Below, in pieces: positions 1 through 45,122 of a stretch of DNA of 45,122 nucleotides. The translations under genes and the position numbers were made by a program. The notes under the pieces were generated by a model. It saw only the letters and a program-made list of their open reading frames with translations, was not told the origin of the DNA and searched no databases. The stretch is from Acidobacteriota bacterium (lineage in GTDB: Bacteria; Acidobacteriota; JAAYUB01). The stretch's first letter is position 1; every line of letters starts with the position of its first letter. The DNA lies in the NCBI GenBank assembly GCA_012517875.1, contig JAAYUB010000062.1, forward strand, positions 1 through 45,122, given 5' to 3'.

Positions 1-332
1 CGCAGCGCCGGATACTTCCCCGGATTGACCGATCCCGCCGGGAGGAACAATCTTTGTGTAGAGGTCACGCCTCATGGCACACACCGTTCTCTTCCGCGGC
101 GCGATCAGTGTATACTCGTTTCGACACTTTCAACATACCAGTCACGCAGAACACAAAGGGCGGCCGGAGTTTGAACCGCAACGAGATGGGACGCCTAACA
201 GGCAGATCGTTCCATAGAGACGGATCCTCTGCGTTTCCGCACCGCGGTGGTGCACGCATTGTTTCGGACTTTCAAGGTGATGGGTGGTTGTGGTGAAATG
301 AGACCATCAATCCGATCGGCGAGGAGACACCG
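1..332. other. Left-edge intergenic region
   Basis: No convincing gene is visible here. Short open frames occur on both strands but carry no recognisable motif. One frame closes with TGA at 26-28 and could be the tail of a gene lying to the left, which cannot be judged from eight codons. A lone TATACT at 111-116 resembles a sigma-70 -10 box, but I see no good -35 partner. The Shine-Dalgarno of the next gene (GGCGAGGAGA, about 318-327) lies at the right end. Confidence 0.4.
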
Positions 333-1319
333 ATGGCGACTCGACATTCTCTGATGACTGCGGTGCTGGTGGCGGTGCTGGCCGTGGCTTCGGCGGACGC
401 CGCGGTGGAGCGGCCGGACAAGCCGGTAGCCACGTTTTCCATCGTGGCGCGGGATTCGGGCACCGGCGAGTGGGGCGTCGGCGTGGCGTCGCGCTTCTTC
501 GCCGTGGGCGCGGTGGTGCCGTGGGCCAGGGCGGGTGTCGGCGCCGTGGCCACCCAGTCGTTCATGAACACGACCTTCGGCCCACGGGGACTGGACTTGC
601 TCGCGGCGGGGCTGTCGCCGGAGGAGGTGCTCAAGGTCCTGCTCCGGGTCGATGACAATCCCACCCGCCGCCAGGTGGGGATCGTGGCCGCCGACGGGTC
701 TTCGGCCACCTACACCGGCGCCGACTGCATCCCGTGGGCGGGCGGCCGCCATGGGGCCGACTACGCCGTGCAGGGGAACATCCTCACGGGCGAGGCGGTG
801 GTCGTGTCCATGGAGAAGGCCTTTCTGGAAACCAGGGGCACGCTGGCGGATCGGATCTATGCGGCCCTTGTCGCCGGTGACGCCCAGGGCGGCGACGCCC
901 GGGGCCGCCAGTCGGCGGCCATTCTGGTGGTGCGCGCCGGCGCCGGCTACGGCGGTTACACCGACCGGGCCATCGACATCCGGGTGGACGATCATCCCGA
1001 CCCGTTCGGCGAACTGGGCCGCCTGCTCCGCTTCGGGCAGATGAACTACTGCTGGAACGACGCCTGGACGCTCTTCACGAAGGGGCGCGCCGCCGAGGCG
1101 CTGCCGCCCATGGAAAAGGCGGCCGGCTTGGCGCCGGACAACCCGGAGGTATGCTACGACCTGGCGGTGATCCGGCTGGCCGCCGGGCGCCGGGCCGAGT
1201 CTCTGGAGGCGCTCCGCCGCGCCGTGACGCTCAACCCGAAGCTCAGGGCCCAGGCCCGCGGCGACAAGGATCTGTCCGCTCTGTCGGGCGACGCGGCCTT
1301 CGAGGCGCTCGTGAAGTAG
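333..1319 (+). CDS. Secreted DUF1028 family protein with C-terminal TPR-like segment
   Basis: The 328-residue product has a signal peptide (about 1-23), then a full DUF1028 domain (about 30-235) of the Ntn-hydrolase-like fold. Family-typical stretches are visible: TFSIVARDSGTGEWGVGVAS near the start, ASRFFAVGAVVPWARAGVGA, VATQSFMNTTFGPRGLDLL, GRQSAAILVVR, and the acidic IDIRVDDHPDPFGEL. The last 90 residues contain two helical repeats that look like TPRs (EALPPMEKAAGLAPDNPEV, then ESLEALRRAVTLNPKLR), which is a common DUF1028 extension. The family's biochemical role is not established, so I name none. The start is supported by GAGGAGA a few bases upstream. No hairpin terminator follows; a word array begins 15 bp after the stop. 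Confidence 0.88.
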   Translation: MATRHSLMTAVLVAVLAVASADAAVERPDKPVATFSIVARDSGTGEWGVGVASRFFAVGAVVPWARAGVGAVATQSFMNTTFGPRGLDLLAAGLSPEEVLKVLLRVDDNPTRRQVGIVAADGSSATYTGADCIPWAGGRHGADYAVQGNILTGEAVVVSMEKAFLETRGTLADRIYAALVAGDAQGGDARGRQSAAILVVRAGAGYGGYTDRAIDIRVDDHPDPFGELGRLLRFGQMNYCWNDAWTLFTKGRAAEALPPMEKAAGLAPDNPEVCYDLAVIRLAAGRRAESLEALRRAVTLNPKLRAQARGDKDLSALSGDAAFEALVK

Positions 1320-1333
1320 TCTATCGGCCTTAC

Positions 1334-1444
1334 GGGAACGAGCCTAGAGTTTCGATCACGATTACCTTCACGATTACGATCACGATTACGAATTACGATT
1401 ACGAGTACGAGTACGAGTTCCCAACTCTTATCTCCTATCTCACC
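1334..1444 (-). repeat. Composite short-word array A (convergent gap)
   Basis: This array fills the gap between two convergent genes. Read on the minus strand it starts at the stop codon of the SMP-30-like gene (TGA inside GTGAGGTGAGATAGG). It continues with GAGATAGGAGATAAGAG, then iterates ACTCGT and CGTAAT/TCGTAAT/CGTGAT words, and ends in GGCTCGTTCCCGTA. The block order is the same as in the array at 9864. The step is 6-7 nt and degenerate, so it is neither a perfect microsatellite nor a CRISPR. No ORF or hairpin terminator is evident. Confidence 0.85.
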
Positions 1445-3337
1445 TCACGGTAGCGTATACGCCACCACCCGGTCGTCGGCGAAAGTCGGGATCACCACCA
1501 GGCGCTTCTCGGGCACCCAGGCGAAGTCGGCGATGTTCCAGCCGGCGGTGGTGGCGTCGAGGAGCCGTTCCACGGCGCCGTCGGGCCGCACCCGGTAGAG
1601 CCGTCCCTCGTTGTGCGACACGAGCAGGCCGCCGTCAGGCAGGGCGCACAGGCCGTCGACGACGCCCTCGCCGAGGGTGATCCACGGCCGAAGCTCCTTT
1701 GTCTCCAGATCCACCGCCAGCAGGCCGCCGCTGGCGACGCCGCCCACGATGAGGCGACCGCCGGCTACGCACAGGCCGTTGGGCCGGCCCAGCCGCGGAT
1801 CGGCGAACCATTCCTCCATGCGGCCGTCGACGAAACGGTAGATCGCGTTTTTCGCCGAGTCGGAGATGTACAGCCGGCCGGCGGCGTCGGCGGCGACATC
1901 GTTGGGGAACACCGGCTGCGGGAAGGGGTGGCGGGCCACGATGGCCCGGCCCGGGATGTCGATCTCCACCAGGGCCTGCCGGCCCACGGCGAACAGACGG
2001 TCGCCCACCACCGCCAGGCCGGTGGGATTCTTGATGCCGTCGACCCACACCCGCTCGATGATCCGGCCGTCGACCGACACGACGGAGATGAACTCCAGCC
2101 CCGGCTGCATCACCGCCCGGGTGTAGCCGCTGTAGTTGCTCACGTAGAACACCCCGCGGGCCGCGTCCCACACCGCCGACTCCGGAGTGACGAAGCGGCG
2201 CGGCGTCGCCCAGGCCGCCGCCGCTCCGGGGGCGGAGTAGACCGCGTCCTGGTCGAGGCACAGGAAGCCCCAGCCGCCCATCGCCTCCACCACCAGGAGC
2301 GTCAGCTCGTTGTCGCCCGCCGTGAGGGGCAGGTAGACGGTGTCGAAGGGGCCGAGGATGCCCAGGAATGACGGGTCCCGGCTGGTGTAGGCGCTGTTGC
2401 CGGAGAAGAGCAGCCGGCCGTTGAGGAAGACGTACACCGCGTCGCTGTAGCCCAGCCCCAGTTTCATCGTGCGCGGCGCGGCGGCGCGGAGGATCGTCCG
2501 GGCCAGCACGGCGGCCGGCGCGGCGCCGTCCCGCCGACAGGCGCGGGACAGGTTCACCGTCCCGTCCGGCTCGGCCGCGACGGGGCGCCATTCGGGCGGC
2601 GGCAGGTCGGGCGTGGCCAGGAGCAGGTCCGAGTCGAACCGGCTGGCCGGGTACACCTGGGACACGTCCCATCGGGTGATGGCGCCGGGCCGCTCCGTCA
2701 CCGTCGGCGCCGGGGGGAACACCAGCGTGTCGTCGGCGCGGTAGCGGAAATTGGAAAAGTAGGACGCGCCGTCGTTGAACGTGGTGACGCCGACGGCACC
2801 CCGCGAGACGCCGTGCCCGAGACGGGGGATGACCAGCACCGGCTGGGTCATGTCGTTGAAGAACACGCGGGCCTGCTCTCCCTTGACCTCCAGGCGCAGC
2901 CGGTTCCACTGGCCCGCGGGAATGGCGCCGGCGGCGGTGGCGCCCGGACCGTTGTAGAGTTGCCAGCACGTCTCGCCGTTGAAGGTGGCCGCGTACTGGA
3001 AGGCGTCGTTGTAGTAAGGCGCCCGGTGGGGTCGGATGTAGAACCGCTCGTTCTCCCCTTCGGACTGGATCCGGAAGACCACGCCGGGGTAGCCCCGGCG
3101 CCCCGGGACGCAGGCGATGTCCACCTCGATGACGCCGTTTTCGAACACGACGTCCTTGAGCGTGGCCGTGCCGCACAGGCTCGGCCGGCCCATGTGCTCG
3201 GTCAGCGTGGCGCCGGATTTCTCCCACCGGTCCGAGGCGAATTCCACGGATTCGAACGGCGCCTCCGGCGGATCGGCGGCCAGGCCGATCCCCGCCAGCA
3301 GGCAGAACCAGAAGACCAAACGATAGGCGGTGGTCAT
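1445..3337 (-). CDS. Secreted SMP-30/NHL-type beta-propeller protein with N-terminal LamG-like domain
   Basis: The 630-residue product has a signal peptide (about 1-20). An N-terminal concanavalin-like domain follows (about 27-200), resembling the DUF1080/3-keto-disaccharide hydrolase type: VEFASDRWEKSG, GVIEVDIACVPG, ARVFFNDMTQPVLVI. A central beta-sandwich (about 215-370; VFLNGRLLFSGNSAY) recalls galactose-binding-like jelly rolls. The C-terminal half (about 380-630) is a propeller of the SMP-30/gluconolactonase/NHL type, with repeated blade motifs such as NPTGLAVVGDRLFAV, FPNDVAADAAGRLYISDS and RPNGLCVAGGRLIVGG. Catalytic metal ligands of true gluconolactonases cannot be assigned by eye, so substrate and activity are open. 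AGGAGG lies 8 bp before the chosen ATG; an out-of-frame ATG at 3344 lies nearer to it. Confidence 0.8.
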   Translation of the reverse strand: MTTAYRLVFWFCLLAGIGLAADPPEAPFESVEFASDRWEKSGATLTEHMGRPSLCGTATLKDVVFENGVIEVDIACVPGRRGYPGVVFRIQSEGENERFYIRPHRAPYYNDAFQYAATFNGETCWQLYNGPGATAAGAIPAGQWNRLRLEVKGEQARVFFNDMTQPVLVIPRLGHGVSRGAVGVTTFNDGASYFSNFRYRADDTLVFPPAPTVTERPGAITRWDVSQVYPASRFDSDLLLATPDLPPPEWRPVAAEPDGTVNLSRACRRDGAAPAAVLARTILRAAAPRTMKLGLGYSDAVYVFLNGRLLFSGNSAYTSRDPSFLGILGPFDTVYLPLTAGDNELTLLVVEAMGGWGFLCLDQDAVYSAPGAAAAWATPRRFVTPESAVWDAARGVFYVSNYSGYTRAVMQPGLEFISVVSVDGRIIERVWVDGIKNPTGLAVVGDRLFAVGRQALVEIDIPGRAIVARHPFPQPVFPNDVAADAAGRLYISDSAKNAIYRFVDGRMEEWFADPRLGRPNGLCVAGGRLIVGGVASGGLLAVDLETKELRPWITLGEGVVDGLCALPDGGLLVSHNEGRLYRVRPDGAVERLLDATTAGWNIADFAWVPEKRLVVIPTFADDRVVAYTLP

Positions 3338-3707
3338 GAGTCATTCCTCCTCAGGCGGGTCGCGTCGCCCGGTTGACCCGGGGCGTCGGCTCCGGGTAGA
3401 TGCCCCGCTCGGTGTCCCGCCGGATCGGGGCGGCGACATGCCTGTCCCGGCTTTGCTGGAACGGTATACGGAACCGAGCCGCTCATGGTTTGCCTGCGGA
3501 CGAATACCCGCCGGTCGGCTTCGCGGCCTTCGTCCCGGCGCGGCACGTCACCGCCGGATGCCCGGGTGTCTGACGGAAACGGCGAATATTTCTCTCCGCC
3601 TGAGAACCCGGCGGTCGCGGGATGCGTACAAGTGACTTGAGCCGGAACAATCTGTCACCCGATATTCCATGACGGATAACAACCAAATTCCGAGGAGGTT
3701 TCCATCC
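3338..3707. promoter_or_regulatory. Divergent promoter region between SMP-30-like gene and tricorn protease
   Basis: This is 370 bp between two divergent genes with no convincing ORF and none of the short-word arrays found in other gaps. A weak sigma-70-like candidate for the rightward gene is TTGAGC (3637-3642), an 18-bp spacer and GATATT (3661-3666), four of six matches each. The strong Shine-Dalgarno CGAGGAGG (3691-3698) precedes the ATG at 3708. The promoter call is low confidence; the absence of arrays is directly visible. Confidence 0.3.
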
Positions 3708-6700
3708 ATGAGGCGCATCGTGTGGTTTACGCTCGCGGCGGTTCTATGCGCCGCAGCGTTCGCAGCGACGGCCGACACGAGGCTGTTGCATCATCCGGAT
3801 ATCCACGGCGACCAGGTGGTCTTCACCTATGCCGGCGACCTGTGGATCGTCTCCAGCCAGGGCGGCACGGCCCGCAAGCTCACCACCTACCCGGGCCAGG
3901 AGCGCTTTCCCAAATTTTCGCCCGACGGCCGCAGCGTGGCCTTCACCGGCGACTACGACGGCAATAACGATGTCTTCGTGATCCCCGCCGCCGGCGGCGA
4001 GCCGCGGCGCCTGACCTACCACCCCGGCGACGACGGCATGCTCGACTGGTATCCCGACGGCCAGGCCGTGCTGTTCCGCTCCGGCCGGGCCTCGTTCTGG
4101 AACCGGTTCAACCGCCTGTTCAAGGTCTCCATTGACGGCGGCCTTCCCGAGATCCTGCCGCTGCCCACCGGCGAATTGAGCTCGCTCAACGCCGACGGCA
4201 CCAAGCTGGCATACAACCGCATGGGCACCGAATTCCGGACCTGGAAGCGGTACCGCGGCGGCATGGCCCCCGACATCTGGATCTACGACCTGGTTGCCAA
4301 CACCGCCGAGGTGATCGCCCCGAGCGACGCCAACGACCTGTTTCCCATGTGGCAGGGCGACACCATCTACTTTGTCTCCGACCGGGGCGCCGTCAAGGTG
4401 CAGAACCTGTATGCCTACGACCTGAAGACGAAGAAGGTCCGCGCACTCACTGACTACAAGGAGTACGACGTTCAGTGGCCCGGGATCGGACCCGGGGCCA
4501 TCGTCTATGAAAACGGCGGCTACCTGTACATCATGGACCTGAAGACCGAAAAATCCCGCAAGCTCTCTGTCGAAGTGCGCGGTGAAAACCTGGCCGCCCG
4601 GCCCGTGATCAAGAACGTGAGCGACTGCATCCATGGCTTCGGGCTGTCCCCGACCGGCGTACGGGCCCTGTTCGAAGCCCGCGGCGACATCTTCACCGTC
4701 CCGGCCAAGAAGGGGGAGATCCGCAACCTGACCCGCACCCCCGGCATCCGCGAGCGGGATCCGGCCTGGAGCCCCAACGGCAAATGGGTCGCCTACTTCT
4801 CGGACGCCAGCGGCGAATACGAGATCTACCTCCGGCCGGCGGACGGCAAGGGCGAGGCGACCCAACTGACCAAGGGCTCGCGGATCTGGTATCAGAACCT
4901 CGCCTGGAGCCCGGACAGCCAGAAGCTGCTGCTGTCCGACGCGGCGGTGAATCTGTATTACATCGATATCGAGAAGAAGGAACTGGTCAAGGTGGACCAC
5001 GGTCAGTATGAAGGCTTCTCCAATTTCATCACCGGCGTCTGGAGTCCCGACTCCAAGTGGATCGCCTACGACAAAGCGTCGGCCAACGGCCTCGACTCCA
5101 TCTACCTCTACTCCCTGGCCGACAACAAGAGCCACAAGATCACCGGCGACATGACCGACGACAGCGCGCCGGCATGGGACCCGGAGGGCCGCTATCTCTA
5201 CTTCGTGGCCAACCGCGAGTTCAACTACTCGTTCAGCGCCATCGAGTTCATGCATTACCACTACAACCCCGGCAAAATCGTCGCCGTGACGCTGCAGGCG
5301 GACACCCCGTCCCCGTTCATCCCCGAAAGCGATGAGGAGAAGGTGGTCGAGGAAAAACCGAAGGACGGCGACAAACCGGCCGAGGGCGGCAAGCCTGCCG
5401 ACGGCGAGAAAACGGCCGACGCCAAGCCGGCCGAGGCCAAGGACGGCGCCGCCAAGGCGGACAAGGACAAGCCCAAGACCGTCGAGATCAAGATCGACTT
5501 CGAGGGGTTGGAAAACCGGATCATCGACCTGCCGGTTCCCGACGGCAACTACGTGGGCATCGTCCCCGACAAGGAGCAGGTGTTCTTCGCCTCCGTCGGC
5601 GTGCCCGGTTCCGGGGCGCAGGGCGCCACCCTGCAGGTGTACGATCTGAAGAAGCGCGAGCTCAAGACGGTCATCGGCGGCGTCAACGGCGTGTCGTTCT
5701 CCTTCGACGTGAAGAAGATCCTGGTGCAGCAGGGCGGCGGTTACGCCATCATCGACGCCAAGCCGGACCAGAAGCCCACGGACCGGCTGAACCTGGCCGA
5801 AATGAAGATGACCGTGGATCCGCGCGCGGAGTGGCCGGAGATCTACACCGACGCCTGGCGCATCACCCGCGACTTCTTTTACGACCCCAACATGCACGGC
5901 GTCGACTGGGCGATGATCAAGGAGCGCTACGGCGCCATGCTGCCCGACGTGGCCCACCGGGACGATTTGAACTACCTCATCGGCGAGATGATCGCCGAGC
6001 TCAACAGCTCCCACACCTACCGCGGCGGCGGCGACTACCCGGAGGTGCCGCGGCTGGGCGTCGGCCTGCTGGGCTGCGACTTCGAGCTGGACGCCGCCAG
6101 CGGCCGCTACCGCATCGCCCGAATCTATCCCGGGCAGAACTGGGATCCGACCCGTCGCGGACCGCTCGCCCAGCCGGGACTCAAGGTGAAGGAGGGCGAC
6201 TACCTCCTCGCCGTCAACGGACAGCCCCTCAAGCACCCCACCAACCCGTACGCCCTGCTGGCCAACACGGCGGGAAAGGCGATCCCCCTGACCGTCAACG
6301 CGCAACCGACGGATGAGGGCGCGACGGAGATCGTCGTCACCCCCGTGGCCAACGAGCTCATGCTGCGCTACCGTTACTGGGTGGACGCCAACCGCCGCAA
6401 GGTGGAAGAAGCCACCGGCGGCCGCGTGGGCTACCTCCACATGGCCGCCACCGCCGAACCCGGCGTCGAGGGCTTCAGCCGCGACTTCTACCCGCAGGTG
6501 CGCAAAGACGCGCTGATCATCGACCTGCGCTACAACTCCGGTGGGCACATTCCCGACATGTACATGAGCCGGTTGGACCGCAAGCCGCTGGGATTGTGGG
6601 CCACGCGTTACACCGACCCCACCGTCATCCCGGCAGCGACCCACTACGGTCCCAAGGTCTGTCTGGCCAACGGCTACTCCGGCTCGGGCGGCGACGCCTT

Positions 6701-7025
6701 CCCGTACTTCTTCCGCAAGTCGGGACTGGGCAAGCTCATCGGCACCCGCACCTGGGGCGGCCTCATCGGCCTGAGCGGCACGCCGCCGCTCATGGACAAC
6801 GGCGGCGTGCAGATCGCCGACTTCTCCTTCTACAATACCGACGGCGAGTGGGACGTCGAGGGGAAGGGCGTCTCGCCGGACATCGAGGTGGACGACCGGC
6901 CCGACCTGGTGGTGGCCGGCCACGATCCGTGCCTCGAGAAGGCCATCGAGGTGCTCATCGAGGAGCTGAAAACGTACAAACAGCCGAAGCTGCCCATCCG
7001 GCCGCCGAAGAACCCGGTCCGCTGA
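3708..7025 (+). CDS. Tricorn-type S41 protease, copy 1
   Basis: This secreted self-compartmentalising protease homologue is 1105 residues long. After a signal peptide (MRRIVWFTLAAVLCAAAFA) come two beta-propeller regions with WD40-like TolB blades (SPDGRSVAFTGDYDGNNDVF, WSPNGKWVAYFSDASGEY, WSPDSKWIAYDK). A Lys/Pro/Ala/Glu-rich linker follows (about 540-593), then the C1 helical domain, a PDZ domain (about 800-890) and the S41 catalytic core. The tricorn tetrad is present: Ser768-His769 in NSSHTY, Ser993 in YSGSGGDAFPYF, and Glu1051 in DVEGKGVSPDIEV. Gly occupies the position after the nucleophile, where the archaeal enzyme has Asp. The ATG at 3708 is preferred over 3669 because AGGAGG precedes it at normal spacing and the signal peptide then starts the protein. 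A perfect terminator follows. The second copy is at 39807. Confidence 0.93.
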   Translation: MRRIVWFTLAAVLCAAAFAATADTRLLHHPDIHGDQVVFTYAGDLWIVSSQGGTARKLTTYPGQERFPKFSPDGRSVAFTGDYDGNNDVFVIPAAGGEPRRLTYHPGDDGMLDWYPDGQAVLFRSGRASFWNRFNRLFKVSIDGGLPEILPLPTGELSSLNADGTKLAYNRMGTEFRTWKRYRGGMAPDIWIYDLVANTAEVIAPSDANDLFPMWQGDTIYFVSDRGAVKVQNLYAYDLKTKKVRALTDYKEYDVQWPGIGPGAIVYENGGYLYIMDLKTEKSRKLSVEVRGENLAARPVIKNVSDCIHGFGLSPTGVRALFEARGDIFTVPAKKGEIRNLTRTPGIRERDPAWSPNGKWVAYFSDASGEYEIYLRPADGKGEATQLTKGSRIWYQNLAWSPDSQKLLLSDAAVNLYYIDIEKKELVKVDHGQYEGFSNFITGVWSPDSKWIAYDKASANGLDSIYLYSLADNKSHKITGDMTDDSAPAWDPEGRYLYFVANREFNYSFSAIEFMHYHYNPGKIVAVTLQADTPSPFIPESDEEKVVEEKPKDGDKPAEGGKPADGEKTADAKPAEAKDGAAKADKDKPKTVEIKIDFEGLENRIIDLPVPDGNYVGIVPDKEQVFFASVGVPGSGAQGATLQVYDLKKRELKTVIGGVNGVSFSFDVKKILVQQGGGYAIIDAKPDQKPTDRLNLAEMKMTVDPRAEWPEIYTDAWRITRDFFYDPNMHGVDWAMIKERYGAMLPDVAHRDDLNYLIGEMIAELNSSHTYRGGGDYPEVPRLGVGLLGCDFELDAASGRYRIARIYPGQNWDPTRRGPLAQPGLKVKEGDYLLAVNGQPLKHPTNPYALLANTAGKAIPLTVNAQPTDEGATEIVVTPVANELMLRYRYWVDANRRKVEEATGGRVGYLHMAATAEPGVEGFSRDFYPQVRKDALIIDLRYNSGGHIPDMYMSRLDRKPLGLWATRYTDPTVIPAATHYGPKVCLANGYSGSGGDAFPYFFRKSGLGKLIGTRTWGGLIGLSGTPPLMDNGGVQIADFSFYNTDGEWDVEGKGVSPDIEVDDRPDLVVAGHDPCLEKAIEVLIEELKTYKQPKLPIRPPKNPVR

Positions 7026-7053
7026 CGGCGGATTCCCATCGCCCGCACCATCC

Positions 7054-7087
7054 GGCGGCGCCCCTCCCGGGGCGCCGCCTTTTTTTT
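7054..7087 (+). terminator. Intrinsic terminator after tricorn gene 1
   Basis: A perfect 11-bp stem, GGCGGCGCCCC (7054-7064) with GGGGCGCCGCC (7069-7079), encloses the four-base loop TCCC and is followed by eight T residues. It lies 28 bp after the stop codon. Confidence 0.93.
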
Positions 7088-7167
7088 CAAGCGCCGCGGC
7101 CGCAGGATTGGATATAATCCGGTCAGATCGCGAACGGATCCGATCCTGCTCCGGAGTGGAGGTAACG

Positions 7168-8127
7168 ATGAAACGCGCGTGGGCTCTGTGGCTGACGGCG
7201 GGAATGCTGCTGGCGGGCGCGGCGGCCGGCCAGGAGGCGGCCGTGGCGGTGACCATCAACGGCGACAATTATTCCATCGACGGAACGGTCATCCGGCAGA
7301 CCTCATCGTCGTTCTTCGGCGACGGCGTGCTGCGGATAGCCGTGGTGACCTGCATCGAGGCGCACCACAAGAACGTCCAGGCGGTGGCCGAGAAGATGAA
7401 ACCGGCCAAGCCGGACCTGATCGTCGTGGCCGGCGATACCTATGCGAACGACCTGACCGCGGTCCGGCCGGTCTATCCCTCCTTCGATGCCGATGCGGCC
7501 GAGATGGAAAAGGCCCTCCGGCCCCTGGCGGCCCTGGGTGTGCCGGTGCTGGTGATCCCCGGCCACATGGAGATCCGGCCGGTCTACGCCGAAGCGTTCA
7601 AGCGGTTGCAGAAGAAAGGATGCTCCAACGTCCTTGACCTGAATGGCAAGGTCGCCGATTTCCAGGGCGTGAACCTGGTGGGTCTCGGCGGCTACCACCT
7701 GCGGGAATTCAAGGCGGCCTCGGGCAAGCCGATGTGGGTGCTCCCACCCGAAGGGTTCCTGCTCGAGAAGGCGCAGTACGAGGCTGCGGCCGCCTCCATC
7801 CGGCAGCTGCTGCCCCAGGGCGAACCCGTCGTCCTGGTGACCCACGGACCGCCGCGCACCGACACGTCCCTGGATCTCGTCGTCGGCGTCGGCCAGGCGG
7901 GCGACACCGCCCTGGCGGAACTGCTGAAGGCCCTGCCGGCGGACGGGCCGCCGGTGATCAACGTGCACGGGCATCTCCACGAGCGGGGCGGCGAATCGTG
8001 CACCGCGTTCCCCGCCGGGCCGTCGTGGAACGCCGCCTCCGTCACGCTGACCAAAAACCCGCGGGCGCCGAACCTGCTCATGGTGGTGGTGACGCCGGAC
8101 GGCCGCGTGGCCGCCAAGTACTTCTGA
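7168..8127 (+). CDS. Secreted calcineurin-like metallophosphoesterase, divergent motif I
   Basis: The 319-residue product has a signal peptide (about 1-22) and a calcineurin-like phosphoesterase fold. Visible metal-site motifs are AGDTYAND (Asp near 90), PGHMEIRP (His133, where the family has the Asn of GNHE), VTHGPP (His226) and HGHLHERG (His267, His269, His271). The usual first motif D-x-H is not recognisable: the equivalent strand reads VVTCIEAHHKN (Thr61-Cys62, His66-His67). Metal coordination may therefore differ and activity is uncertain. The start at 7168 is preferred over an in-frame ATG at 7108 because TGGAGGT precedes it and the signal peptide begins there. It is 32 bp upstream of the DHDPS-family gene on the same strand and probably cotranscribed. 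Confidence 0.78.
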   Translation: MKRAWALWLTAGMLLAGAAAGQEAAVAVTINGDNYSIDGTVIRQTSSSFFGDGVLRIAVVTCIEAHHKNVQAVAEKMKPAKPDLIVVAGDTYANDLTAVRPVYPSFDADAAEMEKALRPLAALGVPVLVIPGHMEIRPVYAEAFKRLQKKGCSNVLDLNGKVADFQGVNLVGLGGYHLREFKAASGKPMWVLPPEGFLLEKAQYEAAAASIRQLLPQGEPVVLVTHGPPRTDTSLDLVVGVGQAGDTALAELLKALPADGPPVINVHGHLHERGGESCTAFPAGPSWNAASVTLTKNPRAPNLLMVVVTPDGRVAAKYF

Positions 8128-8159
8128 CGCGTCCGGCGGCCGTTGCAAAGGATAGTGGC

Positions 8160-9071
8160 ATGATGACAGTTCAGGGTGTGTTTTCGGTGCTGCCCACGCC
8201 GTTCACCCCCGACGATCGGGTGGATACGGACAGCCTCAAACGGGTGGTGGAACTGTACCTGGCCGCGGGCGTGAACGGCCTCACCATCCTCGGCGTGACC
8301 AGCGAAGCGGTCAAGCTCACCGACGCCGAGCGGCGCCTGGTCCAGGACACGGTGCTGGCTCACACCGCCGGCCGCGTACCGGTGGTGGCAGGCGCCACGG
8401 CCGCCGGCACGGCCGCCGCCGCGGACTACGCCCGGGCGGCGAAGGCCGCGGGCGCCGCGGCGGTCATGGTCAGCCCGCCGCGCATGCCCAAGCTGAACTC
8501 GGAGACCGTCCTGCGCCACTACCGGGAACTGGCGGCGGCGGTGGAGATCCCCATCGTGCTCCAGGACTACCCGCCGGTTTCGGGTTATACCATGGAGCCG
8601 GCGCTGCTGGCCCGCATCGCCCGCGAGGTGCCGGCGGTGCAGGCCATCAAGCTGGAGGATGCGCCCACGCCGTTCAAGACGGCCCGTATCCGCGAGCAGC
8701 TCCAGGGGCACCGGACGGCGATTCTCGGCGGTCTCGGCGGGATGTATCTCCTCGAGGAGCTCCTCGCCGGCGCCGACGGGGCCATGACCGGTTTCGCCTA
8801 TCCCGAGGTGCTGGTGGAGGTGGTCCGCCGCTTCCACGCCGGCCGGCGGACGGAGGCGGCCGACGCGTTCTACGCATTCGTGGCCCTGATGCGGTTTGAG
8901 TTCCAGGAGGGAATCGGACTGGCCATCCGCAAGGAGATCCTGCACCGGCGGGGCGCCATCGCCCACCCGGCGGTGCGGCCGCCCGGGGCGGCGCTGGACG
9001 CCGTCACCCGCAAGGCGTTGGACAGCGTGTTGCAATGGATCTGCACGAAACAGGGGGCCGCATGGATCTAG
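8160..9071 (+). CDS. DHDPS/N-acetylneuraminate lyase family aldolase
   Basis: The 303-residue class I aldolase is of the DapA/NanA type, a cytoplasmic TIM barrel using a Schiff-base lysine. Visible landmarks are FSVLPTPFTPDD at the start, GVTSEAVKLTDAER in the GTTGE loop (here GVTSE), Tyr137 in LQDYPP, Lys164 in QAIKLED, and GGLGGMYLLEELLAGADG. The start at 8160 (ATGATG) follows AAAGGA at normal spacing; the longer open frame upstream lies over the previous gene. Its 3' end overlaps the next gene by 10 bp. True dihydrodipicolinate synthases usually have GTTGE, so I favour a catabolic lyase or deaminase. The family includes the pyrroline-4-hydroxy-2-carboxylate deaminase of aerobic hydroxyproline catabolism, notable because a hydroxyproline-type glycyl radical enzyme lies 4 kb away. 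The substrate is not provable here. Confidence 0.85.
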   Translation: MMTVQGVFSVLPTPFTPDDRVDTDSLKRVVELYLAAGVNGLTILGVTSEAVKLTDAERRLVQDTVLAHTAGRVPVVAGATAAGTAAAADYARAAKAAGAAAVMVSPPRMPKLNSETVLRHYRELAAAVEIPIVLQDYPPVSGYTMEPALLARIAREVPAVQAIKLEDAPTPFKTARIREQLQGHRTAILGGLGGMYLLEELLAGADGAMTGFAYPEVLVEVVRRFHAGRRTEAADAFYAFVALMRFEFQEGIGLAIRKEILHRRGAIAHPAVRPPGAALDAVTRKALDSVLQWICTKQGAAWI

Positions 9072-9853
9072 GACTGGCCGGCAAGGTGTGCATGGTGGGC
9101 GGGGCGAGCCGCGGGCTGGGGTACGCCGTGGCGCGGGCGTTGGCGGCCGAGGGCGCGCGGGTGTCCATGGCGTCGCGCGATTTCGCGGCCATCGACGCCG
9201 CCGGCGACCGCATCCGCACCGAGACCGGCGCCGACGTGCTGAGCGTGCCGGCGGACCTGCGCTCGGCCGCGGCCATCGACGGCTGGGTGCAGGCGACCGT
9301 CGGTACGTTCGGTGACGTGGACGGGCTGTTCGTCAACACCGGTGGCCCGCCGGCGGGTGGGTTCTTCGATTTCGACGACCAGGCATGGCAGGATGCCTTC
9401 GAGCTGCTGGTGCTCGGCGGCGTGCGCCTGGTCCGGGCGGCCGTGCCGCTCATGCGGACGCGCGGCGGCGGCAGCATCGTCTTCTCCACGTCGTCATCGG
9501 TGCGCGAGCCCATTCCCAACCTGACGCTCTCCAACGTCGTCCGGGCGGCGGTCCCCGCGCTGGCCAAGACCCTGGCCGCGGAGCTGGCCCGGGACCGGAT
9601 CCGCGTGAACAACCTGATGCCGGGCCGCATCGACACCGACCGGGTGCGCCACCTGGACCGGGTCAATGCCGAGCGGCAGGGTCTTGCCGTCGCCGACGTG
9701 CAGGCACGATACCGTGCCGCCATTCCGCTGGGGCGCTACGGTGAGCCCGGCGAGTACGCCCGGGCCGCGGTATTCCTGCTATCCGATGCGGCCGCCTACA
9801 TCACCGGCGCCACGCTGCTCGTGGACGGCGGGCAGATGCGCAGCGTGATGTGA
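9062..9853 (+). CDS. Short-chain dehydrogenase/reductase lacking the YxxxK motif
   Basis: The 263-residue SDR protein has a Rossmann N-terminus (VGGASRGLGYAVARAL, a TGxxxGxG variant), the VNTGGP strand and a C-terminal FLLSDAAAYITGATLLVDGG typical of classical SDRs. The catalytic Tyr-x-x-x-Lys is missing: after the Ser-rich STSSSVREP the helix reads NLTLSNVVRAAVPALAKTLA, with Asn and Arg near the Tyr and Lys places. A recognised subgroup of FabG-like SDRs carries this SNxxR pattern with LMPGRIDTDRV downstream, so this is a family trait rather than damage. The ATG overlaps the end of the aldolase gene by 10 bp and is preceded by CAGGGGG, implying translational coupling and a shared pathway. 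Confidence 0.86.
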   Translation: MDLGLAGKVCMVGGASRGLGYAVARALAAEGARVSMASRDFAAIDAAGDRIRTETGADVLSVPADLRSAAAIDGWVQATVGTFGDVDGLFVNTGGPPAGGFFDFDDQAWQDAFELLVLGGVRLVRAAVPLMRTRGGGSIVFSTSSSVREPIPNLTLSNVVRAAVPALAKTLAAELARDRIRVNNLMPGRIDTDRVRHLDRVNAERQGLAVADVQARYRAAIPLGRYGEPGEYARAAVFLLSDAAAYITGATLLVDGGQMRSVM

Positions 9854-9863
9854 GTCCGGGCCC

Positions 9864-10088
9864 ATGAACAGTGAATGGAGATAGGAGCTAAGAGATAGGG
9901 GGCAGGCTGTGTCGTGATCGTGAGACGTACTCGTAATTCGTACTCGTGATCGAGGCTCGTTCCCGTATTGCGGACATCGGACTTCGGACATCGGATATCG
10001 GGCTTGGGACCTGGATCATAGAATTCAGATCGTTGTACCGATCCACCGATTCACCCATTCACCCATTCACCCATCCACCGATTTACCG
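9864..10088 (+). repeat. Composite short-word array B (convergent gap)
   Basis: This array fills the convergent gap between the SDR and MFS genes. Order from the SDR side: GTGAATGGAGATAGGAGCTA with AAGAGATAGG; CGTGATCGTGAGACG and TCGTAAT/TCGTACT words; ATCGAGGCTCGTTCCCGTA; TCGGACA/TCGGACT/TCGGATA heptamers ending TCGGGCTTGGGACCTGG; then ATTCACCC heptamers to the MFS stop. On the minus strand the last block starts exactly at the MFS stop codon (TAA) as GGTGGATGGGTGAATGGG. It is the most complete example of the block order shared with arrays A, C, E, F and H. Confidence 0.88.
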
Positions 10089-11429
10089 CCTCCGTAATGT
10101 GCCGCCTGAGCGGGCATCCTCCCGCCACACCCACAGAGCGAGGGCCAGGGCGACTGCGCCGAGCGCAGCGAACATGAGCAGGCTCGCCTGGTAGGAGCGG
10201 GTGACGTCCCGCAGCCAGCCGTTGAGCAGAGGGAAGAGCGCCAGCCCGATGTTCTGGACCATCATGGTCAGGCCGAAGACGACTCCCGTGCGGCGCGGGT
10301 CCACTACCAGGGCCAGCGACGGCCAGAACGCCGCCGGCAGGAGCACAAACGCCGCCGCCAGGAGCAGCATCGGGCCGGCGGGATGGAGGTCGGTGAGCGC
10401 CATGAGCAGAAACGCGGGCACCTGAAGAAGCGGACCGGCTACGAGTAGGCCGCCGCGGCCGCCGCGGCGGTCCACCCAGGCGCCGGCCAGGGGGGCGAAC
10501 ACCATCGAGCTGAGGGTCAGCAGCGACGCCAGCCCGCCGGCGGTGCCGAACAGGTGGAGGAAGTTGGCACCGAGGCGAAGGGCGAAGCCGCCTTCGGCCG
10601 CGGCCACGCGGGGGATGTGCCACCGGTCGGCGAACAGGTCGGTGGCCAGCGCGGTGAAGGGGAAGATCGCCGAGTAGAAGGCCACGCACAGCAGCGTCAG
10701 CAGCCAGTACACGCGGGGCAGGGCGCGCAGGTTCCCCCAGGCGAAGCGCGCGCCGCCGCGAGTCGCCTCGAGCGCCCCGAGCCGTTCGGCGCGACGATCC
10801 AGGAGACAATACGCCAGGAACAGCAGCAGCGACAGCCCGCACAGCCCGGCGGTCACGGCGAGCGCCGGCTGGTATCCGCCCAATGAAGCGGCCAGCAGTT
10901 CACCCGAGTTGAAGCTCAGGATGCTGCCCAGCCGGCCGCAGGCGATCACGATGCCCATGGCCAGCGCCAGCTCCCGGCCGCGGAACCAGCGGGCGCCGAT
11001 GGTGAGGAGCACCACGTGCACCGACTCGGCGCCGCATCCGAACAGGAACCGGCCCGCGAGCATCAGGGGCAGCGACGGCGCCGCCGCGGCCAGGCCCGCG
11101 CCCGCGACCACCAGACCCAGGAACAGCAGCCCGGCGCGGCGGGGGCCCAGGCGGTCGATGGCCAGCCCCACCACCAGCAGCGACAGGATGGCGGCGCCCG
11201 AATAGAGGGTGTAGAAGGTGGCCACGGTGCTGCGGGCGGCGCCCAGCGTCTCCACCAGCGTCGGGGCGATGGCGCCGAAGATGTCGTAAGCGAAGGTGAT
11301 GCCCAGCGGCACCAGCGCCACGATGAAGAGCACGGCGAAGCGGTGCCGGCGGCTGGCCGGGTCGAGCCAGGCGCCCGCGGCGCCTGTGTTCTGGTGGCGG
11401 GGGTCGCTCGGCTGGGGTTCGGGTGTCAT
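10083..11429 (-). CDS. MFS transporter
   Basis: The 448-residue protein has about 12 hydrophobic segments and the layout of the major facilitator superfamily. Visible features include LAIDRLGPRRAGLLFLGLVV at the loop 2-3 position (MFS motif A region), AGRFLFGCGAESVHVVLLTI, and a repeat of the motif in the second half (AGAWVDRRGGRGGLLVAGPL). The first 25 residues are hydrophilic. I take the ATG at 11429 because the longer open frame upstream overlaps the GntR gene in another frame. It lies 46 bp downstream of the GntR gene on the same strand. A solute for the adjacent catabolic genes is a reasonable inference; direction and substrate cannot be read. A short-word array begins at its stop codon. 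Confidence 0.87.
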   Translation of the reverse strand: MTPEPQPSDPRHQNTGAAGAWLDPASRRHRFAVLFIVALVPLGITFAYDIFGAIAPTLVETLGAARSTVATFYTLYSGAAILSLLVVGLAIDRLGPRRAGLLFLGLVVAGAGLAAAAPSLPLMLAGRFLFGCGAESVHVVLLTIGARWFRGRELALAMGIVIACGRLGSILSFNSGELLAASLGGYQPALAVTAGLCGLSLLLFLAYCLLDRRAERLGALEATRGGARFAWGNLRALPRVYWLLTLLCVAFYSAIFPFTALATDLFADRWHIPRVAAAEGGFALRLGANFLHLFGTAGGLASLLTLSSMVFAPLAGAWVDRRGGRGGLLVAGPLLQVPAFLLMALTDLHPAGPMLLLAAAFVLLPAAFWPSLALVVDPRRTGVVFGLTMMVQNIGLALFPLLNGWLRDVTRSYQASLLMFAALGAVALALALWVWREDARSGGTLRRR

Positions 11430-11475
11430 GGTCTTGCGGTTATCACATCGGGGCCGGCCGGACCGGACAGCCCCC

Positions 11476-12150
11476 TCATTCGATGCCCGCGTAGTAGATT
11501 CGGATGAACCGCTCCTGCACCGGGAACGACCAGTGCACGTCGCGCACGAAGACGGCGGCGCTGTCGTGATCGCCTGCCGCCAGCAAGTCGGTGATGCGCC
11601 GGTGTTCGTCCACCGAGGCGTATTCCCACTCCTTGAGGAGCTGATCCCGCTTGGGGAAATCATAGAGCCGCTTTTTCAGGTTGTGGACGATCCGGTGCAG
11701 GGCGGCGTTGCCCGCCAGCTCGATGTAGGTGTCGTGGAAAGTCAGGTTCAGACGGTAGAAGCCGGCGAAGTCGTCGGAGTCCAGCGCGGCCTTCATGCCG
11801 GCGTTTAGCCCGGCCATCGCCTCGGCGTGCTCGGGGCGGAACCTCCCGCGCCCGGCCAGCACCGCGCTGCTCTCCAGCGCGCCGATGATCTGGTAGATGT
11901 CCCGGATGTCCTGCAGGGTCAGGGCGGTCACATAGACCCCGCGGCGGGGCAGGAAGCGGACGAATCCTTCCGTCTCCAGCACAATGAGCGCATCACGTAG
12001 CGGCGTTTTGCTCACGCCCAGGCGCTGGCACACGGCATCCAGGTTGATGGCGTCGCCGGGGCGCAATTCCTGCCGGCTGAGCTGGTTGCTCAGGTAATCG
12101 TACACCTGCTCCTTGAGTGTCTTCAAGTTCAGCTGGTAGCCGTCGCCCAT
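11476..12150 (-). CDS. GntR family regulator, FadR/FCD subfamily
   Basis: The 224-residue transcription factor has an N-terminal winged helix (about 10-75; GDAINLDAVCQRLGVSKTPL and RDALIVLETEGFV are the GntR signature) and a C-terminal all-helical FCD ligand domain. The usual metal-site pattern is visible: NLTFHDTYIELAGN, then DEHRRITDLLAAGDHDSA and RDVH. This points to a small carboxylate or amino-acid-like effector. AGGAGG lies 8 bp before the ATG. It heads an operon with the MFS transporter and diverges from the glycyl radical activase and enzyme across a 203-bp A+T-richer region, so it probably controls both directions. FCD regulators commonly act as substrate-relieved repressors. Confidence 0.9.
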   Translation of the reverse strand: MGDGYQLNLKTLKEQVYDYLSNQLSRQELRPGDAINLDAVCQRLGVSKTPLRDALIVLETEGFVRFLPRRGVYVTALTLQDIRDIYQIIGALESSAVLAGRGRFRPEHAEAMAGLNAGMKAALDSDDFAGFYRLNLTFHDTYIELAGNAALHRIVHNLKKRLYDFPKRDQLLKEWEYASVDEHRRITDLLAAGDHDSAAVFVRDVHWSFPVQERFIRIYYAGIE

Positions 12151-12266
12151 GGGTCAACCTCCTGCGGTCGTCATTGCGGTATGGAGATTGAGTCCAACAC
12201 CATCAATCAGTTTGAACAATGAGTGTCGAATGAGATCGTACGCCAAGTCATTTCCAATGTCAAATA

Positions 12267-12328
12267 TTGACTTTGGATCTAAAATCAGATATATCAGATA
12301 TCAGAGATCACTGGTCATCAGATGATCT
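12267..12328 (+). promoter_or_regulatory. Candidate promoter and repeated operator words for the glycyl radical operon
   Basis: TTGACT (12267-12272), a 17-bp spacer and TATATC (12290-12295) form a plausible sigma-70 promoter, about 60 bp before the activase ATG. Overlapping and just downstream are near-identical direct words ATCAGAT (12284), ATCAGAT (12293), ATCAGAG (12300) and ATCAGATGAT (12317), in an A+T-rich patch unlike the surroundings. They are candidate binding sites for the divergent GntR regulator. I see no perfect FadR-type TGGT-N3-ACCA palindrome, so the operator assignment is inference. Confidence 0.35.
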
Positions 12329-12353
12329 CATCTGCTTGGGGTTGGAGGCGGCG

Positions 12354-13277
12354 ATGGCGATGGACGGCGAGATATCCGGAATCATCTTCGATATCAAGCG
12401 GTTTGCCATTCATGATGGACCGGGGATCCGCACCAGCGTGTTCCTGAAGGGCTGTCCGCTCCGGTGCGCCTGGTGCCACAATCCCGAAGGGTTGTCTCCT
12501 GAACCGGAGATGGTCCTGCAACCCCACAAGTGCATCGCCGGCTGCCGTTTCTGCGTGGACGCCTGTCCGCACGGGGCGGCATCGGTCGCAGATGGCGGTC
12601 CGGCCATCGACGCCGCGCGCTGCGTCCGTTGCGGCGCGTGCGCCGCGGCGTGTCCCACCGGTGCCATCCAGCGGATCGGCCGGGCGGTGACCGCAGCGCA
12701 GGTCATGGCGGAGATCGAGCCGGACCGGATCTTCTACGTCGAGTCGGGCGGCGGCGCCACATTTACGGGGGGCGAACCGCTGGCTCAGCCCGATTTCCTC
12801 TGTGCGCTGCTGGCTCTTTGCCGCGAGCGGGGCATCGACACCGTGGTGGACACCGCCGGCTGCGCTCCAGTCGAGGTGCTGGACCGCGTGGCGGAGCTGG
12901 CCGGCGAATTCCTGTTCGACTTGAAAGTCATCGATGCGGCCGCCCACCGGCGGTTCACCGGCGGGTCGAACCGCCAGATCCTGAACAACCTCGAGCGCCT
13001 GGTGCACCGGGGCGCCCGCGTCATGGTCCGGGTGCCGCTCCTGCCGGGGGTCAACGATGACCCCGCCTCGCTCGAGGCCATGGGCCGGTACCTGGAGGAG
13101 TTGGGCGGCATCACCGGAGTGGCCCTGCTCCCCTTCCACCGGGGCGGCGGCCAGAAATACATCAAGCTGGGCCGGCGCGACACGTTCGCCGGCGCCGTGG
13201 CCCCCGCGCCGGAGCGGGTGGCGGCGGCGCGGGCGACGCTGGAGCGCCACGGCCTGACGGTTCAGATCGGAGGCTGA
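12354..13277 (+). CDS. Glycyl radical enzyme activating protein (radical SAM)
   Basis: The 307-residue activase uses S-adenosylmethionine and a [4Fe-4S] cluster to install the glycyl radical on the enzyme encoded next. The radical SAM motif is Cys34-x3-Cys38-x2-Cys41 (GCPLRCAWCHNPEG). Two ferredoxin-like cysteine clusters follow (CIAGCRFCVDACPHGA and CVRCGACAAACPTGAI), as in activases of the non-PFL glycyl radical enzymes. Further family marks are GGGATFTGGEPLAQPDF, VVDTAGCAP, FDLKVIDAAAHRRFTG and RVPLLPGVNDD. The ATG at 12354 has GGAGG five bases upstream; ATG 12360 and a distant TTG at 12267, inside the putative promoter, are less likely. The gene ends one base before the enzyme gene, whose Shine-Dalgarno GGAGG lies in its last codons. 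Confidence 0.93.
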   Translation: MAMDGEISGIIFDIKRFAIHDGPGIRTSVFLKGCPLRCAWCHNPEGLSPEPEMVLQPHKCIAGCRFCVDACPHGAASVADGGPAIDAARCVRCGACAAACPTGAIQRIGRAVTAAQVMAEIEPDRIFYVESGGGATFTGGEPLAQPDFLCALLALCRERGIDTVVDTAGCAPVEVLDRVAELAGEFLFDLKVIDAAAHRRFTGGSNRQILNNLERLVHRGARVMVRVPLLPGVNDDPASLEAMGRYLEELGGITGVALLPFHRGGGQKYIKLGRRDTFAGAVAPAPERVAAARATLERHGLTVQIGG

Positions 13278-13278
13278 G

Positions 13279-15642
13279 ATGAACGAACGGATCCGCGCGC
13301 TGCGCGAGGAAAGCCTGAACGCCGTCCCCCGGATCTCGCCGGAGCGGGCGCGGCTGATCACCGAATTCTACCGCAGCGCCGAGGCGCGCCGCGTGTCCGC
13401 CCCCGTCCGCCGCGCGCTGGCGTTCCGTCACGTGCTGGCGCACAAGACGATCTGGATCGGCGACGGCGAACTCATCGTGGGCGAGCGCGGCCCGGCGCCC
13501 AAGGCCACGCCCACCTATCCCGAGATCACCGCCCACAGCCTCGAGGATCTGCAGATCCTCGACAGCCGGCCCAAGATCCCCTACCGGGTGGACGCGGAGA
13601 CGCTCCGGATCTACCGCGACGAGATCCTGCCGTTCTGGCAGGGCGCCACGCAGCGGGACCGCCTCTTTGAACAGATGACCCCCGAGTGGCGCGCCGCTTT
13701 CGACGCCGGCGTGTTCACCGAGTTCATGGAGCAGCGGGCGCCGGGGCACACCGTGCTCGACGACAAGATCTACCGGAAGGGGATGCGCGACATCCAGGCG
13801 GAAATCGACGCGCGGCTTGCCGCGCTCGACTTCCACGGCGACCCCGGCGCATGGGCCAAGCAGGAGGAACTGCGGGCCATGCGCATCGCGGCGGACGCGA
13901 TCGTGATCTTCGCCGAGCGGCATGCCGCCAAAGCACGGGAGCTGGCGGCCGCCGCGGGCGACCCGGCGCGCCGGGCGGAGCTGGAGCGGATCGCCGCCGT
14001 GTGCGACCGCGTGCCCGCCCATGCCCCGCGCGACTTCCACGAGGCGCTGCAGGCGTACTGGTTCGTCCACCTGGGCGTGATCACCGAGCTCAACCCGTGG
14101 GACGCCTTCAACCCCGGCCGGCTGGACCAGCACCTTTGGCCGTTTTACCGGCAGGGACTGGCCGACGGTTCGCTCACTGAGACGCAGGCCCGCGAGCTGC
14201 TCCAGGCGTTCTGGGTCAAGTTCAACAACCAGCCGGCGCCGCCCAAGGTGGGCGTCACCGCCGAGGAGAGCGGCACCTACACCGATTTCGCCAACATCAA
14301 CCTGGGCGGGCTCACCCCCGACGGCGGCGACGGCGTGAACGACCTGACGTTCATCCTGCTCGACGTGATCGAGGAGATGCGGCTGCTGCAGCCCAGCTCC
14401 AACATCCAGCTTTCCAGGAAGAGCCCCGACGCGTTCCTCCTGCGCGCGCTGAAGATCCTCCAGACGGGCTTCGGCCAGCCGTCCATCTTCAACGCCGACA
14501 CCATCGTCCAGGAGCTGACGCGCCAGGGGAAAAGCCTGGTGGACGCGCGCGGCGGCGGCGCCAGCGGCTGCGTCGAGGCGGGCGCCTTCGGCAAGGAGGC
14601 GTACATCCTCACCGGCTACTTCAACCTGCCCAAGATCCTGGAGCTCACCCTGCACGACGGGGTGGACCCGAACACCGGCATCCGCCTGGGGCCGGCCACT
14701 GGGGCGGCGGTGACGCTGGCCGACTTCGACGCGCTCATGACCGCTTTCGAGCGGCAGGTGCGCCACTTCGTGGACGTGAAGATCCGGGGCAGCAACGTCA
14801 TTGAGCGGCTGTTCGCCGAGCACCTGCCCGTGCCGTTCCTGTCGATCCTCATCGACGACTGCGTGGCCCGGGGGCGCGACTACCACGACGGCGGCGCCCG
14901 CTACGACACCTCGTACATCCAGGGCGTCGGAATCGGCACCATCACCGATTCTCTGTCCGCCATCAAGACTCACGTCTACGACCGGCAGACGCTGGACATG
15001 AACGGGCTGATGGAGCTGCTCCGGACCGACTTCGCCGGTTGCGAGGACCTGCGCCTGCTGCTGGCCGAGAAGACGCCCCGCTACGGCAACGACGACGACG
15101 CGGCCGACACCGTCATGCGGCGGGTGTTCGACCTGTACGTCCGGGCGGTGGACGGCCGGCCCAACACCCGCGGCGGCACGTACCGCGTCGACATGCTCCC
15201 CACCACCTGCCACGTCTACTTCGGCCGGGTCACCGGCGCCACCCCCGACGGGCGGAAGGCGCGGCAGCCGCTGTCGGAGGGGATCTCGCCGGTGCAGGGC
15301 GCCGACCGCCGCGGGCCCACCGCCGTGGTGCGTTCGGCGGCCAAGATGGACCACCAGCGCACGGGCGGCACGCTGCTGAACCAGAAGTTCCTGCCGTCGC
15401 TCATGGCCGAGGAGACCGGCCGCCGCAAGGTGGCCCAGCTCGTGCGGGGCTACTTCCGCATGGACGGCCACCACATCCAGTTCAATGTGGTGGACGCCGC
15501 CACGCTGCGCGACGCCCAGGCCCACCCGGAGCGCTATCGCGATCTCATCGTCCGGGTGGCCGGCTACAGCGACTACTTCGTGGACCTCAACCCGGCGCTG
15601 CAGGAGGAAATCATCACCCGCACCGCCCACGGGGACGTGTAG
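13279..15642 (+). CDS. hypD: Glycyl radical enzyme, probable trans-4-hydroxy-L-proline dehydratase
   Basis: The 787-residue glycyl radical enzyme has its thiyl cysteine at Cys431 with base Glu433 (GGGASGCVEAGAFGKEAYIL) and its radical glycine at Gly762 (IVRVAGYSDYF), about 25 residues from the C-terminus as usual. From memory, long stretches match clostridial HypD: TSYIQGVGIGTITDSLSAIK, VDMLPTTCHVYFGRVTGA, PLSEGISPVQGADR, AKMDHQRTGGTLLNQKF and MDGHHIQFNV. HypD is about 789 residues and dehydrates trans-4-hydroxy-L-proline to pyrroline-5-carboxylate. A related enzyme family opens the same ring by C-N cleavage, so product assignment is not absolute. No proC lies nearby. It is cotranscribed with its activase, and a terminator follows at 15798. 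The enzyme class implies an anoxic lifestyle, at least part-time. Confidence 0.88.
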   Translation: MNERIRALREESLNAVPRISPERARLITEFYRSAEARRVSAPVRRALAFRHVLAHKTIWIGDGELIVGERGPAPKATPTYPEITAHSLEDLQILDSRPKIPYRVDAETLRIYRDEILPFWQGATQRDRLFEQMTPEWRAAFDAGVFTEFMEQRAPGHTVLDDKIYRKGMRDIQAEIDARLAALDFHGDPGAWAKQEELRAMRIAADAIVIFAERHAAKARELAAAAGDPARRAELERIAAVCDRVPAHAPRDFHEALQAYWFVHLGVITELNPWDAFNPGRLDQHLWPFYRQGLADGSLTETQARELLQAFWVKFNNQPAPPKVGVTAEESGTYTDFANINLGGLTPDGGDGVNDLTFILLDVIEEMRLLQPSSNIQLSRKSPDAFLLRALKILQTGFGQPSIFNADTIVQELTRQGKSLVDARGGGASGCVEAGAFGKEAYILTGYFNLPKILELTLHDGVDPNTGIRLGPATGAAVTLADFDALMTAFERQVRHFVDVKIRGSNVIERLFAEHLPVPFLSILIDDCVARGRDYHDGGARYDTSYIQGVGIGTITDSLSAIKTHVYDRQTLDMNGLMELLRTDFAGCEDLRLLLAEKTPRYGNDDDAADTVMRRVFDLYVRAVDGRPNTRGGTYRVDMLPTTCHVYFGRVTGATPDGRKARQPLSEGISPVQGADRRGPTAVVRSAAKMDHQRTGGTLLNQKFLPSLMAEETGRRKVAQLVRGYFRMDGHHIQFNVVDAATLRDAQAHPERYRDLIVRVAGYSDYFVDLNPALQEEIITRTAHGDV

Positions 15643-15680
15643 TTCAGGCGTCCCGCGTGGCTCAGGCGTCCCGCCTGAGC
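15643..15680. repeat. Dispersed palindromic repeat CAGGCGTCCCGCCTG
   Basis: Directly after the glycyl radical gene are two tandem copies of TCAGGCGTCCCGC. The second forms the perfect hairpin CTCAGGCG-TCC-CGCCTGAG (15661-15679); the first is imperfect. A degenerate third copy (TTCAGGCATCCCGCC) lies near 15832, beyond the terminator. The remaining 444-bp gap up to 16086 holds the terminator, a promoter candidate and no gene I can support. Confidence 0.6.
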
Positions 15681-15797
15681 GAAAACCGATCCGGCGAGCC
15701 AGCGAACCGGCGAGGGGAGTTGCCCGGATGCTTCACCGGTGACGGCCGGAGACCAAATCGACAACTCCGACGAGGATGGGAACGCCCTCGTCTCGTG

Positions 15798-15826
15798 GCT
15801 GCCGGCTCGCGCCGGCAGCTTTTTTT
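15798..15826 (+). terminator. Intrinsic terminator after glycyl radical operon
   Basis: A perfect 9-bp stem, GCTGCCGGC (15798-15806) with GCCGGCAGC (15811-15819), encloses the loop TCGC and is followed by seven T residues. It is 156 bp after the stop codon, with the palindromic repeat in between. Confidence 0.9.
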
Positions 15827-15976
15827 CAACGGTTCAGGCATCCCGCCCACGAAGACGCCGCTGGCGGTGGGCGTGAAGCGGTGAGGGAATCTTTGCGCTG
15901 CCTGGCGCGCCCTGACCCGGATGTCCGCACCCGCCTCCATACAAAACGGCCGGCGGCGTACTCTCTATCGGAGCGG

Positions 15977-16005
15977 TTGACGGCGGTCGCTGGATACCGT
16001 TTTAT
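15977..16005 (+). promoter_or_regulatory. Candidate sigma-70 promoter for the giant secreted protein
   Basis: TTGACG (15977-15982), a 17-bp spacer and TTTTAT (16000-16005) lie in a conspicuously A+T-rich stretch (about 16000-16075) of an otherwise G+C-rich window. The gene's AGGAGG is at 16077-16082. The boxes match 5/6 and 4/6 of consensus. The leader would be about 75 nt. Confidence 0.4.
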
Positions 16006-16086
16006 TTTATTCATGTATTCCTTAAGATTTAATGGTACGATACATCTTCATTAATGATCACAATTGGTTCTGATTCAGGAGGCATC

Positions 16087-19000
16087 ATGTCAGCGATCGC
16101 CCGTTCCACCCGGTTTTTTTGTGGGACTCATCCGTTTATGAGCAGCGCCACGCCGACGCATCTCGCGGCGCTGGCCGTCGCGCTGTGCGCGGCCGCGCTG
16201 CTGCTGACCACTCCGGCCAGCGCCCAGACCGCCGACCTGTTCTTCTCCGAGTATATCGAGGGGAGCAGCAACAACAAGGCGCTGGAGATCTACAACGGCA
16301 CCGGCGCCGCGGTGGACCTGGCGGCCGGCCAGTACGTCGTCCAGATGTACTTCAACGGGAGTGCCACCGCCGGCCTGACCATCACCCTGAGCGGCACCGT
16401 GGCCGCCGGCGACGTGTGGGTCGTGGCCCACTCTTCGGCCAATGCGACCATTTTGGCCCAAGCCGACCAGACGAACGGCTCCGGCTGGTACAACGGCGAC
16501 GACGCCGTGGTCCTGCGCAAAGGCGGCACCGGCGGCACCATCGTCGACGTGATCGGCCAGGTCGGATACGACCCGGGCTCCGAATGGGGTTCCGGACTCA
16601 CCTCCACCGCCGACAACACCTTGCGCCGCATGGCCTCGGTGTGCGCCGGCGACACGGACGGCTCCAACGCCTTCGACCCCGGTGCGGAGTGGGACGGCTA
16701 TGCCACCGACACTTTCGACGGCCTGGGCAGCCACACCGCCGACTGCCGCGCGCCGAAAATCAATGAGTTTTCAGCCAGCACTGCCGGCGTGGATGTGGAG
16801 TTCGTCGAGATCTTCGCCATCCCCAATACCGACTACTCAAACCTGACCATCCTCGAGATCGAAGGCGATTATTTCAGCACCGCAACCGGTATGGTGGACG
16901 AAGTGATTGCCGTGGGCACCACCGACGCCAACGGTTTCTATCTCGCCAACCTTATTGCCAATTCGCTGGAGAACGGCACGCTCACGCTGCTGCTGGTGGA
17001 AAATTTTACCGGCAGCGCCGGAAACGATCTGGACACGAACGACGACGGCGTATTCGACAGCACGCCCTGGACCCAGATCGTGGACGCGGTGGCCGTCCAT
17101 GACGGCGGCGCTTCGGACCTGATGTACGGCGCGCCGGTTCTGGGCGTGTCATATGACGGGCTGCCCTTCGCCCCGGGCGGCGCGTCGCGCATTCCCGACG
17201 GCGCCGACACCGACACCGCCGCCGACTGGGTGCGCAACGACTTCGACTTGGCCGGCATCTCCGGCTATACCGGCACGCCGGTGTTCGGCGAGGCGTTCAA
17301 CACGCCCGGCGCCGCCAACGCCGCCGTGCCGCGCCCCCCGGTGATCAACGAATTTTCGGCCAGCACTGTCGGCACGGATGTGGAGTTCGTCGAGATCTTC
17401 GGCGCACCCAACACCGACTACTCCGCGCTGACCGTCCTGGAGATCGAAGGTGACTCCGGAAACGTGGGCGTGGTGGACGAAGTGATCGCCGTGGGCATCA
17501 CCGACGCCAACGGCTTTTATCTCGCCAACCTTATTGCCAATTCGCTGGAGAACGGCACGCTCACGCTGCTGCTGGTGGAAAATTTCACCGGCAGCGCCGG
17601 AAACGACCTGGACACGAACGATGACGGTGCCTTCGACACCACGCCCTGGACTCAGGTCGTCGACGCAGTCGCCGTCCACGACGGCGGCGCCACGGACGTG
17701 ACCTACGGCGTGCCGGCTTTGGGTGTGTCGTATGATGGTCTGCCCTACGCCCCCGGCGGCGCCTCGCGCATTCCCGACGGCACTGACACGGATACCACCG
17801 CCGACTGGGTGCGCAATGACTTTGACCTGGCCGGCATCACCGGTTACACCGGCACGCCGGTCGAGGGCGAAGCCTACAACACCCCCGGCGCCACCAACCG
17901 TCGGGTGCAGTACATGGTGATCAACGAGATCCACGCCGACCCGGACGCCGCCGCCGGCGACGCCAACGGGGACGGTACGGTGAACACCACCCAGGACGAG
18001 TTCGTGGAGATCGTCAATACGTCCCTGTCCGACAAAGACCTCTCCGGCTGGACCCTCTCTGACGCCACCGGTGTCCGACACGTCTTCCCCGCCGGGACCA
18101 CCGTGGCGGCCGGCTGCGCCGTTGTGGTGTTTGGCGGGGGGACGCCCATGGGCCTGTTCGGCGGCGCCGAGGTGCAGATCGCGTCCACCGGCGCGCTCGG
18201 TTTGAACAACGACGGCGACACGGTCACCCTGACCGACACCACGGCGGTGGAACAGGCCGTCGCCACGTACGGCGCCGAAGGCGGCGACAACCAGAGCCTG
18301 ACCCGGGATCCCGACATCACGGGCACTACGTGGGTGAAGCACACCGTGGCCACCGGCTCCGGCGGGACCCGCTTCTCGCCCGGTACGCCCATCGCCGGCG
18401 GCACCTTCGCCGGCTGCGTGATTGTCATCCCCGAGTACACCATCGCCCAGATCCAGGGCAACGGATTGACGTCGCCGTATCTGTACGACCTGGTCATGAC
18501 CCGCGGCAACATCGTCACCGCGCTGGACAGCAACGGCTTCTTCATGCAAACGCCTGACGGCTCCGACGACGGCGACGCCGACACCTCCGAGGGCATCTTT
18601 GTCTTCACCCTCACGGCGCCGACGGGCGTGGCGGTGGGCGACAACGTCGACGTTCAGGGCGTCGTGACGGAATACTACGATTTCACCGAGATCGGCACTC
18701 CGTCGCTCGCCCCCCTGGTCACGGTCAATTCCAGCGGCAACAGCCTGCCGGCAACGGTGGTTCTGGACGGCGCCACCCCCGTGGGCACCCAGCCGTGGCC
18801 GGCCATCGAGCTGGAGCGCTACGAGAGCATGCTGGTCGAGGTGACCGGCGCCCGCGCCACCAGCCCGTCCGACCAATACGGCGACGTGACCATGACGTCC
18901 GGCCCGAACCTGAAGTTCCGGGAACCCGGCATCGAGTATCCCGGCCTCGTCGGGCTGCCGGTGTATGACGGCAATCCGGAAGTATTCGACCTGGATCCCA

Positions 19001-22000
19001 ACGGACTGCTCCTGCCCGAGCTGGAGGTCTTCGGCGGCGCCACCTTCGACGCCGTGGGACCGCTGGGCTACTCGTTCGGCGACTACCAGATCCTGCCCGT
19101 CACCCTCACCCTGATCAACCCGACGCTGCCCCGGGCGGTGCGGGATCGCAACCCGGGCGAGTTCACCGTCGCCACCCAGAACTTCTACCGGATCTATGAC
19201 CCGGTGGATGATCCGGATAAGGACGACGACGTGTTCACCGCGCAGGAATACGCCGACCGCCTGAACAAGGCGTCGCTCCAGGTGCGCACCGTGCTGGGCG
19301 CACCCGACATCCTGGGCGTCCAGGAGGTGGAGAACATCACCGTCCTCGAAGACCTGGCCGCCAAGATCGCCGCCGACGACCCGACCCTGAACTACACCGC
19401 CGTGCTGGAGGAGGGCTGGGACGTCGGCAGCATCGACGTGGGCTTCCTGGTGCGCGACACCATGACCATCGTCAACTGGTACCAGGTGCAGCCCGACGAC
19501 ACGTTCGATTACGGCGGCACGACCTACATCCTGCACGACCGGCCGCCGCTGCTGCTCGAGGCTTACTACTCGGCCGGCCTGATGGACATACCCGTGAGCG
19601 TGCTGGTGGTGCACAACCGGTCCATCGATGACGCCAGCGACCGCGTGCGCGTGAAGCGCTGGACCCAGGCGTACCGCATCTCCCTGTTCGTCCAGAGCTA
19701 CCAGGACACCTATCCCGACATCCCGCTGGTGGTGTTGGGCGATTTCAACGCCTTCGAGTTCACCAGCGGTTACGTGGATCCCCTGGGGCAGATCACCGGC
19801 AGCCCGGATCCGCTGGGCGCCATGTATCCGGCCACCGACGAGGTGGATCCCGACCTGACGAATCAGATCTTCAACCTGCCGGCGGAGGAGCGCTACACGT
19901 ACCACTTCGACGGCGACGCCCAGGCGCTGGACCACATTCTGACTTCCGCTGCGGCCGCCCCGCTCGTGGTGGAGATGCAGGCCGGCCGCGGCAACACGGA
20001 TGTCCCGCGGGATTACCTGAATGATCCCAACACGCCGCTGTTCTGCTCCGACCACGACGGCCTGGTGCTGTACCTGAGCGGCGCCTCCGTCAGCGACCTG
20101 GTCTGGGAAGACCTGGACCAGAACGGCCTGCAGGACGCCGGCGAGTGGGGCGTCGCGGGCGTCTGGGTCAGCCTCTACACTGCTGCCGATGATTATGTGG
20201 GCTCCGTCCAAACCGACGCCGGCGGCCTCTACCGCTTCGACGGCCTGCTCCCCGGCGACTACTACCTGATCTTCGACGCGCCGGACGGCTATGTGCTCAC
20301 CCTGGCCGACCAGGGCGCCGACGACACCGTTGACAGCGACGCCGACCCAACCACCGGTTCCACCGCCATCTTCACTCTGGCCGCCGGCGAGGAGAACAAG
20401 ACCCTTGACGCCGGCCTCATAGAGGTTTTCACCATCACCGCCACCGCCGGTCCCGGCGGCACCATCGACCCGATCGGCGACGTGGTCGTCTGGATCCACG
20501 CCGACCAGACCTTCACCGTCACCGCCGACGCCGGCAACACCATCCGGGATGTGCTGGTGGATGACGTCTCGCAAGGCTCCAGCGCCACCTACACCTTCTA
20601 CGACGTCACCGCCGACCACACCATCGAGGCCGTCTTCAACCGGCCGCCGGTGGCTGTGGACGACGGATACACCGCCTTCGAGGACAACCCGCTGAGCGTC
20701 TCCGCAGTCAGCGGCCTGCTGGCCAACGACAGCGACCCGGACGGCGATGCCCTGATCGCCGCGACGGTGACTCTGCCGGCCAACGGCACGCTGGCGCTCC
20801 AACCCGATGGCGCGTTCGTCTACACGCCCAATCCCGGCTACAACGGCACGGACAGCTTCACCTACCAGGCCTCCGACGGCGAACTCGTTTCGGCGCCGGC
20901 GACCGTGACCATCACTGTGAAGCCCGTGAACGACCCGCCCGTCGCCGCCAACCTCTCGCTGACCACCGTCGTGGACATGCCTGTGGGTGGCGTGCTGCCT
21001 GGCGCCGACCCGGACGGCGACGCCCTCGTCTATCACATCGTGTCCGAGCCTGGGCTGGGCGTGCTCAGCGGCTTCGATCCCAACACCGGCGCGTTCACGT
21101 ACGTGCCCAATCCGTTCGTCACCGGTGTGGATACCTTCACCTTCACCGTCTCGGACGGCGAGTTCACGTCCGCGCCGGCCACGGTGACGGTCACGATCCT
21201 TCCGCTGCTCTTCCAGACCTTCGCCGCCCATGTGGTGGCCAACGACGAGTGGTTCACCACCCTGTGGGTCACCAATGCCGGCGACACGCCGACGCCCGTC
21301 TTCGCGCACGCGTTCGGCGCCGACGGCCATCTGCTGGAAGCGGTGGCTCTGGGCGACCTGTCGCCGCAGGCGACCCTCACCGTGAATGCCGGCGACATCT
21401 TCGGCGAAGCGGCCATGGCCGGCGACGCCTGGGTCCGGATCGGGACCCAGGCCCCGGCGCTGGGCATGCTGGCCTTCGGCACCGCCGACTTCCAGACGTA
21501 CTCCGCCATGCCCATGTTCGACTGGGCCGCGTACGAGCTGGTGTTCCCGTACGTGTACATCTCCGACATCTGGTTTACCGGCGTCACATTGATCAACGTG
21601 GGCCCGGCCGGCGCGGATGTCGTCCTCGAGGCCGTGTCCGAGAGCGGCGAGATCCTCGACCAGGCCGACGTCGCCATTCCGTCCCGCGGCAAGTACGTCC
21701 GGATGGTGGACCAGATTTTCACCGTCGACGATCCGAACGCGATCCGGTTCATCCGGGTGACCGCCACGTCGCCGCTGATCGGCTTCGAGCTGTTCGGCAC
21801 CTCGCTGGGTCAGGGTGTCGCCGGGCTGCCGGCGTTTGCCGAGGAGGCTGTCGATGTGTCCGGCAAGGTCAGACCGGCCGCCGCTGACGGTCCGGCCGAG
21901 GGGCTCGGCGCGATGTCCGTCCCGCCGGGATTCTGGGGCTGGGGCCTGTCCGGCGACTCCATCCAGCTGGATTGGGACCCGAATCCCCCCGGCGAAGGCG

Positions 22001-22851
22001 TGCTGTATTACAACGTTTACGACAAGAACGACATCTACACCACCCTGCTCGGCAGCACCGAGGAGACCCGCTTCACCGTCACCGGCCTGCAGCCCGAAAC
22101 ATGCTACCTCTACCAGGTACGGGCGGTGAACGCCGAGGGCGTGGAGTCGCTTGACACCAAGTGGCTCGTCGTCTGCACGCTGGCCGAGGGCCAGACCGAT
22201 TACGCCTACCGCATCTTCTACAACGAAGTGCCCGACCCTGCCGCCTACATGACCGGCATGACTGTCTCCAACCTCGGCGACGCTCCGGCGACGGTGCAGA
22301 TCACCCTCCACGACGCCGCCGGCGCGGCGCTGTGGCAGGAGGCGTGGGACGTGCAGAGCCTCGAGCAGATCACCCGGGAGCTGCCGGCCATGGTGGGCGG
22401 CGGCGTGCCCCCGGGCACCGCGTACCTGAAGGCGGGCGCCGACTCGCCCATCCTCGGCTTCGAGCTGTTCCACAATCTGCTGGACAAGGCCGACACCTTC
22501 CGCGTGGACTGCGTCGCGGGCACCGACCGCGGCAGCCTGCAGGCGGCCTTCCCCATGGTGCGTGGCGGCGCGGATTGGACCACGTCGCTGCGGATCACCG
22601 ATCTGGCCGGTACGGACCAGGAGCTCACCGTCGAGGCCTTCGCCGCCAGCGGCGCCCTGGTGGGGTACTGGACCACACCGCTGGCCGCGCACGGTCAGCT
22701 CGAGACGACGCTCGAAACCATGTTCCCCGGCCACGGCGCGGCGGTGGTTTCGCTCAGAATGACGGCCACCGGCCGGATCAACGCCACGCTGGTCACCGTC
22801 TCGTCCGACCTGACCCGCATGGCCGCCATGTCCGGCCTGCCGGTGAATTGA
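16087..22851 (+). CDS. Giant secreted multidomain protein with ExeM/NucH-like nuclease domain
   Basis: The 2254-residue exported protein has a signal peptide ending near 46 (extended N-region; core starts at Met18), then a lamin-tail-like domain (48-215), two near-identical modules (about 225-419 and 420-611) and a third lamin-tail domain (612-780). An OB-like segment leads to an endonuclease/exonuclease/phosphatase domain (about 1025-1335) with ATQNFYRIYD, GVQEVEN, VVLGDFNAFEF, LDHIL and SDHDGLVLY, the catalytic pattern of ExeM/NucH extracellular nucleases. It continues with an SdrD-B-like domain (QNGLQDAGEWGVAGVWVSLY), a Listeria-type B-repeat-like segment, two cadherin-like/Big_9 modules (VNDPP, SDPDGDAL), a beta module, a fibronectin III domain (about 1944-2031) and a related final beta module. 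It may degrade extracellular DNA at the cell surface. The ATG at 16087 has AGGAGG upstream; 16054 is less likely. Confidence 0.85.
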   Translation: MSAIARSTRFFCGTHPFMSSATPTHLAALAVALCAAALLLTTPASAQTADLFFSEYIEGSSNNKALEIYNGTGAAVDLAAGQYVVQMYFNGSATAGLTITLSGTVAAGDVWVVAHSSANATILAQADQTNGSGWYNGDDAVVLRKGGTGGTIVDVIGQVGYDPGSEWGSGLTSTADNTLRRMASVCAGDTDGSNAFDPGAEWDGYATDTFDGLGSHTADCRAPKINEFSASTAGVDVEFVEIFAIPNTDYSNLTILEIEGDYFSTATGMVDEVIAVGTTDANGFYLANLIANSLENGTLTLLLVENFTGSAGNDLDTNDDGVFDSTPWTQIVDAVAVHDGGASDLMYGAPVLGVSYDGLPFAPGGASRIPDGADTDTAADWVRNDFDLAGISGYTGTPVFGEAFNTPGAANAAVPRPPVINEFSASTVGTDVEFVEIFGAPNTDYSALTVLEIEGDSGNVGVVDEVIAVGITDANGFYLANLIANSLENGTLTLLLVENFTGSAGNDLDTNDDGAFDTTPWTQVVDAVAVHDGGATDVTYGVPALGVSYDGLPYAPGGASRIPDGTDTDTTADWVRNDFDLAGITGYTGTPVEGEAYNTPGATNRRVQYMVINEIHADPDAAAGDANGDGTVNTTQDEFVEIVNTSLSDKDLSGWTLSDATGVRHVFPAGTTVAAGCAVVVFGGGTPMGLFGGAEVQIASTGALGLNNDGDTVTLTDTTAVEQAVATYGAEGGDNQSLTRDPDITGTTWVKHTVATGSGGTRFSPGTPIAGGTFAGCVIVIPEYTIAQIQGNGLTSPYLYDLVMTRGNIVTALDSNGFFMQTPDGSDDGDADTSEGIFVFTLTAPTGVAVGDNVDVQGVVTEYYDFTEIGTPSLAPLVTVNSSGNSLPATVVLDGATPVGTQPWPAIELERYESMLVEVTGARATSPSDQYGDVTMTSGPNLKFREPGIEYPGLVGLPVYDGNPEVFDLDPNGLLLPELEVFGGATFDAVGPLGYSFGDYQILPVTLTLINPTLPRAVRDRNPGEFTVATQNFYRIYDPVDDPDKDDDVFTAQEYADRLNKASLQVRTVLGAPDILGVQEVENITVLEDLAAKIAADDPTLNYTAVLEEGWDVGSIDVGFLVRDTMTIVNWYQVQPDDTFDYGGTTYILHDRPPLLLEAYYSAGLMDIPVSVLVVHNRSIDDASDRVRVKRWTQAYRISLFVQSYQDTYPDIPLVVLGDFNAFEFTSGYVDPLGQITGSPDPLGAMYPATDEVDPDLTNQIFNLPAEERYTYHFDGDAQALDHILTSAAAAPLVVEMQAGRGNTDVPRDYLNDPNTPLFCSDHDGLVLYLSGASVSDLVWEDLDQNGLQDAGEWGVAGVWVSLYTAADDYVGSVQTDAGGLYRFDGLLPGDYYLIFDAPDGYVLTLADQGADDTVDSDADPTTGSTAIFTLAAGEENKTLDAGLIEVFTITATAGPGGTIDPIGDVVVWIHADQTFTVTADAGNTIRDVLVDDVSQGSSATYTFYDVTADHTIEAVFNRPPVAVDDGYTAFEDNPLSVSAVSGLLANDSDPDGDALIAATVTLPANGTLALQPDGAFVYTPNPGYNGTDSFTYQASDGELVSAPATVTITVKPVNDPPVAANLSLTTVVDMPVGGVLPGADPDGDALVYHIVSEPGLGVLSGFDPNTGAFTYVPNPFVTGVDTFTFTVSDGEFTSAPATVTVTILPLLFQTFAAHVVANDEWFTTLWVTNAGDTPTPVFAHAFGADGHLLEAVALGDLSPQATLTVNAGDIFGEAAMAGDAWVRIGTQAPALGMLAFGTADFQTYSAMPMFDWAAYELVFPYVYISDIWFTGVTLINVGPAGADVVLEAVSESGEILDQADVAIPSRGKYVRMVDQIFTVDDPNAIRFIRVTATSPLIGFELFGTSLGQGVAGLPAFAEEAVDVSGKVRPAAADGPAEGLGAMSVPPGFWGWGLSGDSIQLDWDPNPPGEGVLYYNVYDKNDIYTTLLGSTEETRFTVTGLQPETCYLYQVRAVNAEGVESLDTKWLVVCTLAEGQTDYAYRIFYNEVPDPAAYMTGMTVSNLGDAPATVQITLHDAAGAALWQEAWDVQSLEQITRELPAMVGGGVPPGTAYLKAGADSPILGFELFHNLLDKADTFRVDCVAGTDRGSLQAAFPMVRGGADWTTSLRITDLAGTDQELTVEAFAASGALVGYWTTPLAAHGQLETTLETMFPGHGAAVVSLRMTATGRINATLVTVSSDLTRMAAMSGLPVN
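16759..17919 (+). repeat. Tandem intragenic duplication of lamin-tail-like modules
   Basis: Two consecutive units of 585 bp (16759-17343) and 576 bp (17344-17919) are nearly identical at the DNA level for long runs, notably around 16920-17050 and 17505-17635 (both encode ANLIANSLENGTLTLLLVEN). Unit 2 has a short deletion in the GDYFSTATGMVDE region. A more diverged lamin-tail unit follows from 17920. The high DNA identity points to recent duplication or ongoing gene conversion. Confidence 0.85.
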
Positions 22852-22884
22852 TTCGGTTCAGCAACACCATCTGATCAACGCACC

Positions 22885-22918
22885 CGCCGGCTCCCCCTCG
22901 GGGGAGCCGGCGTTTTTT
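22885..22918 (+). terminator. Intrinsic terminator after giant secreted protein gene
   Basis: A 12-bp stem, CGCCGGCTCCCC (22885-22896) with GGGGAGCCGGCG (22901-22912), encloses the loop CTCG and is followed by six T residues. It lies 33 bp after the stop codon. Array C starts immediately after it. Confidence 0.93.
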
Positions 22919-22921
22919 CTG

Positions 22922-23216
22922 CCGGTGAATGGGTAAATGGGTGAAAAAGTGAATGGACCGGATTCGTACCTGTCACGGTGTTCGTGCTCGTAATCGTAAT
23001 TCGTAATCGTCATCGTGCTCGTAATCGAGGCTCGAGACTCGAGACTCGAGGCTGGAGGCTCGTTCCCAGCCACCGGGTTTCGCGGTTCGGGGTCCGGGGC
23101 TCGGCACTTGCCACCAAGGATCAACCATCAACTATCAACTATCAACTATCAACAATAGTCGGACCTGGGTTCTGGGCCCAGGATCACAGAATCCGATACT
23201 CATACCCATTCACCTG
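22922..23216 (+). repeat. Composite short-word array C
   Basis: Blocks in order: GGTGAATGGGTAAATGGGTG (heptamer GTGAATGG type); GTTCGTGCTCGTAATCG followed by TCGTAAT/CGTCAT words; six heptamers of TCGAGGC/TCGAGAC type ending GGCTCGTTCCC; a GGTTCGGGGTCCGGGGCTCGG-like block; five ATCAACT/ATCAACC heptamers (about 23123-23156); a GGACCTGGGTTCTGG block; and a final CCCATTCACC. The gap 22852-23357 holds no other gene I can support. This is the clearest example of strict 7-nt periodicity. Confidence 0.88.
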
Positions 23217-23357
23217 TTTGGGAAATTGTCCGGGCTGTTCAGTTCTCTCCTAGATCAAACACCGATGGTGTACAATCCCGACGATCCGCTTGCGCTTGTC
23301 CCGACTTTTTTCTACAGTATGGTCATCCAGCCGGAAATATCAGAGGAGGCTGTGACC

Positions 23358-23696
23358 GTGATTCATCTGCTCAGTCGCCCTGCCACCCCCAAACAGATCG
23401 AGGAGATGCTCCAGGAGCATGAGGGCATGGTCAAAATCGTGGTCGATATCCGGCGGAGAATCCTGGCAGGCGGCGGCGAAATGCACGCGGACGGCGAGAT
23501 GTTGCTCCTCGAGAATGGCAGCGAGCAGGACGATCTGTAGGGCGCCAACTGGTACCCGGGCGAACAGCGAATCACGTTCGAATCGCTCATCAACATCCGG
23601 CCGGCTCTGGGCAACCGGAGCATTGTCATTCAAGATGATAGCATTCGCCGGGAGGTCGAACGGTTGGCGCGCGAGCTGCTGAGCGGAGTCCGGTGA
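23358..23696 (+). pseudogene. DUF5674 family gene interrupted by an in-frame amber codon
   Basis: The frame encodes a complete DUF5674 protein of about 112 codons, split by a single TAG at 23538-23540. Before it: MIHLLSRPATPKQIEEML, VVDIRRRILAGGGEMHADGE and LLLENGSEQDDL. After it, in the same frame: GANWYPGEQRITFESLINIR, PALGNRSIVIQDDS and REVERLARELL, ending at TGA 23694-23696. Family members have Trp at the TAG position (DDLWG or EDIWG), so one TGG-to-TAG change explains the break. The rest of the frame is intact and family-like. The start is GTG 23358, with AGGAGG eight bases upstream. The function of DUF5674 is unknown. The stop overlaps the next gene's ATG (TGATG), suggesting coupling. 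It may be a fresh pseudogene, a readthrough gene or a base-call error. Confidence 0.85.
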
Positions 23697-24049
23697 TGGA
23701 GAAGGAGAAGCATCGGCAGCTATTCCTGCGCGATCCGCTGCCCGTCCGGCTGGGCGGGCTCGCCGCGACCCTGGGCCGGATCTCGTCCAGTGCGCGAGAG
23801 GGGAGCGAGCCGGCGACGACACGCTGCCTCATAGAGGAAGCGAGGCACATGATCGAATGGACGGCGGCCGACGCCGAGCCTGAAGCGGCCGCCGAACTGG
23901 TGCTCGTCCAGCGTCAGCTCACGCTGTGGCAGAATGCTTGGGAGGCCGCCTGCCGGGACCGCCGCCAGCGGGTGCTCCTCTCGGTACAGGCGAAGATCTG
24001 GTCGGACAGAACCCTCGCCCTTTCCGGGCTGCTGGGTCCCACCACCTGA
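23696..24049 (+). CDS. Small helical protein coupled to DUF5674 gene, function unknown
   Basis: The 117-residue soluble protein is predicted to be mostly helical, with no signal peptide or membrane segment. The N-terminal stretch RDPLPVRLGGLAATLGRISS and the following IEEARHMIEWTAADAEPEAA, LVLVQRQLTLWQNAW look conserved rather than random. I have the impression of similar hypothetical proteins in cyanobacteria, as for DUF5674, but cannot verify it. The ATG at 23696 overlaps the stop of the DUF5674 gene, so translation would normally be coupled; the amber codon upstream should weaken that. A GTG at 23693 is an alternative. It is convergent with the next gene, only 10 bp away. Confidence 0.7.
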   Translation: MEKEKHRQLFLRDPLPVRLGGLAATLGRISSSAREGSEPATTRCLIEEARHMIEWTAADAEPEAAAELVLVQRQLTLWQNAWEAACRDRRQRVLLSVQAKIWSDRTLALSGLLGPTT

Positions 24050-24059
24050 TTTTTCCCCC

Positions 24060-24677
24060 TCACCGGTCCAGTGCCAGGCGGAAGCCGACGTCCATGGAGC
24101 GCTCCGCCGGGTCCTGCCAGTAGCGCCACGGGGCTCGCGCGGCCCAGGCGCCGGCGCGGAAGCAGCCGCCGCGGATGACCTTCGCGTACTCCGGATCGTT
24201 GTCGTACCGTCCCCACGGGTTGAACGGTTCGATGGCTGGATACTGCCAGAACCAGTCGGCGCACCACTCATAGACGTTACCCAGCATGTCGTATAGGCCG
24301 AACGCGTTGGGCTGCTTCCGTCCCACCGGCTGCGTGGTGCCACCGGAGTTGCCGTCATGCCAGGCGATGGCGTCCAGGTCACCGTAGCGGTCGCCGGTGG
24401 TGCCGGCCCGGCAGGCATACTCCCACTCGCGTTCGGTGGGGAGACGGTAGGCCCGCTGCGTGCGCGCGCGGAGCTTGTCGAGGAAAATGTTGATGTCGAT
24501 CAGGTCCATGCACTCCACCGGATGGTCGGATCCCCGGCGGAAGTGGGCGGGATTGTCGCCCATCACCGTTTGCCACTGACCCTGGGTCACCGGCGTGACG
24601 CCCAGCCGGAAACACTCGACCCGGACTTCGTGGACGGGCTGTTCGTACTCCGACGCCTCCGCCGACTCGGAGCCCAT
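24060..24677 (-). CDS. SUMF1/FGE-fold protein, 5' end lacking a normal start codon
   Basis: The 205-residue product from the first available ATG has the formylglycine-generating-enzyme/sulfatase-modifying-factor fold: TPVTQGQWQTVMGDNPAHFR, AYRLPTEREWEYACRAGT, NAFGLYDMLGNVYEWCADW, VIRGGCFRAGAW and VGFRLALD. The paired active-site cysteines of true formylglycine-generating enzymes are not seen, so it is more likely one of the many non-FGE members (EgtB/PvdO-like or uncharacterised). The frame stays open upstream to a TGA at 24765-24767. That extension encodes IHIELVTIPTGTFLMGSES, the normal first strand of the fold, but contains no ATG, GTG or TTG. GGAGG (24725-24729) sits five bases before an ATC codon (24717-24719), suggesting translation from there or a mutated start. 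Confidence 0.82.
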   Translation of the reverse strand: MGSESAEASEYEQPVHEVRVECFRLGVTPVTQGQWQTVMGDNPAHFRRGSDHPVECMDLIDINIFLDKLRARTQRAYRLPTEREWEYACRAGTTGDRYGDLDAIAWHDGNSGGTTQPVGRKQPNAFGLYDMLGNVYEWCADWFWQYPAIEPFNPWGRYDNDPEYAKVIRGGCFRAGAWAARAPWRYWQDPAERSMDVGFRLALDR

Positions 24678-24868
24678 GAGAAACGTTCCGGTGGGAATGG
24701 TGACGAGTTCGATGTGGATGGCAGCCTCCGCAGACGCTGGGTCGATCGCCCGGCGCTCACCCGGTCATTCGTCCGGACGCCCCGGCCGCGGGTCCGACGT
24801 GCCGGCATGCCGAACTATAGCCGGTCAGTCCCGGTGGGGCAAGGCCGAAATGTCCGCAGCGCCCGGAG

Positions 24869-24884
24869 TGTGATCGGCATCACT
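24869..24884. promoter_or_regulatory. Candidate CRP/FNR-family binding site
   Basis: TGTGA-TCGGCA-TCACT is a near-perfect CRP-type inverted repeat (TGTGA-N6-TCACA, nine of ten positions). It lies about 65 bp before the ATG of the PHP metallohydrolase gene, with TTAATA near 24917 as a possible -10 box. A run of seven T follows the half-site, so a weak hairpin role is also conceivable. No CRP gene is in the window. Confidence 0.35.
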
Positions 24885-24948
24885 TTTTTTCAGACGAAAC
24901 GGCTGCCGGCGTACCTTAATACCATCATCCTTGACGAGGAGTCAGCGC

Positions 24949-27900
24949 ATGGTTCCATCTGCCCGTCTGCATCTTCTGCCCGCTGCCCGTTACGGCCTGG
25001 CTGCGGGCCTCATGCTGGTGGTCCTGGCGGCCGTGGCCGCCGCCGAGGCGCCGGTCGACCGGAACGACCAGTTCACCGCCTACATCGGCACGAACGCCTT
25101 CCAGTTCTCGCCGCTCCACCCCGGCGGGCTCGGCCAGGTACGGCTGTTCACCGTCCTGAGCCACCCCGACGCGGCGCGTGACCGCGACTTCGGCCGGACG
25201 TTCTGGCGGCTGCGGATCACGGGACCGGGCGCTTCCGAGCAGATGGTCCGCTACGCCCGGGGCGCGGTCTGGCTCGACGACCAGGGCGCCGCGTACGCCG
25301 AGTTCTACTGGGACGGCCGCGACACCGAGGGGAATCTGGTCCCGGCCGGCGAGTACCGTTATACGTTCCAGGCGCGATTCGTCTCGAACCGGCTCAAGCT
25401 GGCCCAGCGGCCGGCGATCGCCCGCATGACCGCCGGCTATGACGATATCGAAGCGGAGCCCGACGTCGAGGAGGCGTTCGCCTCCACCGGCCGCGTGGTG
25501 GTCAATTACGGGCTGGATGAGGAGGGTGCCGCCTACAACCGTGAAAGCCGTGTGGGAGGCGCCTGTGCCCTCCAGCAGAACACGCCGCTGGCGAGCGGTT
25601 TCGGCTACAACTTTTACTACGGCTCCACCCACAGCCACTCCAATTACTCCGACGGCGGACAGGACCCCGGCAATTGCGCATCCGGCAACGCGAACGGTTC
25701 CGGCGCCTTCGGCCCGGACCAGGTCTACGACTACGCCCGCAACGCGGCCGGGATGGACTACTGGATCATCACCGACCACAACCACCTCTTCGAGGAGGCG
25801 GTCACCACCAGCAACCCGCCCCTGACCGAGGCCAAGGTGAAGCAGCGCTACGCCTACGGCCTGGCCGCCGCCGCTTCCGCCACGGTGGACGGCACCTTCG
25901 TCGCCCTGTGGGGCCAGGAGTTCGGCGTGCTGACGAACTCCGACCAGGGGCACGTGATCGTCATCGAAAGCCCCAAGCTGTTCGGCTGGGACTCCTGCTC
26001 CTCCTGCACCGGGTCCACCCCCGAGTGCAGCGCCGGCAGCAACTGCTACTTCGACGTCTACGTGCCGAAGCGGTACGCCTACCTCACCCTCTACGCCCGC
26101 TCGGTGCAGTACCCGTCCGCCGCCGGTGCGCTGGGTATCCTGTGCCACCCCGACAGCGGCCACTTCGACGGTTTCGCCTACAACGCCGACGCCGACGCCG
26201 CGATGCAGGGCATCGCCGTCCGGAGCGGCCTGGCGTTCTCGACCTCCGTCTACTGCGACGACGCCAACGTCGGCAGCTCCGACTATTTCGCCCGCTGGAT
26301 GACCGCCCTGAACAAGGGCTTCCACGTGGCCCCCACGGCCGAGCAGGATTCCCACTGCAACAATCACGGCGTGGCCGTGCCCACTCGGACGGTCTACCTC
26401 ATCCCCAACTCGCTGGCGCCGGTGCTCACCCGGGCCAACCTGATGAACGCCCACAAGGCGCGCCACTTTTTCGCCACCGAGGATCCCAACCTGCAGCTGA
26501 TTTTCGGCACCGCCGACAACAGCCACATCATGGGCGACATCTTCACGGCCGGGACGTCGGTGGACCTGCGGGTCGCCGCCCTCGATCCCGACGGCGAGAG
26601 CACCTACGCCATCGAGATCTGGCGCGGCCAGATCGGCGGCGGCGTGCTGACCAGCGCCTACAAGAGCTACAGCAGCCAGTCCGCCGTGACGCTGACCGAC
26701 GCCCCGGGCACAGGCACGTGGTACTACTTCGTCCACGTCACCCAGGCGGACGGACATGACGCCTACTCGGCCCCCATGTGGATCACCTTCGGCGGTACGC
26801 CGCCCCCCACCTATTCCATCGCGGGCAACGCCGGCGCCGCCGGGGCCGCCGTCACCGCCGGCGGCGTGTCCGCCACGGCCGACGCGAGCGGCAATTACAC
26901 CCTCGCCGGCCTGGCGGCGGGTACGTACACCGTCACGCCGTCCAAGAGCGGCTGCACCTTCACGCCGGCGACGCTGAGCGTCACCGTGGGGCCGAGCGCC
27001 ACCGGCAAGAACTTCACCGCCGCTTGCGGCGGCGGCGACACGGCGCTCACCAGCGGCGTCACGTTATCGGGCCAGAGCGTGGCCAAGAGCGCCTGGAAAT
27101 ACTACTTCATCACCGTTCCGGCGGGGGCCACCCAGCTTGTCCTCAAGACCACGGGGGCCAGCGCCGATGTGGACATCTACTCGAAGTACAACGCCAAGCC
27201 CACCAGCTCCAGCTACGACTGCCGGCCCTACTCCTCGTCGGGCAACGAGACCTGCACCCATGCCAATCCATCCGCCGGCACCTGGTGGCTGGGCGTCTAC
27301 GGCTACGCCGCCGGAACCTTTGCCGTCACTGGCACTGTCACCGCCGGCGGGACGACCTACTCCATCGCGGGCAGCACCGGCACCGCCGGCGCCACCGTCA
27401 CCGCCGGCGGCGCCACGGCGGTGTCCGACGCCAGCGGCAACTACACCCTCGCCGGCCTGGCGGCGGGCACGTACACCGTCACGCCGTCCAAAAGCGGCTG
27501 CACCTTCACACCGGCGACGCTGAGCGTCACCGTGGGACCGAATGCCACCGGCAAGAACTTCACCGCCGCCTGCGGCGGCGGCGACACGGCGCTCGCCAGC
27601 GGCGTCACGCTGTCGGGCCAGAGTGTGGCCCAAGGGGCTTGGAAATACTATTTCATCACGGTGCCGGCGGGCGCCTCCGCGCTGGAATTCAAGACCACCG
27701 GCGCCTCCGGCGACGTCGACATCTACTCGAAGTACAGCACCAAGCCCACCAGCTCGAGCTACGACTGCCGGCCCTACACCTCGTCGGGCAACGAGACCTG
27801 CACCCACGCCAACCCGTCGGCGGGCACCTGGTGGCTGGGCGTCTATGGCTATGCGGCCGCCAGTTTTGCGGTGACTGCGACGGTGGCCGGCGGGACCGCC

Positions 27901-28413
27901 GAGACGGAGCTGCTCGCCAACGTCGGCTTCGAGTCCATCACCGCCAGCACCAACTCGGCCCCGGACGGTTCGTGGGTGCGCTCTGCCTACACCGGCAGCA
28001 GCTTCAACGTGCTGGTGGCCAACGGCGCCTACCCCCATGCCGGCAGCGATCACGCCTACCTGGGCGTGAGCAACTCGTCGTCGCAAACGCTGGACTCCAA
28101 GGCGGTCACCATCCCGGCCGGCGCCACCGCGGCCACGCTGAGCTTCTGGCTGTCGGTGGTCACCAGCGAGACCGGGTCCACCGCCTATGACAAGCTGCTG
28201 GTGCAGCTCGTGAACGGCAGCGGCGCCGTGGTGGCGACACTAGCCACGCTGAGCAACCTGGACAAGACGGCAGGCGCCGGCACATACGCGCTCAAAAGTT
28301 ACAACGCGATCGCCTACAAAGGCCAGACCGTCAAGGTCCGGTTCAAGGCGACCAACGGCTCGTCCTACGCCACCACCTTCCGGGTGGACGACGTGAGCCT
28401 GAAATCACGCTGA
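24949..28413 (+). CDS. Secreted PHP/CehA-type metallohydrolase with duplicated C-terminal modules
   Basis: The 1154-residue exported protein has a signal peptide (about 1-32), then a beta domain ending in a FlgD-like strand pair (FYWDGRDTEGNLVPAGEYRY, about 95-145). A PHP-type metallohydrolase core follows: His228-x-His230 (STHSHSNYSDGG), Asp276-His277 (ITDHNH), Glu near 324 (GQEFGV), His near 400 (CHPDSG) and His near 469 (QDSHCNN), the ligand order of CehA/McbA-like enzymes. Two tandem modules (622-803, 804-984) each join a carboxypeptidase-regulatory-like beta domain to a pre-peptidase C-terminal domain (DVDIYSKY, WWLGVYGY). The last 170 residues form a jelly-roll resembling carbohydrate-binding modules. 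The substrate may be a phosphoester or ester. The ATG at 24949 follows CGAGGAGT; ATG 24931 has no such site. A terminator follows. Confidence 0.84.
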   Translation: MVPSARLHLLPAARYGLAAGLMLVVLAAVAAAEAPVDRNDQFTAYIGTNAFQFSPLHPGGLGQVRLFTVLSHPDAARDRDFGRTFWRLRITGPGASEQMVRYARGAVWLDDQGAAYAEFYWDGRDTEGNLVPAGEYRYTFQARFVSNRLKLAQRPAIARMTAGYDDIEAEPDVEEAFASTGRVVVNYGLDEEGAAYNRESRVGGACALQQNTPLASGFGYNFYYGSTHSHSNYSDGGQDPGNCASGNANGSGAFGPDQVYDYARNAAGMDYWIITDHNHLFEEAVTTSNPPLTEAKVKQRYAYGLAAAASATVDGTFVALWGQEFGVLTNSDQGHVIVIESPKLFGWDSCSSCTGSTPECSAGSNCYFDVYVPKRYAYLTLYARSVQYPSAAGALGILCHPDSGHFDGFAYNADADAAMQGIAVRSGLAFSTSVYCDDANVGSSDYFARWMTALNKGFHVAPTAEQDSHCNNHGVAVPTRTVYLIPNSLAPVLTRANLMNAHKARHFFATEDPNLQLIFGTADNSHIMGDIFTAGTSVDLRVAALDPDGESTYAIEIWRGQIGGGVLTSAYKSYSSQSAVTLTDAPGTGTWYYFVHVTQADGHDAYSAPMWITFGGTPPPTYSIAGNAGAAGAAVTAGGVSATADASGNYTLAGLAAGTYTVTPSKSGCTFTPATLSVTVGPSATGKNFTAACGGGDTALTSGVTLSGQSVAKSAWKYYFITVPAGATQLVLKTTGASADVDIYSKYNAKPTSSSYDCRPYSSSGNETCTHANPSAGTWWLGVYGYAAGTFAVTGTVTAGGTTYSIAGSTGTAGATVTAGGATAVSDASGNYTLAGLAAGTYTVTPSKSGCTFTPATLSVTVGPNATGKNFTAACGGGDTALASGVTLSGQSVAQGAWKYYFITVPAGASALEFKTTGASGDVDIYSKYSTKPTSSSYDCRPYTSSGNETCTHANPSAGTWWLGVYGYAAASFAVTATVAGGTAETELLANVGFESITASTNSAPDGSWVRSAYTGSSFNVLVANGAYPHAGSDHAYLGVSNSSSQTLDSKAVTIPAGATAATLSFWLSVVTSETGSTAYDKLLVQLVNGSGAVVATLATLSNLDKTAGAGTYALKSYNAIAYKGQTVKVRFKATNGSSYATTFRVDDVSLKSR
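26812..27898 (+). repeat. Tandem 546-bp duplication inside the PHP metallohydrolase gene
   Basis: Unit 1 (26812-27357) and unit 2 (27358-about 27898) are nearly identical over most of their length. Examples are the stretches encoding GNYTLAGLAAGTYTVTPSKS and SGNETCTHANPSAGTWWLG. The duplication is in frame and adds 182 residues. Differences are mostly synonymous or conservative, implying selection or gene conversion after a recent duplication. Confidence 0.9.
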
Positions 28414-28443
28414 TCGACGCAGACCAACGCCAACCTCGCCCGG

Positions 28444-28475
28444 GCGCGCCGGATGTATCCGGCGCGCTTTTTTTT
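28444..28475 (+). terminator. Intrinsic terminator after PHP metallohydrolase gene
   Basis: GCGCGCCGGAT (28444-28454) pairs with ATCCGGCGCGC (28457-28467); only GT lies between, so the effective loop is six bases after the first pairs open. Eight T residues follow. It is 30 bp after the stop codon. Confidence 0.92.
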
Positions 28476-28602
28476 CGGCGAAATCCCGCCGTTTGGTGCG
28501 GTCGAGCCATTTGAGGTAGAATGAGCTCGGCATCCGATTGAATCTTACGACCGCCGGCAGCCGGTCGTGGGCGGGCGGGCGAAGGTGTCCGGGAGGCGGC
28601 CG

Positions 28603-29019
28603 ATGCAGCACTGGCGACGGAACACCCTGACGGCGGTCGGCGCTGCGCTCCTGCTCTGGTACCTGTTCGTCTTCCTGATGCCGCGCGGCGGGCACCCGCA
28701 CCACCAGTTCGAGATGAAGGTCCGCTCCGTATTGCGGCACCTGGTGGCCGTGGCCCAGTATCAGGATCCGGCGGGTGTCCGGGCGGAGGCGGACAAGGTC
28801 CGAATCCTCGCCGGTCCCCACACCCGCTACACCCTGGCCGTCGAGGATCTGGGCGGGCACTATCGGTTCACCGCCACCCCGGCTGTCCGGGACTACGCCG
28901 CGCCGTGGTGGCGCCGCGCGCTGCTTCTCGATTTCGACGCGTGGCACTACCCGGTCTACACGGTGGATTCCGGCGAGGTGGTCCTGCGCGCCGACGGGCG
29001 GGTGGTGGAGGATTTCTAA
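28603..29019 (+). CDS. Small membrane-anchored protein of unknown function
   Basis: The 138-residue product has one strong hydrophobic helix near the N-terminus (TAVGAALLLWYLFVFLM, about 10-28) after a short basic stretch. A soluble mixed alpha/beta region of about 105 residues follows (VRSVLRHLVAVAQYQDPAGV, YTLAVEDLGGHYRFTATP, YPVYTVDSGEVVLRADG). It looks like a type II signal-anchor protein with its C-terminal part outside the cytoplasm. I do not recognise the family. The ATG at 28603 is preferred over 28567 because GGAGG lies six bases upstream. It is followed after 47 bp by the nitrilase gene on the same strand and may share its transcript, but no functional link is visible. Confidence 0.65.
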   Translation: MQHWRRNTLTAVGAALLLWYLFVFLMPRGGHPHHQFEMKVRSVLRHLVAVAQYQDPAGVRAEADKVRILAGPHTRYTLAVEDLGGHYRFTATPAVRDYAAPWWRRALLLDFDAWHYPVYTVDSGEVVLRADGRVVEDF

Positions 29020-29066
29020 TCTAATCCCGGCGGGACGGTGCGCCCGCCGGGGGAAGCGAGGCCGAC

Positions 29067-30089
29067 GTGCGCGACGCGTTCATCCGTTACCGGGCGGCCG
29101 TGGTCCAGGCCGCGCCAACGCTCTTCGACCGGGACGCCTCGACGGCGCAGGCGGTCCGGCTCATCGGCGAGGCGGCCGCCGGCGGCGCCCGGCTGGTGCT
29201 GCTCCCCGAGGCGTTCGTGCCCGGCTATCCGCGGGGGCTGAGCTTCGGGATGCGGGTGGGGAGCCGCAGCGCCGCGGGACGGCTCCTGTGGCAAACCTGC
29301 TGGGACAACGCCGTAACCGTGCCCGGCCCGGCGGCGGAGGCGCTCGGCGCGGCGTGCCGCGCGGCGGGCGTCCAGGCGGCGGTGGGCGTGGTGGAGCGCG
29401 ACGAGGCGTTTAGCCGCGGCACGCTCTACTGCTCGCTGCTGCACTTCGGTGCGGACGGCCGGCTGCTCGGCGTGCACCGCAAGCTCAAGCCCACCGGCGC
29501 GGAGCGGCTGGTCTGGGGGGAAGGAGACGGCAGCACGCTCGTCGTCCACGACACGCCGCTCGGCCGCATCGGCGGCCTGGTCTGCTGGGAGAACTACATG
29601 CCGCTCGCGCGGATGGTGCTCTACGCCCAGGGGGTCCAGGTGTACCTGGCGCCCACCGCCGACGCCCGCGACACCTGGGTGGCCACACTCCGCCACATCG
29701 CCTGCGAGGGGCGGTGCTTCGTCCTGGGGGCCAACCAGTACGTCACGCGAGCCATGTATCCGCCGGGGCTCCCGGGGCTGGAGGAGCTCGACGGGCAGCC
29801 GGAGACACTGTGCCGCGGCGGCAGCGCCATCGTCTCGCCCATGGGGGATGTGCTCGCCGGGCCGCTGTGGGATCAGGCCGGAATCTTGTTCGCCGACCTG
29901 GATCTCGGCGAGGTGGTCCGGGGCAAGCTCGACTTCGATGTAGCCGGCCACTACGCCCGCTCCGACCTGTTCCAGCTTCGTGTCGACACCCGGCCGAAAC
30001 CGCCGGTGGCGCGGCGACGTGTCCGCGGCGCCGACACTCCCGGCGCGGACGCGGCATCCGATCAGGAAACGACAAGGAGGCAAACATAA
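29067..30089 (+). CDS. Nitrilase-superfamily C-N hydrolase
   Basis: This cytoplasmic carbon-nitrogen hydrolase of 340 residues carries the complete Glu-Lys-Cys triad of the superfamily: Glu48 (LVLLPEAFVPGYPRG), Lys139 (HRKLKPTGAERLVWG) and Cys173 (GGLVCWENYMPLARM). The CWENYMPLAR pattern is that of branch 1 nitrilases (nitrile to acid plus ammonia) rather than omega-amidases. The length fits, and the C-terminus carries a basic, low-conservation tail of about 30 residues. The start is GTG at 29067, with GGGAAGCGAGG upstream. Its TAA stop overlaps the apparent ATA start of the Mop gene (shared ATAA), and the Mop Shine-Dalgarno AGGAGG lies in its last codons, so the two are translationally linked. 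Confidence 0.92.
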   Translation: MRDAFIRYRAAVVQAAPTLFDRDASTAQAVRLIGEAAAGGARLVLLPEAFVPGYPRGLSFGMRVGSRSAAGRLLWQTCWDNAVTVPGPAAEALGAACRAAGVQAAVGVVERDEAFSRGTLYCSLLHFGADGRLLGVHRKLKPTGAERLVWGEGDGSTLVVHDTPLGRIGGLVCWENYMPLARMVLYAQGVQVYLAPTADARDTWVATLRHIACEGRCFVLGANQYVTRAMYPPGLPGLEELDGQPETLCRGGSAIVSPMGDVLAGPLWDQAGILFADLDLGEVVRGKLDFDVAGHYARSDLFQLRVDTRPKPPVARRRVRGADTPGADAASDQETTRRQT

Positions 30090-30295
30090 ATCTCAGCGCC
30101 CGAAACGTCCTCAAGGGTACGGTTCAGGAGATCCACGCCGGCGCGGTGAACATGGAAGTGGTCCTCCGCCTGGCCGACGGAGTCGAGGTGGTTGCGATCA
30201 TCACCAAGACCGCCTGTGACCGTCCGGGTCTGACGGTAGGGAAACCGGCCTGCGCGGTGATCAAGGCATCCAACGTCATGGTCGCCGTCGACTGA
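30086..30295 (+). CDS. Mop/TOBE molybdopterin-binding protein with apparent ATA start
   Basis: The 69-residue protein matches single-domain molbindins (Mop), which bind molybdate or tungstate: NLSARNVLKGTVQEIHAGAV, NMEVVLRLADGVEVVAIITK, GLTVGKPACAVIKASNVMVA. Family members begin Met-x-Ile-Ser-Ala-Arg-Asn; here the equivalent is Ile(ATA)-Asn-Leu-Ser-Ala-Arg-Asn. AGGAGG (30075-30080) sits five bases before the ATA at 30086-30088, the normal place for a start. There is no ATG, GTG or TTG nearby upstream in frame, and the next in-frame ATG would remove about 20 residues of the fold. The ATAA overlap with the nitrilase stop mirrors the common ATGA junction. It is either a rare AUA start, a point mutation or a base-call error. 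The protein's own function is not in doubt. Confidence 0.85.
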   Translation: MNLSARNVLKGTVQEIHAGAVNMEVVLRLADGVEVVAIITKTACDRPGLTVGKPACAVIKASNVMVAVD

Positions 30296-30320
30296 CTGAA
30301 CGGCTAGCGCCACCTGTTAC

Positions 30321-30420
30321 GGTTGATTGTTGATCGTGGATCGTGGATCATGGATCATGGATCATGGAAGATCACCCTTCTTCCAACAATCAACTATCAA
30401 CCATCAACTATCAACAGATT
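30321..30420. repeat. Composite short-word array D, with inverted ends, in the yfiT leader
   Basis: GTTGATTGTTG (30322-30332) and its exact reverse complement CAACAATCAAC (30384-30394) flank GATCGTG/GATCATG heptamers. The right arm continues as ATCAACT/ATCAACC heptamers that end five bases before the Shine-Dalgarno CGGAGGT of the next gene. The whole can fold as a long imperfect hairpin in the mRNA leader. Confidence 0.8.
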
Positions 30421-30432
30421 CTCGGAGGTGTT

Positions 30433-30966
30433 ATGTCCGACCCTGACCTGAGATATCCCATCGGCCCGTTCACGCCGGAGGATTCCCTGTCCACGGAGCG
30501 GCGTGCCGCGCTCATCGAAGAGATCGCTGTCCAGCCGCTGCGGATCCGGGAGGCCGTCGCCGGCCTCGATGCGCTGCGTTGGGGCACGCCGTACCGTCCC
30601 GGCGGCTGGACGATCCGCCAGGTGGTGCACCATCTGGCCGATGCCCATCTCAACGCCTTCGCCCGGTTCAAGCTGGCCCTGACCGAGGACAATCCCACCA
30701 TCAAACCGTATGCCGAGAGCCGCTGGGCCGAGACGCCCGACGCCATCGCGGCGCCGGGCGAACTGTCGCTCAACCTGTTGGACGCGCTGCACCGCCGCTG
30801 GGCCATGCTGATGCGGACCATGGCGCCGGCGGATTTCCAGCGGACGGTCTATCATCCCGAGCGCCAGGCCAACCTGACGCTGGACTTCCTGCTGGCTCTC
30901 TACGCCTGGCACGGCCGGCACCACACCGCCCACATCACCGAGCTGCGCCGGCGGGAAGACTGGTGA
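30433..30966 (+). CDS. DinB/YfiT-like putative metal-dependent thiol transferase
   Basis: The 177-residue protein closely resembles Bacillus subtilis YfiT (DinB fold, four-helix bundle; bacillithiol-transferase group). Shared features are DLRYPIGPFTPEDS at the N-terminus, TPYRPGGWTIRQVVHHLADA, RFKLALTEDNPTIKPY, YHPERQANLTLDFLLALY and WHGRHHTAHITELRRR. The three metal-binding histidines of YfiT are in place (His67, His160, His164). It probably uses Ni or Zn to activate a thiol such as bacillithiol for conjugation to electrophiles; which thiol this organism has is unknown. The ATG at 30433 has GGAGGT a few bases upstream; the longer open frame (from 30343) runs through the word array and is not a real N-terminus. 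Confidence 0.92.
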   Translation: MSDPDLRYPIGPFTPEDSLSTERRAALIEEIAVQPLRIREAVAGLDALRWGTPYRPGGWTIRQVVHHLADAHLNAFARFKLALTEDNPTIKPYAESRWAETPDAIAAPGELSLNLLDALHRRWAMLMRTMAPADFQRTVYHPERQANLTLDFLLALYAWHGRHHTAHITELRRREDW

Positions 30967-31009
30967 CGGAACCGGGTGGTCACTCACTCAGATCACGGAT
31001 CCGGCGGAT

Positions 31010-31139
31010 GTTGAGGTTTGATGGTTGATCATTGATGGTTCGTGCTAGTAATTCGTAATCGTAATTCGTAATCGTAATCGTAATCGTGCTCGCGGCTCGA
31101 TGTCCGAAGTCCGATTTCCGATATCCGATGCCCGACGCC
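31010..31139 (+). repeat. Composite short-word array E
   Basis: Blocks in order: GTTGAGGTTTGATGGTTGAT (about 31010-31036), GGTTCGTGCTAGTAATTCG, five or more TCGTAAT/CGTAAT words, GTGCTCGCGGCTCG, then TCCGAAG/TCCGATT/TCCGATA/TCCGATG heptamers. The order of the TCGTAAT block, a GCTCG-rich block and a CCGA-rich block is that of arrays B and H. The 784-bp gap 30967-31750 contains this array, a palindromic repeat at 31293, array F and no gene I can support. Confidence 0.85.
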
Positions 31140-31292
31140 TGAGATGCCGGCACATCGACTGCATCCGGTTACGCGCCCGGGCCCGTCAGGGACGGAATTC
31201 ATTGTGCCCACCCGGTCGGTTTCCGGGATGCCCGATGTCGCCCCGGCGGGGCTCTGGTGATTCGTTCAACCAACGTGCGCATCACCACTGGA

Positions 31293-31311
31293 CCAGGGGC
31301 TGCGCCCCTGG
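31293..31311. repeat. Palindromic hairpin CCAGGGGCTGCGCCCCTGG
   Basis: A perfect 8-bp stem, CCAGGGGC with GCCCCTGG, encloses the loop TGC. It is followed by GCTATTGCCTTCCGTCCC and TACGGGCCGGG, which resemble interspersed hairpin elements seen in several large bacterial genomes. There is no T-run, so it is not an intrinsic terminator. Element boundaries are unclear, perhaps 31220-31350. Confidence 0.5.
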
Positions 31312-31490
31312 CTATTGCCTTCCGTCCCTACGGGCCGGGCGCCTGACTCTATGCAGGTGATCGGTAACTGGGGACGTCAAATGGAATAATTTGTTATGGT
31401 TGATTGCTTATCATTTTTTTCAGCGATTCGGAGACGAGTCGGGCGTTGCTGAGATGTGGGACCCGGGTCGTGAGACATGGATCCGTTGGC

Positions 31491-31697
31491 CAGGGCCCGG
31501 AACCCAGGTTCCAGGTCCGAAATCCGATGTCCGAATTCCCATGTCCGATGTCCGCGTTTCGGGAACGAGCCTTGAGTCTCGATTACGATTGCGATCACGA
31601 TTACGAGTTCCGATCACGAATCACGAGCACGAACTCATAATTCGCAACCCTCAACTCTCACCGAATGAGAACGAGCCCCGAGCCTCGAACCTTGCTT
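31491..31697 (-). repeat. Composite short-word array F (inverted polarity)
   Basis: Read on the minus strand: GGTTCGAGGCTCGGGGCTCG with TTCTC; GTGAGAGTTGAGGGTTG; GAGTTCGTGCTCGTGATTCG and further CGTGAT/CGTAAT words; ATCGAGACTCAAGGCTCG with TTCCC; TCGGACA/TCGGATT heptamers; then GGACCTGGAACCTGGGTTCC. The block order matches B and H, but no minus-strand gene lies to its right, so its polarity relative to genes is the exception. It ends about 50 bp before valS. Confidence 0.85.
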
Positions 31698-31750
31698 TTG
31701 CTAAGCGGCTGGAGTAGAGTAACTCTCTTTATTCTCTTGAGGAAGCGATC

Positions 31751-34700
31751 ATGAGCAGCAAGTTCACCCTCTCCAAAACATATGAGCCGGCGGAGATCGA
31801 AAAGTCCGTCAACGGCATGTGGCGCGCTTCCGGCGCTTTCCACGCCGTGCCCGACGATCGGCCGCGCGACCGCCGCTACGTCATCATGATGCCGCTGCCC
31901 AACGTCACCGGCGCCCTGCACATGGGGCACGCCATGGACAACTCCATGCAGGACGTGCTCATCCGCTGGCACCGGATGCAGGGGGACAACACCCTCTGGA
32001 TGCCCGGGACCGACCACGCCGGCATCGCCACCCAGGCGGTGGTGGAGAAGCGGCTGAAGGAACTCGAAGGACTCACTCGGCACGACGTGGGCCGCGAGGG
32101 CCTGGTGGAGAGGATCTGGGCCTGGAAGGACCAGTACCAGGCGCGGATCCTGGAGCAGCTCATGCGCATCGGCTGCTCCTGTGACTGGGACCGCAAGCGC
32201 TTCACCATGGACAAGGTCTGCTCCCGGGCCGTCCGCCACACCTTCTTCCGCATGTTCGACGACGGTCTGATTTTCCGCGGCAAGCGGCTGGTGAACTGGG
32301 ACGCGTTCCTGCGCACCAGCATCTCCGACGACGAGGTGTACCACGAGACGGTCCATGGCCACTTCTGGCATCTGCGCTACCCGGTGATCGACCCGCAGCC
32401 GGGCGAGCCGGACCACGTCGAGGTGGCCACCACCCGCCCCGAGACGATGCTCGGCGACACCGCCGTGGCCGTCCACCCGGAACCCGACGTCGCGCTCGCC
32501 GCCGAGATCGAGACGCTGAACCAGGCGCTGACCGCCGCCCCGGCGCGCGATCAGGCCGCCCTGCGCGGGCAGATCGAGGCCCTGGAGGAGCGCCGCCGCA
32601 CCGTGCTGCCCCGCCTGCTGGCGCTCCGCGACATGGCCCGGGCCGGCCGAAAGGTGATGCTCCCCCTCGTGAACCGGCCTATCCCGCTCATCTGCGACGA
32701 GTGGGCCAAGCCGGGCCTCGGCTCCGGCTGCGTCAAGATCACCCCGGCCCACGACCCCAACGACTACGACGTTTGGATGCGCCACCGTGCGGCGATCGAC
32801 ATCGTCAACATTCTTAACCCCGACGGCACCCTCAACGCCAACGCCGGCTCCTATCAGGGGCTGGACCGCTTCATCGCCCGCGAGCAGGTGGTGCACGATC
32901 TCGAGGCGCAGGGGCTGCTCGGGGAGGTCGAGGACCGCGAGATCGAGGTCGGCCATAGCGACCGGAGCAAGACGCCCATCGAGCCGTACCTGTCGGACCA
33001 GTGGTTCATCCGCATGGGCGACGTCCCCGGCGGCGTGGCCATGGGGCGCGGCACGCCGAAGGCGTTCACCGCCCCCGGCCTGGTGCAGGCGGCCATGGAC
33101 GCCGTGAGCGACGGCCGGGTCCGTTTCCACCCCGAGCGCTTCGTCAAGACCTACCTGGACTGGCTCGGCGAGAAGCGCGACTGGCCCATCAGCCGGCAGC
33201 TCTGGTGGGGGCATCGCATCCCCGTCTGGTCGCTTCGGACCACGCTCGGCGCCCTGGCTGCCACGCTGGCGGAGCCGGGGTTCGCTGCGGTGCTGAGCCG
33301 GCCGGATCTGGCCGCGGTGCGGGCGTTTTTGCCCGAAGCGGAGCGATCGGTGCGCGTCCGTGCCGCCACCGACGCGGCCGGGCTGGAAGGTGCGCCGTCC
33401 GCGCCCTGTCTCGTGGACGTGGCCCTGCTCGAGGACGATCCGGCGCTCGTCGCCGCCCTCGAGTCGCTCGGCTACCGCCGCGACGAGGATGTGCTCGACA
33501 CCTGGTTCTCCTCCTCCATCTGGCCCTTCTCGACGCTGGGCTGGCCCGACCCGGCCACCGCCGACACCGAGGGAGGCGCGCCGCTTGGCGCCGCCGACGG
33601 CCGGGCCGACTGCCTCGACTACTACTACCCCGGCTCCTGCCTCGTCACCGCCCGCGACATTATCACCCTGTGGGTGGCGCGGATGGTGATCATGGGCCTG
33701 TACAACCTGGGCGACATCCCGTTCCGCGATGTGTTCATCCACGCGAACATCCTTGACGGCAAGGGCGAGCGGATGAGCAAGTCGAAGGGGAACGGCATCG
33801 ACCCCGTGGACATCATCGAGGAGTACGGCACCGACGCCATGCGGTACATCCTCTGCGACATGCAGACGGGCAACCAGGACATCCGGCTCCCCGTCACGGC
33901 GGTCTGCCCCCACTGCGCCCACCACAACGACCTGGCCGAGACGCGGCACGGCCGCAGTATCTTCACTTACCTGTGCGCCGGCTGCCACGAGGAGTTCGAC
34001 GTGCTGGGCACCATGCCCGATATTCCCACGGCCAAGCTGGTGAGCGAGCGCTTTGTCGAGGGGCGGCGCTTCTGCACCAAGCTGTGGAACACCGCCCGGT
34101 TCGCCCTGGGCAACCTGGCCGGCGCCCGCACCGTGCCGCTGCGGCTGCCGGACCTCGCCCTGGAGGACCGCTGGATCCTGGCGGCGCTCAACGAGGCGGT
34201 GCGCGCCGTCACCGCCGGGCTGGCCGACTACAATCCCAGCGCGGCCGTCGGCGCGGCGCGCGACTTCATGTGGGGGTTGCTCTGCGACTGGTACCTGGAA
34301 CTCGTCAAGCCGCGCCTGCAGGACCCGGACGACCCATCCGCCAACACCGCCCGGCTGGTGGTGGCTCATTGCCTCGACGTGGTGCTGCGGCTGCTCCATC
34401 CGATGATCCCCTACATCACCGAGGCCATCTACCAGGAACTCAACGAAGTGCTCCCGGTGCGGGGACTGGCCGGGTTGGCGCCGGCCGACGCCGCGCCTCT
34501 GATCGCGACCGCTCCGTGGCCGCAACCCGTGCCGGAGCTGGACAATCCGGAGCTGCTCGCCGCCTTCACCACGGTGCAGGCGCTCACCTCGGCCATCCGC
34601 GAGGTGCGTAACACCCAGCGCGTCGCCGCCACGACGGCGCTCACCATCACCCTGCGCCCGCCCGAGGACCGGCTCGAGGCGCTCCGCGCCGAGGCCCACG

Positions 34701-35020
34701 TCATCCGACACCTCGCCGGCGTGGCCGAGCTGCGCCTGGACCCGGCGGCGGTGCGGCCGCGCGGCGCGGCCTCGGTGGTGGTGGAACGGATTCAGATCTT
34801 CGTCCACGACGTGATTGACGAGACCGCCGAGCGGCAGCGCCTCAAGGGCGAGCTGGCGCGGGTGGAGAAGGAGATCACCATCTTCAGCAAGAAATTGTCC
34901 AACGAAAGCTTTGTCGCCCGCGCCCCGGCCGAGGTGGTCGAGGAAAACCGCCGGCGGCTGGCCAAGTACGAGCTCCAGAAAACCTCGATCCTCGATGCGC
35001 TGGCCCGGCTGGATGGGTGA
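31751..35020 (+). CDS. valS: Valyl-tRNA synthetase, long form with zinc ribbon
   Basis: The enzyme charges tRNA-Val and proofreads threonine. At 1089 residues it is longer than most bacterial ValS (about 880-950). HIGH appears as His57-Met-Gly-His60 (GALHMGHAMD) and KMSKS as Arg674-Met-Ser-Lys-Ser678 (GERMSKSKGNGIDP). The Val editing-domain signature VATTRPETMLGDTAVAVHPE is present, as is a C-terminal coiled coil (LKGELARVEKEITIFSKKL). Insertions include a helical segment in the editing domain (about 255-290), about 85 residues before the DTWFSSSIWPFSTLGWPDP motif, and a zinc ribbon (Cys719/Cys722 and Cys742/Cys745) just after the KMSKS region. Planctomycete and acidobacterial enzymes are, as I recall, of this type. 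The start follows TTGAGGAAG. Its stop overlaps the radical SAM gene. Confidence 0.95.
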   Translation: MSSKFTLSKTYEPAEIEKSVNGMWRASGAFHAVPDDRPRDRRYVIMMPLPNVTGALHMGHAMDNSMQDVLIRWHRMQGDNTLWMPGTDHAGIATQAVVEKRLKELEGLTRHDVGREGLVERIWAWKDQYQARILEQLMRIGCSCDWDRKRFTMDKVCSRAVRHTFFRMFDDGLIFRGKRLVNWDAFLRTSISDDEVYHETVHGHFWHLRYPVIDPQPGEPDHVEVATTRPETMLGDTAVAVHPEPDVALAAEIETLNQALTAAPARDQAALRGQIEALEERRRTVLPRLLALRDMARAGRKVMLPLVNRPIPLICDEWAKPGLGSGCVKITPAHDPNDYDVWMRHRAAIDIVNILNPDGTLNANAGSYQGLDRFIAREQVVHDLEAQGLLGEVEDREIEVGHSDRSKTPIEPYLSDQWFIRMGDVPGGVAMGRGTPKAFTAPGLVQAAMDAVSDGRVRFHPERFVKTYLDWLGEKRDWPISRQLWWGHRIPVWSLRTTLGALAATLAEPGFAAVLSRPDLAAVRAFLPEAERSVRVRAATDAAGLEGAPSAPCLVDVALLEDDPALVAALESLGYRRDEDVLDTWFSSSIWPFSTLGWPDPATADTEGGAPLGAADGRADCLDYYYPGSCLVTARDIITLWVARMVIMGLYNLGDIPFRDVFIHANILDGKGERMSKSKGNGIDPVDIIEEYGTDAMRYILCDMQTGNQDIRLPVTAVCPHCAHHNDLAETRHGRSIFTYLCAGCHEEFDVLGTMPDIPTAKLVSERFVEGRRFCTKLWNTARFALGNLAGARTVPLRLPDLALEDRWILAALNEAVRAVTAGLADYNPSAAVGAARDFMWGLLCDWYLELVKPRLQDPDDPSANTARLVVAHCLDVVLRLLHPMIPYITEAIYQELNEVLPVRGLAGLAPADAAPLIATAPWPQPVPELDNPELLAAFTTVQALTSAIREVRNTQRVAATTALTITLRPPEDRLEALRAEAHVIRHLAGVAELRLDPAAVRPRGAASVVVERIQIFVHDVIDETAERQRLKGELARVEKEITIFSKKLSNESFVARAPAEVVEENRRRLAKYELQKTSILDALARLDG

Positions 35021-35888
35021 GGCGCCCGTCTACCGGCCGCCCAGCGAGGCGGAATCGCTCATCCTGCCGGTGACCACCGGCTGCTCCTGGAACCGGTGCG
35101 CCTTCTGCGAGATGTACGCCGACCGGCGCTACGCGGTGACGCCGCTCGACGAAATCGACGCCTGGCTGGCCGCCGCCGCCCGGTCCGGCTGGCCGGTGCG
35201 CCGCGTCTTCCTCGCCGACGGCGACCCGCTGGCGGTCGACACGGACCACCTCCTGGCCGTTCTGGACCGGATCCGGACGCGCTTCCCGGTTCTGAACCGC
35301 ATCTCTGCATACGCTTCGCCCCGCAACCTCCGCGACAAGAGCGACGCCGAACTGGCCGCCCTGGCGGCGGCGGGGCTCGGGCTCGTCTACGCCGGCATCG
35401 AGTCGGGCGACGACGAGGTGCTGCGGCGGGTGCGCAAAGGGGAAAGCGCGGCGTCCACCATCGCAGCGCTGCGGCGGGCCCGTGCCGCCGGCCTGCGGGT
35501 TTCGGTCATGGTCATCAACGGGCTGGGCGGCAGCACCCTGAGCGCCGCCCACGCCGCCGGCTCGGCGGCGGTGGTGAGCGCCGTGGACCCTGAGTATGTC
35601 TCCACACTGGTTCTCGGCCTGCCCCCCGGCGGCCGCCGCTTCCGGGCCGCGTTCGGCGACGGCTTCGAACCGCTGGACGCGGCCGGGTTGCTGGCGGAAC
35701 TCGGCGCCTTCGTCGGGGCGGTGCACTGCCGCCGGGCCGTGTTCCGGTGCGACCACGCCTCGAATTTCCTGCCGCTGCGCGGGATTCTGAGCCGCGACCG
35801 CGACCGCCTGCTGGCGGAGATCACCGCCGGCCTGGCCGCCTTCCGCGACCTGCCGTTGTCGCAGATCCGCCCGCTGGACCAGTACTGA
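35013..35888 (+). CDS. Radical SAM protein with CX4CX2C cluster motif
   Basis: The 291-residue radical SAM enzyme has its cluster cysteines at Cys24, Cys29 and Cys32 (TTGCSWNRCAFCEMY), a CX4CX2C spacing instead of the usual CX3CX2C. The same spacing (GCSWNxCxFC) occurs in a widespread uncharacterised group with an Elp3/HemN-like core. Other core features are VFLADGDPLAVDTD, LNRISAYASPRNLRDKS, LGLVYAGIESGDDEVLRRVR and KGESAASTIAALRRARAAGL. The product is unknown. The ATG at 35013 overlaps the valS stop by 8 bp; ATG 34995 in the same frame is possible. Coupling to valS may be only positional. An array block begins directly after the stop codon. Confidence 0.85.
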   Translation: MGEAPVYRPPSEAESLILPVTTGCSWNRCAFCEMYADRRYAVTPLDEIDAWLAAAARSGWPVRRVFLADGDPLAVDTDHLLAVLDRIRTRFPVLNRISAYASPRNLRDKSDAELAALAAAGLGLVYAGIESGDDEVLRRVRKGESAASTIAALRRARAAGLRVSVMVINGLGGSTLSAAHAAGSAAVVSAVDPEYVSTLVLGLPPGGRRFRAAFGDGFEPLDAAGLLAELGAFVGAVHCRRAVFRCDHASNFLPLRGILSRDRDRLLAEITAGLAAFRDLPLSQIRPLDQY

Positions 35889-36140
35889 AATCGAGGCTCG
35901 TTCCGATTTGTTGAGAGTTGAACGTTGAGGGTTCGTGCTCGTGATTGTGATTGAATCGTTTGAAGGTTTGCAGGTTCTCCAGTTCGCAAGTTCCAGGTTC
36001 GCGGGTTGTGGGTCAGTTGATAGTTGATGGTTGGTAGATTGATGGCTGATGGTTGATCCGTCTCTCGCTTCATCGACTCGCCGCTTCACCGATTCACCGC
36101 TTCAGCGACTCACTCAGCCCGGGCTTCGAGTTTCGGCCTC
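35889..36140 (+). repeat. Composite short-word array G
   Basis: It starts one base after the radical SAM stop with ATCGAGGCTCGTTCC. Then come GTTGAGAGTTGAACGTTGAG with GGTTCGTGCTCGTGATTG; GTTTGAAGGTTTGCAGG and TTCGCAAGTTCCAGGTTCG; TTGATAGTTGATGG and related GGTTGAT/GGCTGAT heptamers; and TTCACCGATTCACCGCTTC. The 300-bp gap to the next gene holds nothing else I can identify. Confidence 0.85.
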
Positions 36141-36188
36141 GGTTGTGGTATCGTACGAGCCGACGCCATTCGAGACTCGGAGACCGCC

Positions 36189-37325
36189 ATGGAACCCAAC
36201 GCACTCCGTCCCCCTCCCGATGCGCCGCCTGAACCGTCGTCCGCTCCGCCGCCCGGCGCCGAGCTGCGCGCCGGCCGCTACTTTCTGCTGACGCTGTTCG
36301 TGCTCGCCCTGGCGGCCTTCATCTGGGTCATCAAGATCTTTTTGCTCCATGTGGTCATCGCCGCGGTGTTCGCCACTCTCTTCTATCCGCTCCAGAGACG
36401 CCTGACCGCCTGGTTCCGCGGCCGGCGGGGGCCGGCGGCCGCGGCCAGCACCCTGGTGATTCTGCTTGCCCTGCTGGCGCCCCTGTTCTTCGTCCTGAAC
36501 CTGGTCGTCCGGCAAGGCATCGACGTCTACCACACCTTTGAGCCCCGGGTTCGCCAGGTGCTGCGCGAGGGCGACGCCGGCCTGCTGGGCGAGATCAAGC
36601 GGGCCAAAATCCTCGGCGTGGTGGACCTGTCGCAGGTGAATTGGGATGAGGTCGTCGCCGACGCGGCGAAATTCGTCGGCTCCATCGCCCCCAAGGTGCT
36701 GAACCGGACGACTCGGATGACGTTCGGCGTGGTGGTGGACCTGTTCATCGTGCTCTTCACGATCTTCTATTTCCTGCGGGACGGTGAGGGTATCCTTGAC
36801 CGGATCCAGCGCCTGCTGCCCCTGAGCGCATCCAACAAGCGGCTGCTGGTGGAACGCTTCGCCGCCATCTCCCGGGCCACCGTGAAGGGGACGCTGGTGG
36901 TCGCGCTCGTCCAGGCCACCCTGGGCGGCCTGACCCTGCTGGCGTTCGGTTACGACAACTGGCTGCTCTGGAGCGTGGTGATGCTGGTGCTGGCGGCGCT
37001 GCCCATGGTGGGCACGGGGCTGGTGCTGATTCCGGCGGGGATCATCCGGATCGTCAGCGGCGACGTGGTGTCGGGTGTCGCCGTGATCGCCATCAGCGTG
37101 GGGGTGGTCTCCACGGTGGACAATCTTCTCCGCCCGCGGCTGGTGGGCCGGGACGTCAAGTTGCACGATTTGATGATTTTTTTCTCCACCATCGGCGGCA
37201 TCGCCGTGTTCGGGATCATGGGCTTCATCGTCGGCCCCATGGTGGCGGCCATTTTTCTGACGCTCCTCGACATCTTCAGTTTGGAATACTTCGGCCGGCC
37301 GGCGGACGAACCGCCCGCACCCTGA
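36189..37325 (+). CDS. AI-2E family (PerM/YdiK-like) membrane protein
   Basis: The 378-residue integral membrane protein has about eight hydrophobic segments, a Pro-rich cytoplasmic N-terminus (about 1-28) and a central soluble region (about 115-175) typical of the AI-2E/PerM/YdiK family. Typical stretches are YFLRDGEGILDRIQRLLPLS, FAAISRATVKGTLVVALVQA, LPMVGTGLVLIPAGI, VSTVDNLLRPRLVG and FGIMGFIVGPMVAAIFLTLL. Family members have been proposed to export autoinducer-2 or to act as ion antiporters; the substrate cannot be inferred here. The ATG at 36189 follows GGAGACC. The S9 peptidase gene follows 64 bp later on the same strand with no terminator between, so they may be cotranscribed. Confidence 0.9.
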   Translation: MEPNALRPPPDAPPEPSSAPPPGAELRAGRYFLLTLFVLALAAFIWVIKIFLLHVVIAAVFATLFYPLQRRLTAWFRGRRGPAAAASTLVILLALLAPLFFVLNLVVRQGIDVYHTFEPRVRQVLREGDAGLLGEIKRAKILGVVDLSQVNWDEVVADAAKFVGSIAPKVLNRTTRMTFGVVVDLFIVLFTIFYFLRDGEGILDRIQRLLPLSASNKRLLVERFAAISRATVKGTLVVALVQATLGGLTLLAFGYDNWLLWSVVMLVLAALPMVGTGLVLIPAGIIRIVSGDVVSGVAVIAISVGVVSTVDNLLRPRLVGRDVKLHDLMIFFSTIGGIAVFGIMGFIVGPMVAAIFLTLLDIFSLEYFGRPADEPPAP

Positions 37326-37389
37326 CCGGGACGCCCTCGGGACGGAGCGGTTGATGAGTGAACGATTACACTGAGTTGGAGGTCATGCC

Positions 37390-39444
37390 ATGCGTGCAAC
37401 ACGGATCCGACTGATCCTCGGACTGACTGTCGCCGGTCTGGCGCTGCAGTTCGCGGCGGCCGACCCCGCCCCGCTCACTCCCCGGCGCATGTGGCAGCTG
37501 GCGCGACTGGCCGCGCCGGCGCTCTCGCCGGACGGCACGACGGCCGCCGTGGCGGTGACGCGTTTCGATCTCCAGCGGGATGCGGCCGACACCGACCTGT
37601 GGCTCGTGCCCACCGCCGGCGGCCCCGGCCGGAAGGTGGCCGCCGCAGCGGGCGCCGAGTCGGAACCGGCCTGGAGCCCCGACGGCCGCCGCCTCGCCTT
37701 CGTGGCCCAGCGCAAGGGGGACGAGGCGCCGCAGATCTACCTAGTGGAGCGAGGCAGGGACAAAGCGAAGCGGCTCACCCGCGTACCCACGGGCGTGTAC
37801 GGCATCCGCTGGTTCCCCGACTCCGCCCGGCTGGCCTTCGTCAGCCGGGTCTGGCCGGAGCCGGCCACCTGGGCGGAACAGGGCCGGCGCCTGATGGAGC
37901 GGAAGGAACGCAAGGTCAGTGCCCTCACCTACGACACCGCCCGCATGCGCTACTGGGACCACTGGATCGACGACCGCCAGGCCCACTTGTTCCAGGTGGC
38001 GATCACCGGCGGCGAACCGGTGGCGCTGACCGCGGGCACCGGTTTGGAGCTGCCCTACCGGGAAAACGGCGCCGCGAACTACGCCATCTCGCCGAAGGGG
38101 GACGAGATCGCCTTCACCGCCGACAGCTCGCCGCGTCCGGACCTGGATTCCAACCTGGACGTGTATCTGCTGCGGCTCGGTGAGCGGAGCGCCCGCAACC
38201 TCACCGCCGACAACACCCAGAGCGACTTCAATCCGGCCTTCAGCCCCGACGGCGCGAGCGTCGTCTTCGGCCGGCAGCTCATCAAGGGCTTCTATGGCGA
38301 CCGCACCCGGCTGATGCTCCACGACCGGGCGACGGGGACCAACCGGGAGCTGGCCCCGGGCTTCGACTATTCGTGCAACGACTGGCAATTCGCCCCCGAC
38401 GGCAAACGGCTCTTCTTCGTCGCCGACGAGCGCGGCCACATGCCCGTTTACGCCATGGAGCTGCCCGGCGGCGCCATGACCCGGCTGACGGCGGAAGGCT
38501 CCCACGGCGCGCTGGCGGTGGGGCCGGGCGGCGCGTCCCTGGTGGCGCTGCGCCAGGGCTTCAGCGAGCCGCCCACGCTGGTGCGCGTGGATGTCGCGGC
38601 GAAGACGTCCGACACGATCAGCACATTCAACGATGCGGTCCTGGCGGAGGTGCGCTGGGGCGAGGTGCGCTCCGTGACGTATGCCGGCGCCGGCGGCGCG
38701 CCGATCCAGATGTGGGTGGTGCTGCCGCCGGACTATCAACCGGGTCAGCGGCGGCCGCTGATGATGCTCATCCACGGCGGGCCTCACAACGCGATCACCG
38801 ACATGTTCCAGTGGCGCTGGAACGCCCAGGTGTTCGCCGGCTGGGGCTACGTCTGCGCCTGGCCCAACTTTCACGGCTCCAGCGGATTCGGCAACGACTT
38901 CACCGCGTCCATCCTGGGCAACTGGGCTGACCAACCGTACGAGGACGTGATGCGGGCCACCCAGTGGCTGGTGGATCAGGGGCTGGCGGATCCCGACCGG
39001 CTGGTGGCGGCCGGCGCCAGTTACGGCGGCTATCTTGCGGCCGTCGTGCTGGGACGGCCGAACCCGTACCGGGCGCTCGTCGCTCACGCGGCGGTTTACA
39101 ACCTCTACACCCAGTACGCCAGCGATTACGGGGCCGGTGAACGGGCCGACGCCAACCCGCATTTCTGGGTGGACGAATCGGTGCTGCGCCACACCTCGCC
39201 CCACCTGGCCGCCGGCAGCTTCCAGACACCGACGCTGGTGGTCCATGGCGAACGGGACCACCGCGTCTACCCGGGCAACGGCCTGGAGCTGTTCCAGACG
39301 CTGCAGACACGGGGCGTGCCGTCGCGCCTCATCTACTTCCCCGACGAAAATCACTGGGTGCTCAAGCCCAACAACTCGCTGTTCTGGTACGACGAGGTGC
39401 AGCGGTGGTTTGAGAAATGGTTACCAGTGAACAGTGACCAGTGA
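37390..39444 (+). CDS. Exported S9 family (prolyl oligopeptidase-type) peptidase
   Basis: The 684-residue serine peptidase has a signal peptide (about 1-24), an N-terminal TolB/WD40-like propeller (about 30-420; WSPDGRRLAFVAQRKGDE, FSPDGASVVFG) and a C-terminal alpha/beta hydrolase domain. The catalytic triad is Ser544 (AGASYGGYLAAVV), Asp623 (VHGERDHRVYPGN) and His655 (DENHWVLKP), the arrangement of acylaminoacyl-peptidase/DPP-type S9 enzymes. It probably trims oligopeptides in the periplasm and could process products of the tricorn proteases; that link is inference. GGAGG precedes the ATG. The last residues (LPVNSDQ) and the stop are encoded by GTGAACAGTGACCAGTGA, which belongs to the word array that follows, so the array reaches into the coding sequence. 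Confidence 0.92.
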   Translation: MRATRIRLILGLTVAGLALQFAAADPAPLTPRRMWQLARLAAPALSPDGTTAAVAVTRFDLQRDAADTDLWLVPTAGGPGRKVAAAAGAESEPAWSPDGRRLAFVAQRKGDEAPQIYLVERGRDKAKRLTRVPTGVYGIRWFPDSARLAFVSRVWPEPATWAEQGRRLMERKERKVSALTYDTARMRYWDHWIDDRQAHLFQVAITGGEPVALTAGTGLELPYRENGAANYAISPKGDEIAFTADSSPRPDLDSNLDVYLLRLGERSARNLTADNTQSDFNPAFSPDGASVVFGRQLIKGFYGDRTRLMLHDRATGTNRELAPGFDYSCNDWQFAPDGKRLFFVADERGHMPVYAMELPGGAMTRLTAEGSHGALAVGPGGASLVALRQGFSEPPTLVRVDVAAKTSDTISTFNDAVLAEVRWGEVRSVTYAGAGGAPIQMWVVLPPDYQPGQRRPLMMLIHGGPHNAITDMFQWRWNAQVFAGWGYVCAWPNFHGSSGFGNDFTASILGNWADQPYEDVMRATQWLVDQGLADPDRLVAAGASYGGYLAAVVLGRPNPYRALVAHAAVYNLYTQYASDYGAGERADANPHFWVDESVLRHTSPHLAAGSFQTPTLVVHGERDHRVYPGNGLELFQTLQTRGVPSRLIYFPDENHWVLKPNNSLFWYDEVQRWFEKWLPVNSDQ

Positions 39445-39770
39445 GGAGACAGGAGTTAACAGCTTCTGTTCATGCTCGTAATTCGTCGTCGTAATTCGTC
39501 GTCGTAATCGTTGTAATCGTGCTCGTCATCGAGGCTCGAGGCTTGAGACTCGTTCCCACGCGACGGACATCGGATGTCGGGTCTTGGGTCTCGGGCCTTG
39601 GTCGTGTCTCCCGTCTCCCGATTCACCCGCTCACCGATTCACCGTCCAAGCTGACCAAGAAAGAAAACAGGGAGCCGGGACCGCATCCCGCCTCCCTGAA
39701 CCTTCTGCAAACCTGCGAACCTGTGAACTTGCAAACCTTAAAACTTTCGAACCTGTGAACCAGAGATCCG
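39424..39770 (+). repeat. Composite short-word array H (convergent gap)
   Basis: Blocks from the S9 side: GTGAACAGTGACCAGTGAGG with AGACAGGAGTTAACAG, overlapping the S9 stop; TTCATGCTCGTAATTCGTCG and further TCGTAAT/TCGTCG words; ATCGAGGCTCGAGGC with TTGAGACTCGTTCCC; GACGGACATCGGATGTCGGG with TCTTGGGTCTCGGG; GATTCACCCGCTCACCG; and, after a plainer stretch, GCAAACCTGCGAACCTGTG with further 7-8-nt variants (about 39707-39760). The order matches array B. No terminator or gene is evident in 39445-39806. Confidence 0.88.
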
Positions 39771-39806
39771 GTGAACGGAGACAAGCTCCGAATCTCAGGC
39801 CTCATC

Positions 39807-42800
39807 CTACTTCGGCCAGTGCTTGTCCTGCTGGTAGTCCCGGTACGGCGGGTGCTCGTACTTTTTGGGCGGGTTCTTTTCCAGCTCCCTCAGCAGGTAC
39901 TCCACGCCACGCTCGAGCTGGGGATCGCGGCCGGCGCGGACGGCGGCCGGATCCTGGTCCACCTCGATGTCGGGGGCGATGCCGGTGTTCTCGCCGATCC
40001 ACTCGCCGGTCTCGCTCCAGAGCGCGGCGTCGGGGGCGGTGGCACGGCCGCCGTCCATGAGCACCGGCATGCCGCCGGCCCGCACCAGGCCGCCCCAGGT
40101 GCGCTTGCCGATGAGGGGGCCGATCCCCAGCTTCTTGAAGTAGTACGGCATGGCATCGCCGCCGGAGCCGGCATATTCGTTGACGAGCATCGCCTTGGGC
40201 CCGAACACGGCGCCGTACGGCATGACGTCGTTGACGCCCTCGCGTCCCGCGATGTAGTTCAGGAGCGGCCGGCGCAGGTAATCCACCACGTAGTCGGCCA
40301 GGGCGCCGCCGCCGTTGTAGCGCTCGTCGATGAGCACGGCCTGCTTGTCGAGCTGGGCGAAGAAGTAGCGGTTGAAGTAGGTGAAGCCGCCCATGAACGT
40401 GTCGGGCAGGTAGACGTAGGCGATCCGGCCGCCGGACATCTCGCCCACCTTGCGGCGGTTATCCTCGATCCAGGCGAAGTGGCGCAAGGCCGACTCGTCG
40501 GCCACGGGCACCACGGTGACCTCGCGCGCTCCGGTGCCGTCGGGGTTGGGCCCCACCTTGAGGGTGACCGATTTGCCGGCGGTGGCCTCAAGCAGGGCGT
40601 CCATGTCCTGGGGCGGCCGGAGGTCCACCCCGTTGACGGCCAGCAGATACTCGCCTGCCGTGACGCTCACACCCGGTTGGGCCAGCGGCGCCCGCAGCTG
40701 GGGGTTCCAGCTCTCGCCGGTGTAGACGCGGGCAAAGCGGTAACGTCCGTTTTCGATCGAATAGTCGGCGCCGAGCAGACCGCCCGGCACGCGCTTGACA
40801 TCGGGCGTGTCGCCGCCGCCCACGAAGAGGTGGCTCACGGTGAGTTCGCCCAGCATCTCGTTGAAGAGGTAGTTGAGGTCCCAGCGGCTGACCACGGCGT
40901 CGAGGAACGGCGCGTACCGCTTCTCGGCCCGCGCCAGATCGAGGCCGTGGTGCTGCGGGCTGTAGAAAAAGTCGCGCTCGCCGCGCCAGGTCTCACGGTA
41001 CATCTGCCGCCACTCCACCGGCGGATCCACCCAGACCTCCAGACGTTCCAGGTTCAGCCCGCCCTCGCCGGGCTTGCCCGGCATCATCGCCGGCAGGACG
41101 GACCAGCGGGGCCCCTGCCGCACCAGCGCCTTCTCGCCGGTGGCGGAGAGGGTGAAGAACGACACGCCGTCGAAGGCCTTCTCCTCCTTGCGCTTCTCCA
41201 GGTCGAAACGGTGGACGGTGGCGGCGCCGGGGCCCGGCTGGTACGGATCGAAAGCCGGCGCCTCCATCAGAAACAGGGCACCGGCCTTGCCGGCCGCCAG
41301 ACCCACGTAGTTGCGGGCCGGGACGGGCAGGGCCACGATCCGCAGGGTGATCCCCTCGATGTCAATCTCCACCTTCGGCGGTTCCGCGCCCGGTTTGCCG
41401 GGTGCGGCGCCCGGCTTGGCCGGTTCGCCCGGCTGCTCCGCCGGCTTGTCGGCACCGCCGGCCTTGGCGTCGCCGGCCGCCGATTTTTCCGCCACGGCGG
41501 GCTGGCCGTCCGGCTTGGCGCCGTCATTCTTTGCTTCGGCCGGTTTGTCCTCGACCACTTTCTCCTCGTCGCTCTCGGGCGCGAGCGGCGACGGCAGATC
41601 CTTCTTCAGGACCACCGCGTAGGCGCTGCTCGTGGCGAAACGGCCCAGCGCAGAGAGACCCTCGCCCTGGGTGGGGCCCATGTTGGTGGAGGCGACGAAG
41701 AAAAGGTACTTGCCGCTCTTGTCGAACACCGGGAACTGGGCGTAGCTCATGCCGTCGGTGATCTGGTAGTTCTTCCCGTCTTCGAGGCGGTGGACGAAGA
41801 TGGCGGCCAGCCGGTTGTCCAGGAGGCGGGAGTAGGCGATCCACCGGCTGTCGGGGGACCAGGCGGGTGTCTGTTCGTTGCGGCGGTTGTAAATCTTGTC
41901 GGTGTCCACCTTGACCGGCGTCGGGGCTGCCTGGTCCAGGTCCACGTACCAGACGTTCAGCCGCTTGTCGGTGAAGAGGATCTTCCTGTTGTCGGGCGAC
42001 CAGACGGGGTCGTAGAAAAACGACGGCGGCTCGCCCAGGGCTACTTTCCGCACAGGCGCGGTGCCCCGCTGGTCGGCGATGTGCAGGGCGTACTCGCCCG
42101 ACTCGTCGGAGAAATAGGCAACGCGGGCGCCGTCGGGGGACCAGGCCGGCGAGCGCTCGTGCACGCCGGGGGTGCGGGTCAGGTTGCGGATGTCCCCCTT
42201 GTCGGCGGGGACGGTGACGATCTCGCCGCGGGCCTCGAACACGGCCCGCACGCCCGTGGGCGAGAGGCCGGCGTTGCGGATCGCGCTCGCGGCCTTCACC
42301 CAGCGGGGCCGCACCTCCGGGAAGTCGCCCCGCAGAGTGATGGCCACCCGCTGGGAGCGCTCCGTGTTCAGGTCGTACAGGTGCAGGCCGCCGAACTGCT
42401 CGTAGACGATGGCGCCGGGGCCGGCGGAGGCGCTTTTGAAGTCGAAGCCCTTGTTCTCGATGACCTGGCGGACTTTGCGCGAAACGGTGTCATAGGCGAA
42501 CAGCGTGAACGGGCCGTTCCGGTCGGACAGAAAGTAGACCGTGTCGCCCACCCACATGGGATTGTGGTCGTTGGACTTGTCGCGCGGGATTTTTTCGCCG
42601 GCGAGAGTGTCGAGGCTGACCACCCGGATGTAGCTGGTGCGGCCGCCCCGGTAGCGCTTCCAGGCGCTGAAGGCCGGTGCGAGCGGTGTGTAGGCGATGC
42701 GCCGCCCGTCAGACGAGTAGCTTCCCGAATCCGCCTCGTAGATGGGGAGCCGGGTGGGGAAACCGCCTGTCGTCGGCACGGTGAAGAGCTGATCGGATCG

Positions 42801-43196
42801 GGCGAAACCGGCCCGGCCGGATCTGAACAGGATGGCGGTGCCGTCGGGTGTCCATCCCACCGCCAGATCCGCGTCCGGGTGGTAGGTGAGCCGTTTGGGC
42901 ACCCCGCCTTCGGCCGGGATGATGTAGATGTCCCAGTTGCCGTCATACTGGCCGGAGAAGGCGATGGATTTGCCGTCCGGCGAAAACTGGGGATCAAGTT
43001 CCATGCCGTCGCCCGTAGTGAGGCGGACGGCCTCACCGCCGCCGCGGGGTACCGACCAGAGGTCGCCGGCGTAGCTGAAGACGATGTGGGTGGCGTTGAC
43101 GGTCGGTGAGCGGAACAACTGCGGCGGGTCGGCCGCCGCCGCTGTCCAGAGTGCGGCCAGGCAGAGGGCCGCGAGCAGCATCAGGCGTTGGGACAT
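39807..43196 (-). CDS. Tricorn-type S41 protease, copy 2
   Basis: The 1129-residue exported paralogue of the protease at 3708 has the same order: signal peptide (MSQRLMLLAALCLAALWTAA), two propeller regions (FSPDGKSIAFSGQYDGNWDI, WSPDGARVAYFSDESGEYAL), a Lys/Pro/Ala-rich linker (about 537-610), C1, PDZ (LAQPGVSVTAGEYLLAVNG) and S41 core. The tetrad is Ser788-His789 (TVSHLFVGGGD), Ser1011 (EYAGSGGDAMPYYF) and Glu1069 (GENTGIAPDIEV). As in copy 1, Gly follows the nucleophile. It is clearly diverged from copy 1 in protein sequence, so the duplication is old. The ATG at 43196 is chosen because AAGGAG lies six bases upstream; an in-frame TTG at 43214 is the longer alternative. It is convergent with the S9 peptidase and divergent from the glycoside hydrolase-like gene. 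Confidence 0.94.
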   Translation of the reverse strand: MSQRLMLLAALCLAALWTAAAADPPQLFRSPTVNATHIVFSYAGDLWSVPRGGGEAVRLTTGDGMELDPQFSPDGKSIAFSGQYDGNWDIYIIPAEGGVPKRLTYHPDADLAVGWTPDGTAILFRSGRAGFARSDQLFTVPTTGGFPTRLPIYEADSGSYSSDGRRIAYTPLAPAFSAWKRYRGGRTSYIRVVSLDTLAGEKIPRDKSNDHNPMWVGDTVYFLSDRNGPFTLFAYDTVSRKVRQVIENKGFDFKSASAGPGAIVYEQFGGLHLYDLNTERSQRVAITLRGDFPEVRPRWVKAASAIRNAGLSPTGVRAVFEARGEIVTVPADKGDIRNLTRTPGVHERSPAWSPDGARVAYFSDESGEYALHIADQRGTAPVRKVALGEPPSFFYDPVWSPDNRKILFTDKRLNVWYVDLDQAAPTPVKVDTDKIYNRRNEQTPAWSPDSRWIAYSRLLDNRLAAIFVHRLEDGKNYQITDGMSYAQFPVFDKSGKYLFFVASTNMGPTQGEGLSALGRFATSSAYAVVLKKDLPSPLAPESDEEKVVEDKPAEAKNDGAKPDGQPAVAEKSAAGDAKAGGADKPAEQPGEPAKPGAAPGKPGAEPPKVEIDIEGITLRIVALPVPARNYVGLAAGKAGALFLMEAPAFDPYQPGPGAATVHRFDLEKRKEEKAFDGVSFFTLSATGEKALVRQGPRWSVLPAMMPGKPGEGGLNLERLEVWVDPPVEWRQMYRETWRGERDFFYSPQHHGLDLARAEKRYAPFLDAVVSRWDLNYLFNEMLGELTVSHLFVGGGDTPDVKRVPGGLLGADYSIENGRYRFARVYTGESWNPQLRAPLAQPGVSVTAGEYLLAVNGVDLRPPQDMDALLEATAGKSVTLKVGPNPDGTGAREVTVVPVADESALRHFAWIEDNRRKVGEMSGGRIAYVYLPDTFMGGFTYFNRYFFAQLDKQAVLIDERYNGGGALADYVVDYLRRPLLNYIAGREGVNDVMPYGAVFGPKAMLVNEYAGSGGDAMPYYFKKLGIGPLIGKRTWGGLVRAGGMPVLMDGGRATAPDAALWSETGEWIGENTGIAPDIEVDQDPAAVRAGRDPQLERGVEYLLRELEKNPPKKYEHPPYRDYQQDKHWPK

Positions 43197-43418
43197 TGCA
43201 GACTCCTTGTCCAAGGGATGAAATTACTCATACGTTCAGTCCCGCCGGCGGGTTCAGGCGAAATGCGCGCGGGCGGCGGCCGGCCGGGATCGGATCTAGC
43301 CAGCGGCAGCCGAATGGCATAGAATAACCGGGCATGCACCCGTGATGCAACAGCTCCGGTGGACGGAAACGGCCGTCGGCCGGTTCCGCCGGGTGCGACT
43401 TCCCGTGGGGGGTGATTC
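43197..43418. other. Divergent promoter region between tricorn copy 2 and glycoside hydrolase-like gene
   Basis: This 222-bp gap has no recognisable gene and none of the TCGTAAT-type arrays. I cannot point to a convincing -35/-10 pair. Near its right end, GGGGGGTGATTC (43407-43418) could serve as a weak ribosome binding region for a GTG start at 43419. Confidence 0.4.
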
Positions 43419-45122
43419 GTGAACAGAGAGGCGGGGAGAGTGAATAGCCGGGTGGCGACGGTGCTGGCTGCCGCGCTCGTGTTCGGATTCGCGTCCGCGG
43501 CGGCGGCCCAGGTCGCGCCGTCGGACCGGCGGATCGCCCTGTTCCAGGCCGATGGATTTCCCGCCACGGAAGCTCCGGTGGTGCCGCCGGCGGTGCTGAC
43601 CGAGGCGCTGGCCGGTTTGGCAGTCGATCGCTACGGCGATCCAACGGAGTTGGCGGTGCGACTCGACGCGCGGGATCACGCGGTGCTCGTTCTGCCGTAC
43701 GGCAGCGCCTTCCCGCTGGAGGCGTGGGACGCCATCCGCACGTTTCTCGGCGCCGGCGGCGGCCTGGTGGTGCTGGGGGGCGCGCCGTTCCACCAGCCGG
43801 TGTACCGCGGGGCGGACGGCGTCTGGGTGACGGGAGTCCGCCAGCCGACCTTTGCGCACGCGCTGCTCATCGGGCCCGCCGAAGCGATCGATCTCGGGGG
43901 CACACCCGCCGGCACGCTCGCCGCAGTCTCCGTCGCAGGCTCCGGCTGGGACGGGCCGGCGTTCCCGCTCCCGACGCGGACATTCACCCTGACAGTGCGG
44001 TTCGCCACGCGGCCCGACACGCCGGGTGAGGACGGCGCGGCCGGCATCCGCGAGGCGGTGCTGCGGCCGCTGGTGCACGTCACGGGCGCCGACGGCCTGC
44101 CGGCGGCCTGCCCGCTGCTGGAAATCGACCGCCTCCACGGCCCCGGCGCCGGCGGCCGCTGGGTGCTGGCCCCATGCGATGCGGCGCTGCCGGCCCCGCT
44201 GATCCGGGCGATGGTCCGGCGGGCCTTCGACGGCGCCGCGGACTTGACGGCACGCCCCGTGCCGGCGTGCGTGGAGCCAGGCGAGGTGCCTCGGCTGCGC
44301 GTCACGCTGCGCTGTCCGGGTGCGGCGACGGTGGCGGTCCCGGACGCTGCGGTGACGGTGTCCGACGAGGCGGGGCAGGCGGTTTGGCGGGGACGGCTCC
44401 CACTCGCCGGAACTCCGACCTTCCGGACAGGCGAACTCGCTGTCCGAACCGACCGGCCGCTGGCTCCCGGGCTGTACCAGGTGGCGGTGGAGCTGGCCGG
44501 CGCCGCCGGCAGCCCGGCGGCGGCTGGGACCGCGTTTTGGGTGCGGGACGGCAAGCTGCTGGCCGCGGGGCCGCGGCTCACGGCGACGCGCGACTGGCTC
44601 CGGCGCGACGGCCGGGTCTTTCCGGTGATTGGGACCACCTACATGGCGGGCGACGTCCACCGCAAGTTCCTGTTCGAGCCGAACCCCGCGGTGTGGGACC
44701 GGGACATGGCGGCCATGCGGCGCGCTGGCGTGAACTTCATCCGGACAGGGCTCTGGACGGGCTGGGGCCGCCTCATGTCCGATCCGGGCGCCGTGGACGA
44801 GAACGCCCTGCGCGCCCTGGACGCCTTCGTCCTCACCGCCGCCCGGCACGACCTGGCGGTCTGCTTCACCTTTTTCGCCTTCCGTCCGCCGCTCTACGGC
44901 GGCGACAACCCGTACCTGGATCCCCGCGCCCTGGCCGGGCAGGAGGCGCTGCTCGCGCTCGTGGCGTCACGCTACCGCGGGGTGGGCTGGATCCACTGGG
45001 ACCTGATCAACGAGCCGTCGTACGCGCCCGCCGACGCGCTCTGGACCAACCGGCCCATGGGCGACGCCTTTGAGGCGGCCGCCTGGGCCGAGTGGATCCG
45101 CCGGCGCCACGGCGACGCGGCG
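43419..45122 (+). CDS. Secreted glycoside hydrolase-like protein, 3' end outside window
   Basis: An open frame of 568 codons runs to the window end without a stop. A signal peptide (RVATVLAAALVFGFASAAAA) follows the start. The N-terminal 110 residues resemble an amidotransferase/ThuA-like alpha/beta fold (LVLPYGSAFPLEAWDAIRTF, GGGLVVLGGAPFHQ). A beta-sandwich region (about 270-375) comes next. From about 390 a TIM-barrel start of the GH2/GH5/GH42 kind is visible: DGRVFPVIGTTYMAG, MAAMRRAGVNFIRTGLW and HWDLINEPSYA, with the probable acid/base Glu532 in the NEP motif. It probably cleaves a beta-linked polysaccharide or oligosaccharide outside the cytoplasm; family and nucleophile are undecidable without the rest. 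GTG 43419 follows an in-frame TGA; GTG 43440 gives a tidier signal peptide and may be the real start. Confidence 0.8.
   Translation, partial: MNREAGRVNSRVATVLAAALVFGFASAAAAQVAPSDRRIALFQADGFPATEAPVVPPAVLTEALAGLAVDRYGDPTELAVRLDARDHAVLVLPYGSAFPLEAWDAIRTFLGAGGGLVVLGGAPFHQPVYRGADGVWVTGVRQPTFAHALLIGPAEAIDLGGTPAGTLAAVSVAGSGWDGPAFPLPTRTFTLTVRFATRPDTPGEDGAAGIREAVLRPLVHVTGADGLPAACPLLEIDRLHGPGAGGRWVLAPCDAALPAPLIRAMVRRAFDGAADLTARPVPACVEPGEVPRLRVTLRCPGAATVAVPDAAVTVSDEAGQAVWRGRLPLAGTPTFRTGELAVRTDRPLAPGLYQVAVELAGAAGSPAAAGTAFWVRDGKLLAAGPRLTATRDWLRRDGRVFPVIGTTYMAGDVHRKFLFEPNPAVWDRDMAAMRRAGVNFIRTGLWTGWGRLMSDPGAVDENALRALDAFVLTAARHDLAVCFTFFAFRPPLYGGDNPYLDPRALAGQEALLALVASRYRGVGWIHWDLINEPSYAPADALWTNRPMGDAFEAAAWAEWIRRRHGDAA

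Follow-up and report, generated by a model that had tools for sequence, protein, structure and literature searches.

Tandem heptamers in bacterial intergenic regions are usually viewed as independent slippage products. Described examples are the heptameric intergenic repeats of Xanthomonas and Nostoc (GGGAATC / GGGGAYT; PMC4692102), the TAACTGA direct repeats of marine Beggiatoaceae (PMC4679880) and a 49-copy element of Geobacter metallireducens, which carries four GGACCGG heptamers (PMC2700814). The sequence analysed here (the window, 45,122 nucleotides) is contig C62 of a draft Acidobacteriota genome (G000; 4.02 Mb, 182 contigs) and contains eight intergenic arrays (A–H), each built of short tandems of 6–8-nt words. 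As in Xanthomonas and Nostoc (PMC4692102), intergenic heptamer tandems are numerous, few lie between divergent genes, unit number is variable, sites are mostly shared by related species and inverted pairs occur sometimes. However, those genomes use one word family each, and neither an ordered series of word families nor shared single-copy linkers were reported for them. The Geobacter element (PMC2700814) is likewise dispersed, alignable and equipped with tandem heptamers, but has one word, always in four units, and is also found within genes. The Beggiatoaceae repeats (PMC4679880) share the abundance of intergenic heptamer tandems and a patchy phylogenetic distribution, but consist of one word mostly just upstream of start codons, whereas the arrays described here favour gene 3′ ends.

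A second point of comparison is BIME / REP-RAYT (PMC2817692), with which the arrays have in common that they are extragenic, dispersed module mosaics in high copy number, follow orientation rules, are polymorphic between relatives and occur in genomes with Y1 transposases. Unlike BIME, their modules are 6–8-nt word tandems without a palindromic REP base, an imperfect palindrome being absent as basic unit from most arrays of the window, and inverted copies do not frame the transposase genes. The open-access papers searched do not describe a repeat family with several words in a set order, and the family appears to be undescribed. In contrast to the usual view, the order of many word families is inherited here from one copied ancestor, so that slippage operates on DNA that is also a dispersed repeat.

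Word families and block order

Intergenic 7-mers with the largest excess group into recurring word families, and the block families were hand-curated from the list of these enriched words:

Family D: GTGAACA
Family K: AGATAGGAG
Family T: TCGTAAT, TCGTGCT
Family A: TCGAGGC, TCGAGAC
Family M: GCTAGAGG
Family F: CTCGTTCCC
Family G: TCGGACA
Family P: GGGACCT
Family Q: GGGTTCT
Family S: ATTCACC
Family V: GTTGATG
Family R: GGTTCGCA

Read in these blocks, the window contains the following features:

1334..1441, minus strand: array A, K-T-F, between convergent genes; G001 has array A too
9867..10088, plus strand: array B, a complete composite copy (D-K-T-A-F-G-P-S) flanked by convergent SDR oxidoreductase / MFS genes
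9879..9901, plus strand: K block of array B (GAGATAGGAGCTAAGAGATAGGG)
9912..9952, plus strand: T block of array B (TCGTGATCGTGAGACGTACTCGTAATTCGTACTCGTGA)
9954..9980, plus strand: single-copy 27-nt core of array B (A/F/G junction), differing from the family core at 1 position
9971..10005, plus strand: G block of array B (CGGACATCGGACTTCGGACATCGGATATCGGGCT)
10037..10088, plus strand: S block of array B (ACCCATTC / ACCGATTC octamers)
22923..23220, plus strand: array C, S'-T-A-F-V'-P-Q-S
30325..30425, strand not assigned: array D, V/W..V' inverted repeat with no T, A or G block
31018..31140, plus strand: array E, V-T and then a G block in inverse orientation; kept in G002, absent from G001
31501..31628, minus strand: array F, T-A-F-G-P-Q, core at 31545-31571 with 1 mismatch
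35889..36113 (or to 36130), plus strand: array G, A/F-T-R-V-S, departing from the main order
39445..39650, plus strand: array H, (K-like)-T-A-F-G-P-like-S
39705..39761, minus strand: R-block tail after array H (GCGAACCT octamers)

Array B runs from D (GTGAACAGTGAA) and K (GAGATAGGAGCTAAGAG) through T (TCGTAAT..TCGTGA), A-F (TCGAGGCTCGTTCCCGTATTGC), G (CGGACATCGGACTTCGGACATCGGATA) and P (CTTGGGACCTGG) to the ATTCACC words of S. An earlier note on this DNA had claimed one block order for arrays B and H, which the block reading confirms, although the start of H is degenerate and only K-like (GAGGAGACAGGAG). Its statement that array A, on the minus strand, has the first three blocks in the same order also holds (K-T-F, with the quoted GAGATAGGAGATAAGAG and GGCTCGTTCCCGTA present). 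The claim that T precedes a GCTCG-rich block stands for array C (T-A-F) and for array F (minus strand, T-A-F-G-P-Q). For array E, the claimed TCGGAC/TCCGAT block had merged a block with its inverse, as the TCCGAT run sits on the strand opposite to E's T block. Three arrays of the window thus depart from the order: E with its inverted G block, G with A/F before T, and D, which consists of the V..V' hairpin only.

The window genome was compared with two congeners, G001 and G002, all three being Acidobacteriota MAGs of one genus. Window-genome statistics span 0.64 Mb of the 4.02 Mb in sampled stretches, some of which were picked for containing T words. Array-bearing gaps in the sampled sequence number 64, 85 and 48 in the three species, and array-blind stretches, with 7 such gaps in 249 kb, give a rough genome estimate of ~110. 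All genomes are draft MAGs, in which contigs tend to end at repeats. At window-genome contig ends, long perfect heptamer runs (CTCCAAT ~x17-34, GGTTGGA) were seen where the assembly breaks (C2 26908-27042, L043 13337-13467, L060 16273-16360 and L067 1-94).

The arrays share the order D-K-T-A-(M)-F-G-P-Q-S, and this sharing is real and far above chance. Downstream of 77 T anchors in the window genome, 188 block pairs were concordant with the chain A-M-F-G-P-Q-S and 8 discordant, compared with a mean of 97.7 and a maximum of 124 concordant pairs in 2000 shuffles; upstream of T, K and D were found in 12 of 12 cases. When only non-overlapping seeds and families and one array per gap were admitted, concordant to discordant pairs amounted to 165:31, 239:26 and 228:16 in the three species (shuffle maxima 123, 165 and 153, respectively), the discordant pairs being mostly G or A ahead of T, i.e., re-entry into the chain or an alternative G-T junction. 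Block-to-block transitions in 202 arrays pooled from the three species carried 2.39 bits, against 0.953 ± 0.030 in a shuffled model. These pooled arrays are partly non-independent because orthologs are included, and therefore the single-genome tests carry the weight. Departures from the order mainly re-enter the chain, by G to T or F to T, or enter it by another route, through V to T or R to V. Before T, V, R or G can stand in for K, and R or P can directly succeed T. Strand is bound as well, agreeing with the nearest T in 35:0 cases for K, 164:6 for A and 109:6 for G; the S block has no such binding (17:21).

Single-copy core and dispersal of the repeat

The A-F-G junction is non-repetitive and forms a 27-nt core (GGCTCGTTCCCGTAAYGCGGACATCGG). 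At up to 2 mismatches, this core was counted 31, 53 and 48 times in the respective species of the genus, and it is missing from all of 294 further Acidobacteriota genomes, the sister genus included. Further junction 12-mers recur across 5–13 gaps, and fixed junctions between blocks are common to dozens of loci. In BLAST searches, arrays B and F aligned with dozens of other places over ~80–190 bp, and within-genome paralogs gave gapped alignments of 200–350 bp at 73–91% identity. A core present once per array cannot arise by slippage, and the arrays are therefore copied from one composite repeat. Word number does vary in 6–8-nt steps, as independent slippage at each locus, combined with chance or convergent word choice, would have it; as a source of the order, however, this explanation is refuted by the shared order, strand and core, and its probability is next to nil. 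In long simple sequence repeats each locus arises alone, with no homology outside the unit, whereas order and core are shared here. The earlier note's argument that independent slippage would not yield a shared order is therefore borne out. Of the two origins it offered, a composite unit that is copied agrees with the core, fixed junctions, paralog alignments and orthologous order, while assembly by a rule is unnecessary given the core.

Copies are dispersed and lie in both orientations, as might be the case for a REPIN- or MITE-like non-autonomous transposable element on which a Y1 (RAYT-type) transposase acts in trans and whose copies are then reshaped by slippage. Y1_Tnp genes are present in all three species (5, 7 and 5 matches), several of them within ~1 kb of arrays, and T blocks within one gap face each other in 19 cases and point apart in 3. 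On the other hand, transposase proximity is weak evidence because arrays are so common; the block maps show no framing pair of inverted copies of one block around the RAYT (Y1_Tnp) genes, and G003 has Y1_Tnp genes but no arrays. The arrays end in D/K at one side and S at the other, but neither target duplications nor constant ends were found, and most arrays of the window are non-palindromic. Overall, we regard such an element as an unlikely explanation. Nevertheless, a transposase may have been required for one ancestor to give rise to about a hundred sites. A clean empty site with defined ends was not present in 91 orthologous pairs; the copying step itself is unobserved.

Unit length, gene context and folding

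Unit length is sharply limited. In 250 kb of gaps, 139, 371 and 115 perfect tandem runs were counted at periods 6, 7 and 8, while periods 5 and 9 gave only 10 and 11, and 1.27 Mb of coding DNA contained only 31 and 30 runs at periods 7 and 8. In the sister genus, tandem repeats are near background. As in long simple sequence repeats, with their tandem 5–11-nt units of variable number, orthologs differ in word number; here periods 6–8 dominate. The narrow unit length (6–8 nt) and limited vocabulary would also suit a reverse transcriptase or similar polymerase that adds words from a short template by a rule. However, the fixed linkers are better explained by copying and no RVT_1 domain was detected in G000–G003, which also dismisses a retron, DGR or group II intron; we hold this possibility to be highly improbable. 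Loss of mismatch repair as a cause of slippage was rejected, as genes of the MutS family were detected, in G000 and G001 with an open frame of 843 aa. Intact MutS would fit 6–8-nt loops escaping repair.

Array copies are intergenic and biased to gene 3′ ends: among gaps of at least 150 bp, arrays occur in 73, 68 and 82% of the convergent, 31, 38 and 48% of the tandem and 13, 20 and 35% of the divergent ones (three species). The preference for convergent gaps could point to a selected functional element (3′-end, terminator, insulator or RNA regulator) whose presence and order are kept by selection. In its favour, sites persist while their content turns over, P..P' hairpins have low folding energies (mean z −4.6, n=4) and the hairpin of locus D has been retained though both arms changed words. 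However, hairpins are restricted to arrays with P..P' or V..V' and most arrays fold no more than shuffles; in the window, shuffled sequences fold at least as well as A, B, E and G, and z is even positive for A, B and G. Array polarity relative to the genes is not significant, the sister genus lacks the repeat, and promoter avoidance together with arm-to-arm template switching accounts for the facts cited for a function. Accordingly, we consider a selected function very unlikely as the explanation. Known RNA families and tRNAs were not found in the window, for which an Rfam search at gathering thresholds gave no match.

Turnover at orthologous sites and proposed origin

At the B locus, the order D-K-T-A-..-G-P-S is kept in all three species, whereas K seed hits number 4, 33 and 5; because these vary, slippage sets the word number per block, not the order. 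The array C ortholog in G001 has an internal T-A-M-F duplication, and the array H ortholog in G002 reads D-K-T-A-M-F-G-Q-P-Q'-S. Among 91 orthologous gap pairs, both members carry arrays in 27, a single member in 5 and neither in 59. Sites therefore persist, yet contents often differ or are inverted: median mutual coverage is 0.79 for orthologous arrays vs. 1.00 for other gaps, and falls below half in 23% of the former vs. 3% of the latter. Modules are swapped, duplicated or inverted, and word number varies freely. Array D, located in the window upstream of a DinB-like gene, folds into a long hairpin in each of the three species; its G002 arms use altered words (GTTGAGT/ACTCAAC) with pairing kept, which is what arm-to-arm template switching or hairpin selection would do. 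In the gap 15643-16137, which is array-free in the window, G001 and G002 have 4.5–4.8 kb with arrays, i.e., an indel of several kb. The gap precedes a gene (16054-22851) for a 2265-aa protein with lamin-tail, SdrD B-like, Ig/cadherin-like and endonuclease/exonuclease/phosphatase domains.

The best paralog of an array lies on the same contig in 12 cases in G000 (2.4 expected, P = 0.0002) and 17 in G001 (7.9 expected, P = 0.005); G002, with 3 cases vs. 2.7 expected, has no neighbour effect. In G000 and G001, an array thus tends to have its most similar copy nearby on the chromosome, which suggests recombination over short distances or template switching.

Based on these results, the copies have a common ancestry, order and strand, and persist at their sites while their content turns over. 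We think it probable that the arrays are a dispersed, non-coding composite repeat restricted to the genus, which was copied, reshaped by slippage and had its modules swapped by short-range recombination, conversion or template switching. The ancestral unit would have been ~200–350 bp long (D-K-T-A-F-G-P-Q-S), each block a short tandem of one 6–8-nt word and the blocks linked by fixed non-repeated linkers. Replication slippage with a 6–8-nt step would grow and shrink each block. Modules may spread and be reshuffled when neighbouring arrays undergo ectopic recombination over short distances, gene conversion or template switching, for which the TCG-starting words found in several blocks would be the microhomology. 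Copies would persist where promoters are not broken, and roles in the cell, such as terminator-like hairpins at 3′ ends or chromosome organisation, would be hypothetical. A bolder reading takes the arrays as dedicated sites whose content is actively rewritten, ordered modules being exchanged mainly with chromosomal neighbours while site and syntax are kept. If true, the arrays would represent a new type of modular, recombining element between genes rather than decaying microsatellites, but we judge this quite unlikely. The sharp 6–8-nt window, site persistence with content turnover and neighbour similarity make both the origin and the spread of long simple repeats in bacteria testable by strain comparison.

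Outside the genus, the composite repeat was present in contigs labelled 'Planctomycetota' (JAKQDH; L099, L122) and 'Lentisphaerae' (CALMZY; L102), which are probably misbinned. Misbinning is likelier than spread to other phyla by transfer because the JAKQDH array nearly matches contig C2 of the window genome. A distant Acidobacteriota genome (G030, GC ~47%) and a PVC contig were rejected as carriers, as only TCGTAAT-like words are in common and the architecture is different. A genome of another Acidobacteriota family (G012; L275, L276) has a mild intergenic period-7 excess (5.06 per 1000) without these words. In G030, intergenic elements beginning with AATAATCGTGGATCGTAATCG occur with inverted copies (L071, L074, L080, L083, L086, L092), and possibly constitute a separate palindromic repeat family.

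Follow-up and report, generated by a model that had tools for sequence, protein, structure and literature searches.

Degenerate tandem arrays of units of 6-8 bp occur in 190 of the 1044 intergenic regions examined in this Acidobacteriota genome, i.e., in about one-fifth of the gaps, and most of them are oriented by a single rule, pointing away from the nearest gene edge at the starts of genes as well as at their stops. We lean towards reading them as degenerate array mosaics akin to the G-rich heptamers of Xanthomonas and Nostoc and to the cyanobacterial STRRs, grown by slippage, with purifying selection acting on their position and strand. The window, i.e., the whole stretch of 45,122 nucleotides analyzed here, corresponds to one of the 182 contigs that make up a 4.02-Mb MAG, assigned to the Acidobacteriota through its named congeners, the JAKQOW and JAGOHA MAGs.

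The gap between the genes at 37390-39444 and 39807-43196 of the window illustrates the organization of these mosaics. The gene on its left (an ORF at 37390-39444, plus strand) encodes a protein of the S9 prolyl-oligopeptidase family (Pfam Peptidase_S9, 2e-52) and ends in GTG AAC AGT GAC CAG TGA (39427-39444), that is, V N S D Q stop, with the stop codon (39442-39444) inside the array sequence GTGAACAGTGACCAGTGAGG. The preliminary description considered the VNSDQ codons to be array-derived, and both the sequence and the tails of the congeneric proteins bear this out: the protein ends in VNSDQ in this genome and in VNSEQ or VNSEQIGDRR in the congeners, each followed by a stop, and the tail varies along with the array copy number, whereas in the sister genus the tail is unrelated and array sequence is absent. 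Thus, the last five codons and the stop are array-derived, and protein C-termini are being rewritten by changes in repeat copy number. The left arm, on the plus strand, consists of module P (GTGAACA-type units, 39427-39446), which is the outermost one, holds the stop and exists in a six-unit version in the congener G002; module Q (GGAGATA-type units, GGAGACAGGAGTTAACAG, 39445-39462); module A (CGTAAT/CGTNNT(T) units, 39469-39529); module B (CGAGGCT/CGAGACT units, 39530-39557), the end of which is a recurrent junction of the GGCTCGTTCCC type, here GACTCGTTCCC; module C (CGGACAT units, 39564-39580); and a degenerate G-run block (CTGGGAC/CGGGGCT-like, 39579-39601) that, by its alignment with CTGGGTTCTGGGACCTGGG of G002, is a degenerate copy of module D. 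The polarity switches at module R (GGGAGAC units, 39604-39619), where the right arm begins on the minus strand; it continues with module N (GTGAATCG/GTGAGCGG units, family D3, 39620-39644), a stem-loop followed by TTTTCTTTC (39668-39698), conserved in the G002 and G001 sequences, and module G (GGTTCGCA-type units, 39700-39761), the arm of the convergent tricorn/S41 protease-like gene (39807-43196, minus strand). The module sentence of this gap is Q>A>B>C>R<N<.G<. The stem-loop is a possible terminator of the tricorn-like gene, located inside the arm of that gene; it was flagged by our own terminator scan and not by the consensus scanner, which found no terminator at this locus.

The genome-wide counts refer to 1.85 Mb (about 46% of the genome), picked in part for containing CGTAAT matches, in which a home-made codon-score script called 1462 genes (85% coding) with approximate start positions. 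Arrays were scored as 13 unit classes with periods of 6-8 bp, some of which are variants of each other, so that merging leaves 11 module types. All 13 classes form arrays above the block-shuffled background. Windows of period 7 number 5499, compared to 442 after shuffling, and periods 6 and 8 are strongly over-represented as well; the repeats are not exclusively heptamers. The CGTNNT pattern has many coding-frame look-alikes, with 188 matches in 0.26 Mb of intergenic sequence (19 when shuffled) and 295 in 1.58 Mb of coding sequence. The strand of an array ('>' or '<') was defined for each class; AATGACC was re-signed after its data were seen and so provides no independent support for polarity. 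For replication, we used 734 kb of congener loci, which had been chosen because they contain an array. Several of the tests below were picked after earlier results were seen, and MAG assembly could distort repeat counts.

The arrays point away from the nearest edge, rather than toward it, by 195:36 at the stops of convergent genes, 202:77 at tandem stops, 129:22 at tandem starts and 83:15 at divergent starts; the corresponding ratios in the congener loci are 315:62, 200:62, 120:23 and 59:29. Since one gap often contributes several arrays to these counts, the gap-level figures (47:3, 77:6 and 20:4 by gap majority) are safer. Polarity had at first been tied to gene 3' ends or transcript ends, a claim that fails at the start edges, both tandem and divergent, where the orientation is equally strict; because arrays also point away from start codons, the 3'-end rule is one half of a two-edge rule. 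Within tandem gene pairs, sense and antisense arrays are nearly equal in number (231:199). In gaps with both signs, '>' lies to the left of '<' in 951 of the 1026 opposite-sign pairs, and 89 of the 108 such gaps are fully ordered, with one reversed; sign transitions are inward in 118 cases and outward in 21, compared to 120:120 with permuted signs, and the inward order persists for arrays 500-2000 bp apart (55:0). The intergenic regions thus usually contain one inward polarity switch. A general skew of base composition at gene edges was rejected as the cause, given that array-free intergenic regions show no strand skew at their edges. The same holds for pure selection on start or stop codons: among the classes in which both strands lack both codons, the outward orientation persists at stop edges (21:2), the figure at start edges being 9:3 (p=0.15, not significant).

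Arrays starting 0-15 bp past a stop are almost uniformly oriented, with 55 pointing away and one toward (76:0 in the congener loci). The first array lies within 5 bp of the stop in 37 of 194 cases (19%, compared to 8.2% under random placement, a 2.3-fold enrichment, p=1.3e-6) and within 15 bp in 54 of 194 (17.7% under random placement, p=5e-4). Hence the genome-wide distances do show array starts concentrated near stops, as expected from the initial proposal that insertion or growth is targeted to gene 3' ends; the stop-proximal enrichment and the polarity in that proposal stand, but a rule specific to 3' ends does not. None of the 138 start edges, which are approximate given the home-made gene caller, has an array within 5 bp. 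Arrays are present in 52 of 164 convergent intergenic regions (32%), 90 of 608 tandem ones (15%) and 24 of 203 divergent ones (12%), the difference between convergent and divergent regions being significant (p=4e-6). Arrays that abut stops, avoid starts and are commonest between convergent genes fit tolerance as well as they fit targeting.

Stop codons inside array matches number 34 in the 1.85 Mb, with a few genes counted twice under overlapping unit classes, and all are of the 'away' orientation. The lack of toward-oriented stops is in part a matter of construction, because the other strand of the stop-bearing classes mostly contains no stops. In GTGAACA, GTGAATGG, GTTGATG and CGTAATT-type units, every frame of the away strand contains stops, and the outermost module belongs to a stop-bearing class at 103 of 146 stop edges compared to 54 of 98 start edges. 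Both observations would be expected if stop-bearing units were kept downstream of genes as a safeguard that terminates translation in all three frames. We regard this explanation as very improbable, however, in view of the equally strict polarity at start edges and its persistence at stop edges among the classes without stops or starts.

Other mosaics in the window are built similarly. Array A (1320-1447, minus strand) starts with an outer GGTGAGATAGGAGATAAGAG that includes the stop of the gene at 1445-3337 (minus strand), followed by CGTAAT units and the GGCTCGTTCCC junction; the stop is TGA (1447-1445), within ...CCGTGAGGTGAGATAGG. The position of this stop inside the array had been recognized from the start, but the label 'SMP-30-like' given to the gene is unconfirmed because Pfam yields only weak matches, to NHL and 3-keto-disaccharide hydrolase. 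Two further early readings proved correct: the stop of the MFS gene (10083-11429, minus strand), TAA at 10085-10083, begins a minus-strand array block and lies within GGTAAATCGGTGGATGGGTGAATGG, and a single base separates the stop of the radical SAM gene (35886-35888) from ATCGAGGCTCGTTCC, in a mosaic that occupies 35889-36113. The mosaic between the gene at 8160-9071 (plus strand) and the MFS gene (9866-10088, sentence Q>A>C>N<) carries P/Q/A/B/C on the plus strand and GTGAATGG units on the minus strand, the latter extending to the MFS stop. The remaining mosaics are N>A>B>T<D> (22930-23190, plus strand), located beyond a strong terminator hairpin with a T run (about 22885-22915); a short two-arm mosaic, GTTGATC ... 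ATCAACT (30322-30420); and the two-arm mosaic T>A>C<...D<C<B<A<T<B< (31010-31665).

The two arms of a gap share families no more often than shuffled arms do (0.344 vs 0.367 for the null, P 0.73), and the predicted folding of array RNA is no stronger than that of shuffled sequences (median z 0.25; -0.47 for array-free intergenic regions), which argues against a matched-hairpin or palindrome element. Predicted intrinsic terminators precede the arm in 6 cases (e.g., in the gap 22852-23264), lie inside it in 7 and follow it in 9; with no consistent position relative to the arm, a terminator or transcript-end role was rejected. There is no excess of terminators at array stops either (22 of 136, compared to 73 of 511 array-free stops). 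A search of the window against Rfam 15 at the gathering score yields 0 matches, so that a known structured RNA family was rejected as well. The role in the 3' UTR that the preliminary description suggested is therefore unsupported as a general one, given the unmatched arms, the ordinary RNA folding and the terminators found before, inside and after arrays.

These results bear also on the possibility that the orientation is functional at the RNA level, with the G-rich strand serving as punctuation in the 3' tails of messages and of antisense transcripts that leave via the gene start, where G-quadruplexes or protein-bound tails would pause the polymerase or protect RNA ends. Such a role would be compatible with the fact that the orientation puts the G-rich strand into any gene-leaving transcript, with the enrichment of G2-class motifs of four G-runs on the away strand of array-containing intergenic regions (489 vs 313 on the other strand; 589 vs 653 in array-free regions), and with the report that similar repeats in Xanthomonas undergo transcription and adopt G4 structures in vitro (PMC4692102). 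We nevertheless consider it unlikely: G3-class motifs number 27 vs 20, the commonest class, CGTAAT, contains no G-run at all, terminators vary in position and are not in excess, and folding does not exceed that of shuffled sequences. G3 tracts are found only in CTGGGAC and GGGAGAC units, in tandem GTGAATGG and in certain variants; they are missing from CGTAAT, CGAGACT and CGGACAT units.

The modules follow distinct order preferences (CGTAAT before CGAGGCT, 66:13; CGGACAT before CTGGGAC, 23:1; GGAGATA before CGTAAT, 15:0), and the junction GGCTCGTTCCC is present in 42 copies in the 1.85 Mb. Comparison of orthologous intergenic regions between species reveals arrays in both in 20 cases, in neither in 123, and discordance in 5, a count from which the gaps that selected the locus were dropped. 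The median length difference between orthologous gaps is 36 bp with arrays and 1 bp without; indels in array-containing regions include lengths of 6-8, 12-16 and 20-22 bp but none of 9 or 17-19 bp, whereas those in array-free regions are mostly of 1 bp. The content of arrays turns over by segmental duplication (gap 303) and replacement (gaps 1016, 47 and 116); gap 116 provides one convincing difference in occupancy, and the relative carries other repeats at that position. Recurrent sentences with conserved non-repeat junctions across gaps, e.g., Q>A>B>C>D>N<m<, suggest copying of modules between intergenic sites. These sentences, together with the excess of inward over outward adjacent pairs (81 vs 15), would also be compatible with a mobile composite element with an inward two-arm structure that was inserted in either direction and diversified later. 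We find this highly doubtful because the arms share families at chance level, the inward order holds at separations above 500 bp, the alignments inspected show neither a clean empty site nor a duplicated target, and Y1-transposase domains number 5 in this genome compared to 3 in the array-free sister genus. The latter comparison also led us to discard an expansion of Y1 transposases as the source of the arrays.

For the 30 genes that are flanked by an arm on each side, family sharing between the upstream and the downstream arm exceeds that of shuffled pairs (0.46 vs 0.30, P=0.018); such sharing would make the mRNA ends complementary, the alternative being local copying. In a congener, the ortholog of gap 590 (locus L287, about 739 bp) contains a broken frame resembling a Y1/IS200-type transposase (MSQSYAQILLHLVFA...) as well as GC-rich hairpins between pieces of arrays. 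Short GC-rich hairpins that resemble REP-type elements recur among arrays in the loci L116 (944-1474), L127 (2302-2677) and L215 (GGCCCGnnAGGGCC, CCAGGGGCnnAGCCCCTGG, CGCCCCAGCGGGGCG).

A search of 396 Acidobacteriota genomes yielded the CGTAAT 23-mer (with up to 1 mismatch) in no others than the three that belong to this genus, and arrays of CGGACNT and AACCTGYG are absent from the sister genus. Four loci labelled as Planctomycetota, Verrucomicrobiota or Lentisphaerae (L208, L244, L253 and L215) carry the mosaics of this genus. We rejected true spread to these phyla in favor of misbinning for three of them: L208 and L244 are probably misbinned because their flanks are orthologous to this genome, and L215, with the same module mosaic, is suspected to be. 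A CGTAAT-type 23-mer is found also in arrays of L191 (Thermoflexales), L203 (Planctomycetota) and L242 (PVC group), which are free of the other modules of this genus; in L191, a CGTCAAA array adjoins. Independent arrays of the GGACNT type (13 matches; control, 0) are present in contigs C24 and C27 of G029, from a distant Acidobacteriota family.

Intergenic heptamer repeats have been described from bacteria for a long time. The STRRs of heterocystous cyanobacteria are several families of degenerate heptamers scattered between genes; the mosaics resemble them in being dispersed intergenic 7-nt arrays of several families, and may resemble them in their units, and to our knowledge neither a polarity rule nor a module order has been described for STRRs. 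The closest known case appears to be that of the G-rich heptamers GGGNATC and GGGGA(C/T)T in Xanthomonas and Nostoc, which form intergenic arrays of one G-rich type with the same polarity rule, the G-rich strand being the coding one downstream of ORFs and the non-coding one upstream (Rehm et al. 2015, PMC4692102). These repeats are scarce in divergent gaps, may extend over a stop codon, are mostly shared by related species at corresponding gene pairs though with variable length, and contain a G3 tract in each 7-nt unit, with a preference for four units (PMC4692102). The mosaics analyzed here share with them the strand rule, the scarcity between divergent genes, the overlap with stops and the conserved sites with variable length. 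They differ in comprising 13 unit classes of 6-8 bp, most of them without G3 tracts, in being joined into ordered mosaics whose polarity switches inward once per gap, in being commonest between convergent genes and in belonging to a different phylum. Thus, one polarity law is obeyed by all but a minority of the arrays here and by an unrelated family, and its being common to unrelated units, including those without G-tracts or start and stop codons, narrows the cause to gene edges or the strand. The TAACTGA repeats of marine Beggiatoaceae, a single unit located mostly just upstream of starts in the forward orientation, are likewise abundant intergenic heptamer arrays (MacGregor 2015, PMC4679880), but the mosaics here avoid starts and abut stops; arrays of the TAACTGA type are abundant, intergenic and patchily distributed over phyla, with 7-nt-step indels in Cyanothece (PMC4679880). 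The part of the report on Borg tandem repeats that we consulted presents long units of about 18-21 nt in archaeal extrachromosomal elements, fast-evolving and both intergenic and genic, for which slippage is proposed and no edge polarity is described (PMC9879509). Unlike REP/REPIN sequences, the mosaics have neither a palindromic unit nor hairpin structure, as indicated by the unmatched arms and the folding results. The many families, the ordered mosaics and the extension of polarity to units without G-tracts are new relative to the open-access literature.

Under the slippage-and-selection reading that we favor, units would gain and lose copies by slipped-strand mispairing, as supported by the unit-sized indels, and module strings with conserved junctions would be copied between intergenic sites. 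Most classes have a G- or keto-rich strand, the 5' to 3' direction of which leads out of the gene and into the intergenic region; a transcript leaving the gene thus reads G-rich sequence and one entering it C/A-rich sequence. Purifying selection may then filter site and strand: mosaics would persist where no promoter is needed (convergent over tandem over divergent gaps), and the surviving strand would be the one least disturbing to the neighboring genes. At gene 3' ends, the outermost module may grow up to and over the old stop, which it can overrun because most of the outermost modules there have a stop-bearing away strand. No dedicated function would need to be assumed. The near-absolute polarity close to stops is more than one would readily expect of a passive filter and could point to targeted growth, and the conserved occupancy of sites could also mean a positive function. 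Directional marking, in which transcripts leaving a gene at either end read the same G-rich strand and entering ones its complement, the arrays being built or maintained so either through extension from gene edges by a polymerase or during repair, or by a strand-reading RNA-binding protein, seems to us decidedly unlikely.

The window also contains two 300-nt direct repeats (16892-17770 and 26809-27654, 89% identity) inside large ORFs, which are probably repeated protein domains. The genes at 3786-7025 (plus strand) and 39807-43196 (minus strand) resemble each other at the DNA level in inverted orientation over long stretches, the longest being 182 nt at 79%; given this similarity and the tricorn-like nature of the latter gene, they probably represent a divergent paralogue pair within one contig.
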